Of a DNA stretch of 64,000 nt, positions 1 to 64,000 are shown piece after piece. The first letter of the stretch is position 1. The number at the start of each line of letters is the position of its first letter. A program made the position numbers and the translations under genes. The notes under the pieces were generated by a model that saw nothing but the letters and a program-made list of their open reading frames with translations, was not told where the DNA came from and did not search any database. Origin of the DNA: Rhodococcus pyridinivorans (GTDB lineage: Bacteria > Actinomycetota > Actinomycetes > Mycobacteriales > Mycobacteriaceae); NCBI RefSeq assembly GCF_900105195.1, contig NZ_FNRX01000002.1, forward strand, positions 930,001 through 994,000, read 5' to 3'.

Positions 1-125
1 GGAACATCGAGACGGCGTGGACGCGCACACCGTAGGTGGCCAGGGCGAGAGCGGCTGTGCCGCCGGCGGGACCGAGTCCGACGATGATGACGTCGGTGTC
101 GTACGTGGGGTCGTGGTCGTTCATG
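1..125 (-). CDS. FAD-dependent monooxygenase, N-terminal fragment (runs off window)
   Basis: Only the first 41 codons are in the window, read from an ATG at 123-125. The residues contain a dinucleotide-binding beta-alpha-beta motif, DVIIVGLGPAGG, typical of the FAD-binding 3 family of aromatic hydroxylases (MhpA/PheA-like). The MFS gene stop lies 9 bases upstream, so the two are probably one minus-strand transcription unit. Such enzymes hydroxylate phenolic rings with NAD(P)H and O2. The substrate cannot be inferred from this fragment, and other FAD-dependent oxidoreductases share the motif. Confidence 0.7.
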
Positions 126-134
126 GTGGTCACT

Positions 135-1541
135 TCACTTGTCCAAGGTCTGCAGGGACTGTGCGGCGTCGGTGGTGGGCGGAGTCGAAAAGGATGCGGT
201 GGCAGTTGCATTCGGTGTCGAGGTGCGCTTGTCGGCAACCAGTTGGCGTGTCGCGCCCTTGCGTCCCCAGCCGCCGGGCAGCAGGATCACCGAGACCACC
301 GAGATGGCCGAGACGATCAGTAGGTAAAGCACGATCGAGTTGCTGGTGTTGGTGGAGGCGTACAGGGCGGTCGCAATGGTCGGGGCGAACGCCGAGCCCG
401 CGACCTGGGAGAGCGTGTAGCCGATCGAGACGCCGCTGTAGCGCACATCCGCATCGAAGATCATGGTGAACAGCGATCCGGTTACTCCGGCGGCGGGGGC
501 CATAGAGATGCCGAAGACCAGTACCTGCGCGGTCATGAAAAGCCAGGGGTTTCCGGTGTTGATCAGTGCGAAGGCCGGGCCGATCGCCACCCCCATGGTG
601 ACGGCGCCGAGCAGGTACATGGTCTTGCGGCCGAAGGTGTCCGACAAGGCGCCGAAGACGGGATAGAGGAGGACGGCGACGAGGCCGGCGACGAACACGC
701 TGGCCAGGGCGAAGGTGCGGCTGATTCCGGCGACGGTGGTGCCGTAGGAGACGAGATACGCCATGCAGATGTAGGCGAACACTCCCTGGGACAGGTAGGT
801 GCCGGCAATGAGGAAGATTTCTTTCCAGTGCTTGCGGAATGCGACGGCGATCGGCATCCGCACTACAGCACTGTTGGCTTTGATCTCGGCGAAGTCGGGG
901 CTTTCGGTCAGGGACAGGCGGATGAACAGGCCGATTACGATCAGGACCGCGCTGAACAGGAACGGTAGCCGCCAGCCCCAACTGAGGAACTGCTCGTCCG
1001 GGAGTTGAGAAGCGGCGAAGAACGCCAGGGTCGCAATGCTCGTCCCGGCGGGAGCACCCATCTGTGAGAAGGAGCCGAAGAATCCTTTCTTCGCGGTGGG
1101 GGCATGCTCGACGGCCATCAAGGTGGCGCCACCCCATTCACCGCCTACGGCGAAGCCTTGAACCAGGCGCAGCAAGGTGAGCAGGATCGGAGCGGCGATG
1201 CCGATCTGGGCGTAACCGGGTAGCAGTCCCATCAGTACTGTGGTGGCACCCATACCGACGAGAGAGATGACGAGCATCTGTTTGCGGCCGACCCGGTCAC
1301 CGAAGTGGCCGAAGACGATGCCTCCGAGGGGTCGGGCGAGGAATCCGACGCCGAAAGTAGCGAAGGACAACAGGATTCCGATAGCAGGTGAAGCATCGGG
1401 GAAGAACAAGGTGGGGAAGACCAGTGCGGCCGCAGTGCCGTAGATGAAGAAGTCGTAGTACTCGACGGTGGTCCCTACGAAGCTGGCCAGGGCGACCCGC
1501 ATCGGGGAGGTCTTCGTTGCGGAAGTCGGCGCGGTGGTCAC
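135..1541 (-). CDS. MFS transporter, metabolite:H+ symporter (MHS) type
   Basis: A 468-residue integral membrane protein with about 12 hydrophobic segments. The first helix begins near residue 15, and the loop 2-3 signature GHFGDRVGRK lies at 78-87. The EYYDFFIYG segment near residue 27 and the VQGFAVGGEWGG segment are characteristic of the MHS family (ShiA/ProP/KgtP-like), which imports organic acids with protons. The GTG start at 1539-1541 is preceded by a GGGGGAA ribosome site; a longer frame upstream lacks membrane character. The gene lies directly before a flavin monooxygenase start, which suggests uptake of the aromatic acid that enzyme attacks. A palindrome about 150 bases upstream resembles one beside the GntR gene. 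Substrate unknown. Confidence 0.85.
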   Translation of the reverse strand: MTTAPTSATKTSPMRVALASFVGTTVEYYDFFIYGTAAALVFPTLFFPDASPAIGILLSFATFGVGFLARPLGGIVFGHFGDRVGRKQMLVISLVGMGATTVLMGLLPGYAQIGIAAPILLTLLRLVQGFAVGGEWGGATLMAVEHAPTAKKGFFGSFSQMGAPAGTSIATLAFFAASQLPDEQFLSWGWRLPFLFSAVLIVIGLFIRLSLTESPDFAEIKANSAVVRMPIAVAFRKHWKEIFLIAGTYLSQGVFAYICMAYLVSYGTTVAGISRTFALASVFVAGLVAVLLYPVFGALSDTFGRKTMYLLGAVTMGVAIGPAFALINTGNPWLFMTAQVLVFGISMAPAAGVTGSLFTMIFDADVRYSGVSIGYTLSQVAGSAFAPTIATALYASTNTSNSIVLYLLIVSAISVVSVILLPGGWGRKGATRQLVADKRTSTPNATATASFSTPPTTDAAQSLQTLDK

Positions 1542-1682
1542 GGTGTGGTTCCCCCGCTGCGAGTGTCGGAGCAGGCTGGCACTGCGAACAATGCTGGGTG
1601 CGAGGCGGTCGTCATGGCCGCGCCTTTCGTCTGAGATTCGTCGGGATGTCGAAGAGGGCCGCCGCAGAAAGGGGCCGAGCAA

Positions 1683-1703
1683 CTGGAATGCTAGACGTCT
1701 AGC
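1683..1703. promoter_or_regulatory. Candidate GntR operator upstream of the MFS gene
   Basis: A perfect 14-bp palindrome, GCTAGACGTCTAGC, at 1690-1703 is overlapped by CTGGAATGCTAG at 1683-1694. The same 12-mer occurs, reverse-complemented, in the palindrome at 2719-2738 in front of the GntR and LLM genes. Sharing between two promoters beside a FadR/GntR-type gene suggests one regulator binds both. This is inference from sequence repetition only. Confidence 0.45.
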
Positions 1704-1876
1704 TGCGAAGCTACTCCAGCGCGAATGGTGACGCAAGTCTCTGTCGGAGGAGGCTGGATCGCACTGTGGCGATCATTGTGATGCGGCGCTGCCTGAAGAT
1801 ACAGCGCCGCAGGCGGGGCGGAAGCCTGTAGGCCTGCCCGGTCGTGCAGAATCCGTTATAGGGAGCGGGCTCACCA

Positions 1877-2617
1877 TCAGCGCGATGGCTGAGCACTCGA
1901 TTCGTCGCGAATGACCGCAATCGTGCCGACGATATGGCGCTCCATCGCCTCACGCGCCGCAGCGGCATCGCGATTTCGGATCGCCTCGGCGATCTCGTGA
2001 TGGTCGTGCTGGCGGTCGGGTAACGCACTCGCGAGCGGGTTGGTGATGCCGGCGGTGTTGATCAGGAAATCCGACAGATCCCACATCCGCTGACTGGTCT
2101 CCTCCATGATCCGTGAATGCGCCATCGCATGGATGGCGGCATGGAATTCCCTGTTGTGAACTCGGTATCCGTGGGCGCGGACCTCGGGGTCGTCGGAGGC
2201 GATCAAGGCATCGACGCGTGCAGAGATCAGATCCAGCTCCCGCACCTGCGCCTCGGTTCGCCGCGTGGCCGCCACCGCAGCAATGGCTCCTTCGAAACCA
2301 CCGAACAGGGTGAAGAAGTCCTCGACCTCACGCGGGGTGTAGGAAACGACCTCGCACCCGACCTGGGGGACGATGTAGACCAGTTTGTCGCTCGAGAGGC
2401 GACGCAGGGCATCCATGACCGGCTGTTTGCTCACCCCGAATTCCTGCCGAATCGACTCGACGACGATCTTCTCGCCAGCTGTATAGCGGCCTTCGAGCAA
2501 TCGGGTCTTCAAGATGTCGTAGAGCGCGGAGGACAGACGTGCCCCGGAGGTGCGGACGTGCGCAAGGAGGGCGGCAGCCTCGGTGCTAGCCGTCGGGCCG
2601 GGATCGGTCGAGGTCAT
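1877..2617 (-). CDS. GntR family transcriptional regulator, FCD (FadR) subfamily
   Basis: A 246-residue protein with an N-terminal winged helix-turn-helix (ESIRQEFGVSKQPVMDALRRL, about residues 53-73) and a C-terminal all-helical FCD domain. That domain has metal/ligand-type histidines in NREFHAAIHAMAHS and DHHEIAEAI. I chose the ATG at 2615-2617 because GGAAAG lies about 9 bases upstream; an upstream ATG at 2701 would add 28 unstructured residues. The regulator sits between the MFS gene it probably controls and a divergent LLM gene. FCD regulators are usually released from DNA by a carboxylic acid effector. The effector is unknown here. Confidence 0.85.
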   Translation of the reverse strand: MTSTDPGPTASTEAAALLAHVRTSGARLSSALYDILKTRLLEGRYTAGEKIVVESIRQEFGVSKQPVMDALRRLSSDKLVYIVPQVGCEVVSYTPREVEDFFTLFGGFEGAIAAVAATRRTEAQVRELDLISARVDALIASDDPEVRAHGYRVHNREFHAAIHAMAHSRIMEETSQRMWDLSDFLINTAGITNPLASALPDRQHDHHEIAEAIRNRDAAAAREAMERHIVGTIAVIRDESSAQPSR

Positions 2618-2718
2618 CGGCTCAGGCTTTCCGTCGGTTATCGGGTGGTGCTGGGAGCTGAAGGCAGCGACTTGCATTCTAGTACTTGTGGTGTGAGTCA
2701 CTGTGAGCTACGTTCATC

Positions 2719-2738
2719 TGGAACGCTAGCATTCCAGT
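2719..2738. promoter_or_regulatory. Candidate GntR operator in the GntR/LLM intergenic region
   Basis: A 20-bp inverted repeat, CTGGAACGCTAGCATTCCAG, with one mismatched pair, lies about 100 bases upstream of the GntR start and 145 bases upstream of the LLM start. Read on the minus strand it carries CTGGAATGCTAG, identical to 12 bases at 1683-1694. A weaker half-copy (GCATTCTAG) occurs at 2674-2682. Position and repetition fit an autoregulated divergent promoter. Confidence 0.5.
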
Positions 2739-2882
2739 TCGCGATCAGTGGGCAGCATCCCCGATTGCGGAATCCCCTCCGGAGGCATGCACACCCGTAG
2801 TGAGGCCGTCGGACACATCCCCGCTACGACGGGTAGGACGAGCCAAGTGCACACCCCTGGGCCCCGTGCAAGGAGAAAACTT

Positions 2883-3956
2883 ATGGAATTCTGTATCGGC
2901 ACCTGCGCCAAGATCGACCAGGTCGCGATGGTGAAGCAGGCCGAGGACCTCGGGGTCACTCACTTCGGTGTCGGCGAAGGCCCGTTGCTGTTCTCCGATC
3001 CGTACCAGTTCCTCGCCCTGGCTTCGCAGCAGACCACCGGCATCCACCTGGGCACCATGGTCACCAATCCATTGACCCGCATCGCCCCCGTCACCGCGAA
3101 CTCCATGGCCACTCTCAATGCCCTGGCGCCAGGCCGAACCTTCCTCGGTATCGGTACCGCCAACAACGCGCTGCGTTCCATGGGTAACCGCACCGCGAAG
3201 ATCTCCGAACTGTCCCACGCCATCGAGGTCTCCCGTGAACTGATGGCAGGCCACCGGGTCAACCACACCTGGCTCGGACAGTCCCGGGAAGTGGAGTTCC
3301 TCGACAAAGAAAGTGGCTTCTACAACGTCACCGACCACATCCCGATCTGGGTTGCTGCCGGCGGGCCCCGCGGTCTTGCCGAAGCAGCCAAATACGCCGA
3401 CGCCGTCGTCTACTGCCTCGGACCGAACATCGACATGATCCAGATGATTCGTAGGCTCCTGGACAAAGCCGTCGCCGATGCAGGACGAGCCCCAGGCTCT
3501 GTCAAGCTCGTCTCGTTGTCCTGGTTCTACCAACTCGGCAACGGAGAAACCTGGGAAGACGGCGTCACCAACGGCTTCGGATCCGGACCGATCAGCTCAT
3601 GCATCACCAACGCCGGACTGATGGACCAACACCGCGACGAACTCGGCGACTCGATCGTCGACGCCTCACTCACCGCCGCCCAGCAATACCTCGGCGACCC
3701 GAAATCCGCGGACCAACCGCACTATCTCGACGTCTGGGCGAAGTACCTGCGCGGCCTCGACCCCCGGCACCGTCCGATCATCACCAAGGAACTCGTCGAC
3801 TACTGGTGCCTGTACGGCTCTCCTGCCGAGCTACGAGAAAAAACAGCCCTGATGCGCGAAGCCGGCGTCGACATCCTTCAAGTCTTCCTGTCCAACCCAC
3901 GCACAGCCGCCCGCGACATCGACAACATCGGGCATTCGATCCTCGCCCACGTCTGA
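2883..3956 (+). CDS. LLM class flavin-dependent oxidoreductase
   Basis: A 357-residue luciferase-like monooxygenase-fold protein. The N-terminal strand (MEFCIGTCAKIDQVAMVKQA), the segment VTNPLTRIAPVTANSMATLN and the LGIGTANNALRSMGN phosphate-binding region fit the F420- or FMN-dependent LLM superfamily. The ATG at 2883 has an AAGGAG site 7 bases upstream and is preferred over the in-frame upstream start at 2748. It is followed after 29 bases by the hydrolase-fold gene, so both are probably co-transcribed and divergent from the GntR gene. An LLM oxygenase next to an isochorismatase-fold protein recalls the RutA/RutB arrangement in pyrimidine ring opening, but this protein is not specific enough to name a substrate. 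Confidence 0.8.
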   Translation: MEFCIGTCAKIDQVAMVKQAEDLGVTHFGVGEGPLLFSDPYQFLALASQQTTGIHLGTMVTNPLTRIAPVTANSMATLNALAPGRTFLGIGTANNALRSMGNRTAKISELSHAIEVSRELMAGHRVNHTWLGQSREVEFLDKESGFYNVTDHIPIWVAAGGPRGLAEAAKYADAVVYCLGPNIDMIQMIRRLLDKAVADAGRAPGSVKLVSLSWFYQLGNGETWEDGVTNGFGSGPISSCITNAGLMDQHRDELGDSIVDASLTAAQQYLGDPKSADQPHYLDVWAKYLRGLDPRHRPIITKELVDYWCLYGSPAELREKTALMREAGVDILQVFLSNPRTAARDIDNIGHSILAHV

Positions 3957-3985
3957 TCCTTCCCCGTTCTGCCCAGGAGATACTG

Positions 3986-4606
3986 ATGGAACTCGACCCG
4001 CGTACCACTGCGCTCGTGGCTGTCCACTGTCAAGGCGACGTCGTCGAAGCTACCGGCGCCTTCGCCGACTTCTTCTACCAGCAGGTGACCGAGCGCAAGG
4101 TCATCGACCGCATAGCCACGCTCATCACCGCCGCCCGTACCGCCCACACCACGATCGTCTACACCCGGGTCGCATGGAAGCCGGACTTGTCCGATCTCGA
4201 CGCCAACTCGCCCCTACTCGGCATCGTCGCCCAATCCGGTTGCCTCAAGGAAGGCAGCGAACTCGCCGAGATCATCGAACCCCTCACGCCGCATGATGAG
4301 GACACCGTGCTCACTCACCAGCGCATCGGAGCCTTCGCCCGTACCGACCTCGATACCATCCTACGCAGCAAAGGCATCACCACCCTCCTCTTCGCAGGTG
4401 TGGCCACAAACGCCTCCGTCGAGGGAACAGCCAGGGTCGCAGGCGATCTCGGATACCGAGTGGTGATCGTCGAGGATGCATGCTCTGCGGCCACTCTCGC
4501 AGCGCATCAAGCCAGCATCGACTCCCTCGCGCTACTGGCCGAGATCAGCACCGTCGACGAAGTCCGCGCTGCTTTGGCTACGACGATCACCGGCACCCCG
4601 GTTTGA
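3986..4606 (+). CDS. Isochorismatase-like cysteine hydrolase-fold protein with altered triad
   Basis: A 206-residue isochorismatase-superfamily protein. The fold is clear from ALVAVHCQGD (residues 9-18), THQRIGAFARTDLD (110-123) and LLFAGVATNASVEGTAR (134-150). In active members these three positions hold Asp, Lys and Cys. By this alignment they are His14, His111 and Ser144, so the classic Asp-Lys-Cys chemistry is not available. The ATG at 3986 is preceded by AGGAG. The gene is probably cotranslated with the LLM gene upstream. It may be a divergent hydrolase, use serine chemistry, or be non-catalytic. The IS256 element begins 67 bases downstream. Confidence 0.75.
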   Translation: MELDPRTTALVAVHCQGDVVEATGAFADFFYQQVTERKVIDRIATLITAARTAHTTIVYTRVAWKPDLSDLDANSPLLGIVAQSGCLKEGSELAEIIEPLTPHDEDTVLTHQRIGAFARTDLDTILRSKGITTLLFAGVATNASVEGTARVAGDLGYRVVIVEDACSAATLAAHQASIDSLALLAEISTVDEVRAALATTITGTPV

Positions 4607-4673
4607 CCGCCGACACCAGTTCTCGGGCACAGCGCGTCGATGCCTATCCGCCCTCACATTGCTGATCTCAGAC

Positions 4674-6042
4674 GGGACTGTAAGAACAACGGTGTAACTC
4701 TGAAAGGAGATGCACCACCATGACCGATGTGATTGATCGTGAGGACGAATCGAACTCGGCACCTGTGGGTGTCAGCGATGCCCGGCTGCAGGAACTGGTG
4801 GATCAGGCGCGGGCCGAAGGCCTCCAGCTCACCGGCGAGGGCGGGTTGCTGGCGAAGTTGACCAAGCTGGTGGTGGAGTCCGCCCTCGAGGGCGAGATGG
4901 ACGACCACCTCGGCTACGGCAAGAATGACCCGGCCGGCAGGGGCAGCGGCAACTCCCGCAACGGCAGACGCGCCAAGACCGTGCTGACCGAGGCCGGCCC
5001 GGTCGAGCGCGACGTACCCCGGGACCGGGAGTCCTCGTTCGAGCCGAAGATCGTGGCCAAGCGGCAGCGGCGGCTGACCGGGGTGCAGGACATGGTGATC
5101 TCGCTGTCGGCCAAGGGACTGACCACCGGTGAGATCTCTGCGCACCTGGCCGAGGTCTACGGCGCCGAGGTGTCCAAGCAGACGATCTCGACGATCACCG
5201 AACGGGTGATGGACGGCATGGCCGAGTGGCAGAACCGGCCGCTGGACCCGGTGTATCCGGTGCTGTTCATCGACTGCATCCACGTCAAGATCCGCGACGG
5301 CAACGTGGCCAACCGGCCGATCTACGTCGTGATGGGGGTGACTGTGGACGGCACCCGCGACATCCTCGGATTATGGGCCGGCGAGCACGGCGACGGGGAG
5401 GGGGCGAAGTATTGGCTTCGGGTGTTGTCGGAGCTGAAGAATCGTGGTGTGCAGGATGTGCTGATCGTCGTGTGCGACGGTCTGAAGCATCTGCCCGACT
5501 CGATCGGGCAGGTGTGGCCGCAGACCATCGTGCAAACCTGCGTGGTCCACCTCCTCCGCAATACCTACGCCTACGCCTCCCACAAGGACTGGGCCGAGAT
5601 CGCCAAGGACCTCAAACCGGTGTACACCGCGCCGTCGGAGCAGGCCGCGCTGGACCGGTTCGCCGAGTTCAGCGACAAATGGGAGAAACGCTATCCCGCG
5701 ATCATCCGGCTCTGGACCAACACCTGGGCCGAGTTCGTGCCGTTCCTGCAGTTCGACAACGCCATCAGACAGGTCATCTACACGACCAACGCCATCGAAA
5801 GTGTCAACGCCCGAATCCGCAGGGCCGTCAAGGCCCGCGGTCATTTCCCGACCGAGGCCGCGGCCCTGAAATGCGTGTACCTGGCCATCATGAGCCTCGA
5901 TCCCAAAGGCACCGCCCGCCAACGCTGGTCCAACCGCTGGAAGGCAGCACTGAACGCCTTCGAGATCACCTTCGACGGACGCCTGTCCGCTGGACGAAAG
6001 TAGCTACAGTTCAACCAGTTACACCGTTAACTTGACAGACCC
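4674..6042 (+). mobile_element. IS256-family insertion sequence, apparently complete
   Basis: A 1369-bp element with one intact transposase and imperfect 26-bp terminal inverted repeats at 4674-4699 and 6017-6042. Both repeats end in GGG(A/T)CTGT and share the inner block AACGGTGTAACT. No 8-bp target duplication is visible (tctcagac on the left, ccatcagt on the right). The two flanks may therefore have been brought together by recombination or deletion rather than by simple insertion. Confidence 0.85.
4720..6003 (+). CDS. IS256 (mutator) family transposase
   Basis: A 427-residue DDE transposase. The catalytic residues appear to be Asp185 (FIDCIHVK), Asp253 (VVCDGLKH) and Glu360 (TTNAIESVN), with the family hallmark RQVIYTTNAIES. 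The ATG at 4720 follows an AAAGGAG site. The frame is undamaged and the inverted repeats are present, so the element may still be active. It separates the left catabolic genes from the minus-strand stress operon, whose last gene ends only 28 bases from the right end of the element. Confidence 0.93.
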   Translation: MTDVIDREDESNSAPVGVSDARLQELVDQARAEGLQLTGEGGLLAKLTKLVVESALEGEMDDHLGYGKNDPAGRGSGNSRNGRRAKTVLTEAGPVERDVPRDRESSFEPKIVAKRQRRLTGVQDMVISLSAKGLTTGEISAHLAEVYGAEVSKQTISTITERVMDGMAEWQNRPLDPVYPVLFIDCIHVKIRDGNVANRPIYVVMGVTVDGTRDILGLWAGEHGDGEGAKYWLRVLSELKNRGVQDVLIVVCDGLKHLPDSIGQVWPQTIVQTCVVHLLRNTYAYASHKDWAEIAKDLKPVYTAPSEQAALDRFAEFSDKWEKRYPAIIRLWTNTWAEFVPFLQFDNAIRQVIYTTNAIESVNARIRRAVKARGHFPTEAAALKCVYLAIMSLDPKGTARQRWSNRWKAALNAFEITFDGRLSAGRK

Positions 6043-6069
6043 CCATCAGTGCCCGGTCGCTGGCTGGGT

Positions 6070-6519
6070 TCAGAGGAGTTGATGGAAGATGTCGAGGGTG
6101 ACGTTCCACTCGGCGGTCCCGGGGTTTTTGCGGTCCGGCTGGATAGTGACGAAAGTGCGCGCCAGCGCCACGCTCAAGCCGCCGGCAATCAGCGGTAGCC
6201 GCTGCTCGGTCTCCTCGGAGAGGGCTACGTCCAAGGGCGGTCGGGCCGCCAGTTGGTCGAGCAGAGGTTGAAGTTCGATCTCCTCGTCCAGCTTCTCGAA
6301 TCGGTCGATGCTCTCCTGCAGCCCCTTGGTGATCGGCAGGTCCCACGGTTCGATCACGTCCCGCAGGTTTGCCTTTGCCGAGGCCTTGCCGATGAGGATC
6401 ACGTCGTAGATCTTGTCGTCGATGAAATCCGTATAGCGCTTGAGGTCGTTCCGGTCGACGTGCAGTCCAGCCGCTACCCGGAAGAACCGCTGGAATTTCA
6501 CGGTGCCCATCACTGGCAT
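6070..6519 (-). CDS. DUF1931 family histone-fold protein
   Basis: A 149-residue protein beginning MPVMGTVKFQRFFRVAAG, with the family block NLRDVIEPWDLPITKGLQESI in the middle. It matches my knowledge of DUF1931, a bacterial and archaeal family whose solved members (from Aquifex and Thermus) fold like a single-chain histone dimer. DNA binding by this member is unproven. The start at 6517-6519 has AGGAG 8 bases upstream; an upstream ATG at 6576 would overlap the preceding gene. It is the last gene of the stress operon, 4 bases after the TrxR-like gene, and it ends next to the IS256 element with no terminator visible. Confidence 0.8.
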   Translation of the reverse strand: MPVMGTVKFQRFFRVAAGLHVDRNDLKRYTDFIDDKIYDVILIGKASAKANLRDVIEPWDLPITKGLQESIDRFEKLDEEIELQPLLDQLAARPPLDVALSEETEQRLPLIAGGLSVALARTFVTIQPDRKNPGTAEWNVTLDIFHQLL

Positions 6520-6523
6520 GTCG

Positions 6524-8245
6524 TCAGCTCCTCTCGAAGTATTCATGGATTTGGCGAACCGCCATCGCTCCTTCACCGACAGCGGATGCGACCCGTTTCA
6601 CCGAGCCGCTGCGGACGTCACCCGCCGCGAACAGACCGGGCCGGCTGGTTTCGAGCGTCCTCGACAACCCGGCGCCGATCCGCCGGTCGCCGTCCCCTCG
6701 GGCGCGGACCGCGTCCAGGCCCGTGAGTACGAAGCCGTGGTCGTCGAGTGCGATCGCGTCGGCCAGCCACCCGGTATGCGGCATCGCCCCGATGAAGACG
6801 AACAGGGCGTGCACCCCGATCGTGTCCTGTTCCCCCGTGCGATTGTCCTCGACCACAATTTCTTCGAGGTACTTCTCACCGTGGACCGTACGAACCTCGG
6901 TATTCCGGTGCACGGTGACGCGCGGATGGCGCTCGATCTGGTCGACCAGGTATCGGGACATACTTTTTCCGAGGTCGTCGCCGCGGATGAGCAGGTGAAC
7001 GTGGGAGACATGGTCGGCGAGGAAGACGGTGGCCTGTCCGGCGGAGTTTCCGCCGCCGACGATAGCCACCGGGTCGGTGCCGCACATCCGCGCTTCCTGA
7101 TGGGTTGCGGCGTAATACACGCTCGTCCCCTCCAGTGCCTCGATTCCCGGAACCGTCAACTTGCGATATCGCGCCCCGGTGGCGAGCACGAGGGCCCGGC
7201 CGCGGATCTCGCCGCCGTCCGCCAGTTGGAGCACATGGTTCCCGGCCTCGGATCCCAAACCGGTCACCTCCGCCGACACGAGAAGGCGGGTACCGAACTT
7301 CCCGGCCTGAATCACGGCCCGCTCGGCCAATTCGGCACCGGAGATCCCCGCCGGAAAGCCCAGGTAGTTCTCGATCCGGGAGGAGGTACTGGCCTGGCCG
7401 CCCGCGGCGATCGACTCCAGTGTCACCGTGTTCAACCCGTCCGAGGAGCCGTACACGGACGCGGCCAGACCGGCCGGTCCCGCACCCACCACGACGAGGT
7501 CGCACACGTCCTGGGCCGCGTCCGGGACCGGGACCGGAAGCCCGACGATGCGGGCTAGTTCCGCATTCGTCGGATTGCGCAGCACCTTCTCGCCGTGCCA
7601 GATCACGACGGGAGTATCCTCTGGGGCGACACCCAGGCTGCGCAGCAGCTGCTCCGCCCGTTCGTCCCGCTCCAGATCGATCCACCGGTGGGGCAATCGG
7701 TTGCGCATCGCGAACTCCCGAAGCCGCAACGTATCCGGGGAATAGCAGGAGCCGATGATCCGGAACCCCGAACCGAGCCCGATCAGCAGGTGCCGGCGCA
7801 CCAGGTAGGCCCGCAGGATCAGATCGCTGAGCACAAGATCGTGGGCCACCAGCGCGCGCACCCGCTCGGCCGGGACGACGAGCACCTCGCCGTCCTCGAT
7901 CACCTCGGCGGTGAAGAACGCCACCTGGCCATCCAGCAGTCCGAGCTCGCCCAGGAAGCGGCCCGGGCCGTGCACGCGCAGTATCCGGCGTTCGCCGTCC
8001 ACGGCGCCCTCGTCGATGACCGCGACCTTGCCGGAGAGGATGACGAAGAAGTCGTTGCTGGGCGCGCCCTCTCGGATCAGCACCTCGCCGGTGTGAACCG
8101 ATCGACGCGTGCCGCCGACCTCGAGCGTCGCGACCTGGTCGTCCGTCAGCCGTGGGAAAGCACCTTCCTCGTCCGGAGTCTCGTCGTCGACCGGCGGACT
8201 GTCGGGGACGGGTGCGGCGTCCTCAGACGAAGTTCTGGTCGACAT
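6524..8245 (-). CDS. Cyclic-nucleotide-binding domain / thioredoxin reductase-like flavoprotein without CxxC
   Basis: A 573-residue fusion. Residues about 32-150 form a cNMP-binding beta-roll (FFVILSGKVAVIDEG; GRFLGELGLLDGQ), 160-236 resemble a glutaredoxin-like domain, and 248-573 are a thioredoxin reductase-type FAD/NADPH module. That module has GAGPAGL at 254-260, VGGGNSAG at 396-403 and a C-terminal FAD motif GLFAAGDVR. The redox CATC motif expected before the NADPH site is replaced by AATH (379-382), so ordinary thioredoxin reduction is unlikely. Its start overlaps the UBP zinc-finger gene by 23 bases, which indicates translational coupling. It may be a diaphorase-like or regulatory flavoprotein; the electron acceptor is unknown. 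Confidence 0.85.
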   Translation of the reverse strand: MSTRTSSEDAAPVPDSPPVDDETPDEEGAFPRLTDDQVATLEVGGTRRSVHTGEVLIREGAPSNDFFVILSGKVAVIDEGAVDGERRILRVHGPGRFLGELGLLDGQVAFFTAEVIEDGEVLVVPAERVRALVAHDLVLSDLILRAYLVRRHLLIGLGSGFRIIGSCYSPDTLRLREFAMRNRLPHRWIDLERDERAEQLLRSLGVAPEDTPVVIWHGEKVLRNPTNAELARIVGLPVPVPDAAQDVCDLVVVGAGPAGLAASVYGSSDGLNTVTLESIAAGGQASTSSRIENYLGFPAGISGAELAERAVIQAGKFGTRLLVSAEVTGLGSEAGNHVLQLADGGEIRGRALVLATGARYRKLTVPGIEALEGTSVYYAATHQEARMCGTDPVAIVGGGNSAGQATVFLADHVSHVHLLIRGDDLGKSMSRYLVDQIERHPRVTVHRNTEVRTVHGEKYLEEIVVEDNRTGEQDTIGVHALFVFIGAMPHTGWLADAIALDDHGFVLTGLDAVRARGDGDRRIGAGLSRTLETSRPGLFAAGDVRSGSVKRVASAVGEGAMAVRQIHEYFERS

Positions 8246-8489
8246 AACACCACCGCCAATCCTCGCCGGGTTCCATCGACTGGACGATCGGATGGCCGAT
8301 GCTGTGGGCGTGCGCGCTCGCGTGCTTACCCGGCGAGGAGTCGCAGCAACCGACGTGTCCGCACGTCAGGCACAGCCTCAGATGCACCCACGGGGTTCCG
8401 AGGCGAAGACATTCCTCGCAACCCTGCGGAGTCCGGGGCGCCACGGGCCGGATCGCGATCACATGTGGGTCCGCGTGGGCAAAAGTCAT
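8223..8489 (-). CDS. UBP-type zinc finger domain protein
   Basis: An 88-residue protein that is almost entirely a ZnF-UBP domain. Its zinc ligands are visible as CEEC (24-27), CLTCGHVGCC (40-49) and histidines in GKHASAHAHSIGHP. In eukaryotes this fold binds the ubiquitin C-terminus. Actinobacteria carry stand-alone versions of unknown role, often beside redox enzymes. The gene overlaps the thioredoxin gene upstream (ATGA) and the TrxR-like gene downstream, so it belongs to the same operon. The partner or ligand is unknown. Confidence 0.85.
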   Translation of the reverse strand: MTFAHADPHVIAIRPVAPRTPQGCEECLRLGTPWVHLRLCLTCGHVGCCDSSPGKHASAHAHSIGHPIVQSMEPGEDWRWCYVDQNFV

Positions 8490-8938
8490 GAGTTCGCCTC
8501 ATTGCCTGCTTTTTCCGAGAGCGCCTGATCGAGCCATGTGCGCAGCTGGGGTACCGGAGCGGCGCCCGCCTGACGAGCGAGGACCTCACCTCGGTCCATC
8601 ACCAGCAGCGTCGGTACGGCGCGGACGGTGAACCGTTCGGCCGTCTGGGGTGCAGCATCCACGTCGACCTTGACGAGCTTGATCTGACCTGCGCGTTCTG
8701 TGGCGAGCTGCTCGAGCGCGGGGCTGACCATGCGGCACGGAGCGCACCACGTCGCCCAGAGGTCAACGAGTACAGGCACCGAGGATTTCTCGGCGACCTC
8801 CGCGAAGTCGCCGTCCCCGGCCGAGGCGATCCAGGGCAGCGGCTCGTGGCAATTTCCGCAGCGGGGTCTCCCGTTCCCGGCCGCCGGTACCCTGTTGACC
8901 TTGCCGCAGTGTGGGCACTTCACCGTGTCGGATCTCAT
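8486..8938 (-). CDS. trxC: Thioredoxin with N-terminal zinc ribbon (TrxC/Trx2 type)
   Basis: A 150-residue cytoplasmic thioredoxin. Four cysteines (8, 11, 27, 30) form the zinc ribbon typical of thioredoxin 2, and the active site is WCAPC at 64-68, followed by the cis-proline motif AVPTLL. It reduces disulfides in substrate proteins. Trx2-type zinc ribbons are linked to oxidative stress sensing in E. coli TrxC. The gene begins 14 bases after clpB and overlaps the zinc-finger gene by 4 bases. The neighbouring reductase-like protein lacks CxxC, so the physiological reductant is probably encoded elsewhere. Confidence 0.88.
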   Translation of the reverse strand: MRSDTVKCPHCGKVNRVPAAGNGRPRCGNCHEPLPWIASAGDGDFAEVAEKSSVPVLVDLWATWCAPCRMVSPALEQLATERAGQIKLVKVDVDAAPQTAERFTVRAVPTLLVMDRGEVLARQAGAAPVPQLRTWLDQALSEKAGNEANS

Positions 8939-8952
8939 GACGACACCCCTTC

Positions 8953-11583
8953 TCAGGCCGCGATGGCGGGTTCCGTATATGCGACGGACAGTTCGCCGTC
9001 ATCGACCGTGACATCGATGGTGCCGCCCGGTTCGATTTCGCCGCGCAACAGCGCACGACCTATCCTGGTTTCGACCTCATGGGCGATATACCTGCGCAGG
9101 GGTCGTGCACCGTAGACCGGGTCGAAACCGTGTTCGGCGATGAGCCGGCGTGCTTCCGGTGTGATATTCAAGTGTATCTGTCTCTCTGACAATCTGTTCC
9201 GAAGGTCGGTGAGTTGTAGCTCGACGATATGTTCGATCTGGGGCAGTGTGAGCGGGGTGAACAACACGATGTCGTCGATCCGGTTGAGGAACTCGGGACG
9301 GAAGTGCCCGCGCAGTTCCGCCAGCACCCGCGCCCGGGCGTCCGGCTTGATCTCGCCGTCGGCTGTGACTCCGTCGAGGAGATGCTGGGATCCGATGTTG
9401 GAGGTCATGATGATCACCGTGTTCCGGAAATCGACCTGCCTGCCTTGGGAATCGGTGATCCGGCCGTCATCGAGCACCTGTAGAAGGGTATTGAAGACGT
9501 CGGCGTGGGCCTTCTCGATCTCGTCGAAGAGCACCACGGAGTACGGCTTGCGGCGCACCGCCTCGGTGAGCTGACCCCCCTCGTCATACCCGACGTACCC
9601 GGGGGGTGCACCGATGAGTCTGCTCACCGTGTGCCGTTCCTGGTACTCGCTCATGTCCAGGCGCACCATGTTGTCTTCGCTGTCGAAGAGGGCACTGGCC
9701 AGCGTCTTTGCGAGTTCGGTCTTCCCCACACCTGTCGGGCCCAGGAAGATGAACGAACCGATCGGCCGGCGCGGATCGCGGATACCCGACCTTGCTCTGA
9801 TTACCGCGTCTGCGACCAGTTGCACTGCCTCGTCCTGACCGATGACTCTCTCGTGCAGGATCTCGTCGAGCTTCAACAGTTTCTCCCGCTCGCCTTCCTG
9901 CAGTCGAGCGACCGGGATACCCGTCCATGCGGCCACGATCTCGGCGATCTCGTCTTCGGTGACCACCTCGCGCAGCAACGGATTGCGGCCTTGCCTGGTG
10001 GCCAATTGCTCCTCCGCCGCCTTGAGTTTGCGTTCGAGCTCGGTGATCTCGCCGTATCGCAGCTCGGCGGCCCGATTGAGGTCGTAATTGCGTTCGGCCT
10101 CCTCGGCTTCGTGGCGCAACCGTTCCAGCTCTCCCCGTAGCTCCTGCACCCGACGGATCGCTTGGCGCTCTGCCTCCCACTGCGCGTGCCGGGCGTCGGC
10201 CTCGGCCCGCAGATCGGCCAGCTCCTTGCGCAGCTCGTCGAGACGCGCCTTGCTGGCCGCGTCCGTTTCCTTGGACAGCGCGGCCTCCTCGATCTCCAGG
10301 CGGGTCACCTTCCGGGTGAGCTCGTCGAGTTCGGCGGGCATCGAATCGATTTCGGTTCGTAGCCGCGCACACGCCTCATCTACCAGATCGATCGCTTTGT
10401 CCGGCAGGAAGCGGTCGGTGATGTACCGGTGCGAGAGGGTCACGGCGGCCACCAGTGCGCCGTCCTGGATCTTCACGCCGTGAAACACCTCGAGGCGTTC
10501 GCGAAGTCCGCGCAGAATCGAGATTGCATCCTCGGCACTGGGCTCGTCGACGAGAACGGTCTGGAATCGACGCTCCAATGCTGCATCGGATTCGATGTGC
10601 TTGCGATACTCGTCGAGAGTGGTGGCACCGATCATGTGCAGTTCGCCGCGGGCGAGCATCGGTTTGAGCATGTTGCCGGCGTCGAGAGATCCCTCGCCGC
10701 CGACCGATCCTGCGCCGACGACGGTGTGTAACTCGTCGACGAACAACAGGATGCGCCCCTCGGCCGCTTTCACCTCGGACAGCACCGCCTGCAGCCGTTC
10801 CTCGAACTCGCCGCGGTACTTCGCGCCGGCCACCAGGGAACCCATGTCGAGCGAGAAGATCGTTTTGTCGCGTAGGCCCTCGGGCACGTCGCCGCGGACG
10901 ATCCGCTGGGCGAGGCCCTCGACGATCGCGGTCTTGCCGACGCCGGGGTCGCCGATCAGCACCGGATTGTTCTTCGTTTTCCGGCTCAGGATCTGCGTTA
11001 CCCTGCGGATTTCGGCGTCTCGCCCGATGACCGGATCGAGTTTGCCTGCTCGGCCCTCGGAGACGAGGTCGCGTCCGTACTTCTCGAGCGCCTCGTACGC
11101 ACCCTCCGGGGTGGCCGAGGTGACGCGCTGGTTGCCGCGCACTGTGGTCAAGGCGGCGAGGAAGGTCTCTCGTGTGACCCCATGACTGGCGAGGACCCGT
11201 CCGGACGCACTGGCCGATCCCTCCTCGGAGAGGGCCATCACGAGATGCTCCACCGACACGTAGGAATCCTTGAGTCGCTTCGCCTCCCGTTCCGCGGCGT
11301 CGAGCAGCTTGGCCAGGCGCTGGGTGATCATCACCTGACCGGGCGTCGCGCCGGGGCCGCTGACCTTCGGCCTGCGCGAGAGTTCACGTTCCAGATCGGA
11401 GCGTAGGGCGTCGACGTTCGCGCCGGCCTGCTCGAGCAGTCGGGGTACCAGCCCGTCCTGCTGATCGACCAACGCGAGCAGCAGGTGCTCTCCGTCGACC
11501 TCGGTGTGACCCATTCTGGTCGCTACGTTCTGGGCTTCCTGCAGGGCTTCTCGTGACCTTTCAGTCAGGCTGCCGGTGTCCAT
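8953..11583 (-). CDS. clpB: ATP-dependent disaggregase ClpB
   Basis: An 876-residue Hsp100 protein with an N-terminal Clp_N repeat domain (1-145), a first AAA+ module (Walker A GDPGVGKT, 211-218), a long charged coiled-coil middle domain (about 400-530), and a second AAA+ module with GPTGVGKT near residue 610. Together with DnaK, GrpE and a J-protein it rescues aggregated proteins. The ATG at 11581-11583 has AAGGAGG 7 bases upstream and overlaps the end of the CbpM-like gene by 19 bases. A core chromosomal clpB is expected elsewhere in a Rhodococcus genome, so this is probably an accessory copy (inference). Confidence 0.95.
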
Positions 11584-11894
11584 GGGGGTGTCCTCCTTCT
11601 GCGGGACGCTGCTTCGAGTTTCTCGATTCGATCCAGCAGATCGAGCACGAGCCCGATTGCCGAGTAGTTCAGGCCTAGACCCGTCCGCAACCGTTGGATG
11701 CGGGCAGCGTGGGCCACTGCTGACGGTTCGAACAATATTTCGCCGCCGGGGTCGCGGCGTGCGTCGATCAGGCCGAGAGCCACGAGTTTTCTTGCCAGGT
11801 CGGGGTGCAGCCCGGTACGTTCGGCGAAGACATCCAGCGACATTCCGGTACGGCGAACCAATATGTACTGGGTGACCGGGGTGGGGGTGCTCAT
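11565..11894 (-). CDS. CbpM-like / MerR-like chaperone modulator
   Basis: A 109-residue protein with an N-terminal MerR-like helix-turn-helix ([25 protein letters not shown]) and a C-terminal helix [15 protein letters not shown]. Its position right after a CbpA-like J-protein (ATGA overlap) matches CbpM, which binds and inhibits the J-domain of CbpA. The alternative, an HspR-type repressor, is less likely because HspR is longer and I see no clear HAIR operator before dnaK. It overlaps clpB by 19 bases. Confidence 0.7.
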
Positions 11895-12823
11895 GGCTGT
11901 TTCCTCGGGTCGAAGTTCGATTCGGCGGCCAACTGTTCGAACAGCTCGCGTTCGCGTGCTGTCGGTTTCGATGGCACCATCACCTTGATTTCGGCGTAGA
12001 GGTTGCCGTTGGAGCCTCGCGGGTTGGGCATGCCTTCTCCGCGCAGGCGCAGCTTCCTACCTGTCGACGAGCCCGGTACGACTTTGACTTTCGCCTCACC
12101 GCCGGGAGTGGGAACGGCGACCGTCGCGCCGAGGGCTGCTTCCCAGGGGGAGACGGGAAGGTCGACGTAGATGTCCCGGCCCTGTACGCGGAACCGGGCA
12201 TGCGGTTTGATCCGGACCACGAGGTACAGATCCCCGGGCGGTGCGCCGCCGTTGCCTCGGCCCCCTTGCCCGGCCAGCCGGATTCTTTGGCCGTCGAGGA
12301 CACCGACCGGAATGTCGACGTCGTATCGTCGTCCGTCCAGACGGAGAGTGCGTTTGCCGCCCCGGTACGCCTCTTCCAGGGTCAGTTCCAGTTCCGCTTC
12401 CTGATCGGCGCCGGGAATCGGGCCGTACGCGCCACCGCCGCCGAACATCTGTCCGAAGAGGTCCTCGAAGTCGACGCCGCCCTCGCCACCGAAACCTTGA
12501 CCGAAGTGCACCCTTCTGCCGCCGGCCCCGCCCCCGCCGCCGTACCCACCGCCGCCGTACCCGCCTGCGCCGGCCCGGACCCGTTCGTCGTAGTCCTCGG
12601 GTACCCGCCGGAAGTCGTCCCCGAATCGGTCGTAGCGTTTCCGGGTGTCCGGGTCGGACAACACATGGTAGGCCTCATTGATCTCTTTGAACTTGTCTTC
12701 CGCAGTGGGGTCTTTGTTGATGTCGGGGTGATATTTGCGGGCAAGTCGGCGGTAGGCCTGCTGGATTTCGTCGGTGTCGGCGCTGCGCGGGACCCCGAGC
12801 GCTTCGTAGTAGTCACGCGCCAT
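11891..12823 (-). CDS. cbpA: J-domain co-chaperone, class B (CbpA/DnaJ-like without zinc finger)
   Basis: A 310-residue Hsp40. The N-terminal J-domain ([11 protein letters not shown], with YHPDINKD carrying HPD) is followed by a Gly-rich linker with repeated GYGGGG and by two DnaJ C-terminal beta domains. The four CxxCxGxG zinc motifs of DnaJ are absent, so it is CbpA-like. I prefer the ATG at 12821-12823, with AGGAG 8 bases upstream, over the GTG overlapping the grpE stop. It stimulates DnaK ATPase and delivers substrates; its CbpM-like partner follows directly. Confidence 0.9.
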
Positions 12824-12828
12824 GGCGC

Positions 12829-13353
12829 TCACTCCTCAGGTCGGCTGACGACCACGGTGGCGGGACGCAATTGCTGTCCGTTTTCTCCGTAACCTGGCCG
12901 CAAGACCTCGATCACGGTCCCGGAGGGAAGGTCGGGTTGGGCCACCACACTGACTACTTCGTGGAGTTCCGGGGTGAACGGCACACCGACCTCGTCGTGG
13001 CGCTCGAAGCCGAGCCGTGACAGCACCTGCACCGCCTGATCCCGGATCGCCTTCACACCCTCGACGACGGCCTGAGGATCGCTATCCGCATGGGCCAGCG
13101 CGAGCTCCAAGTTGTCCAGGACAGGCAGCCACGCCGCCGATACCCTCGCTGTCTCCGCGGCGCGTTCACGGTCGAGATCTTTGGCATACCGCTTGCGCAG
13201 GTTGTCCAGATCTGCGAGTGCTCTGCGCCAGCGGTCCTCGAGTCGAGCCAGCTTGGCTTCGGTATCGGTGTGATCAGGCCTCGTCTCGGTCTGGTCCGTG
13301 TCAGTATGGTCGGTAGCCTGCTCGGTCGTCGAATGATCAGCAGATCTGTCCAT
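12829..13353 (-). CDS. grpE: Nucleotide exchange factor GrpE
   Basis: A 174-residue GrpE. An acidic, disordered N-terminus (about 1-35) is followed by a long coiled coil ([26 protein letters not shown]) and the C-terminal beta-wing with [20 protein letters not shown]. It releases ADP from DnaK. The ATG at 13351-13353 has GAGG 6 bases upstream; a TTG overlapping the dnaK stop is possible. It sits between dnaK and the J-protein gene with 5-8 base junctions, the normal order for the DnaK machine. Confidence 0.92.
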
Positions 13354-13361
13354 CAGGTGCC

Positions 13362-15242
13362 TCAACTCCGATCGAACTCGGCGTCGATCACGTCGTCGTC
13401 ATCCGACGACGCAGCGTCTCTTCCGCCGGTCTGGTATCCCTCGCCGCCGTTTTGAACCGCTGCAAGCCCGTAGAGCAACTGCTGCAGCTCCGAGGTCAGT
13501 GGCTCTACCTCCGAGGGTGGAGCACCGTCTTCTACAGCCTTCCTCGCGTCGGCGATCAACATCTCGGCACGCGCTTTCTCGTGCGGTGGCGCACTGTCAC
13601 CCAGTTCGGCAAGTCGCCGTTCCACCTGGTAGGCAACCGAATCGAGGGCGTTACGTGCGTCGACCGCCTTGCGCAGCTCCTCGTCCTCACGCCGGTTCCG
13701 TTCGGCCTCGGCGAGCATGCGCTCGACCTCGCTCTGGTCGAGGTTGCCCTGTTCGCTGATCGTGATGCTCTGCTCCTTGCCGGTGTCTTTGTCACGGGCG
13801 GTGACGTTGAGAATGCCGTTGGCATCGATATCGAATGTGACTTCGACCTGCGCCTCGCCGCGTGGCGCAGGTCGGATGTCTTCCAGCCGGAACCGGCCCA
13901 GCACCCGGTTGTCGGCGGCGCGTTCGCGTTCGCCCTGCAGGACTACGACGTCCACGGCGGACTGATTGTCTTCCGCTGTGGAGAACACTTCGCTGCGTCG
14001 GGCGGGGATCGTCGTGTTGCGCTCGATGATCTTGGTCATTACCCCGCCCTGCGTCTCGACGCCGAGGGACAGTGGGGTGACGTCGAGCAACAGTACGTCG
14101 GAGACCTCACCTTTGAGCACGCCTGCCTGGACCGCGGCACCGAGCGCCACGACCTCGTCCGGGTTGACGCCCATGTGGGGATCCTTACCGCCGGTGAGCC
14201 GGCGAACGAGTGCCTGTACCGCCGGAATGCGTGTCGAACCACCGACCAGGATCACCTCGTGGATGTCGTTGGCGGTGATCTTGGCGTCACTCATTGCCTG
14301 CTTTACCGGACCGAGGCAGCGTTCCACCAGATCTGCCGTCAGATCCTCGAACTTCGATCGCATGATCGTGGTGGTGAGGTGTTTGGGGCCGTTCGCGTCT
14401 GCGGTGACGAAGGGCAGGTTGACCTGGGCTTGAGTTACCGAGGACAACTCGACCTTGGCCTTCTCTGCCGCCTCGAAGAGTCGTTGCAGCGCTTGTGGAT
14501 CCTTGCGCAGATCGATGTTCTCCGCGCTCTGGAACTCGTCGGCGAGGTAGTCCACCAGGCGCCGGTCGAAATCGTCTCCGCCGAGGTGGGAGTCGCCGGC
14601 CGTCGAGCGAACCTCGACTACTCCCTCGCCGACATCGAGCAGGCTCACATCGAACGTGCCGCCGCCGAGGTCGAAGACCAGTACGGTCTCGTGGGTCTGT
14701 TTGTCCATGCCGTACGCCAATGCCGCCGCGGTCGGCTCGTTGATGATCCGCAGGACCTCGAGGCCCGCGATCCGGCCGGCGTCCTTGGTGGCGTTGCGCT
14801 GCGCGTCGTTGAAGTAGGCCGGAACGGTGATGACCGCTTCCTTGACCTTCTCGCCAAGGAACTTGCTGGCGTCGTCGACGAGTTTGCGCAGCACCAGGGC
14901 ACTGATCTCCTCTGGTGCGTACTTCTTACCTCGCACGTCGAATCGTGCCTCACCGTTGTCGCCCGGTACGACGTCGAAGCTGACCGCTTTGGCCTCCTCG
15001 GAGATCTCGTCGAAATGACGTCCGATGAAGCGTTTCGCCGAGTAGATCGTGCCCTTCGGGTTCAGGATCGCCTGTCGTCGGGCCAGCTGACCCACCAGGC
15101 GCTCGCCGCTATCGGTGAATGCCACCACCGACGGCGTCGTCCGCGCACCCTCGACATTGGAGATCACCACCGGTTCGCCGCCTTGCCAGCTTGCGATGAC
15201 CGAGTTGGTGGTGCCCAAGTCGATGCCTACCGCAGTTGCCAT
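13362..15242 (-). CDS. dnaK: Hsp70 chaperone DnaK
   Basis: A complete 626-residue Hsp70. It has the ATP-binding [12 protein letters not shown] at the N-terminus, [14 protein letters not shown], the interdomain [15 protein letters not shown], and a C-terminal lid ending in an acidic [10 protein letters not shown] tail. It is the first gene of the minus-strand stress operon; the ATG follows AAAGGA. The upstream 400 bases show no clear HspR inverted repeat (HAIR), so control may differ from the main actinomycete dnaK operon. The neighbourhood (clpB, grpE, J-protein, thioredoxin) argues for a self-contained protein-repair unit. Confidence 0.95.
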
Positions 15243-15245
15243 GAT

Positions 15246-15530
15246 TCATTCCTTTCGATTGGTCCGGCCGGTGAGTCGGCGGACGGCTTGGTCCGCGACT
15301 TCGACGTCGGCGAGGACTTCGGAGTGCCGTGGTTGTGTAGGGACATGGTCGTAAGGACTGGGAACGAGGTGAAGTCGCGCTGGCTGCCCTGTCCTGTGAT
15401 GCGTGCATGACCAGGCCGAACGGAGCGCCGACAACGGCACCGAAGATCGGCGCGTAGAAGCTGAGATCGAGGCGTGTACACGGCGGCCGGCCTCGGTGGA
15501 GTAATCCAAAAATCCAGCCTAATGGTGTAG
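15246..15530 (-). pseudogene. Remnant of a general stress protein 17M-like gene
   Basis: Minus-strand pieces in different frames resemble the C-terminal half of actinobacterial general-stress proteins of the GSP-17M/DUF family: YAPIFGAVVGAPFGLVMHAS, then GSQRDFTSFPVLT, then SEVLADVEVADQAVRRL just before dnaK. The order and spacing are right but at least two frameshifts separate them. This is a recognition by eye with no alignment; the stretch may only be the dnaK leader. Confidence 0.4.
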
Positions 15531-16066
15531 CTGTCCACGCGCCTGCGGCGGCGCGGGCGCGGCCCAGCGGTAGTTCAGTGTGCCGATGACCTATTCGACC
15601 GGCTCCCGCCACTGGACTCTGACATCACCTCCCTGCCTGATGGGTTGGCCGGCCAGAATATCTCCGTGTGGTGCCGCTGCCGCGGATGCCTGGGGTTTTG
15701 CGTAGGGGCAGTCCCAGTGTCATCCGATGCGGTTCGGCCGCAGTGAGAATTGTCGCGTCAGGATTGCGTGAGTCCTGCATGTACCTAGCCTCTACTCGGT
15801 CCGGGGCACTTCTCAGTATCGCCCAGAACGGTGCCTACCGTCATGGAATGGGGGAATCGACGCGGCGGGCTCAAGTATTGGTCGTAACCCTGCTGATTGG
15901 AGAGAAGTGTGCGGATGGGACGAAGAGAGCAAGACGGGAGTAGAGTGTCGACAACGCTTGAATTCGAGGCCGATGCGACGGTGGAGAACGAGAGCACCGT
16001 GTCGGTGTGTGGCTAGTCTGCCTAATTCTCCATTCTGATCCTGGGAAGACTGTCGATTCCGCGTCC
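15531..16066. other. Gene-free stretch between dnaK region and IS21 remnant
   Basis: About 535 bases with only short frames that show no family resemblance. It presumably contains the dnaK operon promoter or its lost upstream neighbour. I see no strong hairpin, HspR-type repeat or RNA gene. Confidence 0.4.
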
Positions 16067-16610
16067 TCAAAGGCGGTAGCTGGCACCTTTGAGCGTCAAC
16101 ACGTCGGCGTGATGGACGATCCGGTCGATCATCGCGGCGGCGACGGCCTGATCACCGAAGACTCGACCTGACCTTCGTCGCCCGGCGGGACCGCTCCGCG
16201 GGGCATCGTGGCTTTCGACGCCGCGACCCGTTCGGCGAATCGCGCCGAAATATAGCGACGCACAGTTGATTCCGATACCGGGACACCGTGGTCGTCGCGC
16301 AGTCGTTGGGCGATCGTTGCTACGGTCACCGACTCGTCGAGCTGGCCTTCGATCCAGGTGTGGTGGGCGGCGATCGCCGGCCAGGTCACCGCCCGCGCCG
16401 TTGGGTCCACCACTTAGGGGAACCAGGCCCCGATCAACTCGCGCCACAGGTTCTCGTCGAATCTGTGGCCGTCGCCGGGGGCAGCCCCGCCGCCAGTGCC
16501 AGGGCCAGGTACTTGCGGATGGTTTTGCGGTCGAGTCCCAGGGCTGTCGAGATCTGCACCTGGGAGCGGCCGGCATGCCAATGCCGGAACAACTCCGTCA
16601 GATCGGTCAT
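16067..16610 (-). pseudogene. Decayed IS21-family istA/istB remnant
   Basis: Fragments of IstA are recognisable on the minus strand: MTDLTELFRHWHAGRSQVQI at the start (ATG 16608-16610), then GDGHRFDENLWRELIGAWFP in another frame, then TWIEGQLDESVTVATIAQRL and SESTVRRYISARFAERVA. The final residues VAAAMIDRIVHHADVLTLKG are the C-terminus of the IstB ATPase. Most of istA and nearly all of istB are therefore deleted and the pieces frameshifted. It abuts the left end of the IS3 element. Confidence 0.75.
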
Positions 16611-17049
16611 CGTCCGCGTTCTCCTTGCCACCGCCGGGCCCCTTCCCAGGTCCTCGGTGGACCTCGGGAAGAAGCGAACCTGCAGCAGCACCCGCGCCCC
16701 GACTGAATCGCCCCGGGTCTGTCGGAGGCTCTCGAACCTGTGAAGGATGAAGAGCATGGCAGCACCACGGAAGTACAGCGTTGAGCTGAAGGAACGAGCA
16801 ACGAGAATGGTCGTCGAAGCCCGCCAGGATCCAGCGACACGGCCGGGAGCACTCAAACGGATCGCCGATCAACTCGGTGTGCACCCCGAAGCGCTCCGGA
16901 CCTGGGTCAAGCAGGCCGAGGTCGACGGCGGCGTGCGCCTCGGCACCACAACCAGCGATGCCGAACGGATCGCACAGCTCGAACGGGAGAACCGCGAGCT
17001 GCGGCGGGCGAACACGATCCTCGAGCAGGCCTCGGCTTTCTTTGCGTCA

Positions 17050-17205
17050 ATGCCATCCTGAACAGGCCCGGCGGGACTCGCTCGTTTCTTTGCTGCCCCA
17101 ACCTCGGTTGGTGGCTTATCCCGATGTGCGGCCCGCCGGGCCCCGGATGGTCGTCCGCGTGGCTTGATAGAAGCGTGCCGCTGATGCCCGATTGAGGCGT
17201 GCCCA
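17050..17205 (+). ncRNA. Candidate IS110 bridge RNA region
   Basis: The non-coding left end contains a perfect 11-bp stem, GGCCCGGCGGG (17065-17075) with CCCGCCGGGCC (17132-17142). It encloses a 56-base loop that itself has a CCAAC/GTTGG hairpin around 17097-17110. Bridge RNAs of IS110-group elements are transcribed from this position and carry target- and donor-binding loops. The call rests on location and foldability; the guide sequences were not resolved. Confidence 0.45.
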
Positions 17206-18303
17206 ATGACGACTGCCCGGGCGCCCCGTTCACCCACGGATCGGAGTCGTCAGTTGATCATCATCGGAGTCGATGCTCACAAATCCACCCACACCTTCGT
17301 CGCAGTCGACGAGGTCGGACGCAAACTCGGACAGCTGACCGTCAAGGCCACCACCGACGGTCACCTGTCCGCGATCGAGTGGGCCTCCCAGTGGCCGCAG
17401 CTGCAGTTCGCGCTCGAAGACTGCCGCCACGTCACCCGACGTCTGGAAGCGGACCTGCTGCGCCGCGGACACTCGGTGGTCCGGGTGAAGACCCAACTGA
17501 TGGCGGTGCACCGACGCAGCGCCCGCGAACCGGGCAAGTCCGATCCGATCGACGCACACGCGGTCGCGATGGCCGCGCTACGGGAACCGAACCTGCCGAT
17601 CGCACGACTGGACGGCCCCGCTCGCGAAGTCAAACTTCTGAGCGATCACCGGCACGACTTGGTATGCGAGAGAACCAAACTCATCAGCCGACTGCGCTGG
17701 CACCTACACGAACTCGACCCCGAACTACACATCCCGCTCCGCGGTATCCGACGGTACCGTGTGATGGACGAGCTTGCCGACCGGCTTGCACAGTTCACCG
17801 GTGTGGTCGCCCAGATCGCTGGTGAACTCCTGGATCGGTGTCGGCAGATGACCCGTCAGATCAACGACCTCGAACAACGGATCCGCGACCGTGTCCGCGC
17901 CTTGGCACCGTCGTTGCTCGACATCCCCGGCTGCGGAGTTCTCTCCGCAGCGGTCATCATCGGCGAGACTGCCGGCGCGCACCGCTTCCACTCCAAGGAC
18001 GCCTACGCGAAGTTCAACGGCACCGCCCCGATCCCGGTCTGGTCGGCCCAAGAGCGGGTGCGTCTGAACCGGGGTGGCAACCGCACCGTCAATGCGGCCC
18101 TGCACGCCATCGCCATCACCCAAGTCGCTCGCGGTGGTCCGGGTAAGGACTACGTCGCCAAGCTACAGGCAGCCGGAAAGACTCGGCGGGAGGCGGTGCG
18201 GTTGCTCCGCCGCCGTATCTCCGACCGAGTGTTCCAGATCTTGCGTGCCGACGAAGCCGAACTCGGAAAGGTCGCGAACGCATCGATTTTGGCGGCGGCT
18301 TGA
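17206..18303 (+). CDS. IS110-family DEDD recombinase/transposase
   Basis: An intact 365-residue protein. The N-terminal RuvC-like DEDD domain shows Asp23 (IIIGVDAHK), Glu71 (ALEDCRH) and Asp113/Asp116 (KSDPIDAHA). The C-terminal Tnp20 domain has SLLDIPGCGVLSAAVIIGE and KFNGTAPIPVWSA, with RLNRGGNRTVNAALH containing the nucleophile-serine region variant of this family. Such recombinases insert DNA using a bridge RNA. The ATG at 17206 is the first in frame. The protein looks functional although its host IS3 is dead. Confidence 0.92.
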   Translation: MTTARAPRSPTDRSRQLIIIGVDAHKSTHTFVAVDEVGRKLGQLTVKATTDGHLSAIEWASQWPQLQFALEDCRHVTRRLEADLLRRGHSVVRVKTQLMAVHRRSAREPGKSDPIDAHAVAMAALREPNLPIARLDGPAREVKLLSDHRHDLVCERTKLISRLRWHLHELDPELHIPLRGIRRYRVMDELADRLAQFTGVVAQIAGELLDRCRQMTRQINDLEQRIRDRVRALAPSLLDIPGCGVLSAAVIIGETAGAHRFHSKDAYAKFNGTAPIPVWSAQERVRLNRGGNRTVNAALHAIAITQVARGGPGKDYVAKLQAAGKTRREAVRLLRRRISDRVFQILRADEAELGKVANASILAAA

Positions 18304-18820
18304 CATAGAAGCATCGCGGAGATCGACCGCCCACAGCGCTGATCGTGGAATTCATCGCTGCTCACCGCGATGAACACGGAGTCGATCCGATCTGCGCGGC
18401 CCTGCGCGAGACAGCTGCCCAGATCGCTCCGTCCACGGTCCGAGCTCACCTGAGTCCCCAACGAACGGAATCGGCCCGTGCGGTGCGTGACCGTCAGGTT
18501 CTGTCCGTCCGAGATCCGGAAGGTTCATGCCGACAATCTCGGCGTGTACGGGGCCCGCAAGGTGCATGCGAGTCTGAAACGAAAGGGGATGGCAGTGGCC
18601 CGATGCACCGTGGAAAGATTGATGAAAATCGATGGGTTACAGGGAATACCACGATTGAAGGGTCGGAAGACCACACACAGTGACGGCGCCGAGACTCCGC
18701 GGCCGGCAGATCGAGTACAGCGGCGGTTCGTCGCCGACGCACCCAACGTGTTGTGGGTAGCGGATCTGACCTACATTCGCACGCACTCGGGGTGGGTCTA
18801 CGCCGCATTCGTCCTCGACG

Positions 18821-18857
18821 TGGGGGCACCTCCCTGGACGAAGTCCTTGGGGGAGTC
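18821..18857 (+). repeat. Short hairpin insert resembling Streptomyces interspersed palindromes
   Basis: Within orfB the codons for DVFSRM are interrupted by about 37 bases starting TGGGGGCACCTCCC and ending TTGGGGGAG, with a central GGAC-GAA-GTCC hairpin. This matches, from memory, the small GGCACCTCCC...GGGGGAG palindromes that are abundant in Streptomyces genomes. It shifts the orfB frame by +32 bases net. Confidence 0.55.
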
Positions 18858-19457
18858 TCCCGGATGATCGTCGGTTGGCAGGTCTCGGCGTCGATGCGCA
18901 CCGATCTGGCCCTCGACGCCTTGGATATGGGGTTGTGGGCGCGCCGACGGGCCGGCCAGGATGTTGCCGGGTCGATTCACCACAGCGACCGCGGTGTGCA
19001 GTATCGAGCGGTGCGCTACACCGAACGCCTCGATGAATGCGATGCGGTCTCTTCCGTTGGTTCCAAGGGTGATTCGTATTACAACGCGATGGCGGAGGCG
19101 TTCAACTCGTTGTTCAAGGCCGAGTGCATCGGCAACCCTGTGATGCGGCCACACGGGGGCTGGCGGGGCGTTGAAGAGGTCGAGTGGGCGGTCGCCGAGT
19201 ACATCGACTGGTTCGATCACCGCCGCTTGCATGGCGAGATCGACCACGTTCCGCCTGCCGAGTACGAGGCGACCCACTGGGCGAATCACACGGCGGCTGA
19301 CTACGGTGAGACACCGGTCCTCGCTGAGGCCGGAACCAGATAGCCGAGCCTCCGCCGAACTCGGGGCGATTCATATCACACCGAGCGCCTATACCAAAGA
19401 AAACAAGTCCGCCGGCCGACAATACGGTTTGAGTCTCGACAGGCAGACTCGCCACTG

Positions 19458-20468
19458 TTAGCGGACCACTTCAACCGATCCGACTCGATTCTCTGCCGCG
19501 GCATCAAGGCCGGCCCGTCGACCGGCACGACGGTAGTAACGCTTGGCACATATGTTCTGGTGGTGCCAGTATGCGCGTAACGCCAAGGGAAGCCTGGGCA
19601 TCCAGAACGTTTCTTCGATGGTTTCTGTCGGCTGCTGCGCACCGATCATGATGTCAGCGACGACGATGCCGGCGCCCTCGGCGGTATTGCGCGAGGCCAG
19701 GATGTTTCCTTCGGCATCGACAATTTGTGTTGCTCCGACGTAGTTGGTGTCGTACGGAGCTGTCATCGATGTGCCAGGCAAAAGCATGAAGTCGGTGCGG
19801 AACTGCCCGCAATGGGATGCCTGCAGGACTGGAGCTCCGACTCGGCGGGCAAATTCGGTGGGAGCATTCTCCGAAAGGTACCTGTTGTATTGCGACAACG
19901 GACCAAACATGCGGTCGACGAGACCACCCCAATTGTTGGGGGTTGTCCACCAGTGTGTGCCGGTCATGACGACATCGACTCGGCCAACGAGCCTGCGGGC
20001 GGTCTGATTGCGGATCAGCTCCCAACAGACGGCCGCACCCATGCGGCCAAGGCTGGTTTCAAATGCTCCATCGTCGTTGCCGGGGCCGTAGAAAGCGTTC
20101 TCCCACATCGTGGGCAGATCTTTGTCGTGCAGATGGGTTGTGCCATCGGGCTCAAACAGGTGGTAGCGATTGTAGATGTTGTCGTCCTCGGCGATCAGCA
20201 TTGAGCCACCAATGTGACAGCCATACCGTTTTGCCGCTGCCTTGAACATGTCGACGGCCGCGTTTTGGGGCGGGAGAACGCTTCGATGCGCTTCACTGCG
20301 AAACGGCAGCGGAGACGTAGCAAACTCTGGAACCCCAATGAGTTTAGCGCCCTTGCCGGCCGCTTCGGCGATCATCGCATCCAGTCGGCGCATGTTCTCC
20401 GCGACGTCGCCAGGGACCCCTTCGAACTGGATGGCCGCGGCCTTCGTGGGCTGCGCTGTGTCGCTCAC
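19458..20468 (-). CDS. Carbon-nitrogen hydrolase (nitrilase superfamily)
   Basis: A 336-residue nitrilase-superfamily protein with the catalytic triad in place: Glu48 (GVPEFA), Lys116 (HDKDLPT) and Cys148 (AVCWELIR). The family splits C-N bonds in nitriles, amides, carbamates or N-carbamoyl compounds. The CWE context and length favour an amidase-like branch over true nitrilase, with low certainty. The GTG start at 20466-20468 has AGGAG 6 bases upstream. It is flanked by the IS3 right end and, beyond about 390 non-coding bases, a truncated PucR-type gene that may once have regulated it. Confidence 0.85.
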   Translation of the reverse strand: MSDTAQPTKAAAIQFEGVPGDVAENMRRLDAMIAEAAGKGAKLIGVPEFATSPLPFRSEAHRSVLPPQNAAVDMFKAAAKRYGCHIGGSMLIAEDDNIYNRYHLFEPDGTTHLHDKDLPTMWENAFYGPGNDDGAFETSLGRMGAAVCWELIRNQTARRLVGRVDVVMTGTHWWTTPNNWGGLVDRMFGPLSQYNRYLSENAPTEFARRVGAPVLQASHCGQFRTDFMLLPGTSMTAPYDTNYVGATQIVDAEGNILASRNTAEGAGIVVADIMIGAQQPTETIEETFWMPRLPLALRAYWHHQNICAKRYYRRAGRRAGLDAAAENRVGSVEVVR

Positions 20469-20859
20469 CGAATCTCCTGAGGTCTATGACGGGATTGTTG
20501 AGTTCCCGGCAGGCACGTCGCTCCCCTTATCCTGCAGAAGCGAACTTTACCTTGCGATCATATGGTTGCTCGGCGTCGGCCTGTCAAGGAACCTTGGGAT
20601 ATGGAGCTATCGCGCTTGCCGTGATTCGGTTGGTGTACTTGTTCATACGCAGTGGATGATGCGCTTGCGGAGTAGGTCGGAGTGTGCACCGCTGCCATGA
20701 TGAGCCCGCGAACTGCTGCGGAGCCGTCGAGAAGCAGCATGGCGGATTGCCTACGCTGCGTCTGCCTGAGACGGATTCAACCACATTCATCCGAGACGGA
20801 TATTGCGGCCTGTGTCTCCACGGCATGCTCTGCACGCTCGGATCGTGGGGAGGATCTGT
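20469..20859. other. Gene-free stretch upstream of the nitrilase-family gene
   Basis: About 390 bases without a credible reading frame. It likely holds the promoter of the minus-strand hydrolase gene. I saw no strong hairpin or repeat. Confidence 0.4.
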
Positions 20860-21248
20860 CTATGCGCGTGGAGCTTTGCTGGGCGCTGCTTGGTCGCTCT
20901 CTTGATCGGCGTTTGGTCCGGCATTCAATGCGTACAGAAAAGCCGCCGTGTCACGTGGACGCCGGACATCAAAACCGGTAAGTTCGCGTAGTTTCTCCAG
21001 CCGGTTCAGAACGGCGTTTCGGTGGCAGTAGAGCTGGTTCGCCACCCTTGACACTGTGCCGTCGCCGTTGCAGTATGCGAGCGCGGTTTCGATGAGGGTC
21101 GATGCGTCCGGGATACTTTGGAGGGCGCCGAACAACTTGGACGCCAAAGCGTTCACGACGAGCGGTGTCTGCGCTGCAGCCACTGCGAGCCACGCGTCTT
21201 TTAGCCTGATTCCACCGAAGGATCGGCTGCACAGCAGCGTGTCGAACT
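20860..21248 (-). pseudogene. PucR/CdaR-type regulator, C-terminal fragment truncated by IS1380
   Basis: The minus-strand frame open from 21248 reads SFGGIRLKDAWLAVAAAQTP and then the C-terminal PucR helix-turn-helix: LIETALAYCNGDGTVSRVAN followed by QLYCHRNAVLNRLEKLRELT. Full-length members have 400 or more residues; only about 125 remain because an IS1380 element begins at about 21249. The start is lost, so it is probably non-functional. Confidence 0.75.
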
Positions 21249-22890
21249 GAAGAAAGTGCCCCCTGAACTGGGAAGATTGGAGTTCTCACACAACAAATCC
21301 GCCAGTTCAGGAAAGGCACTTCCGGTGAAAGTGTCCCACAAGTTCATCGACGGCTCGGCCGTGTTCGACGAGGACAACCTCGTCTCGTGCGCCGGCCTGG
21401 TCCCGGTCATGGCCTTGGCCGAACACACCCGCCTGCCGGACCTGCTCGCCGAGAAGGTTTCGATCACCACCACGAAGGTCGCGTCCGGGGCGGCGAACCC
21501 GGGCCCGAAACTGCTCACCCTGATCGCCGGGATGTGCGCCGGCGCCGACAGCATCGACGATATCGACCTGCTGCGCTCGGGCGGCATGAAGCATCTGTTC
21601 GCAGGCGTCTATGCGCCCTCGACCGTGGGAACGCTGCTGCGCGAGTTCAGCTTCGGTCATGCCCGCCAGCTCGAATCCGTGCTCCGCGAACACCTGATCG
21701 CACTCACCGCCCGGGTCGAGATCCTGCCCGGCCTGGCCGAGCAGGCGTTCATCGACATCGACTCGCTACTGCGCCCGGTCTACGGACACGCCAAACAAGG
21801 CGCGAGCTACGGACACACGAAAATCGCCGGCAGACAGATCCTGCGCAAAGGCCTGTCCCCGCTGGCGACGACACTCAGCACGGCGGACTCCACGCCGATC
21901 ATCACCGGGATGCGACTGCGCGCCGGGAAAGCCGGATCCGGTAAAGGTGCAGGTCGGATGGTCACGCAGGCCATCGTCACCGCCCGAACAGCGGGCGCAA
22001 CCGGTGCCCTCGTGGTACGCGGTGATTCCGCCTACGGCACCCGCTCGGTCATCTCGGCATGCCTGCGCGCGAAGGTGTGCTTCTCGCTCGTCCTGGCCAA
22101 GAACACCGCGGTCCAACGCGCGATCGACTCGATCCCCGACGACGCGTGGACCCCGGTGAGATATCCCGGTGCCGTGCGTGACCCGGACACCGGAGCGTGG
22201 ATCTGAAGATGCCGAGGTCGTCGAAACCGCCTACACCGCTTTCGCTTCGACCAAGACTCCGGTCACCGCCCGGTTGATCGTGCGTCGCGTCAAAGACGCC
22301 CGCTTCCCCGACGCGTTGTTCCCGGTGTGGCGATATCACCCGTTTTTCACCAACACCACTACCTCGGCCGCCGACGCCGATGTCACCCATCGCCGGCACG
22401 CGATCATCGAAACCGTCTTCGCCGACCTCATCGACGGTCCGCTGGCGCACATGCCGTCGGGGCGCTTCGGGGCGAACTCCGCCTGGGTGCTCTGCGCGGC
22501 GATCGCCCACAATCTGCTGCGCGCCGCCGGTGTTCTTGCAGGTGGTGGGCATGCTCGCGCCCGTGGGGCGACGCTACGCCGCAAGATCGTCAACCTTCCC
22601 GCCCGGTTGTGTCGACCGCAACGAAAACCGATCTTGCGGCTTCCCATGCACTGGCCCTGGTCGGGCGCATGGCTTCGATTGTGGACCAACACCATCGGTC
22701 ACAGTCCGCCAGCTATCGACTGAACACAGATCGACCCGCCGAGACGGCACGACCGGGACCGCATCGTGGAAAAGCTGGGCAGACCAGCGGTCACCGCATG
22801 CCCGCAACTGCTCATACATCCACTCGCCCGGCCGGAACGGGCATCGGCATCACGTCGGTGGATTCAGGTTTAGGAGTCCAGGCGACGTTT
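21249..22890 (+). mobile_element. IS1380-family element (defective)
   Basis: The left edge is inferred from where the PucR fragment stops, and the right edge from the start of the IS5 element at 22896. The transposase is frameshifted. Terminal inverted repeats were not confidently identified by eye, so the ends are approximate. Confidence 0.6.
21325..22723 (+). pseudogene. IS1380-family transposase, one-base frameshift
   Basis: The N-terminal part from the GTG at 21325 (AAAGG upstream) reads KVSHKFIDGSAVFDEDNLVS and contains the DDE-type block VVRGDSAYGTRSV. It ends prematurely at DTGAWI near 22205. A +1 change continues the family sequence as DAEVVETAYTAF and ends with RHAIIETVFADLIDGPLAH and RFGANSAWVLCAAIAHNLLR. 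One extra base in the TGGATCTGAAGATGCC region explains the break. Confidence 0.85.
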
Positions 22891-23293
22891 GGTTGAGAGC
22901 ATGTCTCTTATGGACTAGATCGTTTGTGCGGCATAATGCACTGTCGTGGTCGATGCGTTGTCTTCCCGGCTGGTGCCGGATGCGTTGTGGGAGATCGTCG
23001 AACCGTTGCTGCCCGGCTTCCGGGCGCGGCCGCAGGGCGGAGGCCGGGCGGCGATCGATGATCGGGCGGTGTTCACCGCTATCGTCTATGTGCTTACCAG
23101 CGGCTGTGCCTGGCGGCACCTGCCACCGTCGTTCGGGGTCAGTGTTCCGACCGCACACCGCCGCTTCACCGCCTGGGTTCGGGCCGGGGTGTTCGACGAG
23201 ATGCACCGCCAGGTCCTCGATCGGCTCGGCGCCGGTGGGGACCTGGACTGGTCCGCCGCGATCCTCGACGCAGCGCACGTGCGGGCGAAGAAG

Positions 23294-24790
23294 ACATCCC
23301 AGGAGCTTGGGTGTCAAGCAGCAGCCTTCTCGGCGTGATGCGCCCAGGCCGTCGTTTCGTCGTAGTGGGTGCGGGACTTGAGGCATCCGTGCAGGATGCC
23401 GACGAGTCGGTTGGCCAGCTGCCGTAGGGTGGGGCCGTGATCGAGTCCTCGGGCGCGTTGTTTGTCGTGGTAGGCACGGGCGCCGGGAGAGGCGTGCAGG
23501 GCTGAGAACGCCTGTGCGTTCAGCGCATCGACGAGCCGATCATTGTGGACGAACCGGGCCGCGACGACCTTCTTTTTGTCGGAGGCGCGGGTGATCGGAC
23601 TGGTGGCGGCGTAGTTCTTGCGAGCCTTCGCGGTGGCATACCGTTCCGGGTCGTCGCCGAACTCACCGAGCACCCGGGGACCGAGCAACGATCCCAGCCC
23701 CGGTTGGGACAGGATGATCTCAGCGTCTTCGGTGTCGGCCACAATGGGCATCGACCTGCCCTTGCAACGCCTTGATCTCGTGATTGAGAGTGCTCAACAC
23801 GGCGACGGCGGAGCGGGTGGTCGCGGCGTAGGCGGTGGTGATCACCGCCGCCCGGCCCAGGTGTTCGCCTCGCAGAGCTGCCTGGATCCGATCGGTTTTG
23901 GTCTCGATGTCGCGACGGCGGGCGTTCCGCAGCGCCGCAGCGATCTGGCCCCGCGTCAGCCGCGCCGCCGAGGCCGGGTCCGGTGCCTTCCCGAGCAGGT
24001 CGAGGGCATCGACTGCGTCGAGGTCGTCGAATGCCTCCAACGCGGCCGGGAAGTACTCGCGCAGCGCGTGGCGCAGCCGCTGGGTCTGGCGGGTGCGTTC
24101 GAAAGATCAAGGCCTTGTGCGCCCGGGCGAGGACCTTGATCGCCTCGGCTTCGGCGCTGTCGCCGGCCACCGTCCGCAGCTTGTGTGAATCGGTGCGCAC
24201 CATGTCGGCCAGCATGTGGGCATCGGCGGCGTCGCTCTTGGCACCCGAAACACCGCTGCGTTCCCGAAAACGCGCTGCCTGCAACGGATTCACCGCGAAC
24301 ACTGTGTACCCTGCGGCTACCAACGCCGCCACCCACGGGCCACGGTCGGTCTTGATTCCGATCGCCACCTCGGACTCGTCGACATCGTCGCCGAGTTGTT
24401 CGCCGACCATCGCGTGCAAACGCGCGATCCCGACTACTCCTTCCGGGAGTCGCGCCTTGCTCAGCCTCCGTCCGGCCGAGTTCATCAGCTCGACATCGTG
24501 ATGCTCTTCCGACCAGTCATCTCCGACGAACAACTGCATTGAGCTTCTCCCATCGTCCTCGAACTCGACCACGTTCGGCAGCGTGCGGAAGAACCATCTG
24601 CACCCTAATGAAGCAGTGCTCACGCCGGAGCGGGCACGACATCCCATCAGCGATTCCGTTCTCCCGGCGGACGGGCAGGGGCACGATCTTTTTCAGGACT
24701 CCACGTTGTCCAGGGGGAGAAGTGCTCACCTGCCCGCCGCTACCGGTGACGAGTCTGCCGTATGATCGTGACCCGCTGACTCTCATCAGG
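23294..24790 (-). mobile_element. IS110/IS1111-type element inside IS5 copy A (defective)
   Basis: About 1.5 kb inserted at the A/G-rich frameshift site of the IS5 transposase. It carries one minus-strand transposase with two frameshifts, about 250 bases before the gene and only about 20 bases after it. The insertion point was found by comparison with the uninterrupted copy B. Confidence 0.7.
23314..24539 (-). pseudogene. IS110-family transposase, frameshifted twice
   Basis: The N-terminus MQLFVGDDWSEEHHDVELMN, with SGAKSDAADAHMLADMV, gives the DEDD domain. A shift near 24105 changes frame to LEAFDDLDAVDALDLLGKAP. A second near 23750 leads to AEIILSQPGLGSLLGPRVLG and KARKNYAATSPITRASDKKK, the Tnp20 domain. 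The order is that of a single about 400-residue transposase, so this copy is dead. Confidence 0.85.
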
Positions 24791-25339
24791 GGGGCTCTCT
24801 AACCGGTCCCAGCCCGGTCGATCGAGGTAAGAACGGCTCGAAGATCCACATCCTGTCCGACGCCGAGGGCATTCCCCTCGTCACGGCGGTGACCTCGGTG
24901 AACACCCACGACAGTGTCATGCTGCAGCCGATGGTCACTGCGATTCCGGCGGTGCGTTCGCGTCGTGGTCCGCGTCGTCGCCGGCCCGGCCGGTTGCGGG
25001 CGGACAAGGGTTACGACTATCCCGTACACCGCCGGTGGCTGCGGGCACGGGGCATTGTTCTGCGGATCGCCCGTCGCGGCGTCGGCAGCAGCGAGCGCCT
25101 CGGCCGGTACCGGTGGAAGATCGAACGCACCCTGGCCTGGCCCACCGGCTACCGCCGACTGACCATCCGCTGCGAGCGTCACGGCGAGCACTTCGCTGCT
25201 TTCCTCCAACTCGCCGCGGCGTTGACCTGCTTCAAGAAACTCGCCAAATGAGACATTCTCTGAGTCACCGGGCCGATTCCGGCCCGGGATTACGGAGGTC
25301 GCGTTCACGTCATTTCGTGAAAGTGGCCTCCGCGTATTG

Positions 25340-25426
25340 ACGGTGTCCGGGTCAGCGGCCGCGGCGAGATCGACTAGCGCCCGCAGTCCGCGGTCGGTGG
25401 AATTCGATGCGGCGAGGATCTCCACC
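25340..25426 (-). pseudogene. Truncated partner gene of the AbiEi-like regulator
   Basis: A GTG at 25424-25426, 13 bases after the stop of the AbiEi-like gene, opens a frame reading EILAASNSTDRGLRALVDLA and AAADPDTVN. Family-like character is lost after about 29 codons, near 25340; the IS5 copy A right end is at 25262. The 75 bases between contain short inverted repeats and may be the tip of another element. In AbiE-type loci the second gene encodes a nucleotidyltransferase toxin, but too little is left to identify it. Confidence 0.4.
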
Positions 25427-25439
25427 TCGGTCTCATCAG

Positions 25440-26441
25440 TTACAGCACGGCCCTCTGTCGGATCGTGGCGAGCACATGGTCGGCGGCCTCGGCGGCGTCG
25501 GGGCCGCCGGTGCGCAGCACATCGCCCGCGGTGATCGGGGGGTCGGCCAACAGTGCCGGTTCGCTGATCGCCGCGGTGCGCCACAGGGTCGGGTCGGCCG
25601 GGACCTGCACGGCCAGGGAGTGTTCGGCTTCGGTGGCGGGACTGAAGCCGGCGTCGGTCAGGTCGACGAATCGATCGGTGTAGAGCATCGCCCGGGTCGG
25701 CAGCCGCCACGGGGCGTACACATCGGCGGCGGGATCCCCACTGACCAGCACCGGCATACCTTGTCGGGTGCAGAATTCGACCGCGGTGGTGGCCTGTGCG
25801 ATCACCGGGTCCAGGCCGTACCAATAGGTCACGGCACCACCGGGACCCGGATAGACGGCCAGATACTCTGCCAGCAACGCCTCGGGGGAGTCGGCGAGCC
25901 AGCCGTGTTCGGTACGGCGCACCGCCTGGAGCTGTTTGAGGGCATGCGAGACCGCCTGCTGGGAGACCCCCAGCAGCTCGGCGAGCCGGTGTTGGGTCTG
26001 CGCGGTGTCCGAGAGTAGCAGGGCGCGGGCGAGTGCCCAGCGCACCCACGGTTTCCGGCCCCTCGCAGCACGAACAGGGGCCGCCGCGGCGGACGCGGCA
26101 TCGGTCACGTCGTAGCGCTCGCCGGCGAAGACGAGCAGGTCCTGGTTCACGGCGATCACATCGACTTCGCCGTTCGTTGCGAGAGTCCGCAGATGAGCGG
26201 TGGCGCGTGGGGTCACCACGAGTAGGCGCCGGGCCGGGTCCGGCTGTGCGAGCAGTCGGGTGAGGATCGTGGGGGTTGGTGGCCGCCGGGATGCCCGCAT
26301 CCGGGTCGGCAACTCTCGGCCGTCGGGCAGGGTCAGGTCCCAGGCGTCGAGGGAACCGGAGGGCAGGCGGATGCCGGCGCGGCGCAGCAACGCGACGGCG
26401 TCGGAGAGAACCTGTGCTGTCTCGTCCATGTCGTCCCCCAT
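25440..26441 (-). CDS. AbiEi-like / winged-helix regulatory protein
   Basis: A 333-residue protein with a helix-turn-helix at about residues 150-175 (RLAELLGVSQQAVSHALKQL). Its C-terminal domain contains YWYGLDPVIAQATTAVEF and MPVLVSGDPAADVYAPWRLP. It resembles actinobacterial proteins annotated as type IV AbiEi-family antitoxins, in which an N-terminal wing-helix represses the operon. The downstream partner is cut off. I am unsure of the family assignment; a stand-alone transcription factor is the alternative. The start ATG at 26441 is the first in frame. Confidence 0.5.
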   Translation of the reverse strand: MGDDMDETAQVLSDAVALLRRAGIRLPSGSLDAWDLTLPDGRELPTRMRASRRPPTPTILTRLLAQPDPARRLLVVTPRATAHLRTLATNGEVDVIAVNQDLLVFAGERYDVTDAASAAAAPVRAARGRKPWVRWALARALLLSDTAQTQHRLAELLGVSQQAVSHALKQLQAVRRTEHGWLADSPEALLAEYLAVYPGPGGAVTYWYGLDPVIAQATTAVEFCTRQGMPVLVSGDPAADVYAPWRLPTRAMLYTDRFVDLTDAGFSPATEAEHSLAVQVPADPTLWRTAAISEPALLADPPITAGDVLRTGGPDAAEAADHVLATIRQRAVL

Positions 26442-26869
26442 TCCCTCGTCGCTGACGCTTTACAAGCGTAAGTGAAAATAGCACCTTATCTTGTATTGCC
26501 TGATAAATAGGTGACGTTCTCGAGTTCTATCCCGGCATTCGGCCGTGATAGGCGTGGCGTCGGTGGTGTCCTGCTCCTGAGATGGGCCACGGACGAGGAT
26601 GGCGGTAGGCAACCGCAGCTACCACATGGTTCGATCCGGTCAGCGGAGACGAGGGAAGCGACACGCGGGCCGAGATATCTGTGCGCCTCGGGGGATCGAA
26701 GGTCGCGGTTGGTGGGCTGTCGGTCGTGAACTCGTGCGCTCGAGGTCATTCATTCGTGCGCTTCAGGACATGTTCGTTCTCTGCTCGGCCACCTAGTGTT
26801 CCACCTCACAGCGATGCGACGGGGTTGCTCAACCGTCATCCAGATGAACTTTGAAAGGTGGCTGTCGGC
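26442..26869. other. Intergenic region before the IclR gene
   Basis: About 430 bases between divergent genes. The only feature I can support is the shared CTAGTGTT-N5-TCACA motif at 26793-26810, 59 bases before the IclR start. Small frames here show no family resemblance. Confidence 0.5.
26793..26810 (+). promoter_or_regulatory. Shared aph-cluster motif, copy 1 (before IclR/hydratase operon)
   Basis: CTAGTGTTCCACCTCACA matches the copies at 30971-30988 and 32337-32354 at 13 fixed positions, with identical spacing between CTAGTGTT and TCACA. The position, 59 bases upstream of the IclR start and in the same orientation relative to the gene as the aphA copy, suits an activator site. The AraC-type regulators in the cluster are the likely binders. 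Confidence 0.6.
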
Positions 26870-27694
26870 GTGGCTGGTCTGCAAACAGTGCAAAAGATTG
26901 GTCCGGTGCTCGATCTGTTCACAGTTCAGCGTCCGGAATGGGGTGTTTCCGAAGTTGCAGCGGCCATCGACGTGCCTCGGTCGAGTGCTCATGCATTGCT
27001 GGCCAGTCTCGTCGACACCGGGTTGTTGCAGTGCCGGAATCGCGGCCGATACCGGCTCGGCTGGCGCATCGTCGAATTGGGGGAAACACTCCGCAGCACT
27101 GTGGACGTACGTTCCTGTTCCGCTCCTGTGTTGGAAGAGCTGGTCGAAAACTATGGAGAAACGACACACCTGGCCATCATGGAACGCTGGAGTGTCCTCT
27201 ACGTCGACAAGGTGATCGGTACGCACAACATCACCGTGCAGGGGGCTCGAGTGGGCACCCGGCTCGATGCCCACTCCACAGCTGTGGGCAAGGTCCTGCT
27301 CGCGCAACTCGACAAGACTGAATTGCAGCGGTACTTGACAGCGCGTCCGTTACGTCGATTGACACCGTCGACGACTACGAGTCCGCATGCGCTCGCCGAT
27401 GCTCTCGAAATGACTCGCATGGCTGGTGTCGCGGTGGACATGGGCGAGACGGTGTCGGAGGTGCACTGTGTCGCCGCACCGGTACGAGACGACATGGGTT
27501 CGGTGGTTGCTGCAGTGAGCATAAGTGTTCCGGCCACCCGATTCGCTTCGCGGCGAGCTCAACTCGAGCGTGCTGTGATCGCTGCCGCCAACAAGATCAC
27601 TCGCTCTATTGCCGAGGCGGCGGACATCGTTCCACTCGAATCCCGGAACCACCCATCGCTGGAGCCGGTCGGTAGCTGTCCCCGAGCGTCCTGA
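26870..27694 (+). CDS. IclR family transcriptional regulator
   Basis: A 274-residue IclR protein with a winged helix (WGVSEVAAAIDVPRSSAHAL, about 23-42) and an effector-binding GAF-like domain (THLAIMERWSVLYVDKVIGT; HSTAVGKVLLAQL; VHCVAAPVRD). I chose the GTG at 26870 because AAAGGTGG lies 8 bases upstream; a GTG at 26858 overlaps that site. The hydratase/decarboxylase/tautomerase operon begins 35 bases downstream, so it is probably cotranscribed with and controls the lower pathway. IclR regulators commonly activate aromatic catabolic operons. Confidence 0.88.
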   Translation: MAGLQTVQKIGPVLDLFTVQRPEWGVSEVAAAIDVPRSSAHALLASLVDTGLLQCRNRGRYRLGWRIVELGETLRSTVDVRSCSAPVLEELVENYGETTHLAIMERWSVLYVDKVIGTHNITVQGARVGTRLDAHSTAVGKVLLAQLDKTELQRYLTARPLRRLTPSTTTSPHALADALEMTRMAGVAVDMGETVSEVHCVAAPVRDDMGSVVAAVSISVPATRFASRRAQLERAVIAAANKITRSIAEAADIVPLESRNHPSLEPVGSCPRAS

Positions 27695-27729
27695 CATCTG
27701 TATCAACCGCACGACACAACCGAGGAACT

Positions 27730-28524
27730 ATGGATATTGCTGTTCAGAAGGCAGCGGATCGTCTGCTCGACGCGTATCGCACCGCCGAGCCGATCGCCCC
27801 GCTGACGCCCGAGTATCCCGACGCGTCCCTAGAAGTGGCATACCGCATCCAGCAGGCGCAAGTAGAGCAGTGGACATCGGCCGGCGATGTCGTCAAGGGA
27901 CACAAGGTAGGCCTCGCGTCGCGAGCAATTCAGCGACAGATGGGGGTCGACCAGCCCGACTTCGGGCATCTCACCCAGAGCATGTTTCATCTGGAGCACC
28001 ATCCCATCGCCAGCGGCACATTTCTGCAACCGCGTATCGAACCGGAGATTGCATTCGTCCTTGGTCGTCCACTGGTCGGCCCAGGCGTGACTGCCGCAGA
28101 GGCAGCGCGGGCAGTGGATTTCGTCCTGCCTGCGCTGGAGATTGTGGATTCGCGGATCAAGGATTGGAAGATCGGAATTTTCGACACCATCGCCGACAAC
28201 GCTTCATCCGGCGGGGTCATACTCGGCAGTTGCCCGGTCTCGTTGGACCAGCTGGATCTGCGTCTGGCTGGCTGTAACCTGCACATCAACGGCGAGCTCG
28301 TCGCAACCGGTGCCGGTGGCGCAGTTCTCGGGTCACCGCTCAGTGCGCTGGTGTGGCTGGCCAACACGGTAGGTCCGCTCGGCGTGACCCTCGAGCCGGG
28401 GCACGTGGTGCTGCCCGGCTCGATGACCGGTGCGTATCCTGTCGCACCCGGCGATTCCATCGTTGCGACTATCAGTGGGCTCGGCACCGTCACCGCCGTG
28501 CTCGGCGGAAAGGACGAACAGTGA
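27730..28524 (+). CDS. 2-oxopent-4-enoate hydratase (2-keto-4-pentenoate hydratase)
   Basis: A 264-residue member of the fumarylacetoacetate hydrolase-like MhpD/XylJ family. Conserved blocks are visible: GHKVGLASRAIQRQMGVDQP, RIEPEIAFVLGRPL (metal-binding Glu pair), VDSRIKDWKIGIFDTIADNA and VLPGSMTGAYPVAPGD. It adds water to 2-hydroxypenta-2,4-dienoate (or an alkyl homologue) to give 4-hydroxy-2-oxovalerate. The next gene overlaps by 4 bases (GTGA). It is part of the aph-type meta-cleavage lower pathway. The decarboxylase downstream is a paralogue, and these two normally act as a physical complex. Confidence 0.88.
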   Translation: MDIAVQKAADRLLDAYRTAEPIAPLTPEYPDASLEVAYRIQQAQVEQWTSAGDVVKGHKVGLASRAIQRQMGVDQPDFGHLTQSMFHLEHHPIASGTFLQPRIEPEIAFVLGRPLVGPGVTAAEAARAVDFVLPALEIVDSRIKDWKIGIFDTIADNASSGGVILGSCPVSLDQLDLRLAGCNLHINGELVATGAGGAVLGSPLSALVWLANTVGPLGVTLEPGHVVLPGSMTGAYPVAPGDSIVATISGLGTVTAVLGGKDEQ

Positions 28525-29309
28525 CCGAGCAACTATGGAGCCCGGCCAAAGTGGCCGATGTTCTTATACGAGCGGAGGATAGCGGCGTCGCGCAGACGTC
28601 GATTCTCGCAGAATGGGACGGTCTCGATCTGGCCGCGGCATATGAGGCTCAAGATATTGCGCTGCAAATGCGGATCTCGCGGGGGGAGAGGGTCACCGGT
28701 GTCAAACTGGGTGTGACCTCCAAGGCGAAGCAGCGTCAGGTGGGAGTCGACTCGCCGTCGACGGCGTGGTTGACGGACGCGATGATCCTTCCGATCGGTG
28801 AGCCGGTGCCCCGGGAGAAGATGATCCACGCGCGTGCCGAACCGGAGATTGCGTTCGTCATGGGACGTCGACTCGAAGGGCCCGGGGTCTCGGCGGCGAC
28901 TGCGCTCGCGGCGGTCGACCATGTGGTCGGTGCGATCGAAATCATCGACAGCCGGTTCTCGGGTTACAAGTTCTCCATGATGGATGCTGTCGCGGACAAC
29001 AATTCGTCCGGCCGGTACGTCACCGGTCCCATCAGTGTGCGGCCGGACTCGCTGGACCTCGGTCTCGAAGCCTGCTTGCTCGAAGTGGACGGTGAGATCG
29101 TCGATTCGGCGACAGGAGCTGCTGTGCACGGCCATCCCGCGGAGGCGCTGGCTTTCGCGGCGAACACCCTCGCCGAGCGTGGCCTGGCGATCGAGCCGGG
29201 CTGGGTGATCCTCACCGGGGGGATGACGGATGCGGTTCCGGTCCGGCCGGGGGCGCGGATCGCTGCTCACTTCACTCATCTCGGTACCGTAAATGTGTCA
29301 GGAGGCTGA
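28521..29309 (+). CDS. 4-oxalocrotonate decarboxylase (2-oxo-3-hexenedioate decarboxylase)
   Basis: A 262-residue paralogue of the hydratase (XylI/DmpH type). It has GVKLGVTSKAKQRQVGVDSP, RAEPEIAFVMGRRLEGPG and DSRFSGYKFSMMDAVADNNS. The longer FSGYKFSMMDA segment and RYVTGP fit the decarboxylase rather than the hydratase. It removes CO2 from 2-oxohex-3-enedioate in the 4-oxalocrotonate branch. The GTG start overlaps the hydratase stop, and the tautomerase gene follows immediately. This pairing shows that the cluster uses the dehydrogenase branch of meta-cleavage rather than the hydrolase branch. Confidence 0.85.
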   Translation: MTEQLWSPAKVADVLIRAEDSGVAQTSILAEWDGLDLAAAYEAQDIALQMRISRGERVTGVKLGVTSKAKQRQVGVDSPSTAWLTDAMILPIGEPVPREKMIHARAEPEIAFVMGRRLEGPGVSAATALAAVDHVVGAIEIIDSRFSGYKFSMMDAVADNNSSGRYVTGPISVRPDSLDLGLEACLLEVDGEIVDSATGAAVHGHPAEALAFAANTLAERGLAIEPGWVILTGGMTDAVPVRPGARIAAHFTHLGTVNVSGG

Positions 29310-29311
29310 TG

Positions 29312-29509
29312 ATGCCGTTCATCGAGGTGACTATTTCCGCAGGGCGTTCGCCCGAACAGCTCCGCGCACTGATACATGAACTCACCTTTGCCGCCCAGCG
29401 GGCCGTGGACGCGCCGTTGAGCAACATTCGGGTGGTGCTGCGTGAAGTTCCGGCTACTCACTTTGCCGCCGGTGATGTGACGATTGCAGAACGATCTCCT
29501 GCTCAATGA
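29312..29509 (+). CDS. 4-oxalocrotonate tautomerase (2-hydroxymuconate tautomerase)
   Basis: A 65-residue 4-OT family subunit. The start ATG at 29312 (second of two adjacent ATGs, GGAGG 6 bases upstream) gives M-P-F-I-E-V, leaving the catalytic proline at the N-terminus after Met removal. The conserved IRVVLREVPATHFAAGD segment near the C-terminus contains the substrate-binding arginines. The enzyme isomerises 2-hydroxymuconate to 2-oxo-3-hexenedioate, the substrate of the adjacent decarboxylase. It is usually a hexamer. Confidence 0.88.
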   Translation: MPFIEVTISAGRSPEQLRALIHELTFAAQRAVDAPLSNIRVVLREVPATHFAAGDVTIAERSPAQ

Positions 29510-29923
29510 CTTTCGTTTGATTCTCCCGAACGATTCTCGTGTCAATGCAAGCGAGTCGGGACAAGACGATGAGTGCAAGGGACACGTAGACCGGAGTTGG
29601 GGCGGACTGCCCTGTTCCTTTTCTCGTTCGGGGAGTCGCTATGACGACGGCACGTCGTCGCCGGCAATGCCTTGACCGGGGACAGACGAGCAACGTCGCA
29701 GATGGCTGCGGTTGGACGTCGCAGGCGAGACCGTCGGAAATCTACGAGGGAGTCGGCGAGATTCAACGCTGGTGCTGGCGCGTCCGATTTGCGGACGCGC
29801 CAGCACGCCGGGTAGACGAGATTGCTCAACAGCTTACCGGCGGTTGCTGAACACCGTTGCGGGAGTTCGAAAACCGCTATTGAATACACGATGACGGCTA
29901 CAGGTCAGAACGTGGCGGTCTGG
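29510..29923. other. Convergent intergenic region
   Basis: About 410 bases without a credible gene. Apart from the terminator hairpin at 29772-29806 I see nothing in it. Confidence 0.5.
29772..29806. terminator. Strong bidirectional hairpin between tautomerase operon and AraC gene
   Basis: A perfect 15-bp stem, GTGCTGGCGCGTCCG paired with CGGACGCGCCAGCAC, with a 5-base loop. It lies between the end of the plus-strand hydratase operon and the end of the convergent minus-strand AraC gene. There is no U-tract, which is common for actinomycete terminators. Confidence 0.75.
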
Positions 29924-30949
29924 TCACCCGTTGTCGCTGCTGGTGCTGGTGCCGAGTTGCTGCATGCGGAAATGCAGTGGGCTGGTCCCGAAGCGACGTC
30001 GGAACGCTCGACTGAAATGCGAGACATCGCGGAAACCTACGCGGACGCTGATGGTAGAGATCGTGGCGTCGGTGCTCAGCAAGAGTTTGCGAGCTCGCTC
30101 GAGCCGCTGTTGATTCAGCCATGTGCGTGGTGTCGTGCCTGCTGCGCTGAATAGTTTGTGGATGTACCGCACGGACATTCCCAGTTCGGCTGCAAGGTCG
30201 CTGATCGAGTAGTCGGGGTCTGTCATGTGTCGTTGCATTGCCTGCTGTATGACTCGAAAGTCCTTGTTGTGAACTCGTTTGGTGGTGTTGAACGGAGTTG
30301 TGCGTTCACTGATGGCGGATACGAGTAGGTCCATCGCGCACGCGGCAACGGAGGCTGAGGAGTTGGGCGAAAGAAGGGAGTCGTCAGTTGCCATGTCGAC
30401 GAATAGGCGAGAGACGTATCGGCTGATGCCGCTGTGGCCGGAAAAACCTTCACCGGTAATCTCCGCTACGGCTTCCAGGGGAAGATGTGGCGCAAACACC
30501 GCGCGCGGCGCGCGGACGACAATCTGCTCGAACTCGGTCTGGGCGTCGACGATGAACGGCGCCGATGAGTCGAGGATTCCGAACGCCCCGCTTTCGAGCT
30601 TTGCGGACCGAGAGTGTTGACCGATGACCGCTGTACCGCTCGTGATCAAGCACAGTAGGTAGTCGTCGTTGGGATCGGACGAGATCATGTTCGGGGTGCG
30701 GATTACTGTGTGTGGGTCTGCGCGTACGACACTGACTGTGACGTCGACGAAGGGACGCACCGATAGTTCCGCCCCGAACGAGTCCGATATGTCAGGCCAG
30801 TCGACGTCGAGTTCGCAGTATGTCGAGTCGAGTGTGTCTACCCACCGCGAACGTACCTCGCTCGATTCGAGCTCGCGTGTGCTGATTACGACCTTGGCGC
30901 TGCCCTTGTCGGTGCAATCGGAGTCATTGTTCTGTGCACTGTCGGTCAT
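29924..30949 (-). CDS. AraC family transcriptional regulator (first of two)
   Basis: A 341-residue AraC/XylS-type protein. The N-terminal sensor is of the AraC_binding_2 (FeaR/NphR-like) kind, with GAFGILDSSAPFIVDAQTEF. The C-terminal double helix-turn-helix has SISDLAAELGMSVRYIHKLF and DVSHFSRAFRRRFGTSPLHF. I chose the ATG at 30947-30949 because GGAGG precedes it and because the shared motif then lies 22 bases upstream, as it does in the paralogue. It is probably one of the two regulators (AphR/AphS-like) of alkylphenol catabolism; which one cannot be told. Confidence 0.85.
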   Translation of the reverse strand: MTDSAQNNDSDCTDKGSAKVVISTRELESSEVRSRWVDTLDSTYCELDVDWPDISDSFGAELSVRPFVDVTVSVVRADPHTVIRTPNMISSDPNDDYLLCLITSGTAVIGQHSRSAKLESGAFGILDSSAPFIVDAQTEFEQIVVRAPRAVFAPHLPLEAVAEITGEGFSGHSGISRYVSRLFVDMATDDSLLSPNSSASVAACAMDLLVSAISERTTPFNTTKRVHNKDFRVIQQAMQRHMTDPDYSISDLAAELGMSVRYIHKLFSAAGTTPRTWLNQQRLERARKLLLSTDATISTISVRVGFRDVSHFSRAFRRRFGTSPLHFRMQQLGTSTSSDNG

Positions 30950-30970
30950 GTCGCTGCTCACCTCCATATC

Positions 30971-30988
30971 CTAGTGTTGCAGATCACA
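30971..30988. promoter_or_regulatory. Shared aph-cluster motif, copy 2 (before first AraC gene)
   Basis: CTAGTGTTGCAGATCACA begins 22 bases upstream of the chosen AraC start, exactly the distance found for the second AraC gene. That close position would suit autoregulation. On the plus strand nothing follows it except a decayed stretch. Confidence 0.55.
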
Positions 30989-31316
30989 CCGGCTTCGAAT
31001 ATAGGAGGTATTCGCTCCCCGGAGTCACGCCCACAGCTTCCGCGTCCGCACTCGTCCCGAACGGAGTAGATCGTGACCCGCGCTGCTCCGCCTGGGGCGA
31101 TTGGATCACCTGAAGGAGTGACACCGACCGGAACCCCATGACGCTCGACTTCGCCGCGAAGCACCCGTGTCCTACGTCCGCGTAGTCGGCATGCATCTGG
31201 TGTCGATCTCGCGAACTGTCTCGACGGAAGAGTTCGCGGTAGAGGGCGCAGGACCGGCTCGACTGTCGGCATGAGCCGCGGAGGTGACCCGGAGCGAATC
31301 GGGCCACCTGTGTAGG
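30989..31316. other. Non-coding stretch between the two AraC genes
   Basis: About 330 bases. Short minus-strand frames exist (for example one ending VGVTPGSEYLLYSKPV), but they give no recognisable family and no ribosome site. It may be decayed DNA left after duplication of the regulator. Confidence 0.4.
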
Positions 31317-32315
31317 TCAGCGGTGTTCGGTTCGATAACGGCCAGGGCTGGAACCGTATGCGGCGCGGAATGTGCGGCTGAAATGGGACACATCGCGAAA
31401 GCCTGATTGCTCACTCACTTCGGCGACTGTCAGATCGGTGCTCAGGAGGTACTTACGTGCTCGCTCCACCCGTGTGCGGTACAGCCAGGCGCGAGGGGCC
31501 GTGCCTTGCTCACGGAAGAGGTTCTGAATGTGTCGCACAGACATCCCCACTTCTGCAGCGACCCTGGATAGTGATAAAGCGGGATCGTGTAGCTGTCGCT
31601 CGACGATCCGCTGCACTTCGGCCAGATCACGCGCGTGACTGATCTTCGTCGGGTCGGTCTCGGTGGCGCTGTCGGTGAGGGCGGTGACCAGCAGGTCGAG
31701 AGCGACGGATGATATCGAGACCGCTGACCTCGTCGGCAGTGTCCGGTCCTGTTCGGCGACGTCGAGGAGGAACCTGCTCACGAGTCGGCCCGTTCCCGAG
31801 ATCCCACTGATGGGCAGCCCGGTTCCCTGCTCGAGTACTCGCTGGGGTAACCGCGCTTCGAGCAGGGGTCTGGGAGTGTCGATGACGACCTGACGAAAAT
31901 TCGACTCGGCTTCGAATTCGAACGGGGCGGCGCAGTCCAGTAACGCGAACGATCCCTGCTCGAGAACTCCGCTGCGTCCGTTTTGGGTGACGCGGACGTT
32001 ACCGTCGGTCACCACCAACACGAGGAAGTCTCCCGCGTCGTCCGAACGCACCATCGCCGGCGAACGGATGACCGAGTGGACGTCCGCGCGCATCGTGCTG
32101 ACATGCAGTTCTCCGATGGGATGACCGCCCCATTCTGCGATGAACGGTTGGCGTGGATTGGGCCATGCCACGTCCGACTCGCAATAGAGGGTGCCGACTG
32201 TGTTCGCCCACAGATTACGGCCTTCCGTGGAGTCGAGCCCTCGCGTATCGAGAGATACCACAGTGGGTTTGGTGGATTTACGCGTGGAGTCACTCCATCG
32301 TTCGCGCTCAGTCAT
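31317..32315 (-). CDS. AraC family transcriptional regulator (second of two)
   Basis: A 332-residue paralogue of the preceding AraC protein with the same architecture: an N-terminal AraC_binding_2 domain (QGSFALLDCAAPFEFEAESN) and a C-terminal HTH_18 (LSRVAAEVGMSVRHIQNLFR; DVSHFSRTFRAAYGSSPGRY). It is divergent from aphA, and the shared motif lies 22 bases from its start and 113 bases before the aphA start. By position it is the best candidate for direct activation of aphAB in response to an alkylphenol. Paralogy with its neighbour suggests duplication and possible division of effectors. Confidence 0.87.
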   Translation of the reverse strand: MTERERWSDSTRKSTKPTVVSLDTRGLDSTEGRNLWANTVGTLYCESDVAWPNPRQPFIAEWGGHPIGELHVSTMRADVHSVIRSPAMVRSDDAGDFLVLVVTDGNVRVTQNGRSGVLEQGSFALLDCAAPFEFEAESNFRQVVIDTPRPLLEARLPQRVLEQGTGLPISGISGTGRLVSRFLLDVAEQDRTLPTRSAVSISSVALDLLVTALTDSATETDPTKISHARDLAEVQRIVERQLHDPALSLSRVAAEVGMSVRHIQNLFREQGTAPRAWLYRTRVERARKYLLSTDLTVAEVSEQSGFRDVSHFSRTFRAAYGSSPGRYRTEHR

Positions 32316-32336
32316 GTTTATCGGTACCTCCGGAAT

Positions 32337-32354
32337 CTAGTGTTCCGTGTCACA
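32337..32354. promoter_or_regulatory. Shared aph-cluster motif, copy 3 (AraC/aphA divergent promoter)
   Basis: CTAGTGTTCCGTGTCACA lies in the divergent intergenic region, 22 bases from the AraC start and 113 bases before the aphA GTG. It agrees with copy 1 at 15 of 18 positions. A likely AraC-type operator; unproven. Confidence 0.6.
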
Positions 32355-32466
32355 GGGAGCTGGCTCTGTACGGACCGTCGAGTGCGGAATTGCCTCGGAG
32401 CGGCGCCTGGATTCGCATCGGCCGAGAACACCGTCTCGGTCTGAGCTCGACAACAGGAGTGAGCAC

Positions 32467-34029
32467 GTGACGACGCCAACTATTCTCGAGACCTCCACCG
32501 GAACCCCCAACGATGTCCGGCCGATGACCGGCGCGGAGTACATCGAGTCCTTGAAGGATGGACGCGAAGTGTATTTCCGCGGAGAACGTGTCCCGGATGT
32601 CACGACTCATCCGGCTTTCCGGAATTCGGTTCGCTCGATCGCTCGGATGTACGACGCGCTTCATACCCCCGAAGCCCAGGGGGTGCTGGCGGTGCCGACC
32701 GATACGGGTAACGGTGGATTCACGCACCCGTTCTTCAAGACCGCCCACAGTTCCGACGATCTTCTTCTGTCCCGCGACGCGATCGTCGCGTGGCAACGTG
32801 AGGTGTACGGGTGGATGGGCCGGTCGCCCGACTACAAGGCCTCTTTCCTCGGGACCCTCGGTGCCAACGCGGACTTCTACGGTGAGTACAGGCAGAACGC
32901 ACTCGACTGGTACAAGAAGGCGCAGGAGCGGGTGCTCTATCTCAATCACGCGATCGTCAATCCGCCCATCGACCGTGATAAGCCTGCCGACGAGACCGCG
33001 GACATCTGCGTACATGTGGTGGAGGAAACCGACGCCGGCGTGATCGTTTCCGGCGCCAAAGTGGTGGCGACCGGGTCTGCGATCACCAATGCCAATTTCA
33101 TCGCCCATTATGGACTTCCGCTGCGCAACAAGAAGTTCGGGTTGATCTTCACTATTCCGATGGACTCGCCGGGCTTGAAGCTGTTCTGTCGGACGTCCTA
33201 CGAGATGAACGCTGCAGTGATGGGCAGCCCGTTCGATAATCCCTTGTCGAGCCGCTTCGACGAGAACGACGCGATCATGGTGTTCGATCGTGTGCTGGTT
33301 CCGTGGGAGAACGTGTTTGCCTATGACGCGGACACCACGAACGGATTTGTGACGAAGTCCGGGTTCATGGCTCGGTTCATGTTCCATGGTTGTGCACGCT
33401 TGGCGGTCAAGCTCGACTTCATCGCCGGCTGTGTTCTGAAGGCGGTGGAGACGACAGGTACCAACAATTTTCGTGGTGTCCAGATGCAGATCGGCGAGAT
33501 CCTCAACTGGCGCGATATGTTCTGGGGCTTGTCGGATGCGATGGCCAAGTCTCCCGATGAGTGGGTGAACGGGGCTGTGCAGCCGAACCTGAACTACGGT
33601 CTGGCCTATCGCACGTTCATGGGGGTGGGCTATCCGCGGATCAAGGAGATCATCCAGCAGACGCTCGGTAGCAGCTTGATCTACCTGAATTCGCATTCGA
33701 GCGACTGGGGTAACCCCGACATCCGGCCCTACCTCGACCAGTACGTGCGCGGGTCCAACGGCATCACCGCGATCGATCGTGTGCAGCTGCTCAAGCTGCT
33801 GTGGGATGCCGTGGGCACCGAGTTCGGAGGTCGGCACGAGCTGTACGAGCGCAACTACGGTGGCGACCACGAGGCCGTCCGCTTCCAGACATTGTTCGCC
33901 TACCAGGCCCAGGGACTGGATACCGAGCTCAAGGGCTTCGCCGAGAAGTGCATGTCCGAGTACAACGTCGACGGGTGGACACGTCCGGACTTGATCAGCA
34001 ATGATGATCTGAAGATCGTGCGTGGTTGA
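32467..34029 (+). CDS. aphA: Alkylphenol hydroxylase, FADH2-dependent oxygenase component (HpaB family)
   Basis: A 520-residue member of the 4-hydroxyphenylacetate 3-monooxygenase oxygenase family. Conserved blocks include [20 protein letters not shown] at the start, GDHEAVRFQ near the end, and the flavin-site segments [20 protein letters not shown] and [20 protein letters not shown]. With a flavin reductase it ortho-hydroxylates phenols. The GTG at 32467 has AGGAG 7 bases upstream, and the longer upstream frame lacks homology. It overlaps or abuts aphB. Gene order and neighbours match the Rhodococcus alkylphenol cluster described for R. rhodochrous EP4 (from memory), so I use that symbol. 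Confidence 0.8.
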
Positions 34030-34042
34030 ACGGGACGCGACG

Positions 34043-34585
34043 ATGACGAGCACGACCATGACCGACAACACCCCGAACGGCGGAATCGAGGTCACACCCC
34101 TACAGATGCGGAAGGCCCTCGGCCGGTTCGCCAGCGGCGTCACCATCGTCACCACCGCCGAAAGCGAGGACGACGCGTCGGTGCACGGTATGACGGCCAA
34201 CGCATTCACCTCCGTTTCGCTCGACCCCCCGCTTGTTCTGATATCCATCGCGAACCGAGCCAAGATGAACGAGCGGATCAACAAGACCGGCAAGTACGGT
34301 GTTTCGATCCTGGCGACAGATCAGGAGCCGTTGTCACTGCACTTCGCAGGAGCTGCCCATCAACCCGATCTGGTGCGATTCGTCTGGCGCCGGGAGGTTC
34401 CTCTCCTCGAAGGCGCGCTGGTGCACCTGGCCTGTTCGGTGGACGCCTCGTATCCCGCCGGTGACCACATGTTGTACGTGGGCCGAGTGGAGCAACTGTG
34501 GTATGACGACGGACATCCGCTCGTCTTCTACACCGGTAGCTTCCGGTCGCTCGAGTTGCTGCGCGACGACCCGTGGGGGTTCTGA
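34043..34585 (+). CDS. aphB: Flavin reductase component of the alkylphenol hydroxylase
   Basis: A 180-residue HpaC-like flavin reductase: MRKALGRFASGVTIVTT, HGMTANAFTSVSLDPPLVLI and a conserved C-terminal HPLVFYTGSFRSL. It supplies reduced FAD to AphA using NADH. The start is uncertain: the ATG at 34043 (weak GGGA upstream) is chosen, with a GTG at 34022 overlapping the aphA stop as the alternative. The pair forms a bicistronic unit ending at a strong hairpin. Confidence 0.82.
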   Translation: MTSTTMTDNTPNGGIEVTPLQMRKALGRFASGVTIVTTAESEDDASVHGMTANAFTSVSLDPPLVLISIANRAKMNERINKTGKYGVSILATDQEPLSLHFAGAAHQPDLVRFVWRREVPLLEGALVHLACSVDASYPAGDHMLYVGRVEQLWYDDGHPLVFYTGSFRSLELLRDDPWGF

Positions 34586-34600
34586 GTAAACCCCTCGGAC

Positions 34601-34636
34601 AGGGGGTGGGATTGCCGAAGGTCGATCCCACCCCCT
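34601..34636. terminator. Bidirectional terminator after aphB
   Basis: A perfect 12-bp stem, AGGGGGTGGGAT (34601-34612) with ATCCCACCCCCT (34625-34636), loop of 12. It separates aphAB from the convergent minus-strand tautomerase-like gene. Confidence 0.8.
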
Positions 34637-34652
34637 TGCGGTGTCGGGTAGA

Positions 34653-35078
34653 TCAGATGGACGATCCGCTGTCCGCGCGAGCGGCGATCTCGTCGGCGCG
34701 TACCCCCGCTGCTGAGTGGCCGCCGATGAACCAGTTCGCCGGGTCCACCTCGATGATCCGACCACGGACGGCCGAACGCGGCACCCCGAGTAAATCGACG
34801 ATCAGGTCGGTGAACCGGGCCGCGAGCTCCTCGCGCTGTGCGCGAGGACGACCCGCCAGCACGATGGCTGTAAAGTACGGTGCAGCCGTGCTGCTCTCGG
34901 AGGCAACCGCGCCGGCGACCGCGACATCATCGGTGGTGTAGCGGACGATGAAGGTCCGAACTCGCTCGAGCGGGGAGTCGAGAACCTCCGAATAGCAGTG
35001 GCTCGCCTCGACAAGCAGACGGTGCCGCTGCTCGACGGTGAACCGTCCGTCGAGCAGATGGAAATGTGCAACAGGCAT
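34653..35078 (-). CDS. Tautomerase superfamily protein, two-domain cis-CaaD-like
   Basis: A 141-residue fusion of two 4-OT-like units. It begins M-P-V-A-H, leaving an N-terminal proline, and has RPRAQREELAARFTDLIVDL and a C-terminal RIIEVDPANWFIGGHSAAGV. Length and layout match cis-3-chloroacrylic acid dehalogenase-like and related trimeric tautomerases rather than the short hexameric 4-OT encoded at 29312. Its role may be isomerisation of an alkyl-substituted hydroxymuconate. The SDR-like gene lies 25 bases upstream, so the two are probably cotranscribed. Confidence 0.78.
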   Translation of the reverse strand: MPVAHFHLLDGRFTVEQRHRLLVEASHCYSEVLDSPLERVRTFIVRYTTDDVAVAGAVASESSTAAPYFTAIVLAGRPRAQREELAARFTDLIVDLLGVPRSAVRGRIIEVDPANWFIGGHSAAGVRADEIAARADSGSSI

Positions 35079-35103
35079 GAGAGGGCCTTTCGGGAGTGGT
35101 GCT

Positions 35104-35856
35104 CTATTGGACGCCGTGGCGTGTGCCGGCGTCGACGTTGAGGACGCTGCCGTGCAGCACGCTCGCCTCGGGGGCGAGCAGCATCTCGAGGACCCAGCCG
35201 AGCTCGTCCAGCGTCGGTAACCGGCCGAGCGTGGTCTTGGCGCGGTAGCGCTCCCAAATGGTGTCGAGATCGCGGCCGGTCTCGGCTGCTTCGGTTTCGA
35301 CGAATTTGCGGAGCCGTGGCGTGTCGACCGGGCCGGGCGCGATGGTGTGTGTGGTGATGCCCTTCGGTCCGTACAGGGCGCTGAGCTGGCGCATCAGATT
35401 GAACACTGCGGCGTTGACGGTGCCCGGCGCGGCGTCGAGCGGGCCGGGTTCGAAACCGAGCGATCCGGCGACGGCGACGAATCGCGATCCGGGGACCAGC
35501 TGGCCGCGGACTGCGTGCAGCAGCCGTACCAGCCCGCCGACCTTGATGTTCGCCCCTACAGCAAGCTCGCCGGGGCTGATGGTGTCGGCGGAACCACGTA
35601 CCGGCAGACCCGCGGCGAACACGGCCAGCCGGATCGGCGCGTCGACATAGGCGGAGATCGCCTCGATCGCACTGTCGTCGCTGATGTCGGTGACACAGGG
35701 GATGATCAGGTTGTTTTCGGCTGCAAGGGTTTTGAGGTCTTCGGCGTTGCGCGCGACCGCGATCACGCGTAGGCCTCGACGGACCAGGCGTCGGGTGAAC
35801 TCGGTGCCCATCGCACCGGTGGCGCCGACGACGACACACAACTTGGGGCAGGTCAC
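35104..35856 (-). CDS. Short-chain dehydrogenase/reductase-fold protein with atypical active site
   Basis: A 250-residue Rossmann-fold SDR: the cofactor site VVVGATGAMGTEFTRRL at the N-terminus, then VFAAGLPVRGSADTISPGEL, and a C-terminal GSVLNVDAGTRHG. The expected YxxxK is not seen: after the catalytic-type Ser in VAVAGSLGF the aligned segment reads AAPGTVNAAVFNLM, with Pro and Asn where Tyr and Lys should be. It may bind NAD(P)H without normal reductase chemistry, or use other residues. It is co-directional with the tautomerase-like gene. Role in the alkylphenol pathway unknown. Confidence 0.75.
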   Translation of the reverse strand: MTCPKLCVVVGATGAMGTEFTRRLVRRGLRVIAVARNAEDLKTLAAENNLIIPCVTDISDDSAIEAISAYVDAPIRLAVFAAGLPVRGSADTISPGELAVGANIKVGGLVRLLHAVRGQLVPGSRFVAVAGSLGFEPGPLDAAPGTVNAAVFNLMRQLSALYGPKGITTHTIAPGPVDTPRLRKFVETEAAETGRDLDTIWERYRAKTTLGRLPTLDELGWVLEMLLAPEASVLHGSVLNVDAGTRHGVQ

Positions 35857-35886
35857 GGGTGATTACTCCTCGGGGAGAAGCGGGGA

Positions 35887-35916
35887 CGGCCGGTGCAGCA
35901 CCTACTGCACCGGCCG
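35887..35916 (-). terminator. Hairpin terminator after the semialdehyde dehydrogenase operon
   Basis: A perfect 12-bp stem, CGGCCGGTGCAG with CTGCACCGGCCG, and a 6-base loop, 28 bases beyond the dehydrogenase stop on the minus strand. It separates the dehydrogenase/aldolase operon from the SDR-like gene. Confidence 0.7.
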
Positions 35917-35943
35917 CCCACGTGGATGAGTCGAAGGACCGGA

Positions 35944-37422
35944 TCAGCCGCGCAGCCGAAGGGTCACGGCGCGCGGTTCGGTGAAGAAGTCGCGGGAGTA
36001 CTGACCGCCTTCACGTCCCAGGCCGCTGGCGCCTTCGCCTCCGAAGGGGAGACGCAGGTCGCGTTCGAAGAAGCAGTTGATCCATACGGTGCCGGCCTTC
36101 CAGCGCGCGGCCATCCGGTGGGCGCGGTCGAGGTTCTGGGTGAACAGCATCCCGGCCAGGCCATAGCGTGAGTCGTTGGCGATGCGCAGTGCCTCGTCTT
36201 CTGTGTCGAAACCCAGGACGGTTTCGACGGGCCCGAAGATCTCCTCTTGCGCGGTCCGGGAGTCATTGGTCAGCCCAGTGATGACGGTGGGGGGATAGTA
36301 GAAGCCCTTGGCGTGGGCGTCGCCGGCCAGACGGGCGCCGCCGGTGACGACTTTCCCGCCTTCCTGCTGCGCGAGTTCGACATAGCCGTGGACTTTGTCG
36401 AGATGGCGTTGTTCGATGAGCGGGCCGATGAAGTTCGACGGATCCTTCGGATCGCCGACGCTGAGCTTGTTCGCCTCGTCGACGAACCGCTCGAGGAACT
36501 CGTCCATGATGCTGTTCTGCACGAGCAGTCGGGATCCGGCCAGGCACACCTGTCCGTTGCCGCCGAAGATCGCACGGATCGACATCGGTACGGCCACGTC
36601 GAGGTCGGCGTCGGCGAAGATGATGTTTGCGGACTTTCCGCCCATCTCGGCCGAGACCGGCGTGTGGTTGGGTGCTGCTGCCTGAAGGATCTTGACTCCT
36701 GTGGCACTCGACCCGGTGAAGGTGATCCGGTCGACTCGCGGATCGGAGGTCAGCGGGCCGGCGACGGCTTCGCCACCGAAACCGTGTACTACGTTGAGTA
36801 CTCCGTCGGGCAGTCCGGCTTCGAGTGCGAGTTCGGCGAAGCGGTGTGCAGTCAGTGGGGTTTGGGGTGCCGGTTTGAGGATTGCGGTGTTACCGAACGC
36901 CAGGGCGGGCGCGATCTTCCAGGTGGCCAGCATCAGGGGTGCGTTCCAGGGGCTGATCGCCGAGACCACGCCGGCAGGCGGGTAGAGCACGTAGGACAGC
37001 AGATCCCCGTCGGGGTAGGCCTCGTTGGCGGCCATCGACGCGTAGTCGGCGAAGAACCGCAGGTTGTGCGCCACGCGCGGGATTTCGGCGTGCAGGGACT
37101 GGTTGATGCCCTTACCGCCGTCGCGGGTTTCGAGCTGGGCGAGTTCTTCGCGGTGCTCGTCGACCTTGTCGGCGACCGCGTGCAGGATCTTTGCGCGTTC
37201 CTTCGGCGACATCTGTGGCCAGGGCCCGCTGTCGAAGGCGTGGCGGGCGGCGGTGATCGCAGCTTGTCCGTCTTCGGCGGTGCCCTTGGGTACGACACCG
37301 AGTAGCGACCCGTCGTGCGGATCGATCGATTCGAAAGTTGCTCCGTCCGATGCGTGCTTCCATTCGCCGCCGATGAGATGACGGACCTGTGTGGTCGACG
37401 GTGCGTTGTGGGTGTGGGTCAT
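35944..37422 (-). CDS. 2-hydroxymuconic semialdehyde dehydrogenase (aldehyde dehydrogenase family)
   Basis: A 492-residue NAD-dependent aldehyde dehydrogenase. Visible blocks are VSAISPWNAPLMLATWKIAP, ITFTGSSATGVKILQ, the general-base Glu in AEMGGKSANI, and the catalytic Cys in FGGNGQVCLAGSRLLVQ. The C-terminal LPFGGEGASGLGREGG is characteristic of the XylG/DmpC group. It oxidises the ring-cleavage semialdehyde to 2-hydroxymuconate or its alkyl form. The ATG at 37420-37422 has AGGAG about 7 bases upstream. It follows the aldolase gene by 14 bases in one minus-strand operon. Confidence 0.85.
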   Translation of the reverse strand: MTHTHNAPSTTQVRHLIGGEWKHASDGATFESIDPHDGSLLGVVPKGTAEDGQAAITAARHAFDSGPWPQMSPKERAKILHAVADKVDEHREELAQLETRDGGKGINQSLHAEIPRVAHNLRFFADYASMAANEAYPDGDLLSYVLYPPAGVVSAISPWNAPLMLATWKIAPALAFGNTAILKPAPQTPLTAHRFAELALEAGLPDGVLNVVHGFGGEAVAGPLTSDPRVDRITFTGSSATGVKILQAAAPNHTPVSAEMGGKSANIIFADADLDVAVPMSIRAIFGGNGQVCLAGSRLLVQNSIMDEFLERFVDEANKLSVGDPKDPSNFIGPLIEQRHLDKVHGYVELAQQEGGKVVTGGARLAGDAHAKGFYYPPTVITGLTNDSRTAQEEIFGPVETVLGFDTEDEALRIANDSRYGLAGMLFTQNLDRAHRMAARWKAGTVWINCFFERDLRLPFGGEGASGLGREGGQYSRDFFTEPRAVTLRLRG

Positions 37423-37436
37423 GACAGTCTCCTGTG

Positions 37437-39514
<2,078 letters not shown>

Positions 39515-39589
39515 TTACATCGCCGCAAGCTCGTGGTCACCACCACAGCCCGGTGCAGCTCGCCCGGACAGCTCAGATCAGGAGTAGCC

Positions 39590-40684
39590 ATGACCGAACT
39601 CACTGCTCGATTCGATATCGCGCATCTCGCTCGCACCGAACTGTTCACTCCCAAGCCGCAGGAGACGCTCGACTTCTTCACCAAGTTCCTCGGCATGTAT
39701 GTCACTCATCGGGAGGGTCAGTCCGTATACCTTCGAGGCTACGAGGATCCGTACCAGTGGAGCTTGAAGGTCACCGAGGCACCCGAGGCAGGAATGGGTC
39801 ACGCCGCGCTGCGCGCGAGCTCTCCGGAAGCACTCGAACGTCGGGTGGCATCGCTCGAGCAGGGCAACGTCGACGGTAAGTGGAGCGAGGACCAGTTCGG
39901 TTACGGCAAGACCTTCGAGTTCCAGTCCCCGGATGGACACAACCTGCAGTTGTTGTGGGAGGTCGAGAAGTACGTCGCCCCGACGGCACTGCAGAGCAAG
40001 ATCCTTTCGCGTCCTTCCAAGAAGCCGCTGTCGGGTATTCCGGTCAAGCGCATCGATCACCTCAACCTGATGGCGTCGAATGTCACCGCGCTCAAGGAAT
40101 CGTTCGAGCAGCACCTCGGGTTCCGGACCACTGAACGTGTCGTCGACGGCAACGTCGAAATCGGGGCGTGGATGAGCTCGAACCTGCTCGGTCACGAAGT
40201 TGCCTGTATGCGCGACATGACCGGTGGGAACGGCAAGCTTCATCACGTGGCGTTCTACTACGGCACCGGACAGCACCTGGCCGACGCGGTCGAGATGTTC
40301 CGTGACTATGACATCCAGATCGAGGCTGGTCCGGATAAGCACGGCATCACCCAGGGGCAGTTCCTGTACGTGTTCGAGCCCGGTGGAAACCGTATCGAGC
40401 TGTTCGGTGAAGCCGGCTATCTGCATCTGGATCCTGACGCTGAGACCAAGACCTGGCAGATGTCCGACATCGATACCGGTCTCGCTGTTGGCGGTGCGAA
40501 GCTGCCGTGGGAAACGTACTTTACGTATGGCACTCCCAATCCGCTCGCGCTGGATCAGCACATCGAGAAGTTCGCCCACTTCGGTCCCGGCGCGCCGATC
40601 GAGGATCCGGATGTGGCTGCTGCCGAGCAGGCCATCCCGGACGACATCGACCACTCGCGGGCGGTTTCCGGTTCGCCCGCCTGA
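39590..40684 (+). CDS. aphC: Extradiol ring-cleavage dioxygenase (alkylcatechol 2,3-dioxygenase)
   Basis: A 364-residue type I extradiol dioxygenase with two vicinal-oxygen-chelate domains. The Fe(II) ligands are His157 (RIDHLNLM), His219 (KLHHVAFYY) and Glu270 (GGNRIELFGE), in the positions of catechol 2,3-dioxygenase. It cleaves 4-alkylcatechol to a 2-hydroxymuconic semialdehyde. The ATG at 39590 has AGGAG 5 bases upstream; the longer frame from 39533 lacks homology. It is transcribed divergently from the aldolase/dehydrogenase operon and followed by a strong terminator. The length of about 360 exceeds classic C23O (307), fitting an alkylcatechol-type subgroup. Confidence 0.85.
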   Translation: MTELTARFDIAHLARTELFTPKPQETLDFFTKFLGMYVTHREGQSVYLRGYEDPYQWSLKVTEAPEAGMGHAALRASSPEALERRVASLEQGNVDGKWSEDQFGYGKTFEFQSPDGHNLQLLWEVEKYVAPTALQSKILSRPSKKPLSGIPVKRIDHLNLMASNVTALKESFEQHLGFRTTERVVDGNVEIGAWMSSNLLGHEVACMRDMTGGNGKLHHVAFYYGTGQHLADAVEMFRDYDIQIEAGPDKHGITQGQFLYVFEPGGNRIELFGEAGYLHLDPDAETKTWQMSDIDTGLAVGGAKLPWETYFTYGTPNPLALDQHIEKFAHFGPGAPIEDPDVAAAEQAIPDDIDHSRAVSGSPA

Positions 40685-40737
40685 TTGGGATCGTGCACCC
40701 GCTCAACCGCAATCGTGTGATTGTTGTTGAGAGCCTG

Positions 40738-40787
40738 AGGTCTCCGATGTGGACAGCGAGTTGAACAACTCTCCACATCGGAGACCT
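40738..40787 (+). terminator. Rho-independent terminator after aphC
   Basis: A perfect 16-bp stem, AGGTCTCCGATGTGGA with TCCACATCGGAGACCT, encloses an 18-base loop with an inner GAGTTG/CAACTC hairpin, and is followed by a T-rich stretch (TTGTGTGT). It lies 54 bases after the aphC stop. Confidence 0.88.
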
Positions 40788-41083
40788 TTGTGTGTACAGG
40801 AGCGCTTCCCATACAGAATTGCCGTTGGTGTAGTCGAATCGACGGACTGAGGGGCGATGTCCATCGGCGGGTGGTCTCGAATGAGGTCCGGGGCGGTCGA
40901 GTTCTTCCTCTGCTGTGAAGGAAATCGGTGTCGGTTCGGGATGACGGCATTGAGCGTCAACTCCAACCTGGGAAGGGATGCTGGCGCTGATGGCGAAGTT
41001 CGCAGGGATACCGTCGCAGCCCAGCTGGGTCCGTTGAGCAGTGCTACCAGATGTCTTGTCTCCCTATCCTGTCAGGAGATGTC
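40788..41083. other. Intergenic region after the aphC terminator
   Basis: About 300 bases with no recognisable gene. It ends with an AGGAG site (41074-41078) that serves the small open reading frame at 41084. Confidence 0.4.
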
Positions 41084-41266
41084 ATGGAATATCCCATTCG
41101 TTATCGAGTATCAGATTCGACGACCGAATCGGTGACCGCACGCGATCTCGAGGTAGTGCTGCAAGCGCTGACCGGTCGCCCTATGGAGGCCGTTGATATC
41201 GAGGCTGTCGAGTCTGCTCTCGACCTCGAGAGGATGTCTCGTGTGGGTATCCCGCATCAGTTGTGA
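41084..41266 (+). CDS. Small hypothetical protein, 60 residues
   Basis: The frame MEYPIRYRVSDSTTESVTAR ... VGIPHQL is 60 residues long, acidic, and without cysteines or membrane segment. AGGAG lies 5 bases before the ATG at 41084, a better site than that of the in-frame start at 41051. I do not recognise a family. It sits between the aphC terminator and the IS5 copy B. It could be real and expressed on its own, or be a fragment left by insertions. Confidence 0.45.
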   Translation: MEYPIRYRVSDSTTESVTARDLEVVLQALTGRPMEAVDIEAVESALDLERMSRVGIPHQL

Positions 41267-41269
41267 AGA

Positions 41270-41590
41270 CATACTGTCGAATTCGATGGTGCATTGCTCT
41301 GGTGCACAGTAGAACTGGCCTGTACGAGATGCTTGTGCTCGCCTAGAGCTGTGGCGGGCAGGGGTAGGAATGCGAAAAGGCCGGCAGTCGCGATACCAAG
41401 GATTGTGACGAAGGCCGAGGTGATGGCCGCCCCTGGTTCGGGGGGCGATTCCCTGTGAACACGGTGGTCAAGACTGATGGACCGATGCCGTTGGTGAACT
41501 GCAGCAGAGCGCAGAGCGAGCTGCCGGGCGAGCCAGCCTCCTCGGATTACTCGGGCTGAAGGCAATATTTCCCGCCACTTGCCATGCTCG
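41270..41590 (-). pseudogene. Remnant of an MFS (DHA2/EmrB-type) transporter C-terminus
   Basis: Minus-strand pieces in two frames resemble the last helices of drug:H+ antiporter-2 proteins: GSSLCALLQFTNGIGPSVLT followed by VFTG, then AAITSAFVTILGIATAGLFA with FLPLPA. They are separated by a frameshift, and the rest of the gene is missing. IS5 copy B begins at 41594, so the upstream portion may have been lost when that element arrived. Recognition is by pattern only. Confidence 0.45.
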
Positions 41591-41593
41591 ATA

Positions 41594-42462
41594 AGAGCAT
41601 GTCTCATTTGGAGAGCTTCTTGAAGCAGGTCAACGCGGCGGCGAGTTGAAGAAAAGCAGCGAAGTGCTCGCCCTGGCGTTCGTAGCGGATGGTCAGCCGG
41701 CGGTAGCCACTCAGCCACGCCAAGGTGCGTTCGATCTTCCAGCGGTAACGGCCGAGGCGTTCGCTGCTGTCGACGCCGCGGCGGGCGATGCGCGGGACGA
41801 TCCCGCGGGCCCGCAGCCACCGGCGGTGGACGGGATAGTCGTAGCCCTTGTCCGCCCGCAGCCGACCGGGTCGGCGGCGTCGTGGGCCGCGACGCGAGCG
41901 CACCGCAGGGATCGCGCTGACCATCGGTTGCAGCATGACACTGTCGTGGGTGTTCGCCGAGGTCACCGCGGTGACCAGCGGGATACCGTCGGCGTCGGAG
42001 AGGATGTGGATTTTCGAGCCCTTCTTGCCGCGGTCGACCGGGCTGGGACCGGTCAGAGAGCCCCCTTTTTCGCCCGGACGTGGGCGGCGTCGAGGATCGC
42101 GGCGGACCAGTCCAGATCCCCGCCGGCGCCGAGTCGATCGAGGACGCGCCGGTGCAGCTCGTCGAACACTCCGGCCCGGGCCCAGGTGGTGAAGCGGCGG
42201 TGCGCGGTCGGGACGCTGACTCCGAACGACGGCGGTAGGTGCCGCCAGGCACAGCCGCTGGTGAGCACGTAGACGATTGCGGTGAACACCGCTCGGTCAT
42301 CGAGCGCTGCGCGGCCGCCGCCCTGCGGACGTGCCCGGAATTCGGGTAGCAGCGGTTCGATGATCTCCCACAACGCATCCGGCACCAGCCGTAAAGACAA
42401 CGCATCGACCACGACAGTGCATTATGCCGCACACAAGATCCGAGCCATAAGAGACATGCTCT
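41594..42462 (-). mobile_element. IS5-family (IS427-like) element, copy B, apparently complete
   Basis: An 869-bp element with terminal inverted repeats AGAGCATGTCTC (41594-41605) and GAGACATGCTCT ending at 42462. It has two overlapping frames joined by a likely -1 frameshift and no other damage. It is the inverted partner of copy A at 22.9-25.3 kb. Confidence 0.88.
41604..42412 (-). CDS. IS5-family transposase made by programmed -1 frameshift
   Basis: OrfA (42053-42412, 119 residues) contains LVPDALWEIIEPLLPEFRAR and AAILDAAHVRAKKGAL. OrfB (41604 to about 42060) continues GSLTGPSPVDRGKKGSKIHI, LRADKGYDYPVHRRWLRARG and RWKIERTLAWLSGYRRLTIR. At the junction the minus strand reads GCG AAA AAG GGG GCT CTC TGA; slipping back one base at AAAAAG lets translation continue into orfB. 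IS427-type elements are known to use this strategy. All catalytic blocks are present. Confidence 0.85.
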
Positions 42463-42676
42463 AAATCGGGACTCGGAACATCCGAGGACGCGAGCTGGAT
42501 ACGGTGACGCCTAACCGCGCAGGACCGTGCATCCGCCGACGTCACTGAAGTCGCGCAATTGGGGTTCTTGCATGCTCGGCGGTTCACGGGGGCGGGGTTA
42601 CAGAACGGCCTTCGGGTCCAGCTTTGCGGAAGATCTGCGGGTTACGTCCCCGGGCGAATGAACTGGCAACGAACAA

Positions 42677-42714
42677 AGTCTGGGGCAGCGAGTACATACG
42701 CGCTGCCCCAGACT
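42677..42714 (-). terminator. Terminator after the P450 reductase gene
   Basis: A perfect 14-bp stem, AGTCTGGGGCAGCG with CGCTGCCCCAGACT, and a 10-base loop. On the minus strand it lies 24 bases after the reductase stop and is followed by TTGTTCGTT. It ends the P450/reductase operon. Confidence 0.82.
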
Positions 42715-42737
42715 CTTGTCGTGGTGGATCCTGAAGG

Positions 42738-43778
42738 TCAGAGCACTGCCGGCGCTGTGCTGGTTGCGGGCGTGATGGCGAACTCCTCGCGGAAGATCAA
42801 TCGAGGAGCTATACGCCTGCGCTTGAGTGCCTTGACCGCCGCATCGACCATCGCGGGTGGGCCGCAAAGGAATGCGCTCATCCCCTTGCACGAGGGAAAG
42901 TCGCTGACCACGACATCGGTGACCAGCCCGGTTGCCCCTTCCCACTGCTCCTCGCTGAGAACGGGTCGGTAGTGGAAATGCGGGTGCCGGTGTTCGAGAT
43001 CGCGGAAGAATTCGACATCGTAGAGGTCTTCCCGCCGGCGGCCGCCGTGGTAGAGGAACAGTTCTGGGACGAGGTCCTCGACGAGGGCGTGTTGGACGAT
43101 CGATTTCAGTGGAGCCAACCCCGTCCCACCGCCGATCAAGATCGCCGGTTCATCCTGTTTCGCGACGAGATTGAACTGCCCGAGGGGGCCGCGCAGCGAG
43201 ACTCGTTCCCCGAGCGTCATTGAGCGGAAGATCCACCCATCGGTCGACAACCCGCCCGCGGTGAGCTTGATGTGAAATTCCAGCCGCCGAGTCTCGGTCG
43301 GAGGATTAGCCATCGAGTACTGCCGCGCCCCTGCGTGCTCAGAAACGATGAGTTCGGCGTACTGACCGGCATTGAACTGCATCGGAGTGTCCAACTCGAT
43401 CACCAGTCTGCGCGTGTTGGCAGCGATGTCGTCCAACACGACGACGGTGCCTTCATAGTCGCGTAGAGGATGACGAGGCACGCCGTCATCGCTGACGTTG
43501 CCGAGCGGCTCGACGGTCAAGTCCGAGCGGGGAGTGGCCATACACCCCAGAGCCAGTCCTTCGGCCCTTTCCTCGACGGTCAGGGTGTACTCCGGAGTCT
43601 GACGGTGGTCGACCTCACCGCGCAGCACCTTGAGTTTGCATGTCCCGCAGGTTCCCTGAGTGCACGAGTGGGGCAGCCACTCGTTGGCCCGCAGGGCAGC
43701 ATCGAGAATGGATTGGGTTTCTTCAACGGCAATGTCCGTGTTCTTTCCCTCTATACGGACCAAATATTGATCAGACAT
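42738..43778 (-). CDS. agcB: P450 reductase with N-terminal [2Fe-2S], FAD and NADH domains (GcoB/AgcB type)
   Basis: A 346-residue three-domain electron-transfer protein. The plant-type ferredoxin comes first (Cys39, 44, 47 and 79 in CTQGTCGTC...C), then a ferredoxin-NADP reductase-like FAD domain (RQYS, 152-155), then an NADH domain (GGGTGLAP, from 216). Domain order ferredoxin-FAD-NAD matches GcoB, the single-protein partner of CYP255A P450s. It transfers electrons from NADH to the P450 encoded 97 bases upstream in the same operon. Confidence 0.85.
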   Translation of the reverse strand: MSDQYLVRIEGKNTDIAVEETQSILDAALRANEWLPHSCTQGTCGTCKLKVLRGEVDHRQTPEYTLTVEERAEGLALGCMATPRSDLTVEPLGNVSDDGVPRHPLRDYEGTVVVLDDIAANTRRLVIELDTPMQFNAGQYAELIVSEHAGARQYSMANPPTETRRLEFHIKLTAGGLSTDGWIFRSMTLGERVSLRGPLGQFNLVAKQDEPAILIGGGTGLAPLKSIVQHALVEDLVPELFLYHGGRRREDLYDVEFFRDLEHRHPHFHYRPVLSEEQWEGATGLVTDVVVSDFPSCKGMSAFLCGPPAMVDAAVKALKRRRIAPRLIFREEFAITPATSTAPAVL

Positions 43779-43875
43779 TTCCGGTAGCGCTCCAATTCAA
43801 TATCGATAACCTCGGGTGTTCCCGATGCTCGCCGTATCTGTGCAGATGATTCAGGAGGGGTGAGGTCGAGGTCGC

Positions 43876-45090
43876 CTACACTTCCCATTCGACAAACAGC
43901 TGCTTGGGGCCGCGGAAACCCCATCCCCAAAAGTCCACCTCGTGGGTTTCGTCTCGTTCGATGTTCGGAATTGCCTCGAGCAATTCTTCGAGTCCGATTC
44001 GGACGACTGCATTGGCGAAATAGGTTCCGGCGCATGCGTGTTTTCCGCCGCCGAAGGTCATGTTCGGCACCAGGGCACGATCGAGGTCGTATTCGGTGGG
44101 GGCGTTGTACGCGTTTTCGTCCTGATTGGCCGAACCGTACGACAGCATCACGATTGAACCCTCAGGAAGCGTGACCCCGCCCACGGTAACTTCTCTCGCG
44201 GCACGCTTGACCGCGGCGGACCAGATCGGGGCAACCCAGCGCATGCCCTCGGATGCGGCGCGGGGGATCAGAGTCGGATCGTCGATGACACGTTCGAGCT
44301 GGTCCGGTCGGCTGAACAGTCCGGCCAAGGTCGTGGCCATGGCATGACCGGGCTCCTGCATTGCTCCGAGCAGGAAGACATACAGGTTGGGGTAGATGAC
44401 GTCGCGACTGCGGGTCTGGCCCTCCGGCATCCCGTCGTGCAGCCAGTGCGAGATGGCTGAATGGTCCGGTTCGACGATCCATTTGTCGATCTTCGGGTCG
44501 ACATGCGCGATGATTTCCGCTTTGGCGCGGTCGCCGGGGGCGAACCCTTCGGGGTTGGCGAACTCACCGTTTTCGTCGACTGCCGCATTGGTGAACGACA
44601 CGCTCAGATTGTGGAACCACTCGCGCAGTTTTTCGGTGCTGACATCCCCGAGACCGAGCAGGTCGCCCAGTGCGCGGACACTCACCGGCTCGCAGTAGGC
44701 GGCGACGATATCCGCGTGCCCGTCGTTCTCGAACTCGGCAATGCGCTGTCGCGCAAACGGTCGGACGAGATCGTCGATGTACTTGTCGACGGCTGAGGGC
44801 TGCAGGTGTGGTTCGACCATGTCCCTCAGGTTGCGGTGCTCGTCTCCGTTGGTATTCAGCAATGCCTGAGGGCCGAAGGTGCGGCCACCGGCAGCGGAGA
44901 TCACCGCAGGCCAGGTTGTGTCGTCTTTGGAGATCTCAGCACACAGTTCTTTCGTCGAGACGATGTGCATGCCGAGGGCGGGAACGTAGGCAATGGGTGC
45001 CTCTTTGCGGAGGCGCTCGTAGAACGGGTATGGATCGGCCTCGAGCTCCTCGATGGTGATTTCGTCGATGAAGCTGCGGGTGGAAGTCAT
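43876..45090 (-). CDS. agcA: Cytochrome P450, CYP255A-like (guaiacol/alkylguaiacol O-demethylase)
   Basis: A 404-residue P450. The heme loop is [10 protein letters not shown] with the ligand Cys at 353, the ExxR motif is EGMR (281-284), and the I-helix reads [20 protein letters not shown]. That I-helix lacks the usual acid-threonine pair and has Glu-Pro-Gly-His instead, as I recall for GcoA. CYP255A enzymes remove O-methyl or O-ethyl groups from ortho-alkoxyphenols, giving catechols and formaldehyde or acetaldehyde. The second of two ATGs (45088-45090) has the better spacing to AAGGAG. Location beside aph genes suggests the catechols feed into AphC. Confidence 0.82.
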
Positions 45091-45093
45091 CAT

Positions 45094-46166
45094 GCTCCTT
45101 CTGATTTCGGGTGCTTTGAGCCGGGAGGCGGGCTGAGGCGGCTGTGAGCTGCTTCGGTTGACCAGGCGGAGGTGATCGTCGGGTCAGCGAAGCGCTGGTA
45201 AATGTCTGTGTGAGCTGGCCGCGACAAACGTCAGTTGGGTGTGCCGATTATCGGGATGTCTGATGGGACCTGATCGCTAGCGTGTGCTGCGCTCGAGAGC
45301 GTCGAGAGAGCTGGTACGAAGTGCTGCACGGTCGAGTCGTATGTCAGGGGCCTCGTTCATCCTCGGACGCCACTGGCGCGGATCTTCGTAGCAGCGCAGA
45401 CAAGCTGCTCGGACCTCACTATGGGTCCCCGTCCACGCCTAGAAACCGCGTAAAGACGATCTCAGTTCCCCGAGGTTGGAGGCTCAGTGGTTTCGCGTGC
45501 GCCAGAGATTGGATATCGAACCGGTCGCGGCGGTCACTCATGCGTCGTTCTCCTTCGTCACCTGCGGCGGAGTGAGAGGTGGTGTGGCGGCCGGCGGGTG
45601 GCGGCGCGCACACGAATAGCGTCGGACATGAGCCCGCAGGATCCGGCTTCCCAACTTCACCGAACCGCGTCGGTTTGTGTCTGATGTCACGAGGATGGTC
45701 GGAATCGTCGGCTGTGCGTCGCACTGTTCGGGATAGCCGAACGGAAAGGGTGAATCGTCGGGACATTTTCGGCTGCACCGGAAATGAGACGTGTCAGGGA
45801 TGATTCGGGGAGCATCCCTGAGCTTCGTTGTTGGGTCCGGTCGAAAAGTGAGCAGCTGGCCCCGAGGTGGTCGCACTCCATCGTGTGCGACACGCACCTG
45901 CACATCTGGAGGCTGTGCCGTCGACTCGATATGTCAATAGGGCGCGGGGCGGCGCCCACTGTCTGCCAAACCCCGACGATTCCTCGAGCTGTGTGCCCGC
46001 CGATAGGGCGTACGCACCGTCGCTCGACAGGTTGGAGCCCGACCTGCCGCCGGGGAGTTGGGCCGGCGGCTATATTCTCGAGTGGGACGGCAGATCGATC
46101 ACGACCGTCGCCCCACTCGACCGCCTCGTCGTCCGCGAGATCAGTTCCCTCTGTCTGCCCGAAGAC
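45094..46166. other. About 1.1 kb upstream of the P450 operon without an intact gene
   Basis: It holds the P450 promoter and decayed sequence. On the plus strand near 45874-45912 the frame HSIVCDTHLHIW matches the N-terminal signature of amidohydrolase-2 proteins but soon loses sense. A frame ending near 46169 (GGYILEWDGRSITTVAPLDR) is unrecognised. A 40-residue minus-strand frame (45419-45541, listed separately) has a good ribosome site. No regulator of the P450 operon is visible. Confidence 0.45.
45419..45541 (-). CDS. Possible small protein, 40 residues
   Basis: The frame begins MSDRRDRFDIQSLAHAKPLS and ends RFLGVDGDP. AAGGAG lies 8 bases before its ATG, better than most chance frames here. 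No family is recognised, and it could be the 5-prime stub of a lost gene. Confidence 0.25.
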   Translation of the reverse strand: MSDRRDRFDIQSLAHAKPLSLQPRGTEIVFTRFLGVDGDP

Positions 46167-46168
46167 TA

Positions 46169-47398
46169 GTGCCGCATCAGGCTACGTTCGCCCTGTTCAC
46201 GATTTCGCGTAGCCGTTGATCCTCGGCGTGCTTGTTGCGCCAGATGATGTAGCTACGGATCATCGACCCCTGCTCCCGATGACTACCGTGATCGGTGCCG
46301 TCGAGTGCGAAGTACCGCAACGCCGTGAACTGCGCCTCGATCCGGTTCAACCACGAACTGTTCGTCGGGGTGTACGCGATCTCGACGTTGTTCGCCTCTG
46401 CCCACTCCGCGACGCGACGGCACTTTCTCGTGGTCAGGTGGGGTGAGAAGTTGTCGCACACGATCGCGATACGGACCTCGGCTGGGCACAAGGTGCGCAG
46501 GTAGCGGCAGAATTCGAGGAACGTGGTGCGGTTCTTCGTGGTCTTGACGTGCCCGTAGAGCTTGTCCTTGCCCAGGTCGTACGCGGCGAACAGATGCCGC
46601 ACTCCGTGCGGGCGGGTATAGGTCGCCCGCCGCCGGCGCCGCGGTTCCCGGTCCGGGTCCTTGTGCTTGCCACCGCGCTCGTCCCACTGCCGGCCCGGAT
46701 GCGGCTGCAAGTTCGAGGGACCGAACCCGTCGAGGCAGAAAATCACCTGCGGCTCATCGGGATCGGGCACGACCTCGCCGTCGGCGATGGCGTACAGGTG
46801 CTCGACACGGGCTTTCTTGGCTGCGCACTCCGAATCTTTCGATCGTTTCCAGGTTTTCACTTTTTGAAAGGAGACACCCTCCTCGCGGAGCAGCACGCGC
46901 AGACCTTCGTGGCTGATGTCGTCGACCACCCCCTCGGCGACCAGGAACTCGGCGAGTGTGGTCAGGCTCCAGGTCGAGAACGGCAGGTCATGTTCGGTCG
47001 GCACCGATTTGGCGATCTTCTTGATCTCCCGGCGTTCCGGGAGAGTGAATTTCTTCGGCCGGCCACCGGAATATTTCGGGTACAGCGAGTCGAATCCGTC
47101 GGTATTGAAGTTGTGGATCACATCGCGGACCCGGTCGGCGCTGGTGAAAGCTACTTCGGCGATCTTGGGTACTGGCATGTTCTGGGCGGAGAGCAGGATC
47201 ATCTGGGCGCGCCGCCAGGTCACCACCGATCCGGTGCCACGGCGGATGATCCGCACCAGCCGCTTGCCTTCGTCGTCATCGAGTTCTCGCACGCGTACTC
47301 GTTCTGCCACTCGACCAGGTTGATCGATCCCGTGGCCGACACGCCGCAACCGGTCGGCGTGTCGGCGAGAACGGGGCAAAGGTTCACGGGTGCGGCAC
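46169..47398 (-). mobile_element. IS630-family element with TA target duplication
   Basis: The ends are GTGCCGCA at 46169 and its complement TGCGGCAC ending at 47398, each flanked by TA (46167-46168 and 47399-47400), the target duplicated by IS630/mariner elements. About 1.23 kb. One intact transposase. Confidence 0.85.
46177..47310 (-). CDS. IS630-family transposase
   Basis: A 377-residue protein with an N-terminal helix-turn-helix (MPVPKIAEVAFTSADRVRDV) followed by the Homeodomain-like segment HEGLRVLLREEGVSFQKVKTW. The DDE core shows IFCLDGFGP, IVCDNFSPHLTTRK and SSWLNRIEAQFTALR. The GTG at 47308-47310 begins AERVRVRELDDDEGKRLVRI; the longer frame to 47379 is not homologous. The frame is undamaged, and with both ends present the element may be active. 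Confidence 0.88.
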   Translation of the reverse strand: MAERVRVRELDDDEGKRLVRIIRRGTGSVVTWRRAQMILLSAQNMPVPKIAEVAFTSADRVRDVIHNFNTDGFDSLYPKYSGGRPKKFTLPERREIKKIAKSVPTEHDLPFSTWSLTTLAEFLVAEGVVDDISHEGLRVLLREEGVSFQKVKTWKRSKDSECAAKKARVEHLYAIADGEVVPDPDEPQVIFCLDGFGPSNLQPHPGRQWDERGGKHKDPDREPRRRRRATYTRPHGVRHLFAAYDLGKDKLYGHVKTTKNRTTFLEFCRYLRTLCPAEVRIAIVCDNFSPHLTTRKCRRVAEWAEANNVEIAYTPTNSSWLNRIEAQFTALRYFALDGTDHGSHREQGSMIRSYIIWRNKHAEDQRLREIVNRANVA

Positions 47399-47400
47399 TA

Positions 47401-48360
47401 GCGGATCCAGATCGCGGACCTCCGTCGGGACGGCATCAGCGTGGTCGGAACTGTCCGACTTCCGAGCGCCGTCAACAGGATTTAGCCTCAATGCACCGAT
47501 CGGCTGATGCGGTCGTCGTGACTTCCTTTGCGCACCTTCGGACAGAGTCTGGACACAGCTGACCGCCTGACCGCTCGTGCCGGGTTGTTCCACTGGATCT
47601 TTCGTGTCGTAGACAGGCAAGGACGAGCCGGTTAGCCGACGATCGGCCGGTTCCGCCCGAACGCTGTGTCGAACAGGGAGTTCCACGCCGGTTCCCACGG
47701 CCCGCGCAGGGGTAGATGCAACGTCAACCGGCGCGCCGACGACGCGATCCGTGCGGGAACCGACACGAGGGTCCGCCGGACAGTTCCGGTGGTTGCCCTG
47801 ACCAGCTTCGGATCGCCGGTGGCGGCGGCTGCGGCGCGGGTGAGGTTGAACGCCATCACCGCGCAGACCAGCCACGCGGCATTGGCAGTGAACCGAGACG
47901 ACGGCACACGAGCAAGCGCGGAGTTCTTCAGGTCCGCGTGGACCTGCTCGATGATCGCGTGATGGCGGTGGAGCTTGACGGAGGCGACGGCACCCGAGTT
48001 GCCGGACGTGTCCGAAGGTGAAGGTGCGCAGGAACGATCCCAGGGTCGAGGGTGCATACGGACGGTCGAAGAGTGTTCCCATCGCCCCGTGCCGTAGTAG
48101 TGCCACGTCGGCGATGCTGTCGGCGCCGGTGATCAATCCTGCGATGAGTGATCCGATCTGGTCGCCGGAGTGCGCACCCTTGTCGATGGGAACGCTGAGG
48201 TGTTCGTCGGCGAGAGCCTGTAGGCCGCAGTTCTGTGCCAAACCCATGATCGGAACGAGCCCGGCGGCCGACACGAGATTCGCATCGTCGAACCTCGCCG
48301 CGGTGACGGGCCGGGAGATTTCCCCTTCGTCGATCGTCGATCGAAAAACGCGGTGATGCC
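47401..48360 (-). mobile_element. IS1380-family remnant with internal deletion
   Basis: A second, diverged IS1380 copy, opposite in orientation to the one at 21.2-22.9 kb. Its transposase lacks the middle third. The precise ends are not resolved. Confidence 0.6.
47632..48330 (-). pseudogene. IS1380-family transposase with internal deletion
   Basis: The N-terminal part on the minus strand reads ARFDDANLVSAAGLVPIMGL through APSTLGSFLRTFTFGHVRQL (to about 48010). It then jumps, in another frame, to VASVKLHRHHAIIEQVHADL and SRFTANAAWLVCAVMAFNLT, ending FGRNRPIVG at 47632. The central DDE region is missing, so it cannot transpose. Confidence 0.82.
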
Positions 48361-48502
48361 GCACTCTCCGGACACGGTGGCGAGAGTGGGTGTCGAACAC
48401 GCCGGACACCGAGGACCGGAGTGGGCGCGGGGCGGGCTCGATCGCCCGGGGCGGGACACGCCCGGATATGACCTGAACCACAGTGTGGCTAGGGTGACGG
48501 TC

Positions 48503-49474
48503 ATGACGGAGAACACGACACGACGATGGGGCCTGACCGTCCCGCTCGACGGCATCCCCCTGCCCGACCAGCGACGCATCATCGAAGAGCTCCCCGATCT
48601 CGGGTACACGGACGTGTGGTCGTCCGAGGCCGGCGCTGCCGATGCGTTCACCCCGCTGACCCTCGCGAGCGTGTGGGCTCCCGGCCTGCGCCTGGGTACC
48701 GCGATCGTCCCCGTCTACACTCGCGGCCCCGCGACGCTGGCCATGTCGGCCGCGAGCCTCGCCGCCGCCGCACCCGGCCGCTTCGTGCTCGGGGTGGGCA
48801 CCTCCTCCGACGTCATCGTGGAGAAGTGGAACGGCATCCCCTTCGAGGAACCGTTCAAGCGTGCCCGTGACACCCTGCGGTTCCTGCGTGCGGCGCTGGC
48901 GGGGGAGAAGGTCTCCGAGAAGTACGACACCTTCGCCGTCGACGGCTTCCGGGCCGGCGTCGTATCCGACCCGGCGCCGCCGGTGCTGCTGGCGGCACTG
49001 CGCCCGGGCATGCTGCGTCTGGCCGGACGTGAGGCCGACGGCGCCATCATCAACTGGCTGTCCGCCGACGACGTCCGCACCGTGGCGCCCTACGTCCACG
49101 AGGGCGGCGAGAACAAGGAGATCGTCGCGCGGATCTTCGTGCTCCCCGGCTTCGACACCGAGACCGCCCGCGCCATCGGCCGCCGCATGATCGCCGCCTA
49201 CATGAACGTCCCCGTCTATCGGGCCTTCCACGAATTCCTCGGCCGTTCGGACGATTTCGCCGGCATGTGGAAGGCGTGGGCGGAAGGCGACCGCAAGGCC
49301 GCCCTCGAAGCGATCCCGGACCACGTGGTCGACGCCCTCGTGATCCACGGCGAACCCGAGGCCTGCCGCGAGCATGTGGAGCGCTACATCGAGGCAGGTG
49401 TGACCACCCCGGCCATCGCCCTGGTGCCCTCGGGCGATCCCGCACCGATGATCCGGGCGCTCGCCCCGCGCTGA
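48503..49474 (+). CDS. LLM class F420-dependent oxidoreductase
   Basis: A 323-residue LLM protein: RWGLTVPLDGIPLPDQRRII at the N-terminus, GTAIVPVYTRGPATLAMSAA, the F420-type GRFVLGVGTSSDVIVEKWNG, and a C-terminal VIHGEPEACREHVERYIEAG. Length and motifs fit the actinobacterial F420-dependent group. I chose the ATG at 48503 (AGGGTGA upstream). It is the first apparently backbone gene after the insertion-sequence region. An alpha/beta hydrolase follows after 88 bases. Substrate unknown. Confidence 0.82.
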   Translation: MTENTTRRWGLTVPLDGIPLPDQRRIIEELPDLGYTDVWSSEAGAADAFTPLTLASVWAPGLRLGTAIVPVYTRGPATLAMSAASLAAAAPGRFVLGVGTSSDVIVEKWNGIPFEEPFKRARDTLRFLRAALAGEKVSEKYDTFAVDGFRAGVVSDPAPPVLLAALRPGMLRLAGREADGAIINWLSADDVRTVAPYVHEGGENKEIVARIFVLPGFDTETARAIGRRMIAAYMNVPVYRAFHEFLGRSDDFAGMWKAWAEGDRKAALEAIPDHVVDALVIHGEPEACREHVERYIEAGVTTPAIALVPSGDPAPMIRALAPR

Positions 49475-49562
49475 CGACCGGACGTCACGATTCGATGTCG
49501 GCGGTTAACGGCACCCGAGGGCGACGCGACAACTCCTGCAGATGCGCTGTGCAGGAGGCGAG

Positions 49563-50525
49563 ATGGCCGAGCCGACGTCGAGTACGGACCCGAACACGAT
49601 CGCTCGTGTGACCGTGGTTGCCGACGACGGAGTGCCGTTGGCCACCACGGTGACCGGATCGCGGGATGCGGGTCTGACCCTCGTGTGCCTGCACGGCCAC
49701 TGCCAGGACGCCGCGAGCTGGGATGCCGTCTGCGAATCGGTGGACCTGCCGGGTCTGCGCATCGTCCGCTACGACCAGCGAGGACACGGTCGTTCCGGGA
49801 CCGGCGACGTCACGGCGTGCACGGTCTCCGGGATGGCCGACGACCTCGACGCGGTGCTCCGGACCCTCGCGCCGGACGGACCGGTGGTGCTGGCGGGATA
49901 TTCGATGGGCGGCATGGTCGCACTGTCCTACGTCCGTCGTCACCCTGACGCCGTCGGCGACCGCATCGTGGGTGTCGGCCTGTTCGCCACCGCAGCATCG
50001 GGACTCGCGGACGGCGGTATCGGACGCTATCTGCGGCATCCGGCCGCCTCCATCGTGCACCGGGCGGTGTCGCGTGCACCGCGCGTCATGGAGTTGTCGA
50101 AACGCGCCGGGGGCCGGGTGTGCACGGTTGCCGCACGCAGGCGCACGGAGGAATCGTGGCTGCGGGTGGTCGGATCGGCGCTGTCGAACGAGACCTCCGT
50201 CGTCACCTGGTCGCGACTGCTGGCCGACTTCGCGGTGCTCGACGAGTCCGCCGCCCTCGATGTGCTCGCCAGAGTGCCGGTGGTCGTCGCGGCGGGCACG
50301 GAGGACGTCTTCGTGCCCTTGTCGTTGTCGGAGATGATGACGGCGCGGCTGCCGCACGCGAACCTCGTGCGGTTCGTCGGTGCCGGTCACCGCGTGCTCG
50401 CCGACCGTCCCCAGGAGGTCGCCGGTGCGCTGTCGGATCTGCTCGGGCACGTGCGCGCCCTGGACCCCGTCGGCCTGGACCCCGTCGGCCTCGCTCAGCG
50501 CGAGCCGACGAGGGTCGCTTCCTGA
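49563..50525 (+). CDS. Alpha/beta fold hydrolase
   Basis: A 320-residue alpha/beta hydrolase with the nucleophile elbow GYSMGG (Ser114), oxyanion segment CLHGHCQDAASWD, acid Asp in AGTEDVFVP and His in VGAGHRVLADRPQEV. The C-terminus contains the direct duplication LDPVGLDPVGL. The ATG at 49563 has AGGAGG upstream. Its 3-prime end overlaps the convergent MFS gene by 31 bases. It could be an esterase, lactonase or peroxidase; the substrate cannot be told. Confidence 0.83.
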   Translation: MAEPTSSTDPNTIARVTVVADDGVPLATTVTGSRDAGLTLVCLHGHCQDAASWDAVCESVDLPGLRIVRYDQRGHGRSGTGDVTACTVSGMADDLDAVLRTLAPDGPVVLAGYSMGGMVALSYVRRHPDAVGDRIVGVGLFATAASGLADGGIGRYLRHPAASIVHRAVSRAPRVMELSKRAGGRVCTVAARRRTEESWLRVVGSALSNETSVVTWSRLLADFAVLDESAALDVLARVPVVVAAGTEDVFVPLSLSEMMTARLPHANLVRFVGAGHRVLADRPQEVAGALSDLLGHVRALDPVGLDPVGLAQREPTRVAS

Positions 50526-51670
50526 TCGGCGAGCAACTTCCGGGGGACGAGCGCGAGCACGAGCAGTGCCACGGCGACCGCGAAGCATGCGACGAACCCG
50601 ACGTGGGGTGCGGCGAGCGAGGTGACGAAGGGCACCGCGAAACCCAGATAGATCAGGCAGTAGAAGACGGCGACGGTCTGCGCCAGCTCGTCCGGCGGAG
50701 CGATGTGCTCGACGGTGACGAGACCGGAGACGAGCAGCATGCCGTAACCCCCGCCGAGAAGGACGGCGGTGACGAGGACGGCAAGCACCGATACCGGGCC
50801 GTCGACGAGCACTGCGACGCCGGCGGTCACGAAGCCCAGCACACCGAGACCCACCCCCGTCCAGACGCCACGGTCCTCACCGTGCCGGGTGATGCGCCGG
50901 GCCACGGGCTGGATCAACGCACCGGTGAGCAGGGTCAGGGCGGCGACCACGCCGGTGAACGCGACGGCCACGCTGTCCACGCGGCCCGAGACGATCGGCG
51001 GCATCGTGGCGAACGAGACGGTCGCGCATCCGAAGACCCACGGGGCCCACGGCACGACACCCCAGCGGAAGCGCGGGGACGACAGCGTCGACAGGCGCCA
51101 CGAGCCCTGCACGGTGCGGGGCCGGTGGGCGTCGGGGACGGTCCACACCAGTACCAGCGCGACCACCATCAGAGCGATGTGCACGAGATAGGGCAGACGG
51201 TCGGGGGCGGGCAGCCACTGCGCGATGAGACCGGCGAACAGGGCGCCGCTGCCGAATCCCGCCGACAGTGAGACGGCGGCTCGGCGCGCTCCCACACCTG
51301 GACCTTCGCTCAGTTCCTTCATCCACGCGGTGCCGGCTCCGAACGCCATCCCGGATGCCAATCCGGCGAGGACCCGGCCGAGATACAGCAACGCCGGGAT
51401 ATCGGCGCCGAGAAGCAGGACGATCGACGACACGATGCTCACCGGGATCATCGCCCGGATCACCGGACGACGCCCGATCCGGTCGGCCACGCGCCCGAAG
51501 TAGAGCAGGGCGGGGATCAACCCGACGATGTAGGAGCCGAGCATGGCGGTGAACGAGTCGCTGCCGAGTCCCAGGTGGTCGCGGTAGACGAGCTGCATCG
51601 GAGCGAACTGATTGGCGCCCCAGCTCACCGCGAATACGGCGAACGCGAGACGAGCCCAGGACGGAATCAT
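50495..51670 (-). CDS. MFS transporter, exporter-like
   Basis: A 391-residue, about 12-helix protein with a loop 2-3 signature GRVADRIGRRPVIRAMIPV and the motif-rich LYLGRVLAGLASGMAFGAGT. Compact size without long loops fits the drug-efflux/sugar-efflux type of MFS. It is divergent from the amidase gene and convergent with the hydrolase gene. The ATG at 51668-51670 is the first in frame. Substrate unknown. Confidence 0.82.
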   Translation of the reverse strand: MIPSWARLAFAVFAVSWGANQFAPMQLVYRDHLGLGSDSFTAMLGSYIVGLIPALLYFGRVADRIGRRPVIRAMIPVSIVSSIVLLLGADIPALLYLGRVLAGLASGMAFGAGTAWMKELSEGPGVGARRAAVSLSAGFGSGALFAGLIAQWLPAPDRLPYLVHIALMVVALVLVWTVPDAHRPRTVQGSWRLSTLSSPRFRWGVVPWAPWVFGCATVSFATMPPIVSGRVDSVAVAFTGVVAALTLLTGALIQPVARRITRHGEDRGVWTGVGLGVLGFVTAGVAVLVDGPVSVLAVLVTAVLLGGGYGMLLVSGLVTVEHIAPPDELAQTVAVFYCLIYLGFAVPFVTSLAAPHVGFVACFAVAVALLVLALVPRKLLADQEATLVGSR

Positions 51671-51811
51671 TCCCCGATCCTCTCAGGCCCGTTCCGGCGG
51701 GAAAGTATCAACTCTTCACACCGCGGCGACCGGCTTCCTGTGGAGTGTGGACGTAGGAGGGGCCCGGAGCCGGCCATAGCGTTCTCGTCGAACGCAGACC
51801 AAGGAGGGCCA

Positions 51812-53209
51812 GTGGCGGTAGACGGTCGATCCCCGACGCTCGACACCGAGCGCACCGGCACGTGGACCGGCGCCGACGCGCGGTCGATCGCCGCCGTGGT
51901 CCGCAACCGCGAGGTCACCGCCCGTCGGGTCGTCGAGGACCATCTCGCCCTGATCGCCGAGCAGAACACGCGCCTCAACGCGATCGTCACCGTCGCGGCG
52001 GAGAGTGCCCTCGCCGAGGCCGACGCCCTCGACCGACGCCTCGACCGCGGCGAGGTGGCCGGTCCGCTCGCCGGGGTGCCGTTCACCGTCAAGGACCTCA
52101 TCGCCACCGCAGGCGTGCGCACGACGGCCGCCTCGAGGGCGCTGGCCGACAACGTCCCCGTCGTCGATGCACCGGCCGTCGCCGCGATGAAGGCGGCCGG
52201 CGCGATCCTCGTCGGCAAGACCAACACGCCCGAATTCGGGACCTCCGGGCTCACGGACAACGAGATGTTCGGACCGGCCGTGAACCCGCTCGGCAGCCCC
52301 GAGTCGCCGCGCTCACCCGGCGGATCCAGCGGGGGCGAAGCCGCGTCGATCGCGTCGGGCATGAGCGTCCTCGGATTGGGCACCGATTTCGGCGGGTCCG
52401 TGCGCTGGCCCGCGCACTGCACCGGCCTGTGCTCGATCCGCCCCACCGTCGGCCGGGTGTCCGCGGACGGCCAGTACCCGGGGGTGCTCGTCGGCGATCA
52501 TGTACGTGCCAATCCGACGACGGTGCACGGCGCGCTGCAGACCGTCGGGCCCATGACACGGAACCTCGACGACCTCGTCCTCGCCCTGCGCATGATCTCC
52601 GAACCGCACGTCGCGTGGACCGACCCGGCGACCGTCGACGTCGACACGCTGACGATTACCTGGGCGCCCGGGGAGGGCACCGTGCCCGTCGACGAAGAGA
52701 TCGAGGACGTCGTCCGCGAGAGCGCGCGGCGCCTCGGTGCCCGTGAATACCGCGGGTCGGCCCTGGTAGAGGGGAACGAGTTGTTCGGGCGGCTGAGGGC
52801 CACCCAGACCCACGCCGACATCGACGCGCTGGCGAGGACCGACCGCTTCGGTGCTGTCATCCGCGACCTGCTGTCCACGGCCGGTCGCGCCGAACATCGG
52901 GAGGTGGAGGGCCTCTGGGCGTGGCGCACCGCGCTGATCCATCGCCTGCTCGACGAGATGGGCGACGTGCTGGTGCTGCCGGTCGCGTCCATCGGGGCGC
53001 CTCCGCTCAGCGACGATCGTTTCGCTGTCGGCGACCGGCTGCTCACCTGGCAGGAGGCACTGGCGAGCTGCCGCACGATCAGCGTCACCGGCCTCCCGTC
53101 CGTCGTCGTCCCTGTCGGGCGGACGAGTGACGGCATGCCCATCGGCGTGCAGGTCGTCGCGCGCCCCTTCCACGACCACGTCGCGCTGGCCGTCGCCGCG
53201 CGTCTGTGA
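51812..53209 (+). CDS. Amidase (amidase signature family)
   Basis: A 465-residue amidase-signature enzyme with the Ser-cisSer-Lys triad: Lys94 (PFTVKDLIATAG), cis-Ser172/173 in SPGGSSGGEAA, and the nucleophile Ser196 in TDFGGSVRWPA. It hydrolyses linear amides or, in some members, ring-opened products. The GTG at 51812 has AAGGAGG 4 bases upstream. The XdhC gene follows after 21 bases, so the two are probably one operon, linking amide hydrolysis with the molybdenum hydroxylase cluster. Confidence 0.88.
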   Translation: MAVDGRSPTLDTERTGTWTGADARSIAAVVRNREVTARRVVEDHLALIAEQNTRLNAIVTVAAESALAEADALDRRLDRGEVAGPLAGVPFTVKDLIATAGVRTTAASRALADNVPVVDAPAVAAMKAAGAILVGKTNTPEFGTSGLTDNEMFGPAVNPLGSPESPRSPGGSSGGEAASIASGMSVLGLGTDFGGSVRWPAHCTGLCSIRPTVGRVSADGQYPGVLVGDHVRANPTTVHGALQTVGPMTRNLDDLVLALRMISEPHVAWTDPATVDVDTLTITWAPGEGTVPVDEEIEDVVRESARRLGAREYRGSALVEGNELFGRLRATQTHADIDALARTDRFGAVIRDLLSTAGRAEHREVEGLWAWRTALIHRLLDEMGDVLVLPVASIGAPPLSDDRFAVGDRLLTWQEALASCRTISVTGLPSVVVPVGRTSDGMPIGVQVVARPFHDHVALAVAARL

Positions 53210-53230
53210 CACACCGGTAAGGAGACCGCT

Positions 53231-54334
53231 GTGCGGGACATTCTCGACGAGCTGTCGCGATGGTTCGACGACGGTGAGACGTTCGCGCTCGCAACCGTCG
53301 TGCGCACCTGGAAGTCGTCGCCGCGCGAACCCGGCGCCGCGATGGCCGTCTCGCGGTCGGGCGAGGTGGTGGGCAGTGTCTCGGGAGGGTGCATCGAAGG
53401 CGCGCTGTACGACATCGCGGGTGACGTGCTCGCCGACGGGCGTGCACGGACCGAGGTCTTCCGCGTCACTGACGACGACGCCTTCGGAGTGGGTCTGACC
53501 TGCGGCGGCACCATCGAGGTGTTCGTGCAGCGGGTCGATGCCGCGACCTATCCCGAGTTCCCCGAGGTGGCACGGCGGATCGGGGCTGGAGAGCCGGTCG
53601 CCGTCGTTACCGATCGGGAGTCCGCCGACCATCGTGTGGTCACCCTCGACGGGGACGACGGCACCGACGTCGGGGACGAGGTGCGCCTGCGCCTGTCCTA
53701 CGGCGATTCGGAGGTCTATGTCGACGAGGGGCGTGCGCAGATCGTGGCGATCTTCGCGCCGCGACCGAGGATGTACGTCTTCGGTGCCATCGACTTCGCG
53801 TCCGCCCTGTGCACGCTGGGGAAGTTTGCCGGTTACCGCGTGACGGTGATCGACGCCCGGCCCGTCTTCGCGACGCCCGCCCGATTCCCCGACGCCGACG
53901 AGGTCGTGGTGGCGTGGCCGCACGTCTTCCTCGAGTCGGCGCCGATCGACCCCACCACGGTCGTCGCGGTGCTCACCCACGACGAGAAGTTCGACATCCC
54001 ACTGCTCGAACGGGCCCTCCGCTGCGAGGCCGGATACATCGGGGCGATGGGCAGCCGCTCCACGCACGAGCGCCGGGTCGCCCTGTTGCGCGAGGCCGGT
54101 CTGTCCGCCGACGAACTGGGACGGCTGCACTCGCCGATCGGACTCGACCTCGGGGCGCGCACCCCGGAGGAAACGGCCGTGTCGATCTTCGCCGAGGTCC
54201 TCGTGAGCACGCGCGGTGCCACCGGACGCAGCCTCGCGACACTGCGCGGACCCATCCACCGGGTCCCGGCGGGACGTGCTGCCCGACCTGCGGCTTGTCC
54301 GCCTGCGATTGACGGTGTTGCCACAGCCCTCTAA
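53231..54334 (+). CDS. xdhC: XdhC family molybdenum cofactor insertion/maturation protein
   Basis: A 367-residue protein with an N-terminal XdhC/CoxI domain (TFALATVVRTWKSSPREPGA; VGSVSGGCIEGALYDIAGDV; GLTCGGTIEVFVQ) and a C-terminal Rossmann domain (YRVTVIDARPVFATPARFPD; YIGAMGSRSTHERRVALLRE). XdhC proteins bind and sulfurate the molybdenum cofactor for xanthine-oxidase-type enzymes, here almost certainly the hydroxylase at 57.8-61.9 kb. The normal GRxG-type loop of the Rossmann part reads VFGAIDFASAL, slightly atypical. Cytoplasmic. Confidence 0.9.
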   Translation: MRDILDELSRWFDDGETFALATVVRTWKSSPREPGAAMAVSRSGEVVGSVSGGCIEGALYDIAGDVLADGRARTEVFRVTDDDAFGVGLTCGGTIEVFVQRVDAATYPEFPEVARRIGAGEPVAVVTDRESADHRVVTLDGDDGTDVGDEVRLRLSYGDSEVYVDEGRAQIVAIFAPRPRMYVFGAIDFASALCTLGKFAGYRVTVIDARPVFATPARFPDADEVVVAWPHVFLESAPIDPTTVVAVLTHDEKFDIPLLERALRCEAGYIGAMGSRSTHERRVALLREAGLSADELGRLHSPIGLDLGARTPEETAVSIFAEVLVSTRGATGRSLATLRGPIHRVPAGRAARPAACPPAIDGVATAL

Positions 54335-54388
54335 TGTCACGTGTCTCCCACGCAGGGGTGAACGACTGGCAGGTGGACGGGTATTGCT

Positions 54389-56092
54389 GTGACGGTGCGC
54401 AAGGCTGAGAAACCGGGGCCCAGCGCAGCCGAACCGGATCGCAGCGCAGCCGATCCGGAGGACAGCGCAGCGGTCGCATTCGAACCCTGCCCGCTCACGG
54501 ACGTCGTCTCCTCGGGCTTCCTCGTCGCACCGACGGTGATCGCCGGTGACGTCTCCACGGCGCGAGCCGTCACCGGGGTCGCGGTGATGATGCTCCCCGA
54601 GATCGGTCCCTGGTTGCGTCCGGGACTGCTGCTCGTCACCTCCACCACCGTGCTCGCGCGACTCGCCGTGCCGATCGCCGACTTCCTGGCGCGGCTGGAC
54701 CGGAGCGAGGTCTCGGCTCTGGTGGTCCGACTCGACACCGGACACCCGCTGCCGCAGGGTCTCACGGACGACGTTCCCCTCCCTGTGCTGACGACGCCGG
54801 AGGAGGTCGTCGCGGATCACCGTCTCGCGCGGGATCTCCGCGACATGGCTGTCGCTCAGGTGGAAGCGGTCTTCGAGGCGGATCACCTCCGTCGCGGGCT
54901 GCTCGAGATCGTCATGGCGGGTGGTGGGCACAGGGCGCTCGCCGAAGGCATCTCGCGCCGGCTCGGCGGGGCGGTTCTGATCACCACGCCCGACGGACGC
55001 CAGACCTACAGGGCCGGAAAAGAGTCCGATTTCGCCTGGCTGTCCTCGACGGCGGCTGTCGACGCGACTGGCCGGGTGCGGACCGATTCGATCGAGGGCG
55101 GGCTCGGTCTGCACCGATTCGGCAACGAGTACGTGGCGATCGCCGCGATCTCCGCCAATGGCATAGACCACGGCCGGCTCGTGTTCTTCTGTCCCGCACG
55201 CGATCTCTCCGCGCCGGATCTGTATCTCGTGGAGCAGGCGGCGACGGTGTGTGCGCTCGTCGTCAGTCGTGAACTCGCAGTGTCGGCGGTCGAGGAGAAG
55301 CACCGGGCCAACTTCGTCCGGGACCTGTTGCGCGGCCGCGCCGGGGAACCCGAACAGGTGATCGTGCACGCCCAGATGTTCGGCTGGAATCTCGACCGCC
55401 CGGTGGTGGTGGTCGCCGTCGAACCCGATCGCGTGGACGACGATTCCTCGGCGGCACCGGCGCGACTGCCCGTCGTGGAACGGCAGGCCCGCGCGTTCGC
55501 GGGTGCGCTCGCCGGCCGCGATTCCGGAGCGTCCGTCACGGCCCTGGCGACCGAGACCGTCGTGCTCATGGGTGAGGGCAGCGACACGATGACCCTCGTG
55601 CACGAACTCGTCGCCCAGGTGCGCGGAGCCGGTGGGGGAGGACGTCGCCCGTTCGGTGTGGGGGTCTCGCGTGCGTCGTCGTCCACCGACGACCTGCCGG
55701 TGCTCTACGCCCAGGCGCGCACGGCACTCGAAGTGGGGCGCAAGATCTCCGGGCCGTGGGCGGTGACCCATTTCGACGATCTGGGTGTGTACCGGTTGCT
55801 GAGCCTCGTCGAGGACACCGAGGAACTCGAGTCGTTCGCGCGCGAGACGCTCAAGGAACTGACCGACGGCACGGCCGAGGCGCAGGACATGTGCCGTACC
55901 CTCGAGGTGCTCCTCGCCACCAACATCAACATCGCAGAAGCCGCGCGCCAGTTACATTTTCATTACAACACTCTGCGCTATCGTGTGGCGAAACTCGAAA
56001 AGATCCTCGGTCCCTTCACCGAGCAGCCCGAACTGCGGCTGGACCTTTCGCTCGCCCTCAAGATCATCGCGATGCGCGGGATCGATTCCTGA
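54389..56092 (+). CDS. PucR family transcriptional regulator
   Basis: A 567-residue PucR protein. The N-terminal PucR domain contains LRPGLLLVTSTTVLARLAVP; a central GGDEF-like CdaR domain carries DDLPVLYAQARTALEVGRKI; and the C-terminal helix-turn-helix reads TNINIAEAARQLHFHYNTLR with YRVAKLEKILG. PucR proteins typically activate purine catabolism genes. It lies between xdhC and the NCS2 permease, in the same orientation, so it is the probable regulator of this cluster. The GTG at 54389 is tentative. Confidence 0.88.
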   Translation: MTVRKAEKPGPSAAEPDRSAADPEDSAAVAFEPCPLTDVVSSGFLVAPTVIAGDVSTARAVTGVAVMMLPEIGPWLRPGLLLVTSTTVLARLAVPIADFLARLDRSEVSALVVRLDTGHPLPQGLTDDVPLPVLTTPEEVVADHRLARDLRDMAVAQVEAVFEADHLRRGLLEIVMAGGGHRALAEGISRRLGGAVLITTPDGRQTYRAGKESDFAWLSSTAAVDATGRVRTDSIEGGLGLHRFGNEYVAIAAISANGIDHGRLVFFCPARDLSAPDLYLVEQAATVCALVVSRELAVSAVEEKHRANFVRDLLRGRAGEPEQVIVHAQMFGWNLDRPVVVVAVEPDRVDDDSSAAPARLPVVERQARAFAGALAGRDSGASVTALATETVVLMGEGSDTMTLVHELVAQVRGAGGGGRRPFGVGVSRASSSTDDLPVLYAQARTALEVGRKISGPWAVTHFDDLGVYRLLSLVEDTEELESFARETLKELTDGTAEAQDMCRTLEVLLATNINIAEAARQLHFHYNTLRYRVAKLEKILGPFTEQPELRLDLSLALKIIAMRGIDS

Positions 56093-56269
56093 CGATCAAC
56101 CACCGATCTTGCCAATTTCGGAAGGTCGCTCCTGGCAGATTCCTCCCACGCCGGGCCGGAGCTGCTCCGTTAGCGTTTGCGGCTACCGAAGTACACGTGT
56201 GATCGGCAACACAGGCGTAACGATCCACGTGAACGCTATCGGCACCCACACTCTGCTGAAAGGTCCGAT

Positions 56270-57718
56270 ATGCCCATCTGGACAGTGCACGGAGACGGCA
56301 AGAACATAGAACCGGGACAGGTCGTGGCGCCGATGGAGCGCCTGAGTTGGGGCCGCACCATCGGCCTGGGCGGCCAGCACGTGGTGTCGATGTTCGGCGC
56401 CACCTTCGTCTTCCCCATCATCATGGGACTCAACCCGCAACTCGCAGTCATGCTTTCGGGCTTCTGCACCCTGTTCTTCCTCGCTGTCGTCAAGGGCCGG
56501 ATCCCCAGCTATCTCGGTACCTCCGCGGCCTTCGTCGGCGGCATCGCCGCGATCTACGCCCAGGGCGGCTCGCCGTCGGAGGTCACCGGTGCGATCATGG
56601 TCTCCGGGCTCGTGCTCGCCGCGATCGGTGTGGTGATCCACTTCCTCGGCGGCTCGCTGGTCTTCAAGATCCTGCCGCCGGTCGTCACCGGCGCGGTGGT
56701 CATGCTCATCGGCTTCAACCTGGCGCCGGTGGTGGCCGGTACCTACTGGCCGCAGGATCAGTGGGTCGCGCTGACGGTGATGATCGCGCTGATCGTGGGC
56801 AGTGTCGTGCTGCGCGGCTTCCTCGGCCGCGTCGCCATCTTCCTGGCATTGCTGTTCGGCTACGCACTGTCGTGGATCCTCGACCGGATCAGCGGACCGA
56901 TCACCTCCTACGACGCCGGTGCCGACGCCGTCACCGAACACTTCCGCGTGAACTGGGACGGCGTCGCGTCCGCGCCGTGGTTCGGTCTGCCGCCGTTCAC
57001 GGACGAAGCCGCCGGTGTCGTCGGCATCCATGCCCCGTCGTTCAGCCTCACCTTCATCGTGCTCGTGCTGCCCGGCGTCATCGCCCTGATCGCGGAGAAC
57101 GCCGGACACGTCAAAGCGGTCGCCGAGATCACCAAGACCGATCTCGACCCCATGATGGGACGCGCGCTGGCCGGTGACGGTCTCGCCACGGCCCTCGCCA
57201 CCGGTGTCGGCGGTTCCCCGACGACGACCTACGCGGAGAACATCGGCGTCATGGCCGCGACCCGCGTGTACTCGACGGCCGCCTACGCCGCGGCCGGTGT
57301 CATCGCGATGCTCCTCGGCTTCTCCCCGAAGTTCGGCGCGGTCATCTCCGCGACCCCCGGCGGCGTGCTCGGCGGCATCACCGTGGTCCTCTACGGCATC
57401 ATCGGCCTGCTCGGCGCCAAGATCTGGAAGGAGAACGGCGTCGACTTCGGCGACCCGCGCAACCTCATGCCCGTCGCGGCCGGCCTGATCATCGCCATCG
57501 GCGACACCAGCCTCGAGTTCACCGACACGTTCTCGCTGAGCGGCATCGCGCTGGGCACCATCGTCGTTATCGGTCTCTACCACCTGTGCCGGGTCATCGC
57601 CCCCAAGGACATCGCCCCCGAGGATCCCGATACCCCCTCCGATCAGGGAGAACCGGTCCGGACGGAGCCCGATCCCGACGGGGAGAGCGGCGCCGGGAGG
57701 CTGAAGGAGTTCGCGTGA
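56270..57718 (+). CDS. NCS2 (uracil/xanthine) family permease
   Basis: A 482-residue membrane protein of the nucleobase-cation symporter 2 family. An N-terminal GQHVVSMFGATFVFPIIMGL, a central VLPGVIALIAENAGHVKAVA (the conserved acidic substrate-site motif), and GGSPTTTYAENIGVMAATRV are clear, with about 14 helices and a charged C-terminal tail. It imports uracil, xanthine, urate or similar with H+ or Na+. The ATG at 56270 has AAAGG upstream. Its position between a PucR regulator and a molybdenum hydroxylase suggests that the hydroxylase substrate is taken up by this protein. Confidence 0.9.
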   Translation: MPIWTVHGDGKNIEPGQVVAPMERLSWGRTIGLGGQHVVSMFGATFVFPIIMGLNPQLAVMLSGFCTLFFLAVVKGRIPSYLGTSAAFVGGIAAIYAQGGSPSEVTGAIMVSGLVLAAIGVVIHFLGGSLVFKILPPVVTGAVVMLIGFNLAPVVAGTYWPQDQWVALTVMIALIVGSVVLRGFLGRVAIFLALLFGYALSWILDRISGPITSYDAGADAVTEHFRVNWDGVASAPWFGLPPFTDEAAGVVGIHAPSFSLTFIVLVLPGVIALIAENAGHVKAVAEITKTDLDPMMGRALAGDGLATALATGVGGSPTTTYAENIGVMAATRVYSTAAYAAAGVIAMLLGFSPKFGAVISATPGGVLGGITVVLYGIIGLLGAKIWKENGVDFGDPRNLMPVAAGLIIAIGDTSLEFTDTFSLSGIALGTIVVIGLYHLCRVIAPKDIAPEDPDTPSDQGEPVRTEPDPDGESGAGRLKEFA

Positions 57719-57805
57719 CCTCTATTACATCTGACATTGTCGACCGGTGAGCTTTGTCACTTCTCCACGAAACGCCGATCACACTATGCGGGCAGGATCT
57801 GTTCA

Positions 57806-58720
57806 ATGAAACCGTCGCCACTCACCTACCACCGACCGCGGTCGATCGATGAAGCCTGCGAGATCCTCGCGGGGGTCGCGCACGAGGGCAAAGTGCTCGC
57901 CGGCGGCCAGTCACTGATTCCACTGCTGTCGATGCGCCTGGCGGCACCGGCTCACCTCGTCGACATCGGCTCGATCCCGCGCCTCGACGCGATCTCCGCT
58001 TCACCGGAACTCGGCGTCACCTTCGACGCTCTCACCACCCACACAGCGCTCGAATCCGATTCGACGGTCGCGCAGGTCCAGCCCCTGCTCGGCCGCGCGC
58101 TCCGGTTGGTCGCACACCCGACCATCCGCAATCGCGGAACGACCGTGGGATCGATCGTCCACGCCGATCCGTCCGCGGAGATGCCGGCCGTGCTGTCGCT
58201 GCTCGGGGGAACGCTCACCGTTCGCTCCGTCCGCGGAGTCCGGCAGATCCCCGCCGCCGAGCTGTTCGCCGGGCCGCTCGAATCGACCCTCGAGGCCGAC
58301 GAGATCGCCACCAGCGTGACGGTGCCGGCTGCGCGGCCGGGCACCGGCACCGCCATCGACGAGATCGCACGACGCCACGGCGACTACGCACTCGTCGGCG
58401 TGGTCGCGCAGGTGGAGGTCGAGGACGGCGCGGTGACGTCCGCCCGGATGACCTACGTCTCCGCGGGAGAACTCGGGCAGGTCGTCGACTACACCGACAT
58501 CCTGCGCGGAGCCTCGGCGCACGACGAGCGCGACCCGCTCTGGCAGCAGGTCGCGGAGAAGGCACGCGAGACCGTCGAGACGGAGGCGGACATCCACGCC
58601 ACCGACCGCTACCGGTCGCAGCTGGTGGCGGCACTGACCGGCCGTGTCGGCTTCGCGGCCGCGCAGGACGCGATCCGCGACGACACACGGGTACCGATGC
58701 ACACGGGAGGAAGTCGATGA
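57806..58720 (+). CDS. Molybdenum hydroxylase, FAD-binding medium subunit
   Basis: A 304-residue CoxM/XdhB-type FAD subunit: LAGGQSLIPLLSMRLAAPAH (FAD pyrophosphate site), HPTIRNRGTTVGSIVHADPS, and a C-terminal CO dehydrogenase flavoprotein domain. It passes electrons from the iron-sulfur subunit to the acceptor. The ATG at 57806 starts KPSPLTYHRPRSIDEACEIL. Its stop overlaps the iron-sulfur subunit start (ATGA), so the three subunit genes are translationally coupled. Confidence 0.92.
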   Translation: MKPSPLTYHRPRSIDEACEILAGVAHEGKVLAGGQSLIPLLSMRLAAPAHLVDIGSIPRLDAISASPELGVTFDALTTHTALESDSTVAQVQPLLGRALRLVAHPTIRNRGTTVGSIVHADPSAEMPAVLSLLGGTLTVRSVRGVRQIPAAELFAGPLESTLEADEIATSVTVPAARPGTGTAIDEIARRHGDYALVGVVAQVEVEDGAVTSARMTYVSAGELGQVVDYTDILRGASAHDERDPLWQQVAEKARETVETEADIHATDRYRSQLVAALTGRVGFAAAQDAIRDDTRVPMHTGGSR

Positions 58721-59388
58721 CGAGCTCGATCCACAAGGGTGGTCGCGATGCCTCGCGGCGGACCGTCGCCGAACAGGTCGACGAGCTGCAGGCGGAGACC
58801 GGCGAGCACCACGTCGCCGTGACCTTCACCCTCAACGGCGTGACGCAGACCGTGGTGCTGCCCTCGCGCACGCTGGCATCGGACGCGATCCGTCATCACC
58901 TCCGCCAGACCGGGACCCATGTGGGATGCGAGCACGGTGTGTGCGGCGCGTGCACGGTGCTGCTCGACGGCAAGCCGGTGCGGTCGTGCCTCGTGCTCGC
59001 TGCGAGCCTCGAGGGCCGCTCGGTGACGACGGTCGAAGGGCTCGTCGAACCGGACGGCACCCTGCATCCCGTGCAGGAGGCGTTCGTCGACTGCCACGGT
59101 CTGCAATGCGGTTTCTGCACACCGGGATTCGTCACCACGATCGCCGCCTTCCTCGAGGAGAACCCGTCGCCCACCCACGAGGAGGCGACCGATGCGATCG
59201 CCGGCAACCTCTGCCGGTGCACGGGCTACCAGAACATCCGGGCGGCCGTGCTGCGCGCCGCCGAGATCAAGCGCGAACGGTCCGGAGGCTCACCGCTCGG
59301 CCCCGACAGCGAGGCGGCACGCGCCTCGCTCGACGCCAAGGTCCGCGGCGCCACCGCTCCGGTCGGAGGAAAGGCAGGACGAGCATGA
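58717..59388 (+). CDS. Molybdenum hydroxylase, [2Fe-2S] small subunit
   Basis: A 223-residue protein with two [2Fe-2S] clusters: plant-type GCEHGVCGACTVLLDG...C in the N-terminal half, and the all-helical LQCGFCTPGF...CRCTGYQN cluster. An unusual N-terminal extension of about 35 residues precedes the ferredoxin domain, and there is a disordered C-terminal tail of about 40. It links the molybdenum site to FAD. It overlaps the large-subunit start by 4 bases. Confidence 0.93.
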   Translation: MTSSIHKGGRDASRRTVAEQVDELQAETGEHHVAVTFTLNGVTQTVVLPSRTLASDAIRHHLRQTGTHVGCEHGVCGACTVLLDGKPVRSCLVLAASLEGRSVTTVEGLVEPDGTLHPVQEAFVDCHGLQCGFCTPGFVTTIAAFLEENPSPTHEEATDAIAGNLCRCTGYQNIRAAVLRAAEIKRERSGGSPLGPDSEAARASLDAKVRGATAPVGGKAGRA

Positions 59389-61913
59389 CCAGCGTCTCCG
59401 ATTCGCCCGTCTCCACCTCGGTCTCGACGAGCACGGCAACCGACCTCGCCCCCGCCGACATCGGTGGTGCCACCGAGTCGGGCAAGTCGTTCGGCAAGCC
59501 CATCCCGCGTGTCGAGGACAACCGGCTCGTCAGCGGTAACGGCCGCTATCTCGACGATCTCGGGCACGGCGCGCTCGCCGCGGCCTTCGTCCGGTCGCCG
59601 CACGCGCACGCCCGCATCCTCGACATCGCCGTCGATGCGGCTCTCGAACTGCCGGGCGTGCACGCCATCTACACCTACGACGATCTCGAGGCCGACTCGC
59701 CCGAGATGGCCGAGAATCTCCCACTGCTCATCCCGCACCCCGCGATCACCGCTCCGCGCAACGGATATCCGCTCGCCAAGGACGAGGTGAACCATGTCGG
59801 TGAGGCGATCGTGATGGTCGTGGCCGACAACCGGTACATCGCCGAGGACGCCTGCGCGCTGATCGACATCACCTACGAGGCCCTTCCGGCCGTGGTCGGT
59901 GTCGACACCGCACGCAACGCCGAGCACGTCGTCCATCCGGATGTGCCCGACAACGTCGCGGCGCACCTCCAGCACGGGTTCGGCGACATCGAGGCGGAAC
60001 TCGCCGCGGCACCGCACACGTTGACCCTCGACCTCGAGATCGAACGTTCGGCGTCGATGCCGATGGAGGGCAAGGGCGTCTACGCCCGCTGGGACGACGA
60101 CGAGAAGGTGCTGACCTTCTGGACGTCCACCCAAACCTCGACGTCCGCCCGTGCTGCGATCGCCGCGCGACTGGGCATGGCGCACAACAAGGTCCATTGC
60201 ATCGCCCCCGACGTCGGTGGTGGTTTCGGTGTGAAGATCGTCCACCCGTGGCCCGAGGAGGTCATGGTCACCTGGGCCGCCCGCAAGCTGGGGCAGGCCG
60301 GGATCTCCAGCGAGGTCAAGTGGGTCGAGGACCGGCGCGAACATTTCATCTCGAGCGCCCACGAGCGCGGGCAGGTCCACGAGGTCACCGTCGGGTTCGA
60401 CGACGACGGCAGGCTGCTGGCCTTCGACTTCTCGATCTGGCACGACAACGGCGCGTACCTGCCGTACGGAATCATCGTGCTGCTCAACACCTCCACCCAG
60501 GTGCTCGGCCCCTACAAACCGCGCGCCTTCCGGGTGGACGCCTATTCGCTGTACACCAACACGGTCATCGTCACGCCCTACCGCGGCGCGGGACGACCCC
60601 AGGGCGTGTTCGCAATGGAGCGGGCGATGGACGCCATCGCCAAGCATCTCGGCAAGGATGTCCTCGAGGTCCGCGAGACCAACTTCATCCGCCCCGAGGA
60701 GATGCCCTACGACTTCCACCTGATCTTCCAGGACGGCCGTCCCCTCATCTACGACACCGGCGACTACCAGGCCGGAATGGACAAACTCAAGAAGCTCATC
60801 GGCTGGGACGAGTTCGCCGAGTACAAGGAACGTGCCCGCGCCGAGGGCCGCCGCGTCGGAATCGGTGTTGGAGCGTACGTCGAGGGCACGGGGCCGGGCC
60901 CGTACGAGGGCGCCCACGTGCTCATCGAGACCTCGGGCAAGGTCAAGGCCGCCACGGGCCTGACCACCCAGGGCCAGGGACACCAGACCTCCTTCGCGCA
61001 GATCGTCGCCGATGATCTCGGTGTGCCGGTCTCCGATGTCGAGATCGTCACCGGCGACACCCGCCGATTCGGGTACGCGGTCGGCACGTTCGCCTCGCGC
61101 GGTGCCGTGATGTCCGGATCTGCCTTCCACGTCGCCGCGCAGATGGTGGCGGAGAAGGCGAAGAAGATCGCCGCGGACCACCTCCACGCCGACGTCGCCG
61201 ATCTCGAACTGCGCGAGGGGCACGTGTGCGTGGTGGGCACCGAACCCGGCGCGGAGGGTACCTCGATCCCACTCGGTGTCGTGGCCGTACTGTCGAACCC
61301 GCTCCGCTACGCCTTCGACGACGCATCCCGTCGCGCAACGGGATTCGCGAACGCCGAGACCGACATGTCGGTGCCGCCCGTCCTCGAGGGTGAGCAGCCC
61401 GGCCTGGAGGCGACCGGCTACTACTCGCCGCCCACCTCGACGTTCGCGTCGGGAATCCACGCGGCGATCGTCGAGACCGATCCCGTCACCGCCGAGATCC
61501 GGGTGCTCCGGTACGCGGTGGTGCACGACTGCGGCAACGTCATCAACCCGCGCATCGTCGAAGGCCAGGTGCAGGGCGCGGTTGCGCAGGGCATCGGCGG
61601 CGCACTCTACGAGAAGATCGTCTACGACGAGCACGGGCAGATGCTCAACGCGTCGTACATGGACTTCCTCATGCCCTTCGTGACGGAGATGCCCGACTCT
61701 CTCGAGATGGACCACACCGTCACCCCGTCCGCACTCAATCCCCTCGGGATGAAGGGCGCCGGTGAGGCCGGTGTCATCCCGACGTCGGCGGTGATCGCCG
61801 CGGCCGTCGAGGACGCGGAGGGTATCCCGATCACCAGCATGCCGATTTCCCCCTCGGAGTTGTTCGAGCTGCGTCTGACCCGCGCGGCGTCCCGAAACAA
61901 GGAGAACGAATGA
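59385..61913 (+). CDS. Molybdenum hydroxylase, molybdopterin-binding large subunit
   Basis: An 842-residue xanthine-oxidase-family catalytic subunit. Motifs: VEDNRLVSGNGRYLDDLG at the start of the aldehyde-oxidase a/b hammerhead, the cofactor loop PDVGGGFGVK, TPYRGAGRPQGVFAMERAMD, TTQGQGHQTSFAQIVADDLG, and the active-site Glu in GMKGAGEAGVIPTSA. The AYRCSFR loop of true CO dehydrogenase is absent, so this is a hydroxylase of an aldehyde or N-heterocycle, not a CO oxidiser. An N-terminal Ser/Thr-rich stretch of about 30 residues precedes the fold. The substrate is not predictable, though NCS2 and PucR neighbours favour a purine-like ring. Confidence 0.92.
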   Translation: MTSVSDSPVSTSVSTSTATDLAPADIGGATESGKSFGKPIPRVEDNRLVSGNGRYLDDLGHGALAAAFVRSPHAHARILDIAVDAALELPGVHAIYTYDDLEADSPEMAENLPLLIPHPAITAPRNGYPLAKDEVNHVGEAIVMVVADNRYIAEDACALIDITYEALPAVVGVDTARNAEHVVHPDVPDNVAAHLQHGFGDIEAELAAAPHTLTLDLEIERSASMPMEGKGVYARWDDDEKVLTFWTSTQTSTSARAAIAARLGMAHNKVHCIAPDVGGGFGVKIVHPWPEEVMVTWAARKLGQAGISSEVKWVEDRREHFISSAHERGQVHEVTVGFDDDGRLLAFDFSIWHDNGAYLPYGIIVLLNTSTQVLGPYKPRAFRVDAYSLYTNTVIVTPYRGAGRPQGVFAMERAMDAIAKHLGKDVLEVRETNFIRPEEMPYDFHLIFQDGRPLIYDTGDYQAGMDKLKKLIGWDEFAEYKERARAEGRRVGIGVGAYVEGTGPGPYEGAHVLIETSGKVKAATGLTTQGQGHQTSFAQIVADDLGVPVSDVEIVTGDTRRFGYAVGTFASRGAVMSGSAFHVAAQMVAEKAKKIAADHLHADVADLELREGHVCVVGTEPGAEGTSIPLGVVAVLSNPLRYAFDDASRRATGFANAETDMSVPPVLEGEQPGLEATGYYSPPTSTFASGIHAAIVETDPVTAEIRVLRYAVVHDCGNVINPRIVEGQVQGAVAQGIGGALYEKIVYDEHGQMLNASYMDFLMPFVTEMPDSLEMDHTVTPSALNPLGMKGAGEAGVIPTSAVIAAAVEDAEGIPITSMPISPSELFELRLTRAASRNKENE

Positions 61914-62587
61914 GAATCGCCGGTACCGCGCAACTGCAGGCACCTCCCGACGTGGTGTACGACAGCCTGCAGGACGGCCGTGTTCTCGCGGCGACGATCC
62001 CGGGCGTGCAGTCGCTCGAGCAGATCAACGACAACCACTACAAGCTGTCCATCACCGCCGGAGTGGCCTCCATCAAGGGCACCTACGACGGGGAAGTGGT
62101 TCTGTCGCAGCAGAATCGCCCCGAATCGTTCGTGATGACGGCATCGGGATCCGGTGCCCCGGGAACGGTCAAGGCCGATGTGACGGTGCGTCTCGAAGAA
62201 CGCGACGGCGGCACCGTGCTCACCTACGACGCGGACGCGGTCGTCGGCGGCATGGTCGGTGGTGTCGGACAACGGATGATCACCGGTGTCGCCAAGAAGA
62301 TGGCCGGTGTGTTCTTCAACGGCATCGACGGTGTGATCGCCGACGGTCTGCCGGCGGCGCCGAGTGCGGCCGAAGCCGAAGTTGTCGCGGGCATGAACGG
62401 AGCCGAGGTGGCCGAGGTCGCCGAGGGTGCGGGTGTGAAGACCACCGCGCTGCCCGTGGCCGCTGCGTCCGCTGCACCGGTACCGGCCGGAACACCTTCG
62501 GTAGCAACCGTTCTGCTGTCCGCGGGAGTGGGCGCCGGTATCGCGCTGGCGGGCGTCGCCCTGGGAGCGATCCTCGCCCGACGCTGA
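61910..62587 (+). CDS. CoxG-like SRPBCC protein with C-terminal membrane anchor
   Basis: A 225-residue protein. Residues 1-145 form the CoxG domain (AGTAQLQAPPDVVYDSLQDG; ATIPGVQSLEQIND). This is followed by an Ala/Val-rich linker and a single hydrophobic helix near the C-terminus (SVATVLLSAGVGAGIALAGV) ending in ARR. CoxG proteins recruit molybdenum hydroxylases to the membrane, or bind quinone for them. It overlaps the large-subunit stop by 4 bases, and a strong terminator follows. Confidence 0.88.
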   Translation: MRIAGTAQLQAPPDVVYDSLQDGRVLAATIPGVQSLEQINDNHYKLSITAGVASIKGTYDGEVVLSQQNRPESFVMTASGSGAPGTVKADVTVRLEERDGGTVLTYDADAVVGGMVGGVGQRMITGVAKKMAGVFFNGIDGVIADGLPAAPSAAEAEVVAGMNGAEVAEVAEGAGVKTTALPVAAASAAPVPAGTPSVATVLLSAGVGAGIALAGVALGAILARR

Positions 62588-62605
62588 CCTTCTCGTCGAA
62601 TCTCC

Positions 62606-62642
62606 ACGGCACCCCCGGGCCATCACGGCCCGGGGGTGCCGT
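62606..62642 (+). terminator. Terminator of the molybdenum hydroxylase operon
   Basis: A perfect 16-bp stem, ACGGCACCCCCGGGCC with GGCCCGGGGGTGCCGT, and a 5-base loop ATCAC, 19 bases after the CoxG-like stop. Confidence 0.88.
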
Positions 62643-62783
62643 CGTCTGCAGGTGGCAGGTGCACGAACCCCGAACTCCAGGCGACGAGTTCGGCGAGATG
62701 TGACAAAGAAACACCGCCGCTCAGGGGGTGGAATGTCATCAGACGTCAGGTGGGACACCGGCGAGACGAACCCAGGAGGAAAC

Positions 62784-64000
62784 ATGGGATCCAGGAAGAT
62801 TCGGGTCGGTATCGATACCGGCGGAACATTCACGGACGTGGTCGCGGTGGACGACGAGTCCGGCGCCATCGTCACTACGAAGACCCCGTCGACACCGCAG
62901 GATCCGGCCATCGGCTTCCTCGCAGGCATCGAGAAGGTCCTCGCGCAGCTCGGCGAGACCGGCGACGCGATCGACGCCGTCAGTCACGGCACCACCGTCG
63001 CGACCAACAAGCTCCTCGAGGGCAAGGTCGGCACCCTCGGATTCATCACCACCGAGGGCTACGAACACGTCCTCGAGATCGCCCGCCAGTCGGTCCCCGA
63101 CGGCTACGGCAACTCCTACTTCTGGGTCAAGCCCGACCGCATCGTGCCGGCCGACCGTGTCCGCACCATCCGCGGTCGTCTCGCCTACAACGGCAGCGAG
63201 ATTCGTCCCCTGAACGAGGACGACGTCCGCGCCGCCGCCCGCTTCTTCAAGGCCCGCGAGATCCGCACCGTAGGCGTGTGCCTCATGCACTCTTACGCCA
63301 ACCCCGAGCACGAGCGCCGCGTCCGCGACATCCTCATGGAGGAGTACCCGGAGGCGACCGTGAGCATCTCCAGCGAGGTGCTGCGCGAGTACCGCGAGTA
63401 CGAGCGGTCCATCACGACCCTCGTCGACGCCGCGGTCAAGCCCAACATCCGCAACTACGTCAACAACATCGCGAACCGGCTCCGCGAGTTCTCCTCCGCC
63501 GAGGGCGAACAGCGCGACATCCCGTTCTACGTGATGAAGTCCAACGGTGGCGTGCTGTCGGCGAAGGAGGTCGTGCACCAGCCGATCACGACCGTGCTCT
63601 CCGGCCCTGCAGCCGGTGCCCTGGGTGCGGCCCTGATTGCCGGCGTCGCCGGTGTCGACCAGGTGCTGACCTGCGACGGTGGCGGCACCTCCACGGACGT
63701 CACCGTGGTCGTCGGCGGCGAGCCGGCACTCACCACGGAAGGTCGCGTGGGTGTCTACCCGTCCAAGATCCCCATGATCGACGTGGTGACCGTCGGCGCC
63801 GGCGGTGGCTCCATCGCGTGGATGACCCCCGAGGGCACCCTGCGCGTCGGCCCGCAGTCGGCGGGCGCCGATCCCGGACCCCTGTGCTACGCCAAGGGTG
63901 GCAACGAGCCGACCATCACCGACGCCCACGTCCTGCTCGGTCGCATCCCTCCCCACCTGCTCGGCGGTGAGATCCCGCTCGACACCGAACTCGCCCGCAA
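62784..64000 (+). CDS. Hydantoinase A / 5-oxoprolinase-type ATP-dependent hydrolase subunit (partial at window end)
   Basis: The first 405 residues of a protein expected to be about 690 long. The N-terminal VGIDTGGTFTDVVAVDDESG, HGTTVATNKLLEGKVGTLGF, MKSNGGVLSAKEVVHQPITT and the phosphate-binding TVLSGPAAGALGAALIA with CDGGGTSTDV identify HyuA. With a HyuB subunit, presumably just beyond the window, it hydrolyses cyclic amides such as N-methylhydantoin or 5-oxoproline using ATP, or carboxylates ketones (acetone carboxylase-like). The ATG at 62784 has AGGAGG 4 bases upstream. It lies downstream of the CoxG terminator and so has its own promoter. Confidence 0.88.
   Translation, partial: MGSRKIRVGIDTGGTFTDVVAVDDESGAIVTTKTPSTPQDPAIGFLAGIEKVLAQLGETGDAIDAVSHGTTVATNKLLEGKVGTLGFITTEGYEHVLEIARQSVPDGYGNSYFWVKPDRIVPADRVRTIRGRLAYNGSEIRPLNEDDVRAAARFFKAREIRTVGVCLMHSYANPEHERRVRDILMEEYPEATVSISSEVLREYREYERSITTLVDAAVKPNIRNYVNNIANRLREFSSAEGEQRDIPFYVMKSNGGVLSAKEVVHQPITTVLSGPAAGALGAALIAGVAGVDQVLTCDGGGTSTDVTVVVGGEPALTTEGRVGVYPSKIPMIDVVTVGAGGGSIAWMTPEGTLRVGPQSAGADPGPLCYAKGGNEPTITDAHVLLGRIPPHLLGGEIPLDTELAR

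Follow-up and report, generated by a model that had tools for sequence, protein, structure and literature searches.

A probably horizontally spread accessory Hsp70-Hsp100 operon of actinobacterial plasmids and a Tn7-like transposon, with a copy beside decayed transposon remains in Rhodococcus pyridinivorans

In the window analyzed, a stretch of 64,000 nucleotides from a chromosome contig of Rhodococcus pyridinivorans, nine genes for chaperones, redox proteins, and small zinc-finger or histone-fold proteins lie between stretches of mobile DNA. This raises the question of whether the block represents a transferable stress-tolerance module, as proposed by the initial annotation, where its chaperones originate from, and which kind of mobile DNA has spread it. 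The features of the locus are summarized in Table 1.

Table 1. Features of the chaperone locus and its surroundings (positions within the window).
Feature	Position	Strand	Basis
Megaplasmid-like left flank	1..4670	.	97.3-98.3% to six Rhodococcus plasmids
IS256-type element, probable deletion scar	4674..6042	+	89% to copy on pLP1
IS256 transposase ORF	4720-6003		Transposase_mut E=1.6e-123
DUF1931 histone-fold protein	6070..6510	-	DUF1931 E=6.9e-54; TTHA1479 2.1e-37
cNMP-binding TrxR-like flavoprotein without CxxC	6524..8245	-	Pyr_redox_2 and cNMP_binding
UBP-type zinc finger protein	8223..8489	-	zf-UBP E=7e-13
Thioredoxin, TrxC-like, probable N-terminal zinc ribbon	8486..8938	-	Thioredoxin E=5.8e-25
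clpB2, Hsp100 disaggregase	8953..11583	-	NCBIfam ClpB equivalog 1332.3 bits, cut-off 1232.1
CbpM/DafA-like MerR_2 protein	11565..11894	-	MerR_2 E=2.2e-13
Class B J-protein	11891..12832	-	DnaJ and DnaJ_C, zinc-finger family absent
grpE2, nucleotide exchange factor	12829..13353	-	GrpE E=4.6e-35; start as on related plasmids
dnaK2, accessory Hsp70, Thermus-side lineage	13362..15242	-	HSP70 E=2e-245; DnaK tree with Thermus 100/98
Decayed YflT-type general stress protein gene	15249..15660	-	tblastn with intact gene of plasmid pA
Decayed Tn7-like tnsA start	15652..15795	-	42% over 48 residues, E=4e-5 and 3.3e-6
IstB/IS21 relic ORF	16067-16576		
IS110 transposase	17206-18303		
Megaplasmid-like DNA right of block	26685..47487	.	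26685-40000 97.9%, parts of 40000-47487 94.5% to Rhodococcus sp. PD04 plasmid

The tightly packed gene set on the minus strand was recovered as annotated, since all nine open reading frames (6070..15242) are free of internal stops and their Pfam families match the names given. The intergenic gaps along the operon amount to 8, -4, -4, -19, 14, -4, -23, and 13 bases, with the starts of GrpE and the DUF1931 protein taken from the annotation of related plasmids. Ka/Ks values between 0.04 and 0.47 were obtained in all 45 comparisons (nine genes with five relatives), indicating that the block is under purifying selection and thus represents more than a chance arrangement. In base composition, the block (0.649) is not set apart from the window (0.648). 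The proposed class B assignment of the J-protein also held, because the zinc-finger domain is absent in the Pfam search; its best PDB relatives (6psi/9dvi and 4j80) are named DnaJ 2. The adjacent MerR_2 protein matched CbpM (9e-6) and, weakly, DafA (0.0035) among PDB entries, and stayed below the NCBIfam equivalog cut-offs for CbpM (36.2 vs. 138) and HspR (33.6 vs. 105). The N-terminus of the thioredoxin scored 25.9 bits for Zn_ribbon_Thio2, under the cut-off of 27.1.

Two proteins of the operon tail deviate from their initial descriptions. The flavoprotein was described as thioredoxin-reductase-like, which is correct for its Pyr_redox_2 and cNMP_binding domains, but not for its active site: the C[ATSVGP]xC motif of thioredoxin reductases is absent in 81 of 81 alignment rows, and a single cysteine, Cys388, is invariant among them. 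The protein thus lacks the active site of a thioredoxin-disulfide reductase. Likewise, the DUF1931 protein has the histone fold by which it had been counted among DNA-binding-fold proteins, but members of this family reportedly do without the DNA-binding residues of histones (PMC12701072, PMC11390915). A role in anti-phage defence was also considered and discarded, as PADLOC, applied to seven of the nine proteins, returned only two weak matches, both to the cNMP-binding part.

The block is additional to the core chaperones of its host. Core DnaK and core ClpB are encoded elsewhere in the genome (C2:1433194 and C2:1453836, respectively), the block proteins being about 56-57% (DnaK) and 60% (ClpB) identical to them. 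In the DnaK tree, the accessory protein grouped with the heat-loving Thermus (support 100/98) and not with the core DnaK of the host, although Thermus forms a long branch in this tree and Deinococcus, Chloroflexota, Cyanobacteriota, and Bacillota were left out of it. An approximately unbiased (AU) test rejected accessory and core DnaK as one clade (p=0.011), while a grouping of core DnaK with Thermus was weakly rejected (p=0.045). The identity values, the tree, and the AU test all speak against a duplicate of the host core operon. The lineage of the accessory DnaK suggests a Thermus-type DnaK-DnaJ-DafA/ClpB disaggregase, and Thermus thermophilus presumably possesses an operon with the same gene order.

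The distribution of the block is patchy. Its CbpM-like gene was detected in 37 of 401 genomes of the family and in 36 of 397 genomes of the order, own genome counted, and the block marker in at least 7 of 396 genomes of a phylum-wide sample, a lower bound given the short query. Furthermore, 63 plasmid records matched the block, and in ten of them the match covers 80% or more of the query, with 90-96% identity. In seven genomes of other genera, clpB of the block is 95-96% identical at the DNA level, as opposed to 77-79% for core clpB, and the block gene was the closer one in 28 of 31 genomes; no excess was observed for the remaining three, all mycobacteria. In these three, block and core clpB are about equally diverged, so that slow evolution is not supported as the cause of the high cross-genus identity. 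The block is accordingly neither the sole dnaK/clpB copy nor confined to one conserved position, and the accessory and mobile status assumed at the outset, along with a patchy occurrence, is borne out by the core copies, the family-wide counts, and plasmid carriage.

A vehicle was recognized in relatives of the window copy. A Tn7-like transposon carries the block in Rhodococcus zopfii, in genome G275, and on a Nocardia plasmid. Its copies have genes for TnsA, TniA, TniB, and TniQ and related terminal repeats of the TGT type (TGTAGGTTC). The three elements with both ends are each bordered by a perfect 5-bp target duplication (AAACC, GGCCG, and CTGTA), and the transposon occupies three different backgrounds, on plasmids and in chromosomes. 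TniQ and TniB exceed their Pfam cut-offs; TnsA-N falls just below (25.1 vs. 26.5) and rve clearly below (23.6 vs. 32.6), and the assignment of TnsA and the transposase agrees with gene order and full-length relatives. The block is probably a horizontally spread accessory operon of soil actinobacteria, residing on plasmids and in a Tn7-like transposon.

In an alternative account, the block would be an ancient accessory operon of actinobacteria, passed on largely by vertical descent with frequent losses; a transposon would have captured it in one branch, so that its mobility is incidental. This account draws on the gene order, which is preserved without a transposon at 60-90% protein identity in organisms ranging from mycobacteria to Streptomyces and Amycolatopsis, on the equal divergence seen in the three mycobacteria, on transposition genes found in some of the close relatives only, and on two sets of genomes with both flanks in common. 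The cross-genus excess in clpB identity, plasmid carriage, and target-duplicated insertions in three different backgrounds argue against it, and this account is considered unlikely.

Even less probable is that the operon acts in the biology of plasmids or transposons (e.g., replication or transposase assembly) or in another housekeeping task instead of stress tolerance. Its presence on large plasmids and within a Tn7-like element would fit this, as would the upstream regions: for the putative regulation of the block, HAIR and CIRCE sites were found in none of 29 accessory upstream regions. The same HAIR pattern gave sites with two and three mismatches at the host's own core dnaK. In some copies, a GGAA-N-GTT pattern was seen 330-560 bases upstream, but it makes no convincing site; the usual upstream region is gone from the window copy. 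However, the operon is retained in chromosomal copies that have no transposition genes nearby, purifying selection acts on the window copy, the transposon also carries genes for an HtrA-type protease and a protein with a heat-induced YflT domain, and a related Nocardia plasmid island carries two Hsp20 proteins and an M48 protease in addition.

The window copy itself consists of intact chaperone genes beside decayed Tn7-like remains, within plasmid-like DNA of a chromosome contig. Two relics had been overlooked initially. Upstream of dnaK, a tenth gene encodes a YflT-type heat-induced stress protein; it is intact in relatives and decayed here, about 140 bases being missing in comparison to pN1. 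Adjoining it is a tnsA relic, the junction of which is common to four sister plasmids. This relic is all that the window copy has of transposition genes: no transposon end was recognized at up to six mismatches, and a search for TniA, run without a positive control, found no match in the genome. The IS256 element at the left end of the block and the IS21 remnant and IS110 beyond the dnaK end are present as annotated. They are unlikely to have carried the block, given the Tn7-like transposon of the relatives and the plasmid-like character of the window DNA, and the flanking IS256 is probably a deletion scar. An IS-bounded composite element, in which the block would be moved by IS256 at one end together with the IS21/IS110 copies beyond the other, is highly improbable, given that the window IS256 lacks the 8-bp target duplication that is perfect in its pLP1 relative, that a second IS256 was not found at the other end within the 25-30 kb compared, that left flank and block keep the same order and orientation on four of four plasmids at a distance of 17-42 kb, and that Tn7-like ends exist in relatives.

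We are fairly confident in the reading of the block as a horizontally spread second Hsp70-Hsp100 operon that is Tn7-like cargo in relatives, the window copy being a sister descendant on a megaplasmid lineage that is now partly chromosomal. The putative order of events would be descent from a sister of the relatives' transposon, loss of the transposition genes followed by fixation of the block on a Rhodococcus megaplasmid lineage, and arrival of part of the megaplasmid backbone within the chromosome contig.

Regarding function, a role in stress tolerance is predicted from the gene content. Under heat or oxidative stress, aggregated clients would release a Thermus-type DnaK-DnaJ-DafA assembly, which would pass these clients on to ClpB to be threaded and refolded, in parallel with the core machine; this chaperone activity and the DnaK/DnaJ partner complex are predicted from the genes. 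In the tail, for which roles can likewise only be proposed, thioredoxin and the flavoprotein may act in the repair of oxidised clients, or as sensors of redox state and of a cyclic nucleotide, next to the histone-fold protein. That a Tn7-like lineage spreads a self-contained Thermus-type disaggregase with a CxxC-less redox arm among Actinobacteria, with a chaperone core from outside, on the Thermus side, working beside the host machine, appears somewhat more probable than its opposite.

The initial annotation compared the block in concept with transmissible heat-resistance loci, and this comparison is fair. The proteobacterial tLST/LHR/TLPQC islands are described as mobile extra protein-quality-control genes beside core copies, located on plasmids or chromosomes and sometimes near Tn7-type elements (PMC8290217), and the block resembles them in these respects. 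It differs in phylum, in a standard ClpB instead of ClpG/ClpK (805 bits for ClpG and 806 for ClpK against cut-offs of 1900), and in the full DnaK-GrpE-DnaJ set and the thioredoxin and flavoprotein tail; two Hsp20 queries gave no match in window positions 1-25000. The block would be a counterpart of transmissible proteostasis islands built of other parts. For Thermus thermophilus, a DnaK3-DnaJ3-DafA3 complex and a type II DnaJ have been described (PMC3727329). The DnaK lineage, the type II DnaJ without zinc finger, the small partner protein, and ClpB as best PDB relative are shared features, whereas mobility, accessory status, the redox tail, and the weak likeness to DafA (E=0.0035) set the block apart. 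With the core actinobacterial dnaK-grpE-dnaJ-hspR operon, it has in common the order of the first three genes and a MerR-like gene downstream; it differs by a separate DnaK lineage, class B DnaJ, clpB within the operon, and no HAIR site found upstream. The transposon, with TnsA, TniA/TnsB, TniB, TniQ, terminal repeats, and cargo, is akin to Tn7-like systems, of which an actinobacterial clade was described in a 2021 survey (PMC8649781) and one member with cargo is Tn7706 of Rhodococcus erythropolis (PMC12915292). Its distinction is a whole chaperone machine as cargo: the main texts of both papers mention neither chaperones nor DnaK, and that of PMC12915292 no ClpB either. A description of the block-carrying element was not found in the open-access literature, most subscription journals lying outside the scope of the search.

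Transmissible heat-resistance islands have reportedly been described mainly from Proteobacteria (PMC8290217). If the reading as Tn7-like cargo is true, it would show, in another phylum, that transposons trade entire bi-chaperone systems as cargo. A core and a foreign disaggregase in one cell would constitute a natural two-machine system for testing how clients are chosen, how specific the partners are, and whether the co-chaperones cross-talk, and this may matter for stress-tolerant Rhodococcus strains in biodegradation.

All nine tightly packed genes recognized in the initial annotation were present and intact. Their Ka/Ks values against five relatives ranged between 0.04 and 0.47 (45 out of 45 values), indicating that the block genes are under purifying selection. 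A core dnaK, followed by a MerR-type gene, and a core clpB are also encoded in the genome, so the block is additional to both, as had been proposed. The window spans G000:C2:930001-994000 on a 5.02 Mb contig.

The suspected patchy occurrence was likewise borne out. Block-type ClpB was detected in 2 out of 18 genomes of the genus, the second being R. zopfii (98%), and the remaining full-length ClpB matches in the genus were at 58-60%. With the CbpM-like protein as query, 37 out of 401 family genomes matched, own genome counted (E<=1e-12, identity >=44%; next match below at 3e-8 and 33%), as did 36 out of 397 at the order level and at least 7 out of 396 at the phylum level, the latter count being a floor because the query is short. 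For the other 36 family genomes, the regions around the gene were compared, contig ends truncating some of them; ClpB and DnaJ were adjacent in 36, DnaK in 35 and the flavoprotein in 30 (two of them partial). The order (stress protein)-DnaK-GrpE-DnaJ-CbpM-ClpB-Trx-UBP-flavoprotein was common to genomes from Mycolicibacterium through Streptomyces and Amycolatopsis. For the flavoprotein, 80 loci were kept from at least 589 relatives; among the matches listed, DnaK and ClpB accompanied it in 17 out of 25 actinobacterial and in none of 55 non-actinobacterial loci, and a DUF1931 match adjoined the block in only 3 of these 17.

Plasmid carriage of the block, also anticipated, was confirmed: 63 plasmid records matched the 10.7-kb query of block DNA, and 11 of the 20 listed were examined. 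Ten plasmids, nine from Rhodococcus and one from Nocardia farcinica, contained at least 80% of the query in one place at 90-96% identity, and a Gordonia plasmid covered 62% at 93%. In the R. qingshengii and NJ-530 plasmids the copy was incomplete, with UBP absent and the flavoprotein largely missing. Rhodococcus sp. DK17 and DK180 each harbored the block on two different plasmids (H7/H16 and H8/H11). In 28 out of 31 genomes compared, block clpB was closer than core clpB; for seven genomes of three genera (g9, g11, and g7), the values were 95.3-96.1% versus 77-79%. In the three exceptions (g29; two being mycobacteria), block clpB reached 78.7-80.3% versus 79-82% for the core gene. The flanks of the 31 block regions fell into 37 groups, a number that other insertions can inflate; six groups held more than one genome, and both flanks were common to only two genome sets (2 and 4 genomes).

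In relatives, the block is cargo of Tn7-like transposons. On the R. qingshengii plasmid pLP1, it is followed by an HtrA-type protease gene (Trypsin_2, PDZ) and then by TniQ, TniB, TniA, and TnsA genes. The left end TGTAGGTTCTCGCGATCGG was identical in pLP1, R. zopfii, and the related genome G275, with three different sequences outside, and the right end TGTAGGTTCCGCGGATCGG was common to N. farcinica, R. zopfii, G275, and two further related genomes (G228 and G303).

Tn7-like elements delimited by both ends in relatives
Element	Length	Ends	Target duplication
R. zopfii element	18,859 bp	both ends	perfect 5-bp duplication AAACC
G275 element	23,020 bp	both ends	perfect 5-bp duplication GGCCG
N. 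farcinica plasmid element	21,950 bp	both ends	perfect 5-bp duplication CTGTA

All four transposition genes matched at full length in R. zopfii; TniA was in pieces in G275, and in N. farcinica TniQ was cut, with an IS3 nearby. Outside the right end of the R. zopfii element, at 2079 of that locus, the flank reads AACCTACA-AAACC; this is another TGTAGGTT-like end beside the target duplication and perhaps represents an earlier insertion. Related transposition modules were also found with other cargo; on Gordonia pseudamarae plasmid p1, a TnsA-TniA-TniB-TniQ module adjoins copper and heavy-metal genes.

In the window, the gene immediately upstream of dnaK is a YflT-type stress gene in decay, bordered on its far side by the degraded beginning of TnsA (42% over 48 residues, E=4e-5). 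Each of the four sister plasmids inspected (pN1, pGD02.2.1, PD04, and pA) has this junction too, and there the TnsA stretch shares 51-57% identity with the pLP1 one, indicating that the window-type junction derives from a sister transposon. A search of the window allowing up to 6 mismatches revealed no transposon end, and TniA had no match in the genome in a search run without a positive control; thus, the window copy is not expected to move alone. Five plasmids aligned to 87-88% of the 20 kb preceding the window at 95-98% identity, window positions 1-4670 were 97-98% identical to six plasmids, and much of 26.7-47 kb was 94-98% identical to one. The latter region (26685-47487), matching the Rhodococcus sp. 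PD04 plasmid, is a catabolic gene cluster with 4-hydroxyphenylacetate hydroxylase-type, dmpG, acetaldehyde dehydrogenase, P450, and AraC regulator genes; a tRNA-His (anticodon ATG) called there by ARAGORN at 33288-33386, inside a long ORF, is doubtful. C2:1002000-1006000 on the same contig was present in all 18 genus genomes, mostly in part. Left flank and block retained order and orientation on four out of four plasmids compared, but with 17-42 kb between them; in the window, the IS256 element sits between the two. No target duplication borders this copy, whereas a perfect 8-bp duplication flanks the related element of pLP1. A megaplasmid segment would have integrated and then been trimmed, with one deletion marked by IS256; instead of integration, the window junction may be an assembly join.

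In sequence comparisons with the PDB, block DnaK was closest to 9dvi (754 bits), followed by 7krw (682) and 6w6e (653), DnaJ to 6psi/9dvi, and ClpB to 1qvr (1016) and 6dju (993). Of these structures, 9dvi, 6psi, and 1qvr are from Thermus, 7krw represents the E. coli protein, and M. tuberculosis is the source of 6w6e and 6dju. The MerR_2 protein matched CbpM (9e-6) and DafA (0.0035), and the DUF1931 protein was closest to TTHA1479 (1WWI), which PMC12701072 assigns to T. thermophilus. In a DnaK tree of 54 rows, including nine actinobacterial core rows and Thermus, the 29 accessory rows, among them that of the window, formed one clade (100/100). This clade grouped with Thermus (100/98) and was separate from the core rows (100/98), Thermus being a long branch and several phyla being absent from the taxon set. 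With two long rows removed, holding accessory and core rows together was rejected (AU p=0.011), and holding core DnaK with Thermus was weakly rejected (p=0.045).

The proposed analogy with heat-resistance loci of a different gene set proved apt: the block resembles the proteobacterial transmissible island tLST (PMC8290217) in idea but carries neither of the tLST features ClpG/ClpK and Hsp20. A divergent chaperone island on the Nocardia farcinica HB204 plasmid (3853-15236 of the locus examined) comprises an HtrA-type protease, M48 protease, ClpB, CbpM, DnaJ, GrpE, DnaK, stress protein, STAS, and two Hsp20 genes, without thioredoxin, UBP, or flavoprotein. Searches of an open-access paper collection turned up no description of this element; a 2021 survey of Tn7-like cargo mentions neither chaperones nor DnaK in its main text (PMC8649781).

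Neither HAIR nor CIRCE sites were found in any of the 29 accessory upstream regions. The flavoprotein possesses one invariant Cys across 81 rows and lacks CxxC in all of them, so its annotated name is not to be read as function. Thermus DnaK, type II DnaJ, and DafA are described (PMC3727329) as a 3:3:3 complex from which substrate drives DafA out. By analogy, the CbpM/DafA-like protein would keep DnaK2 and DnaJ2 in standby, aggregated clients would release this state, and ClpB2 would thread these clients.
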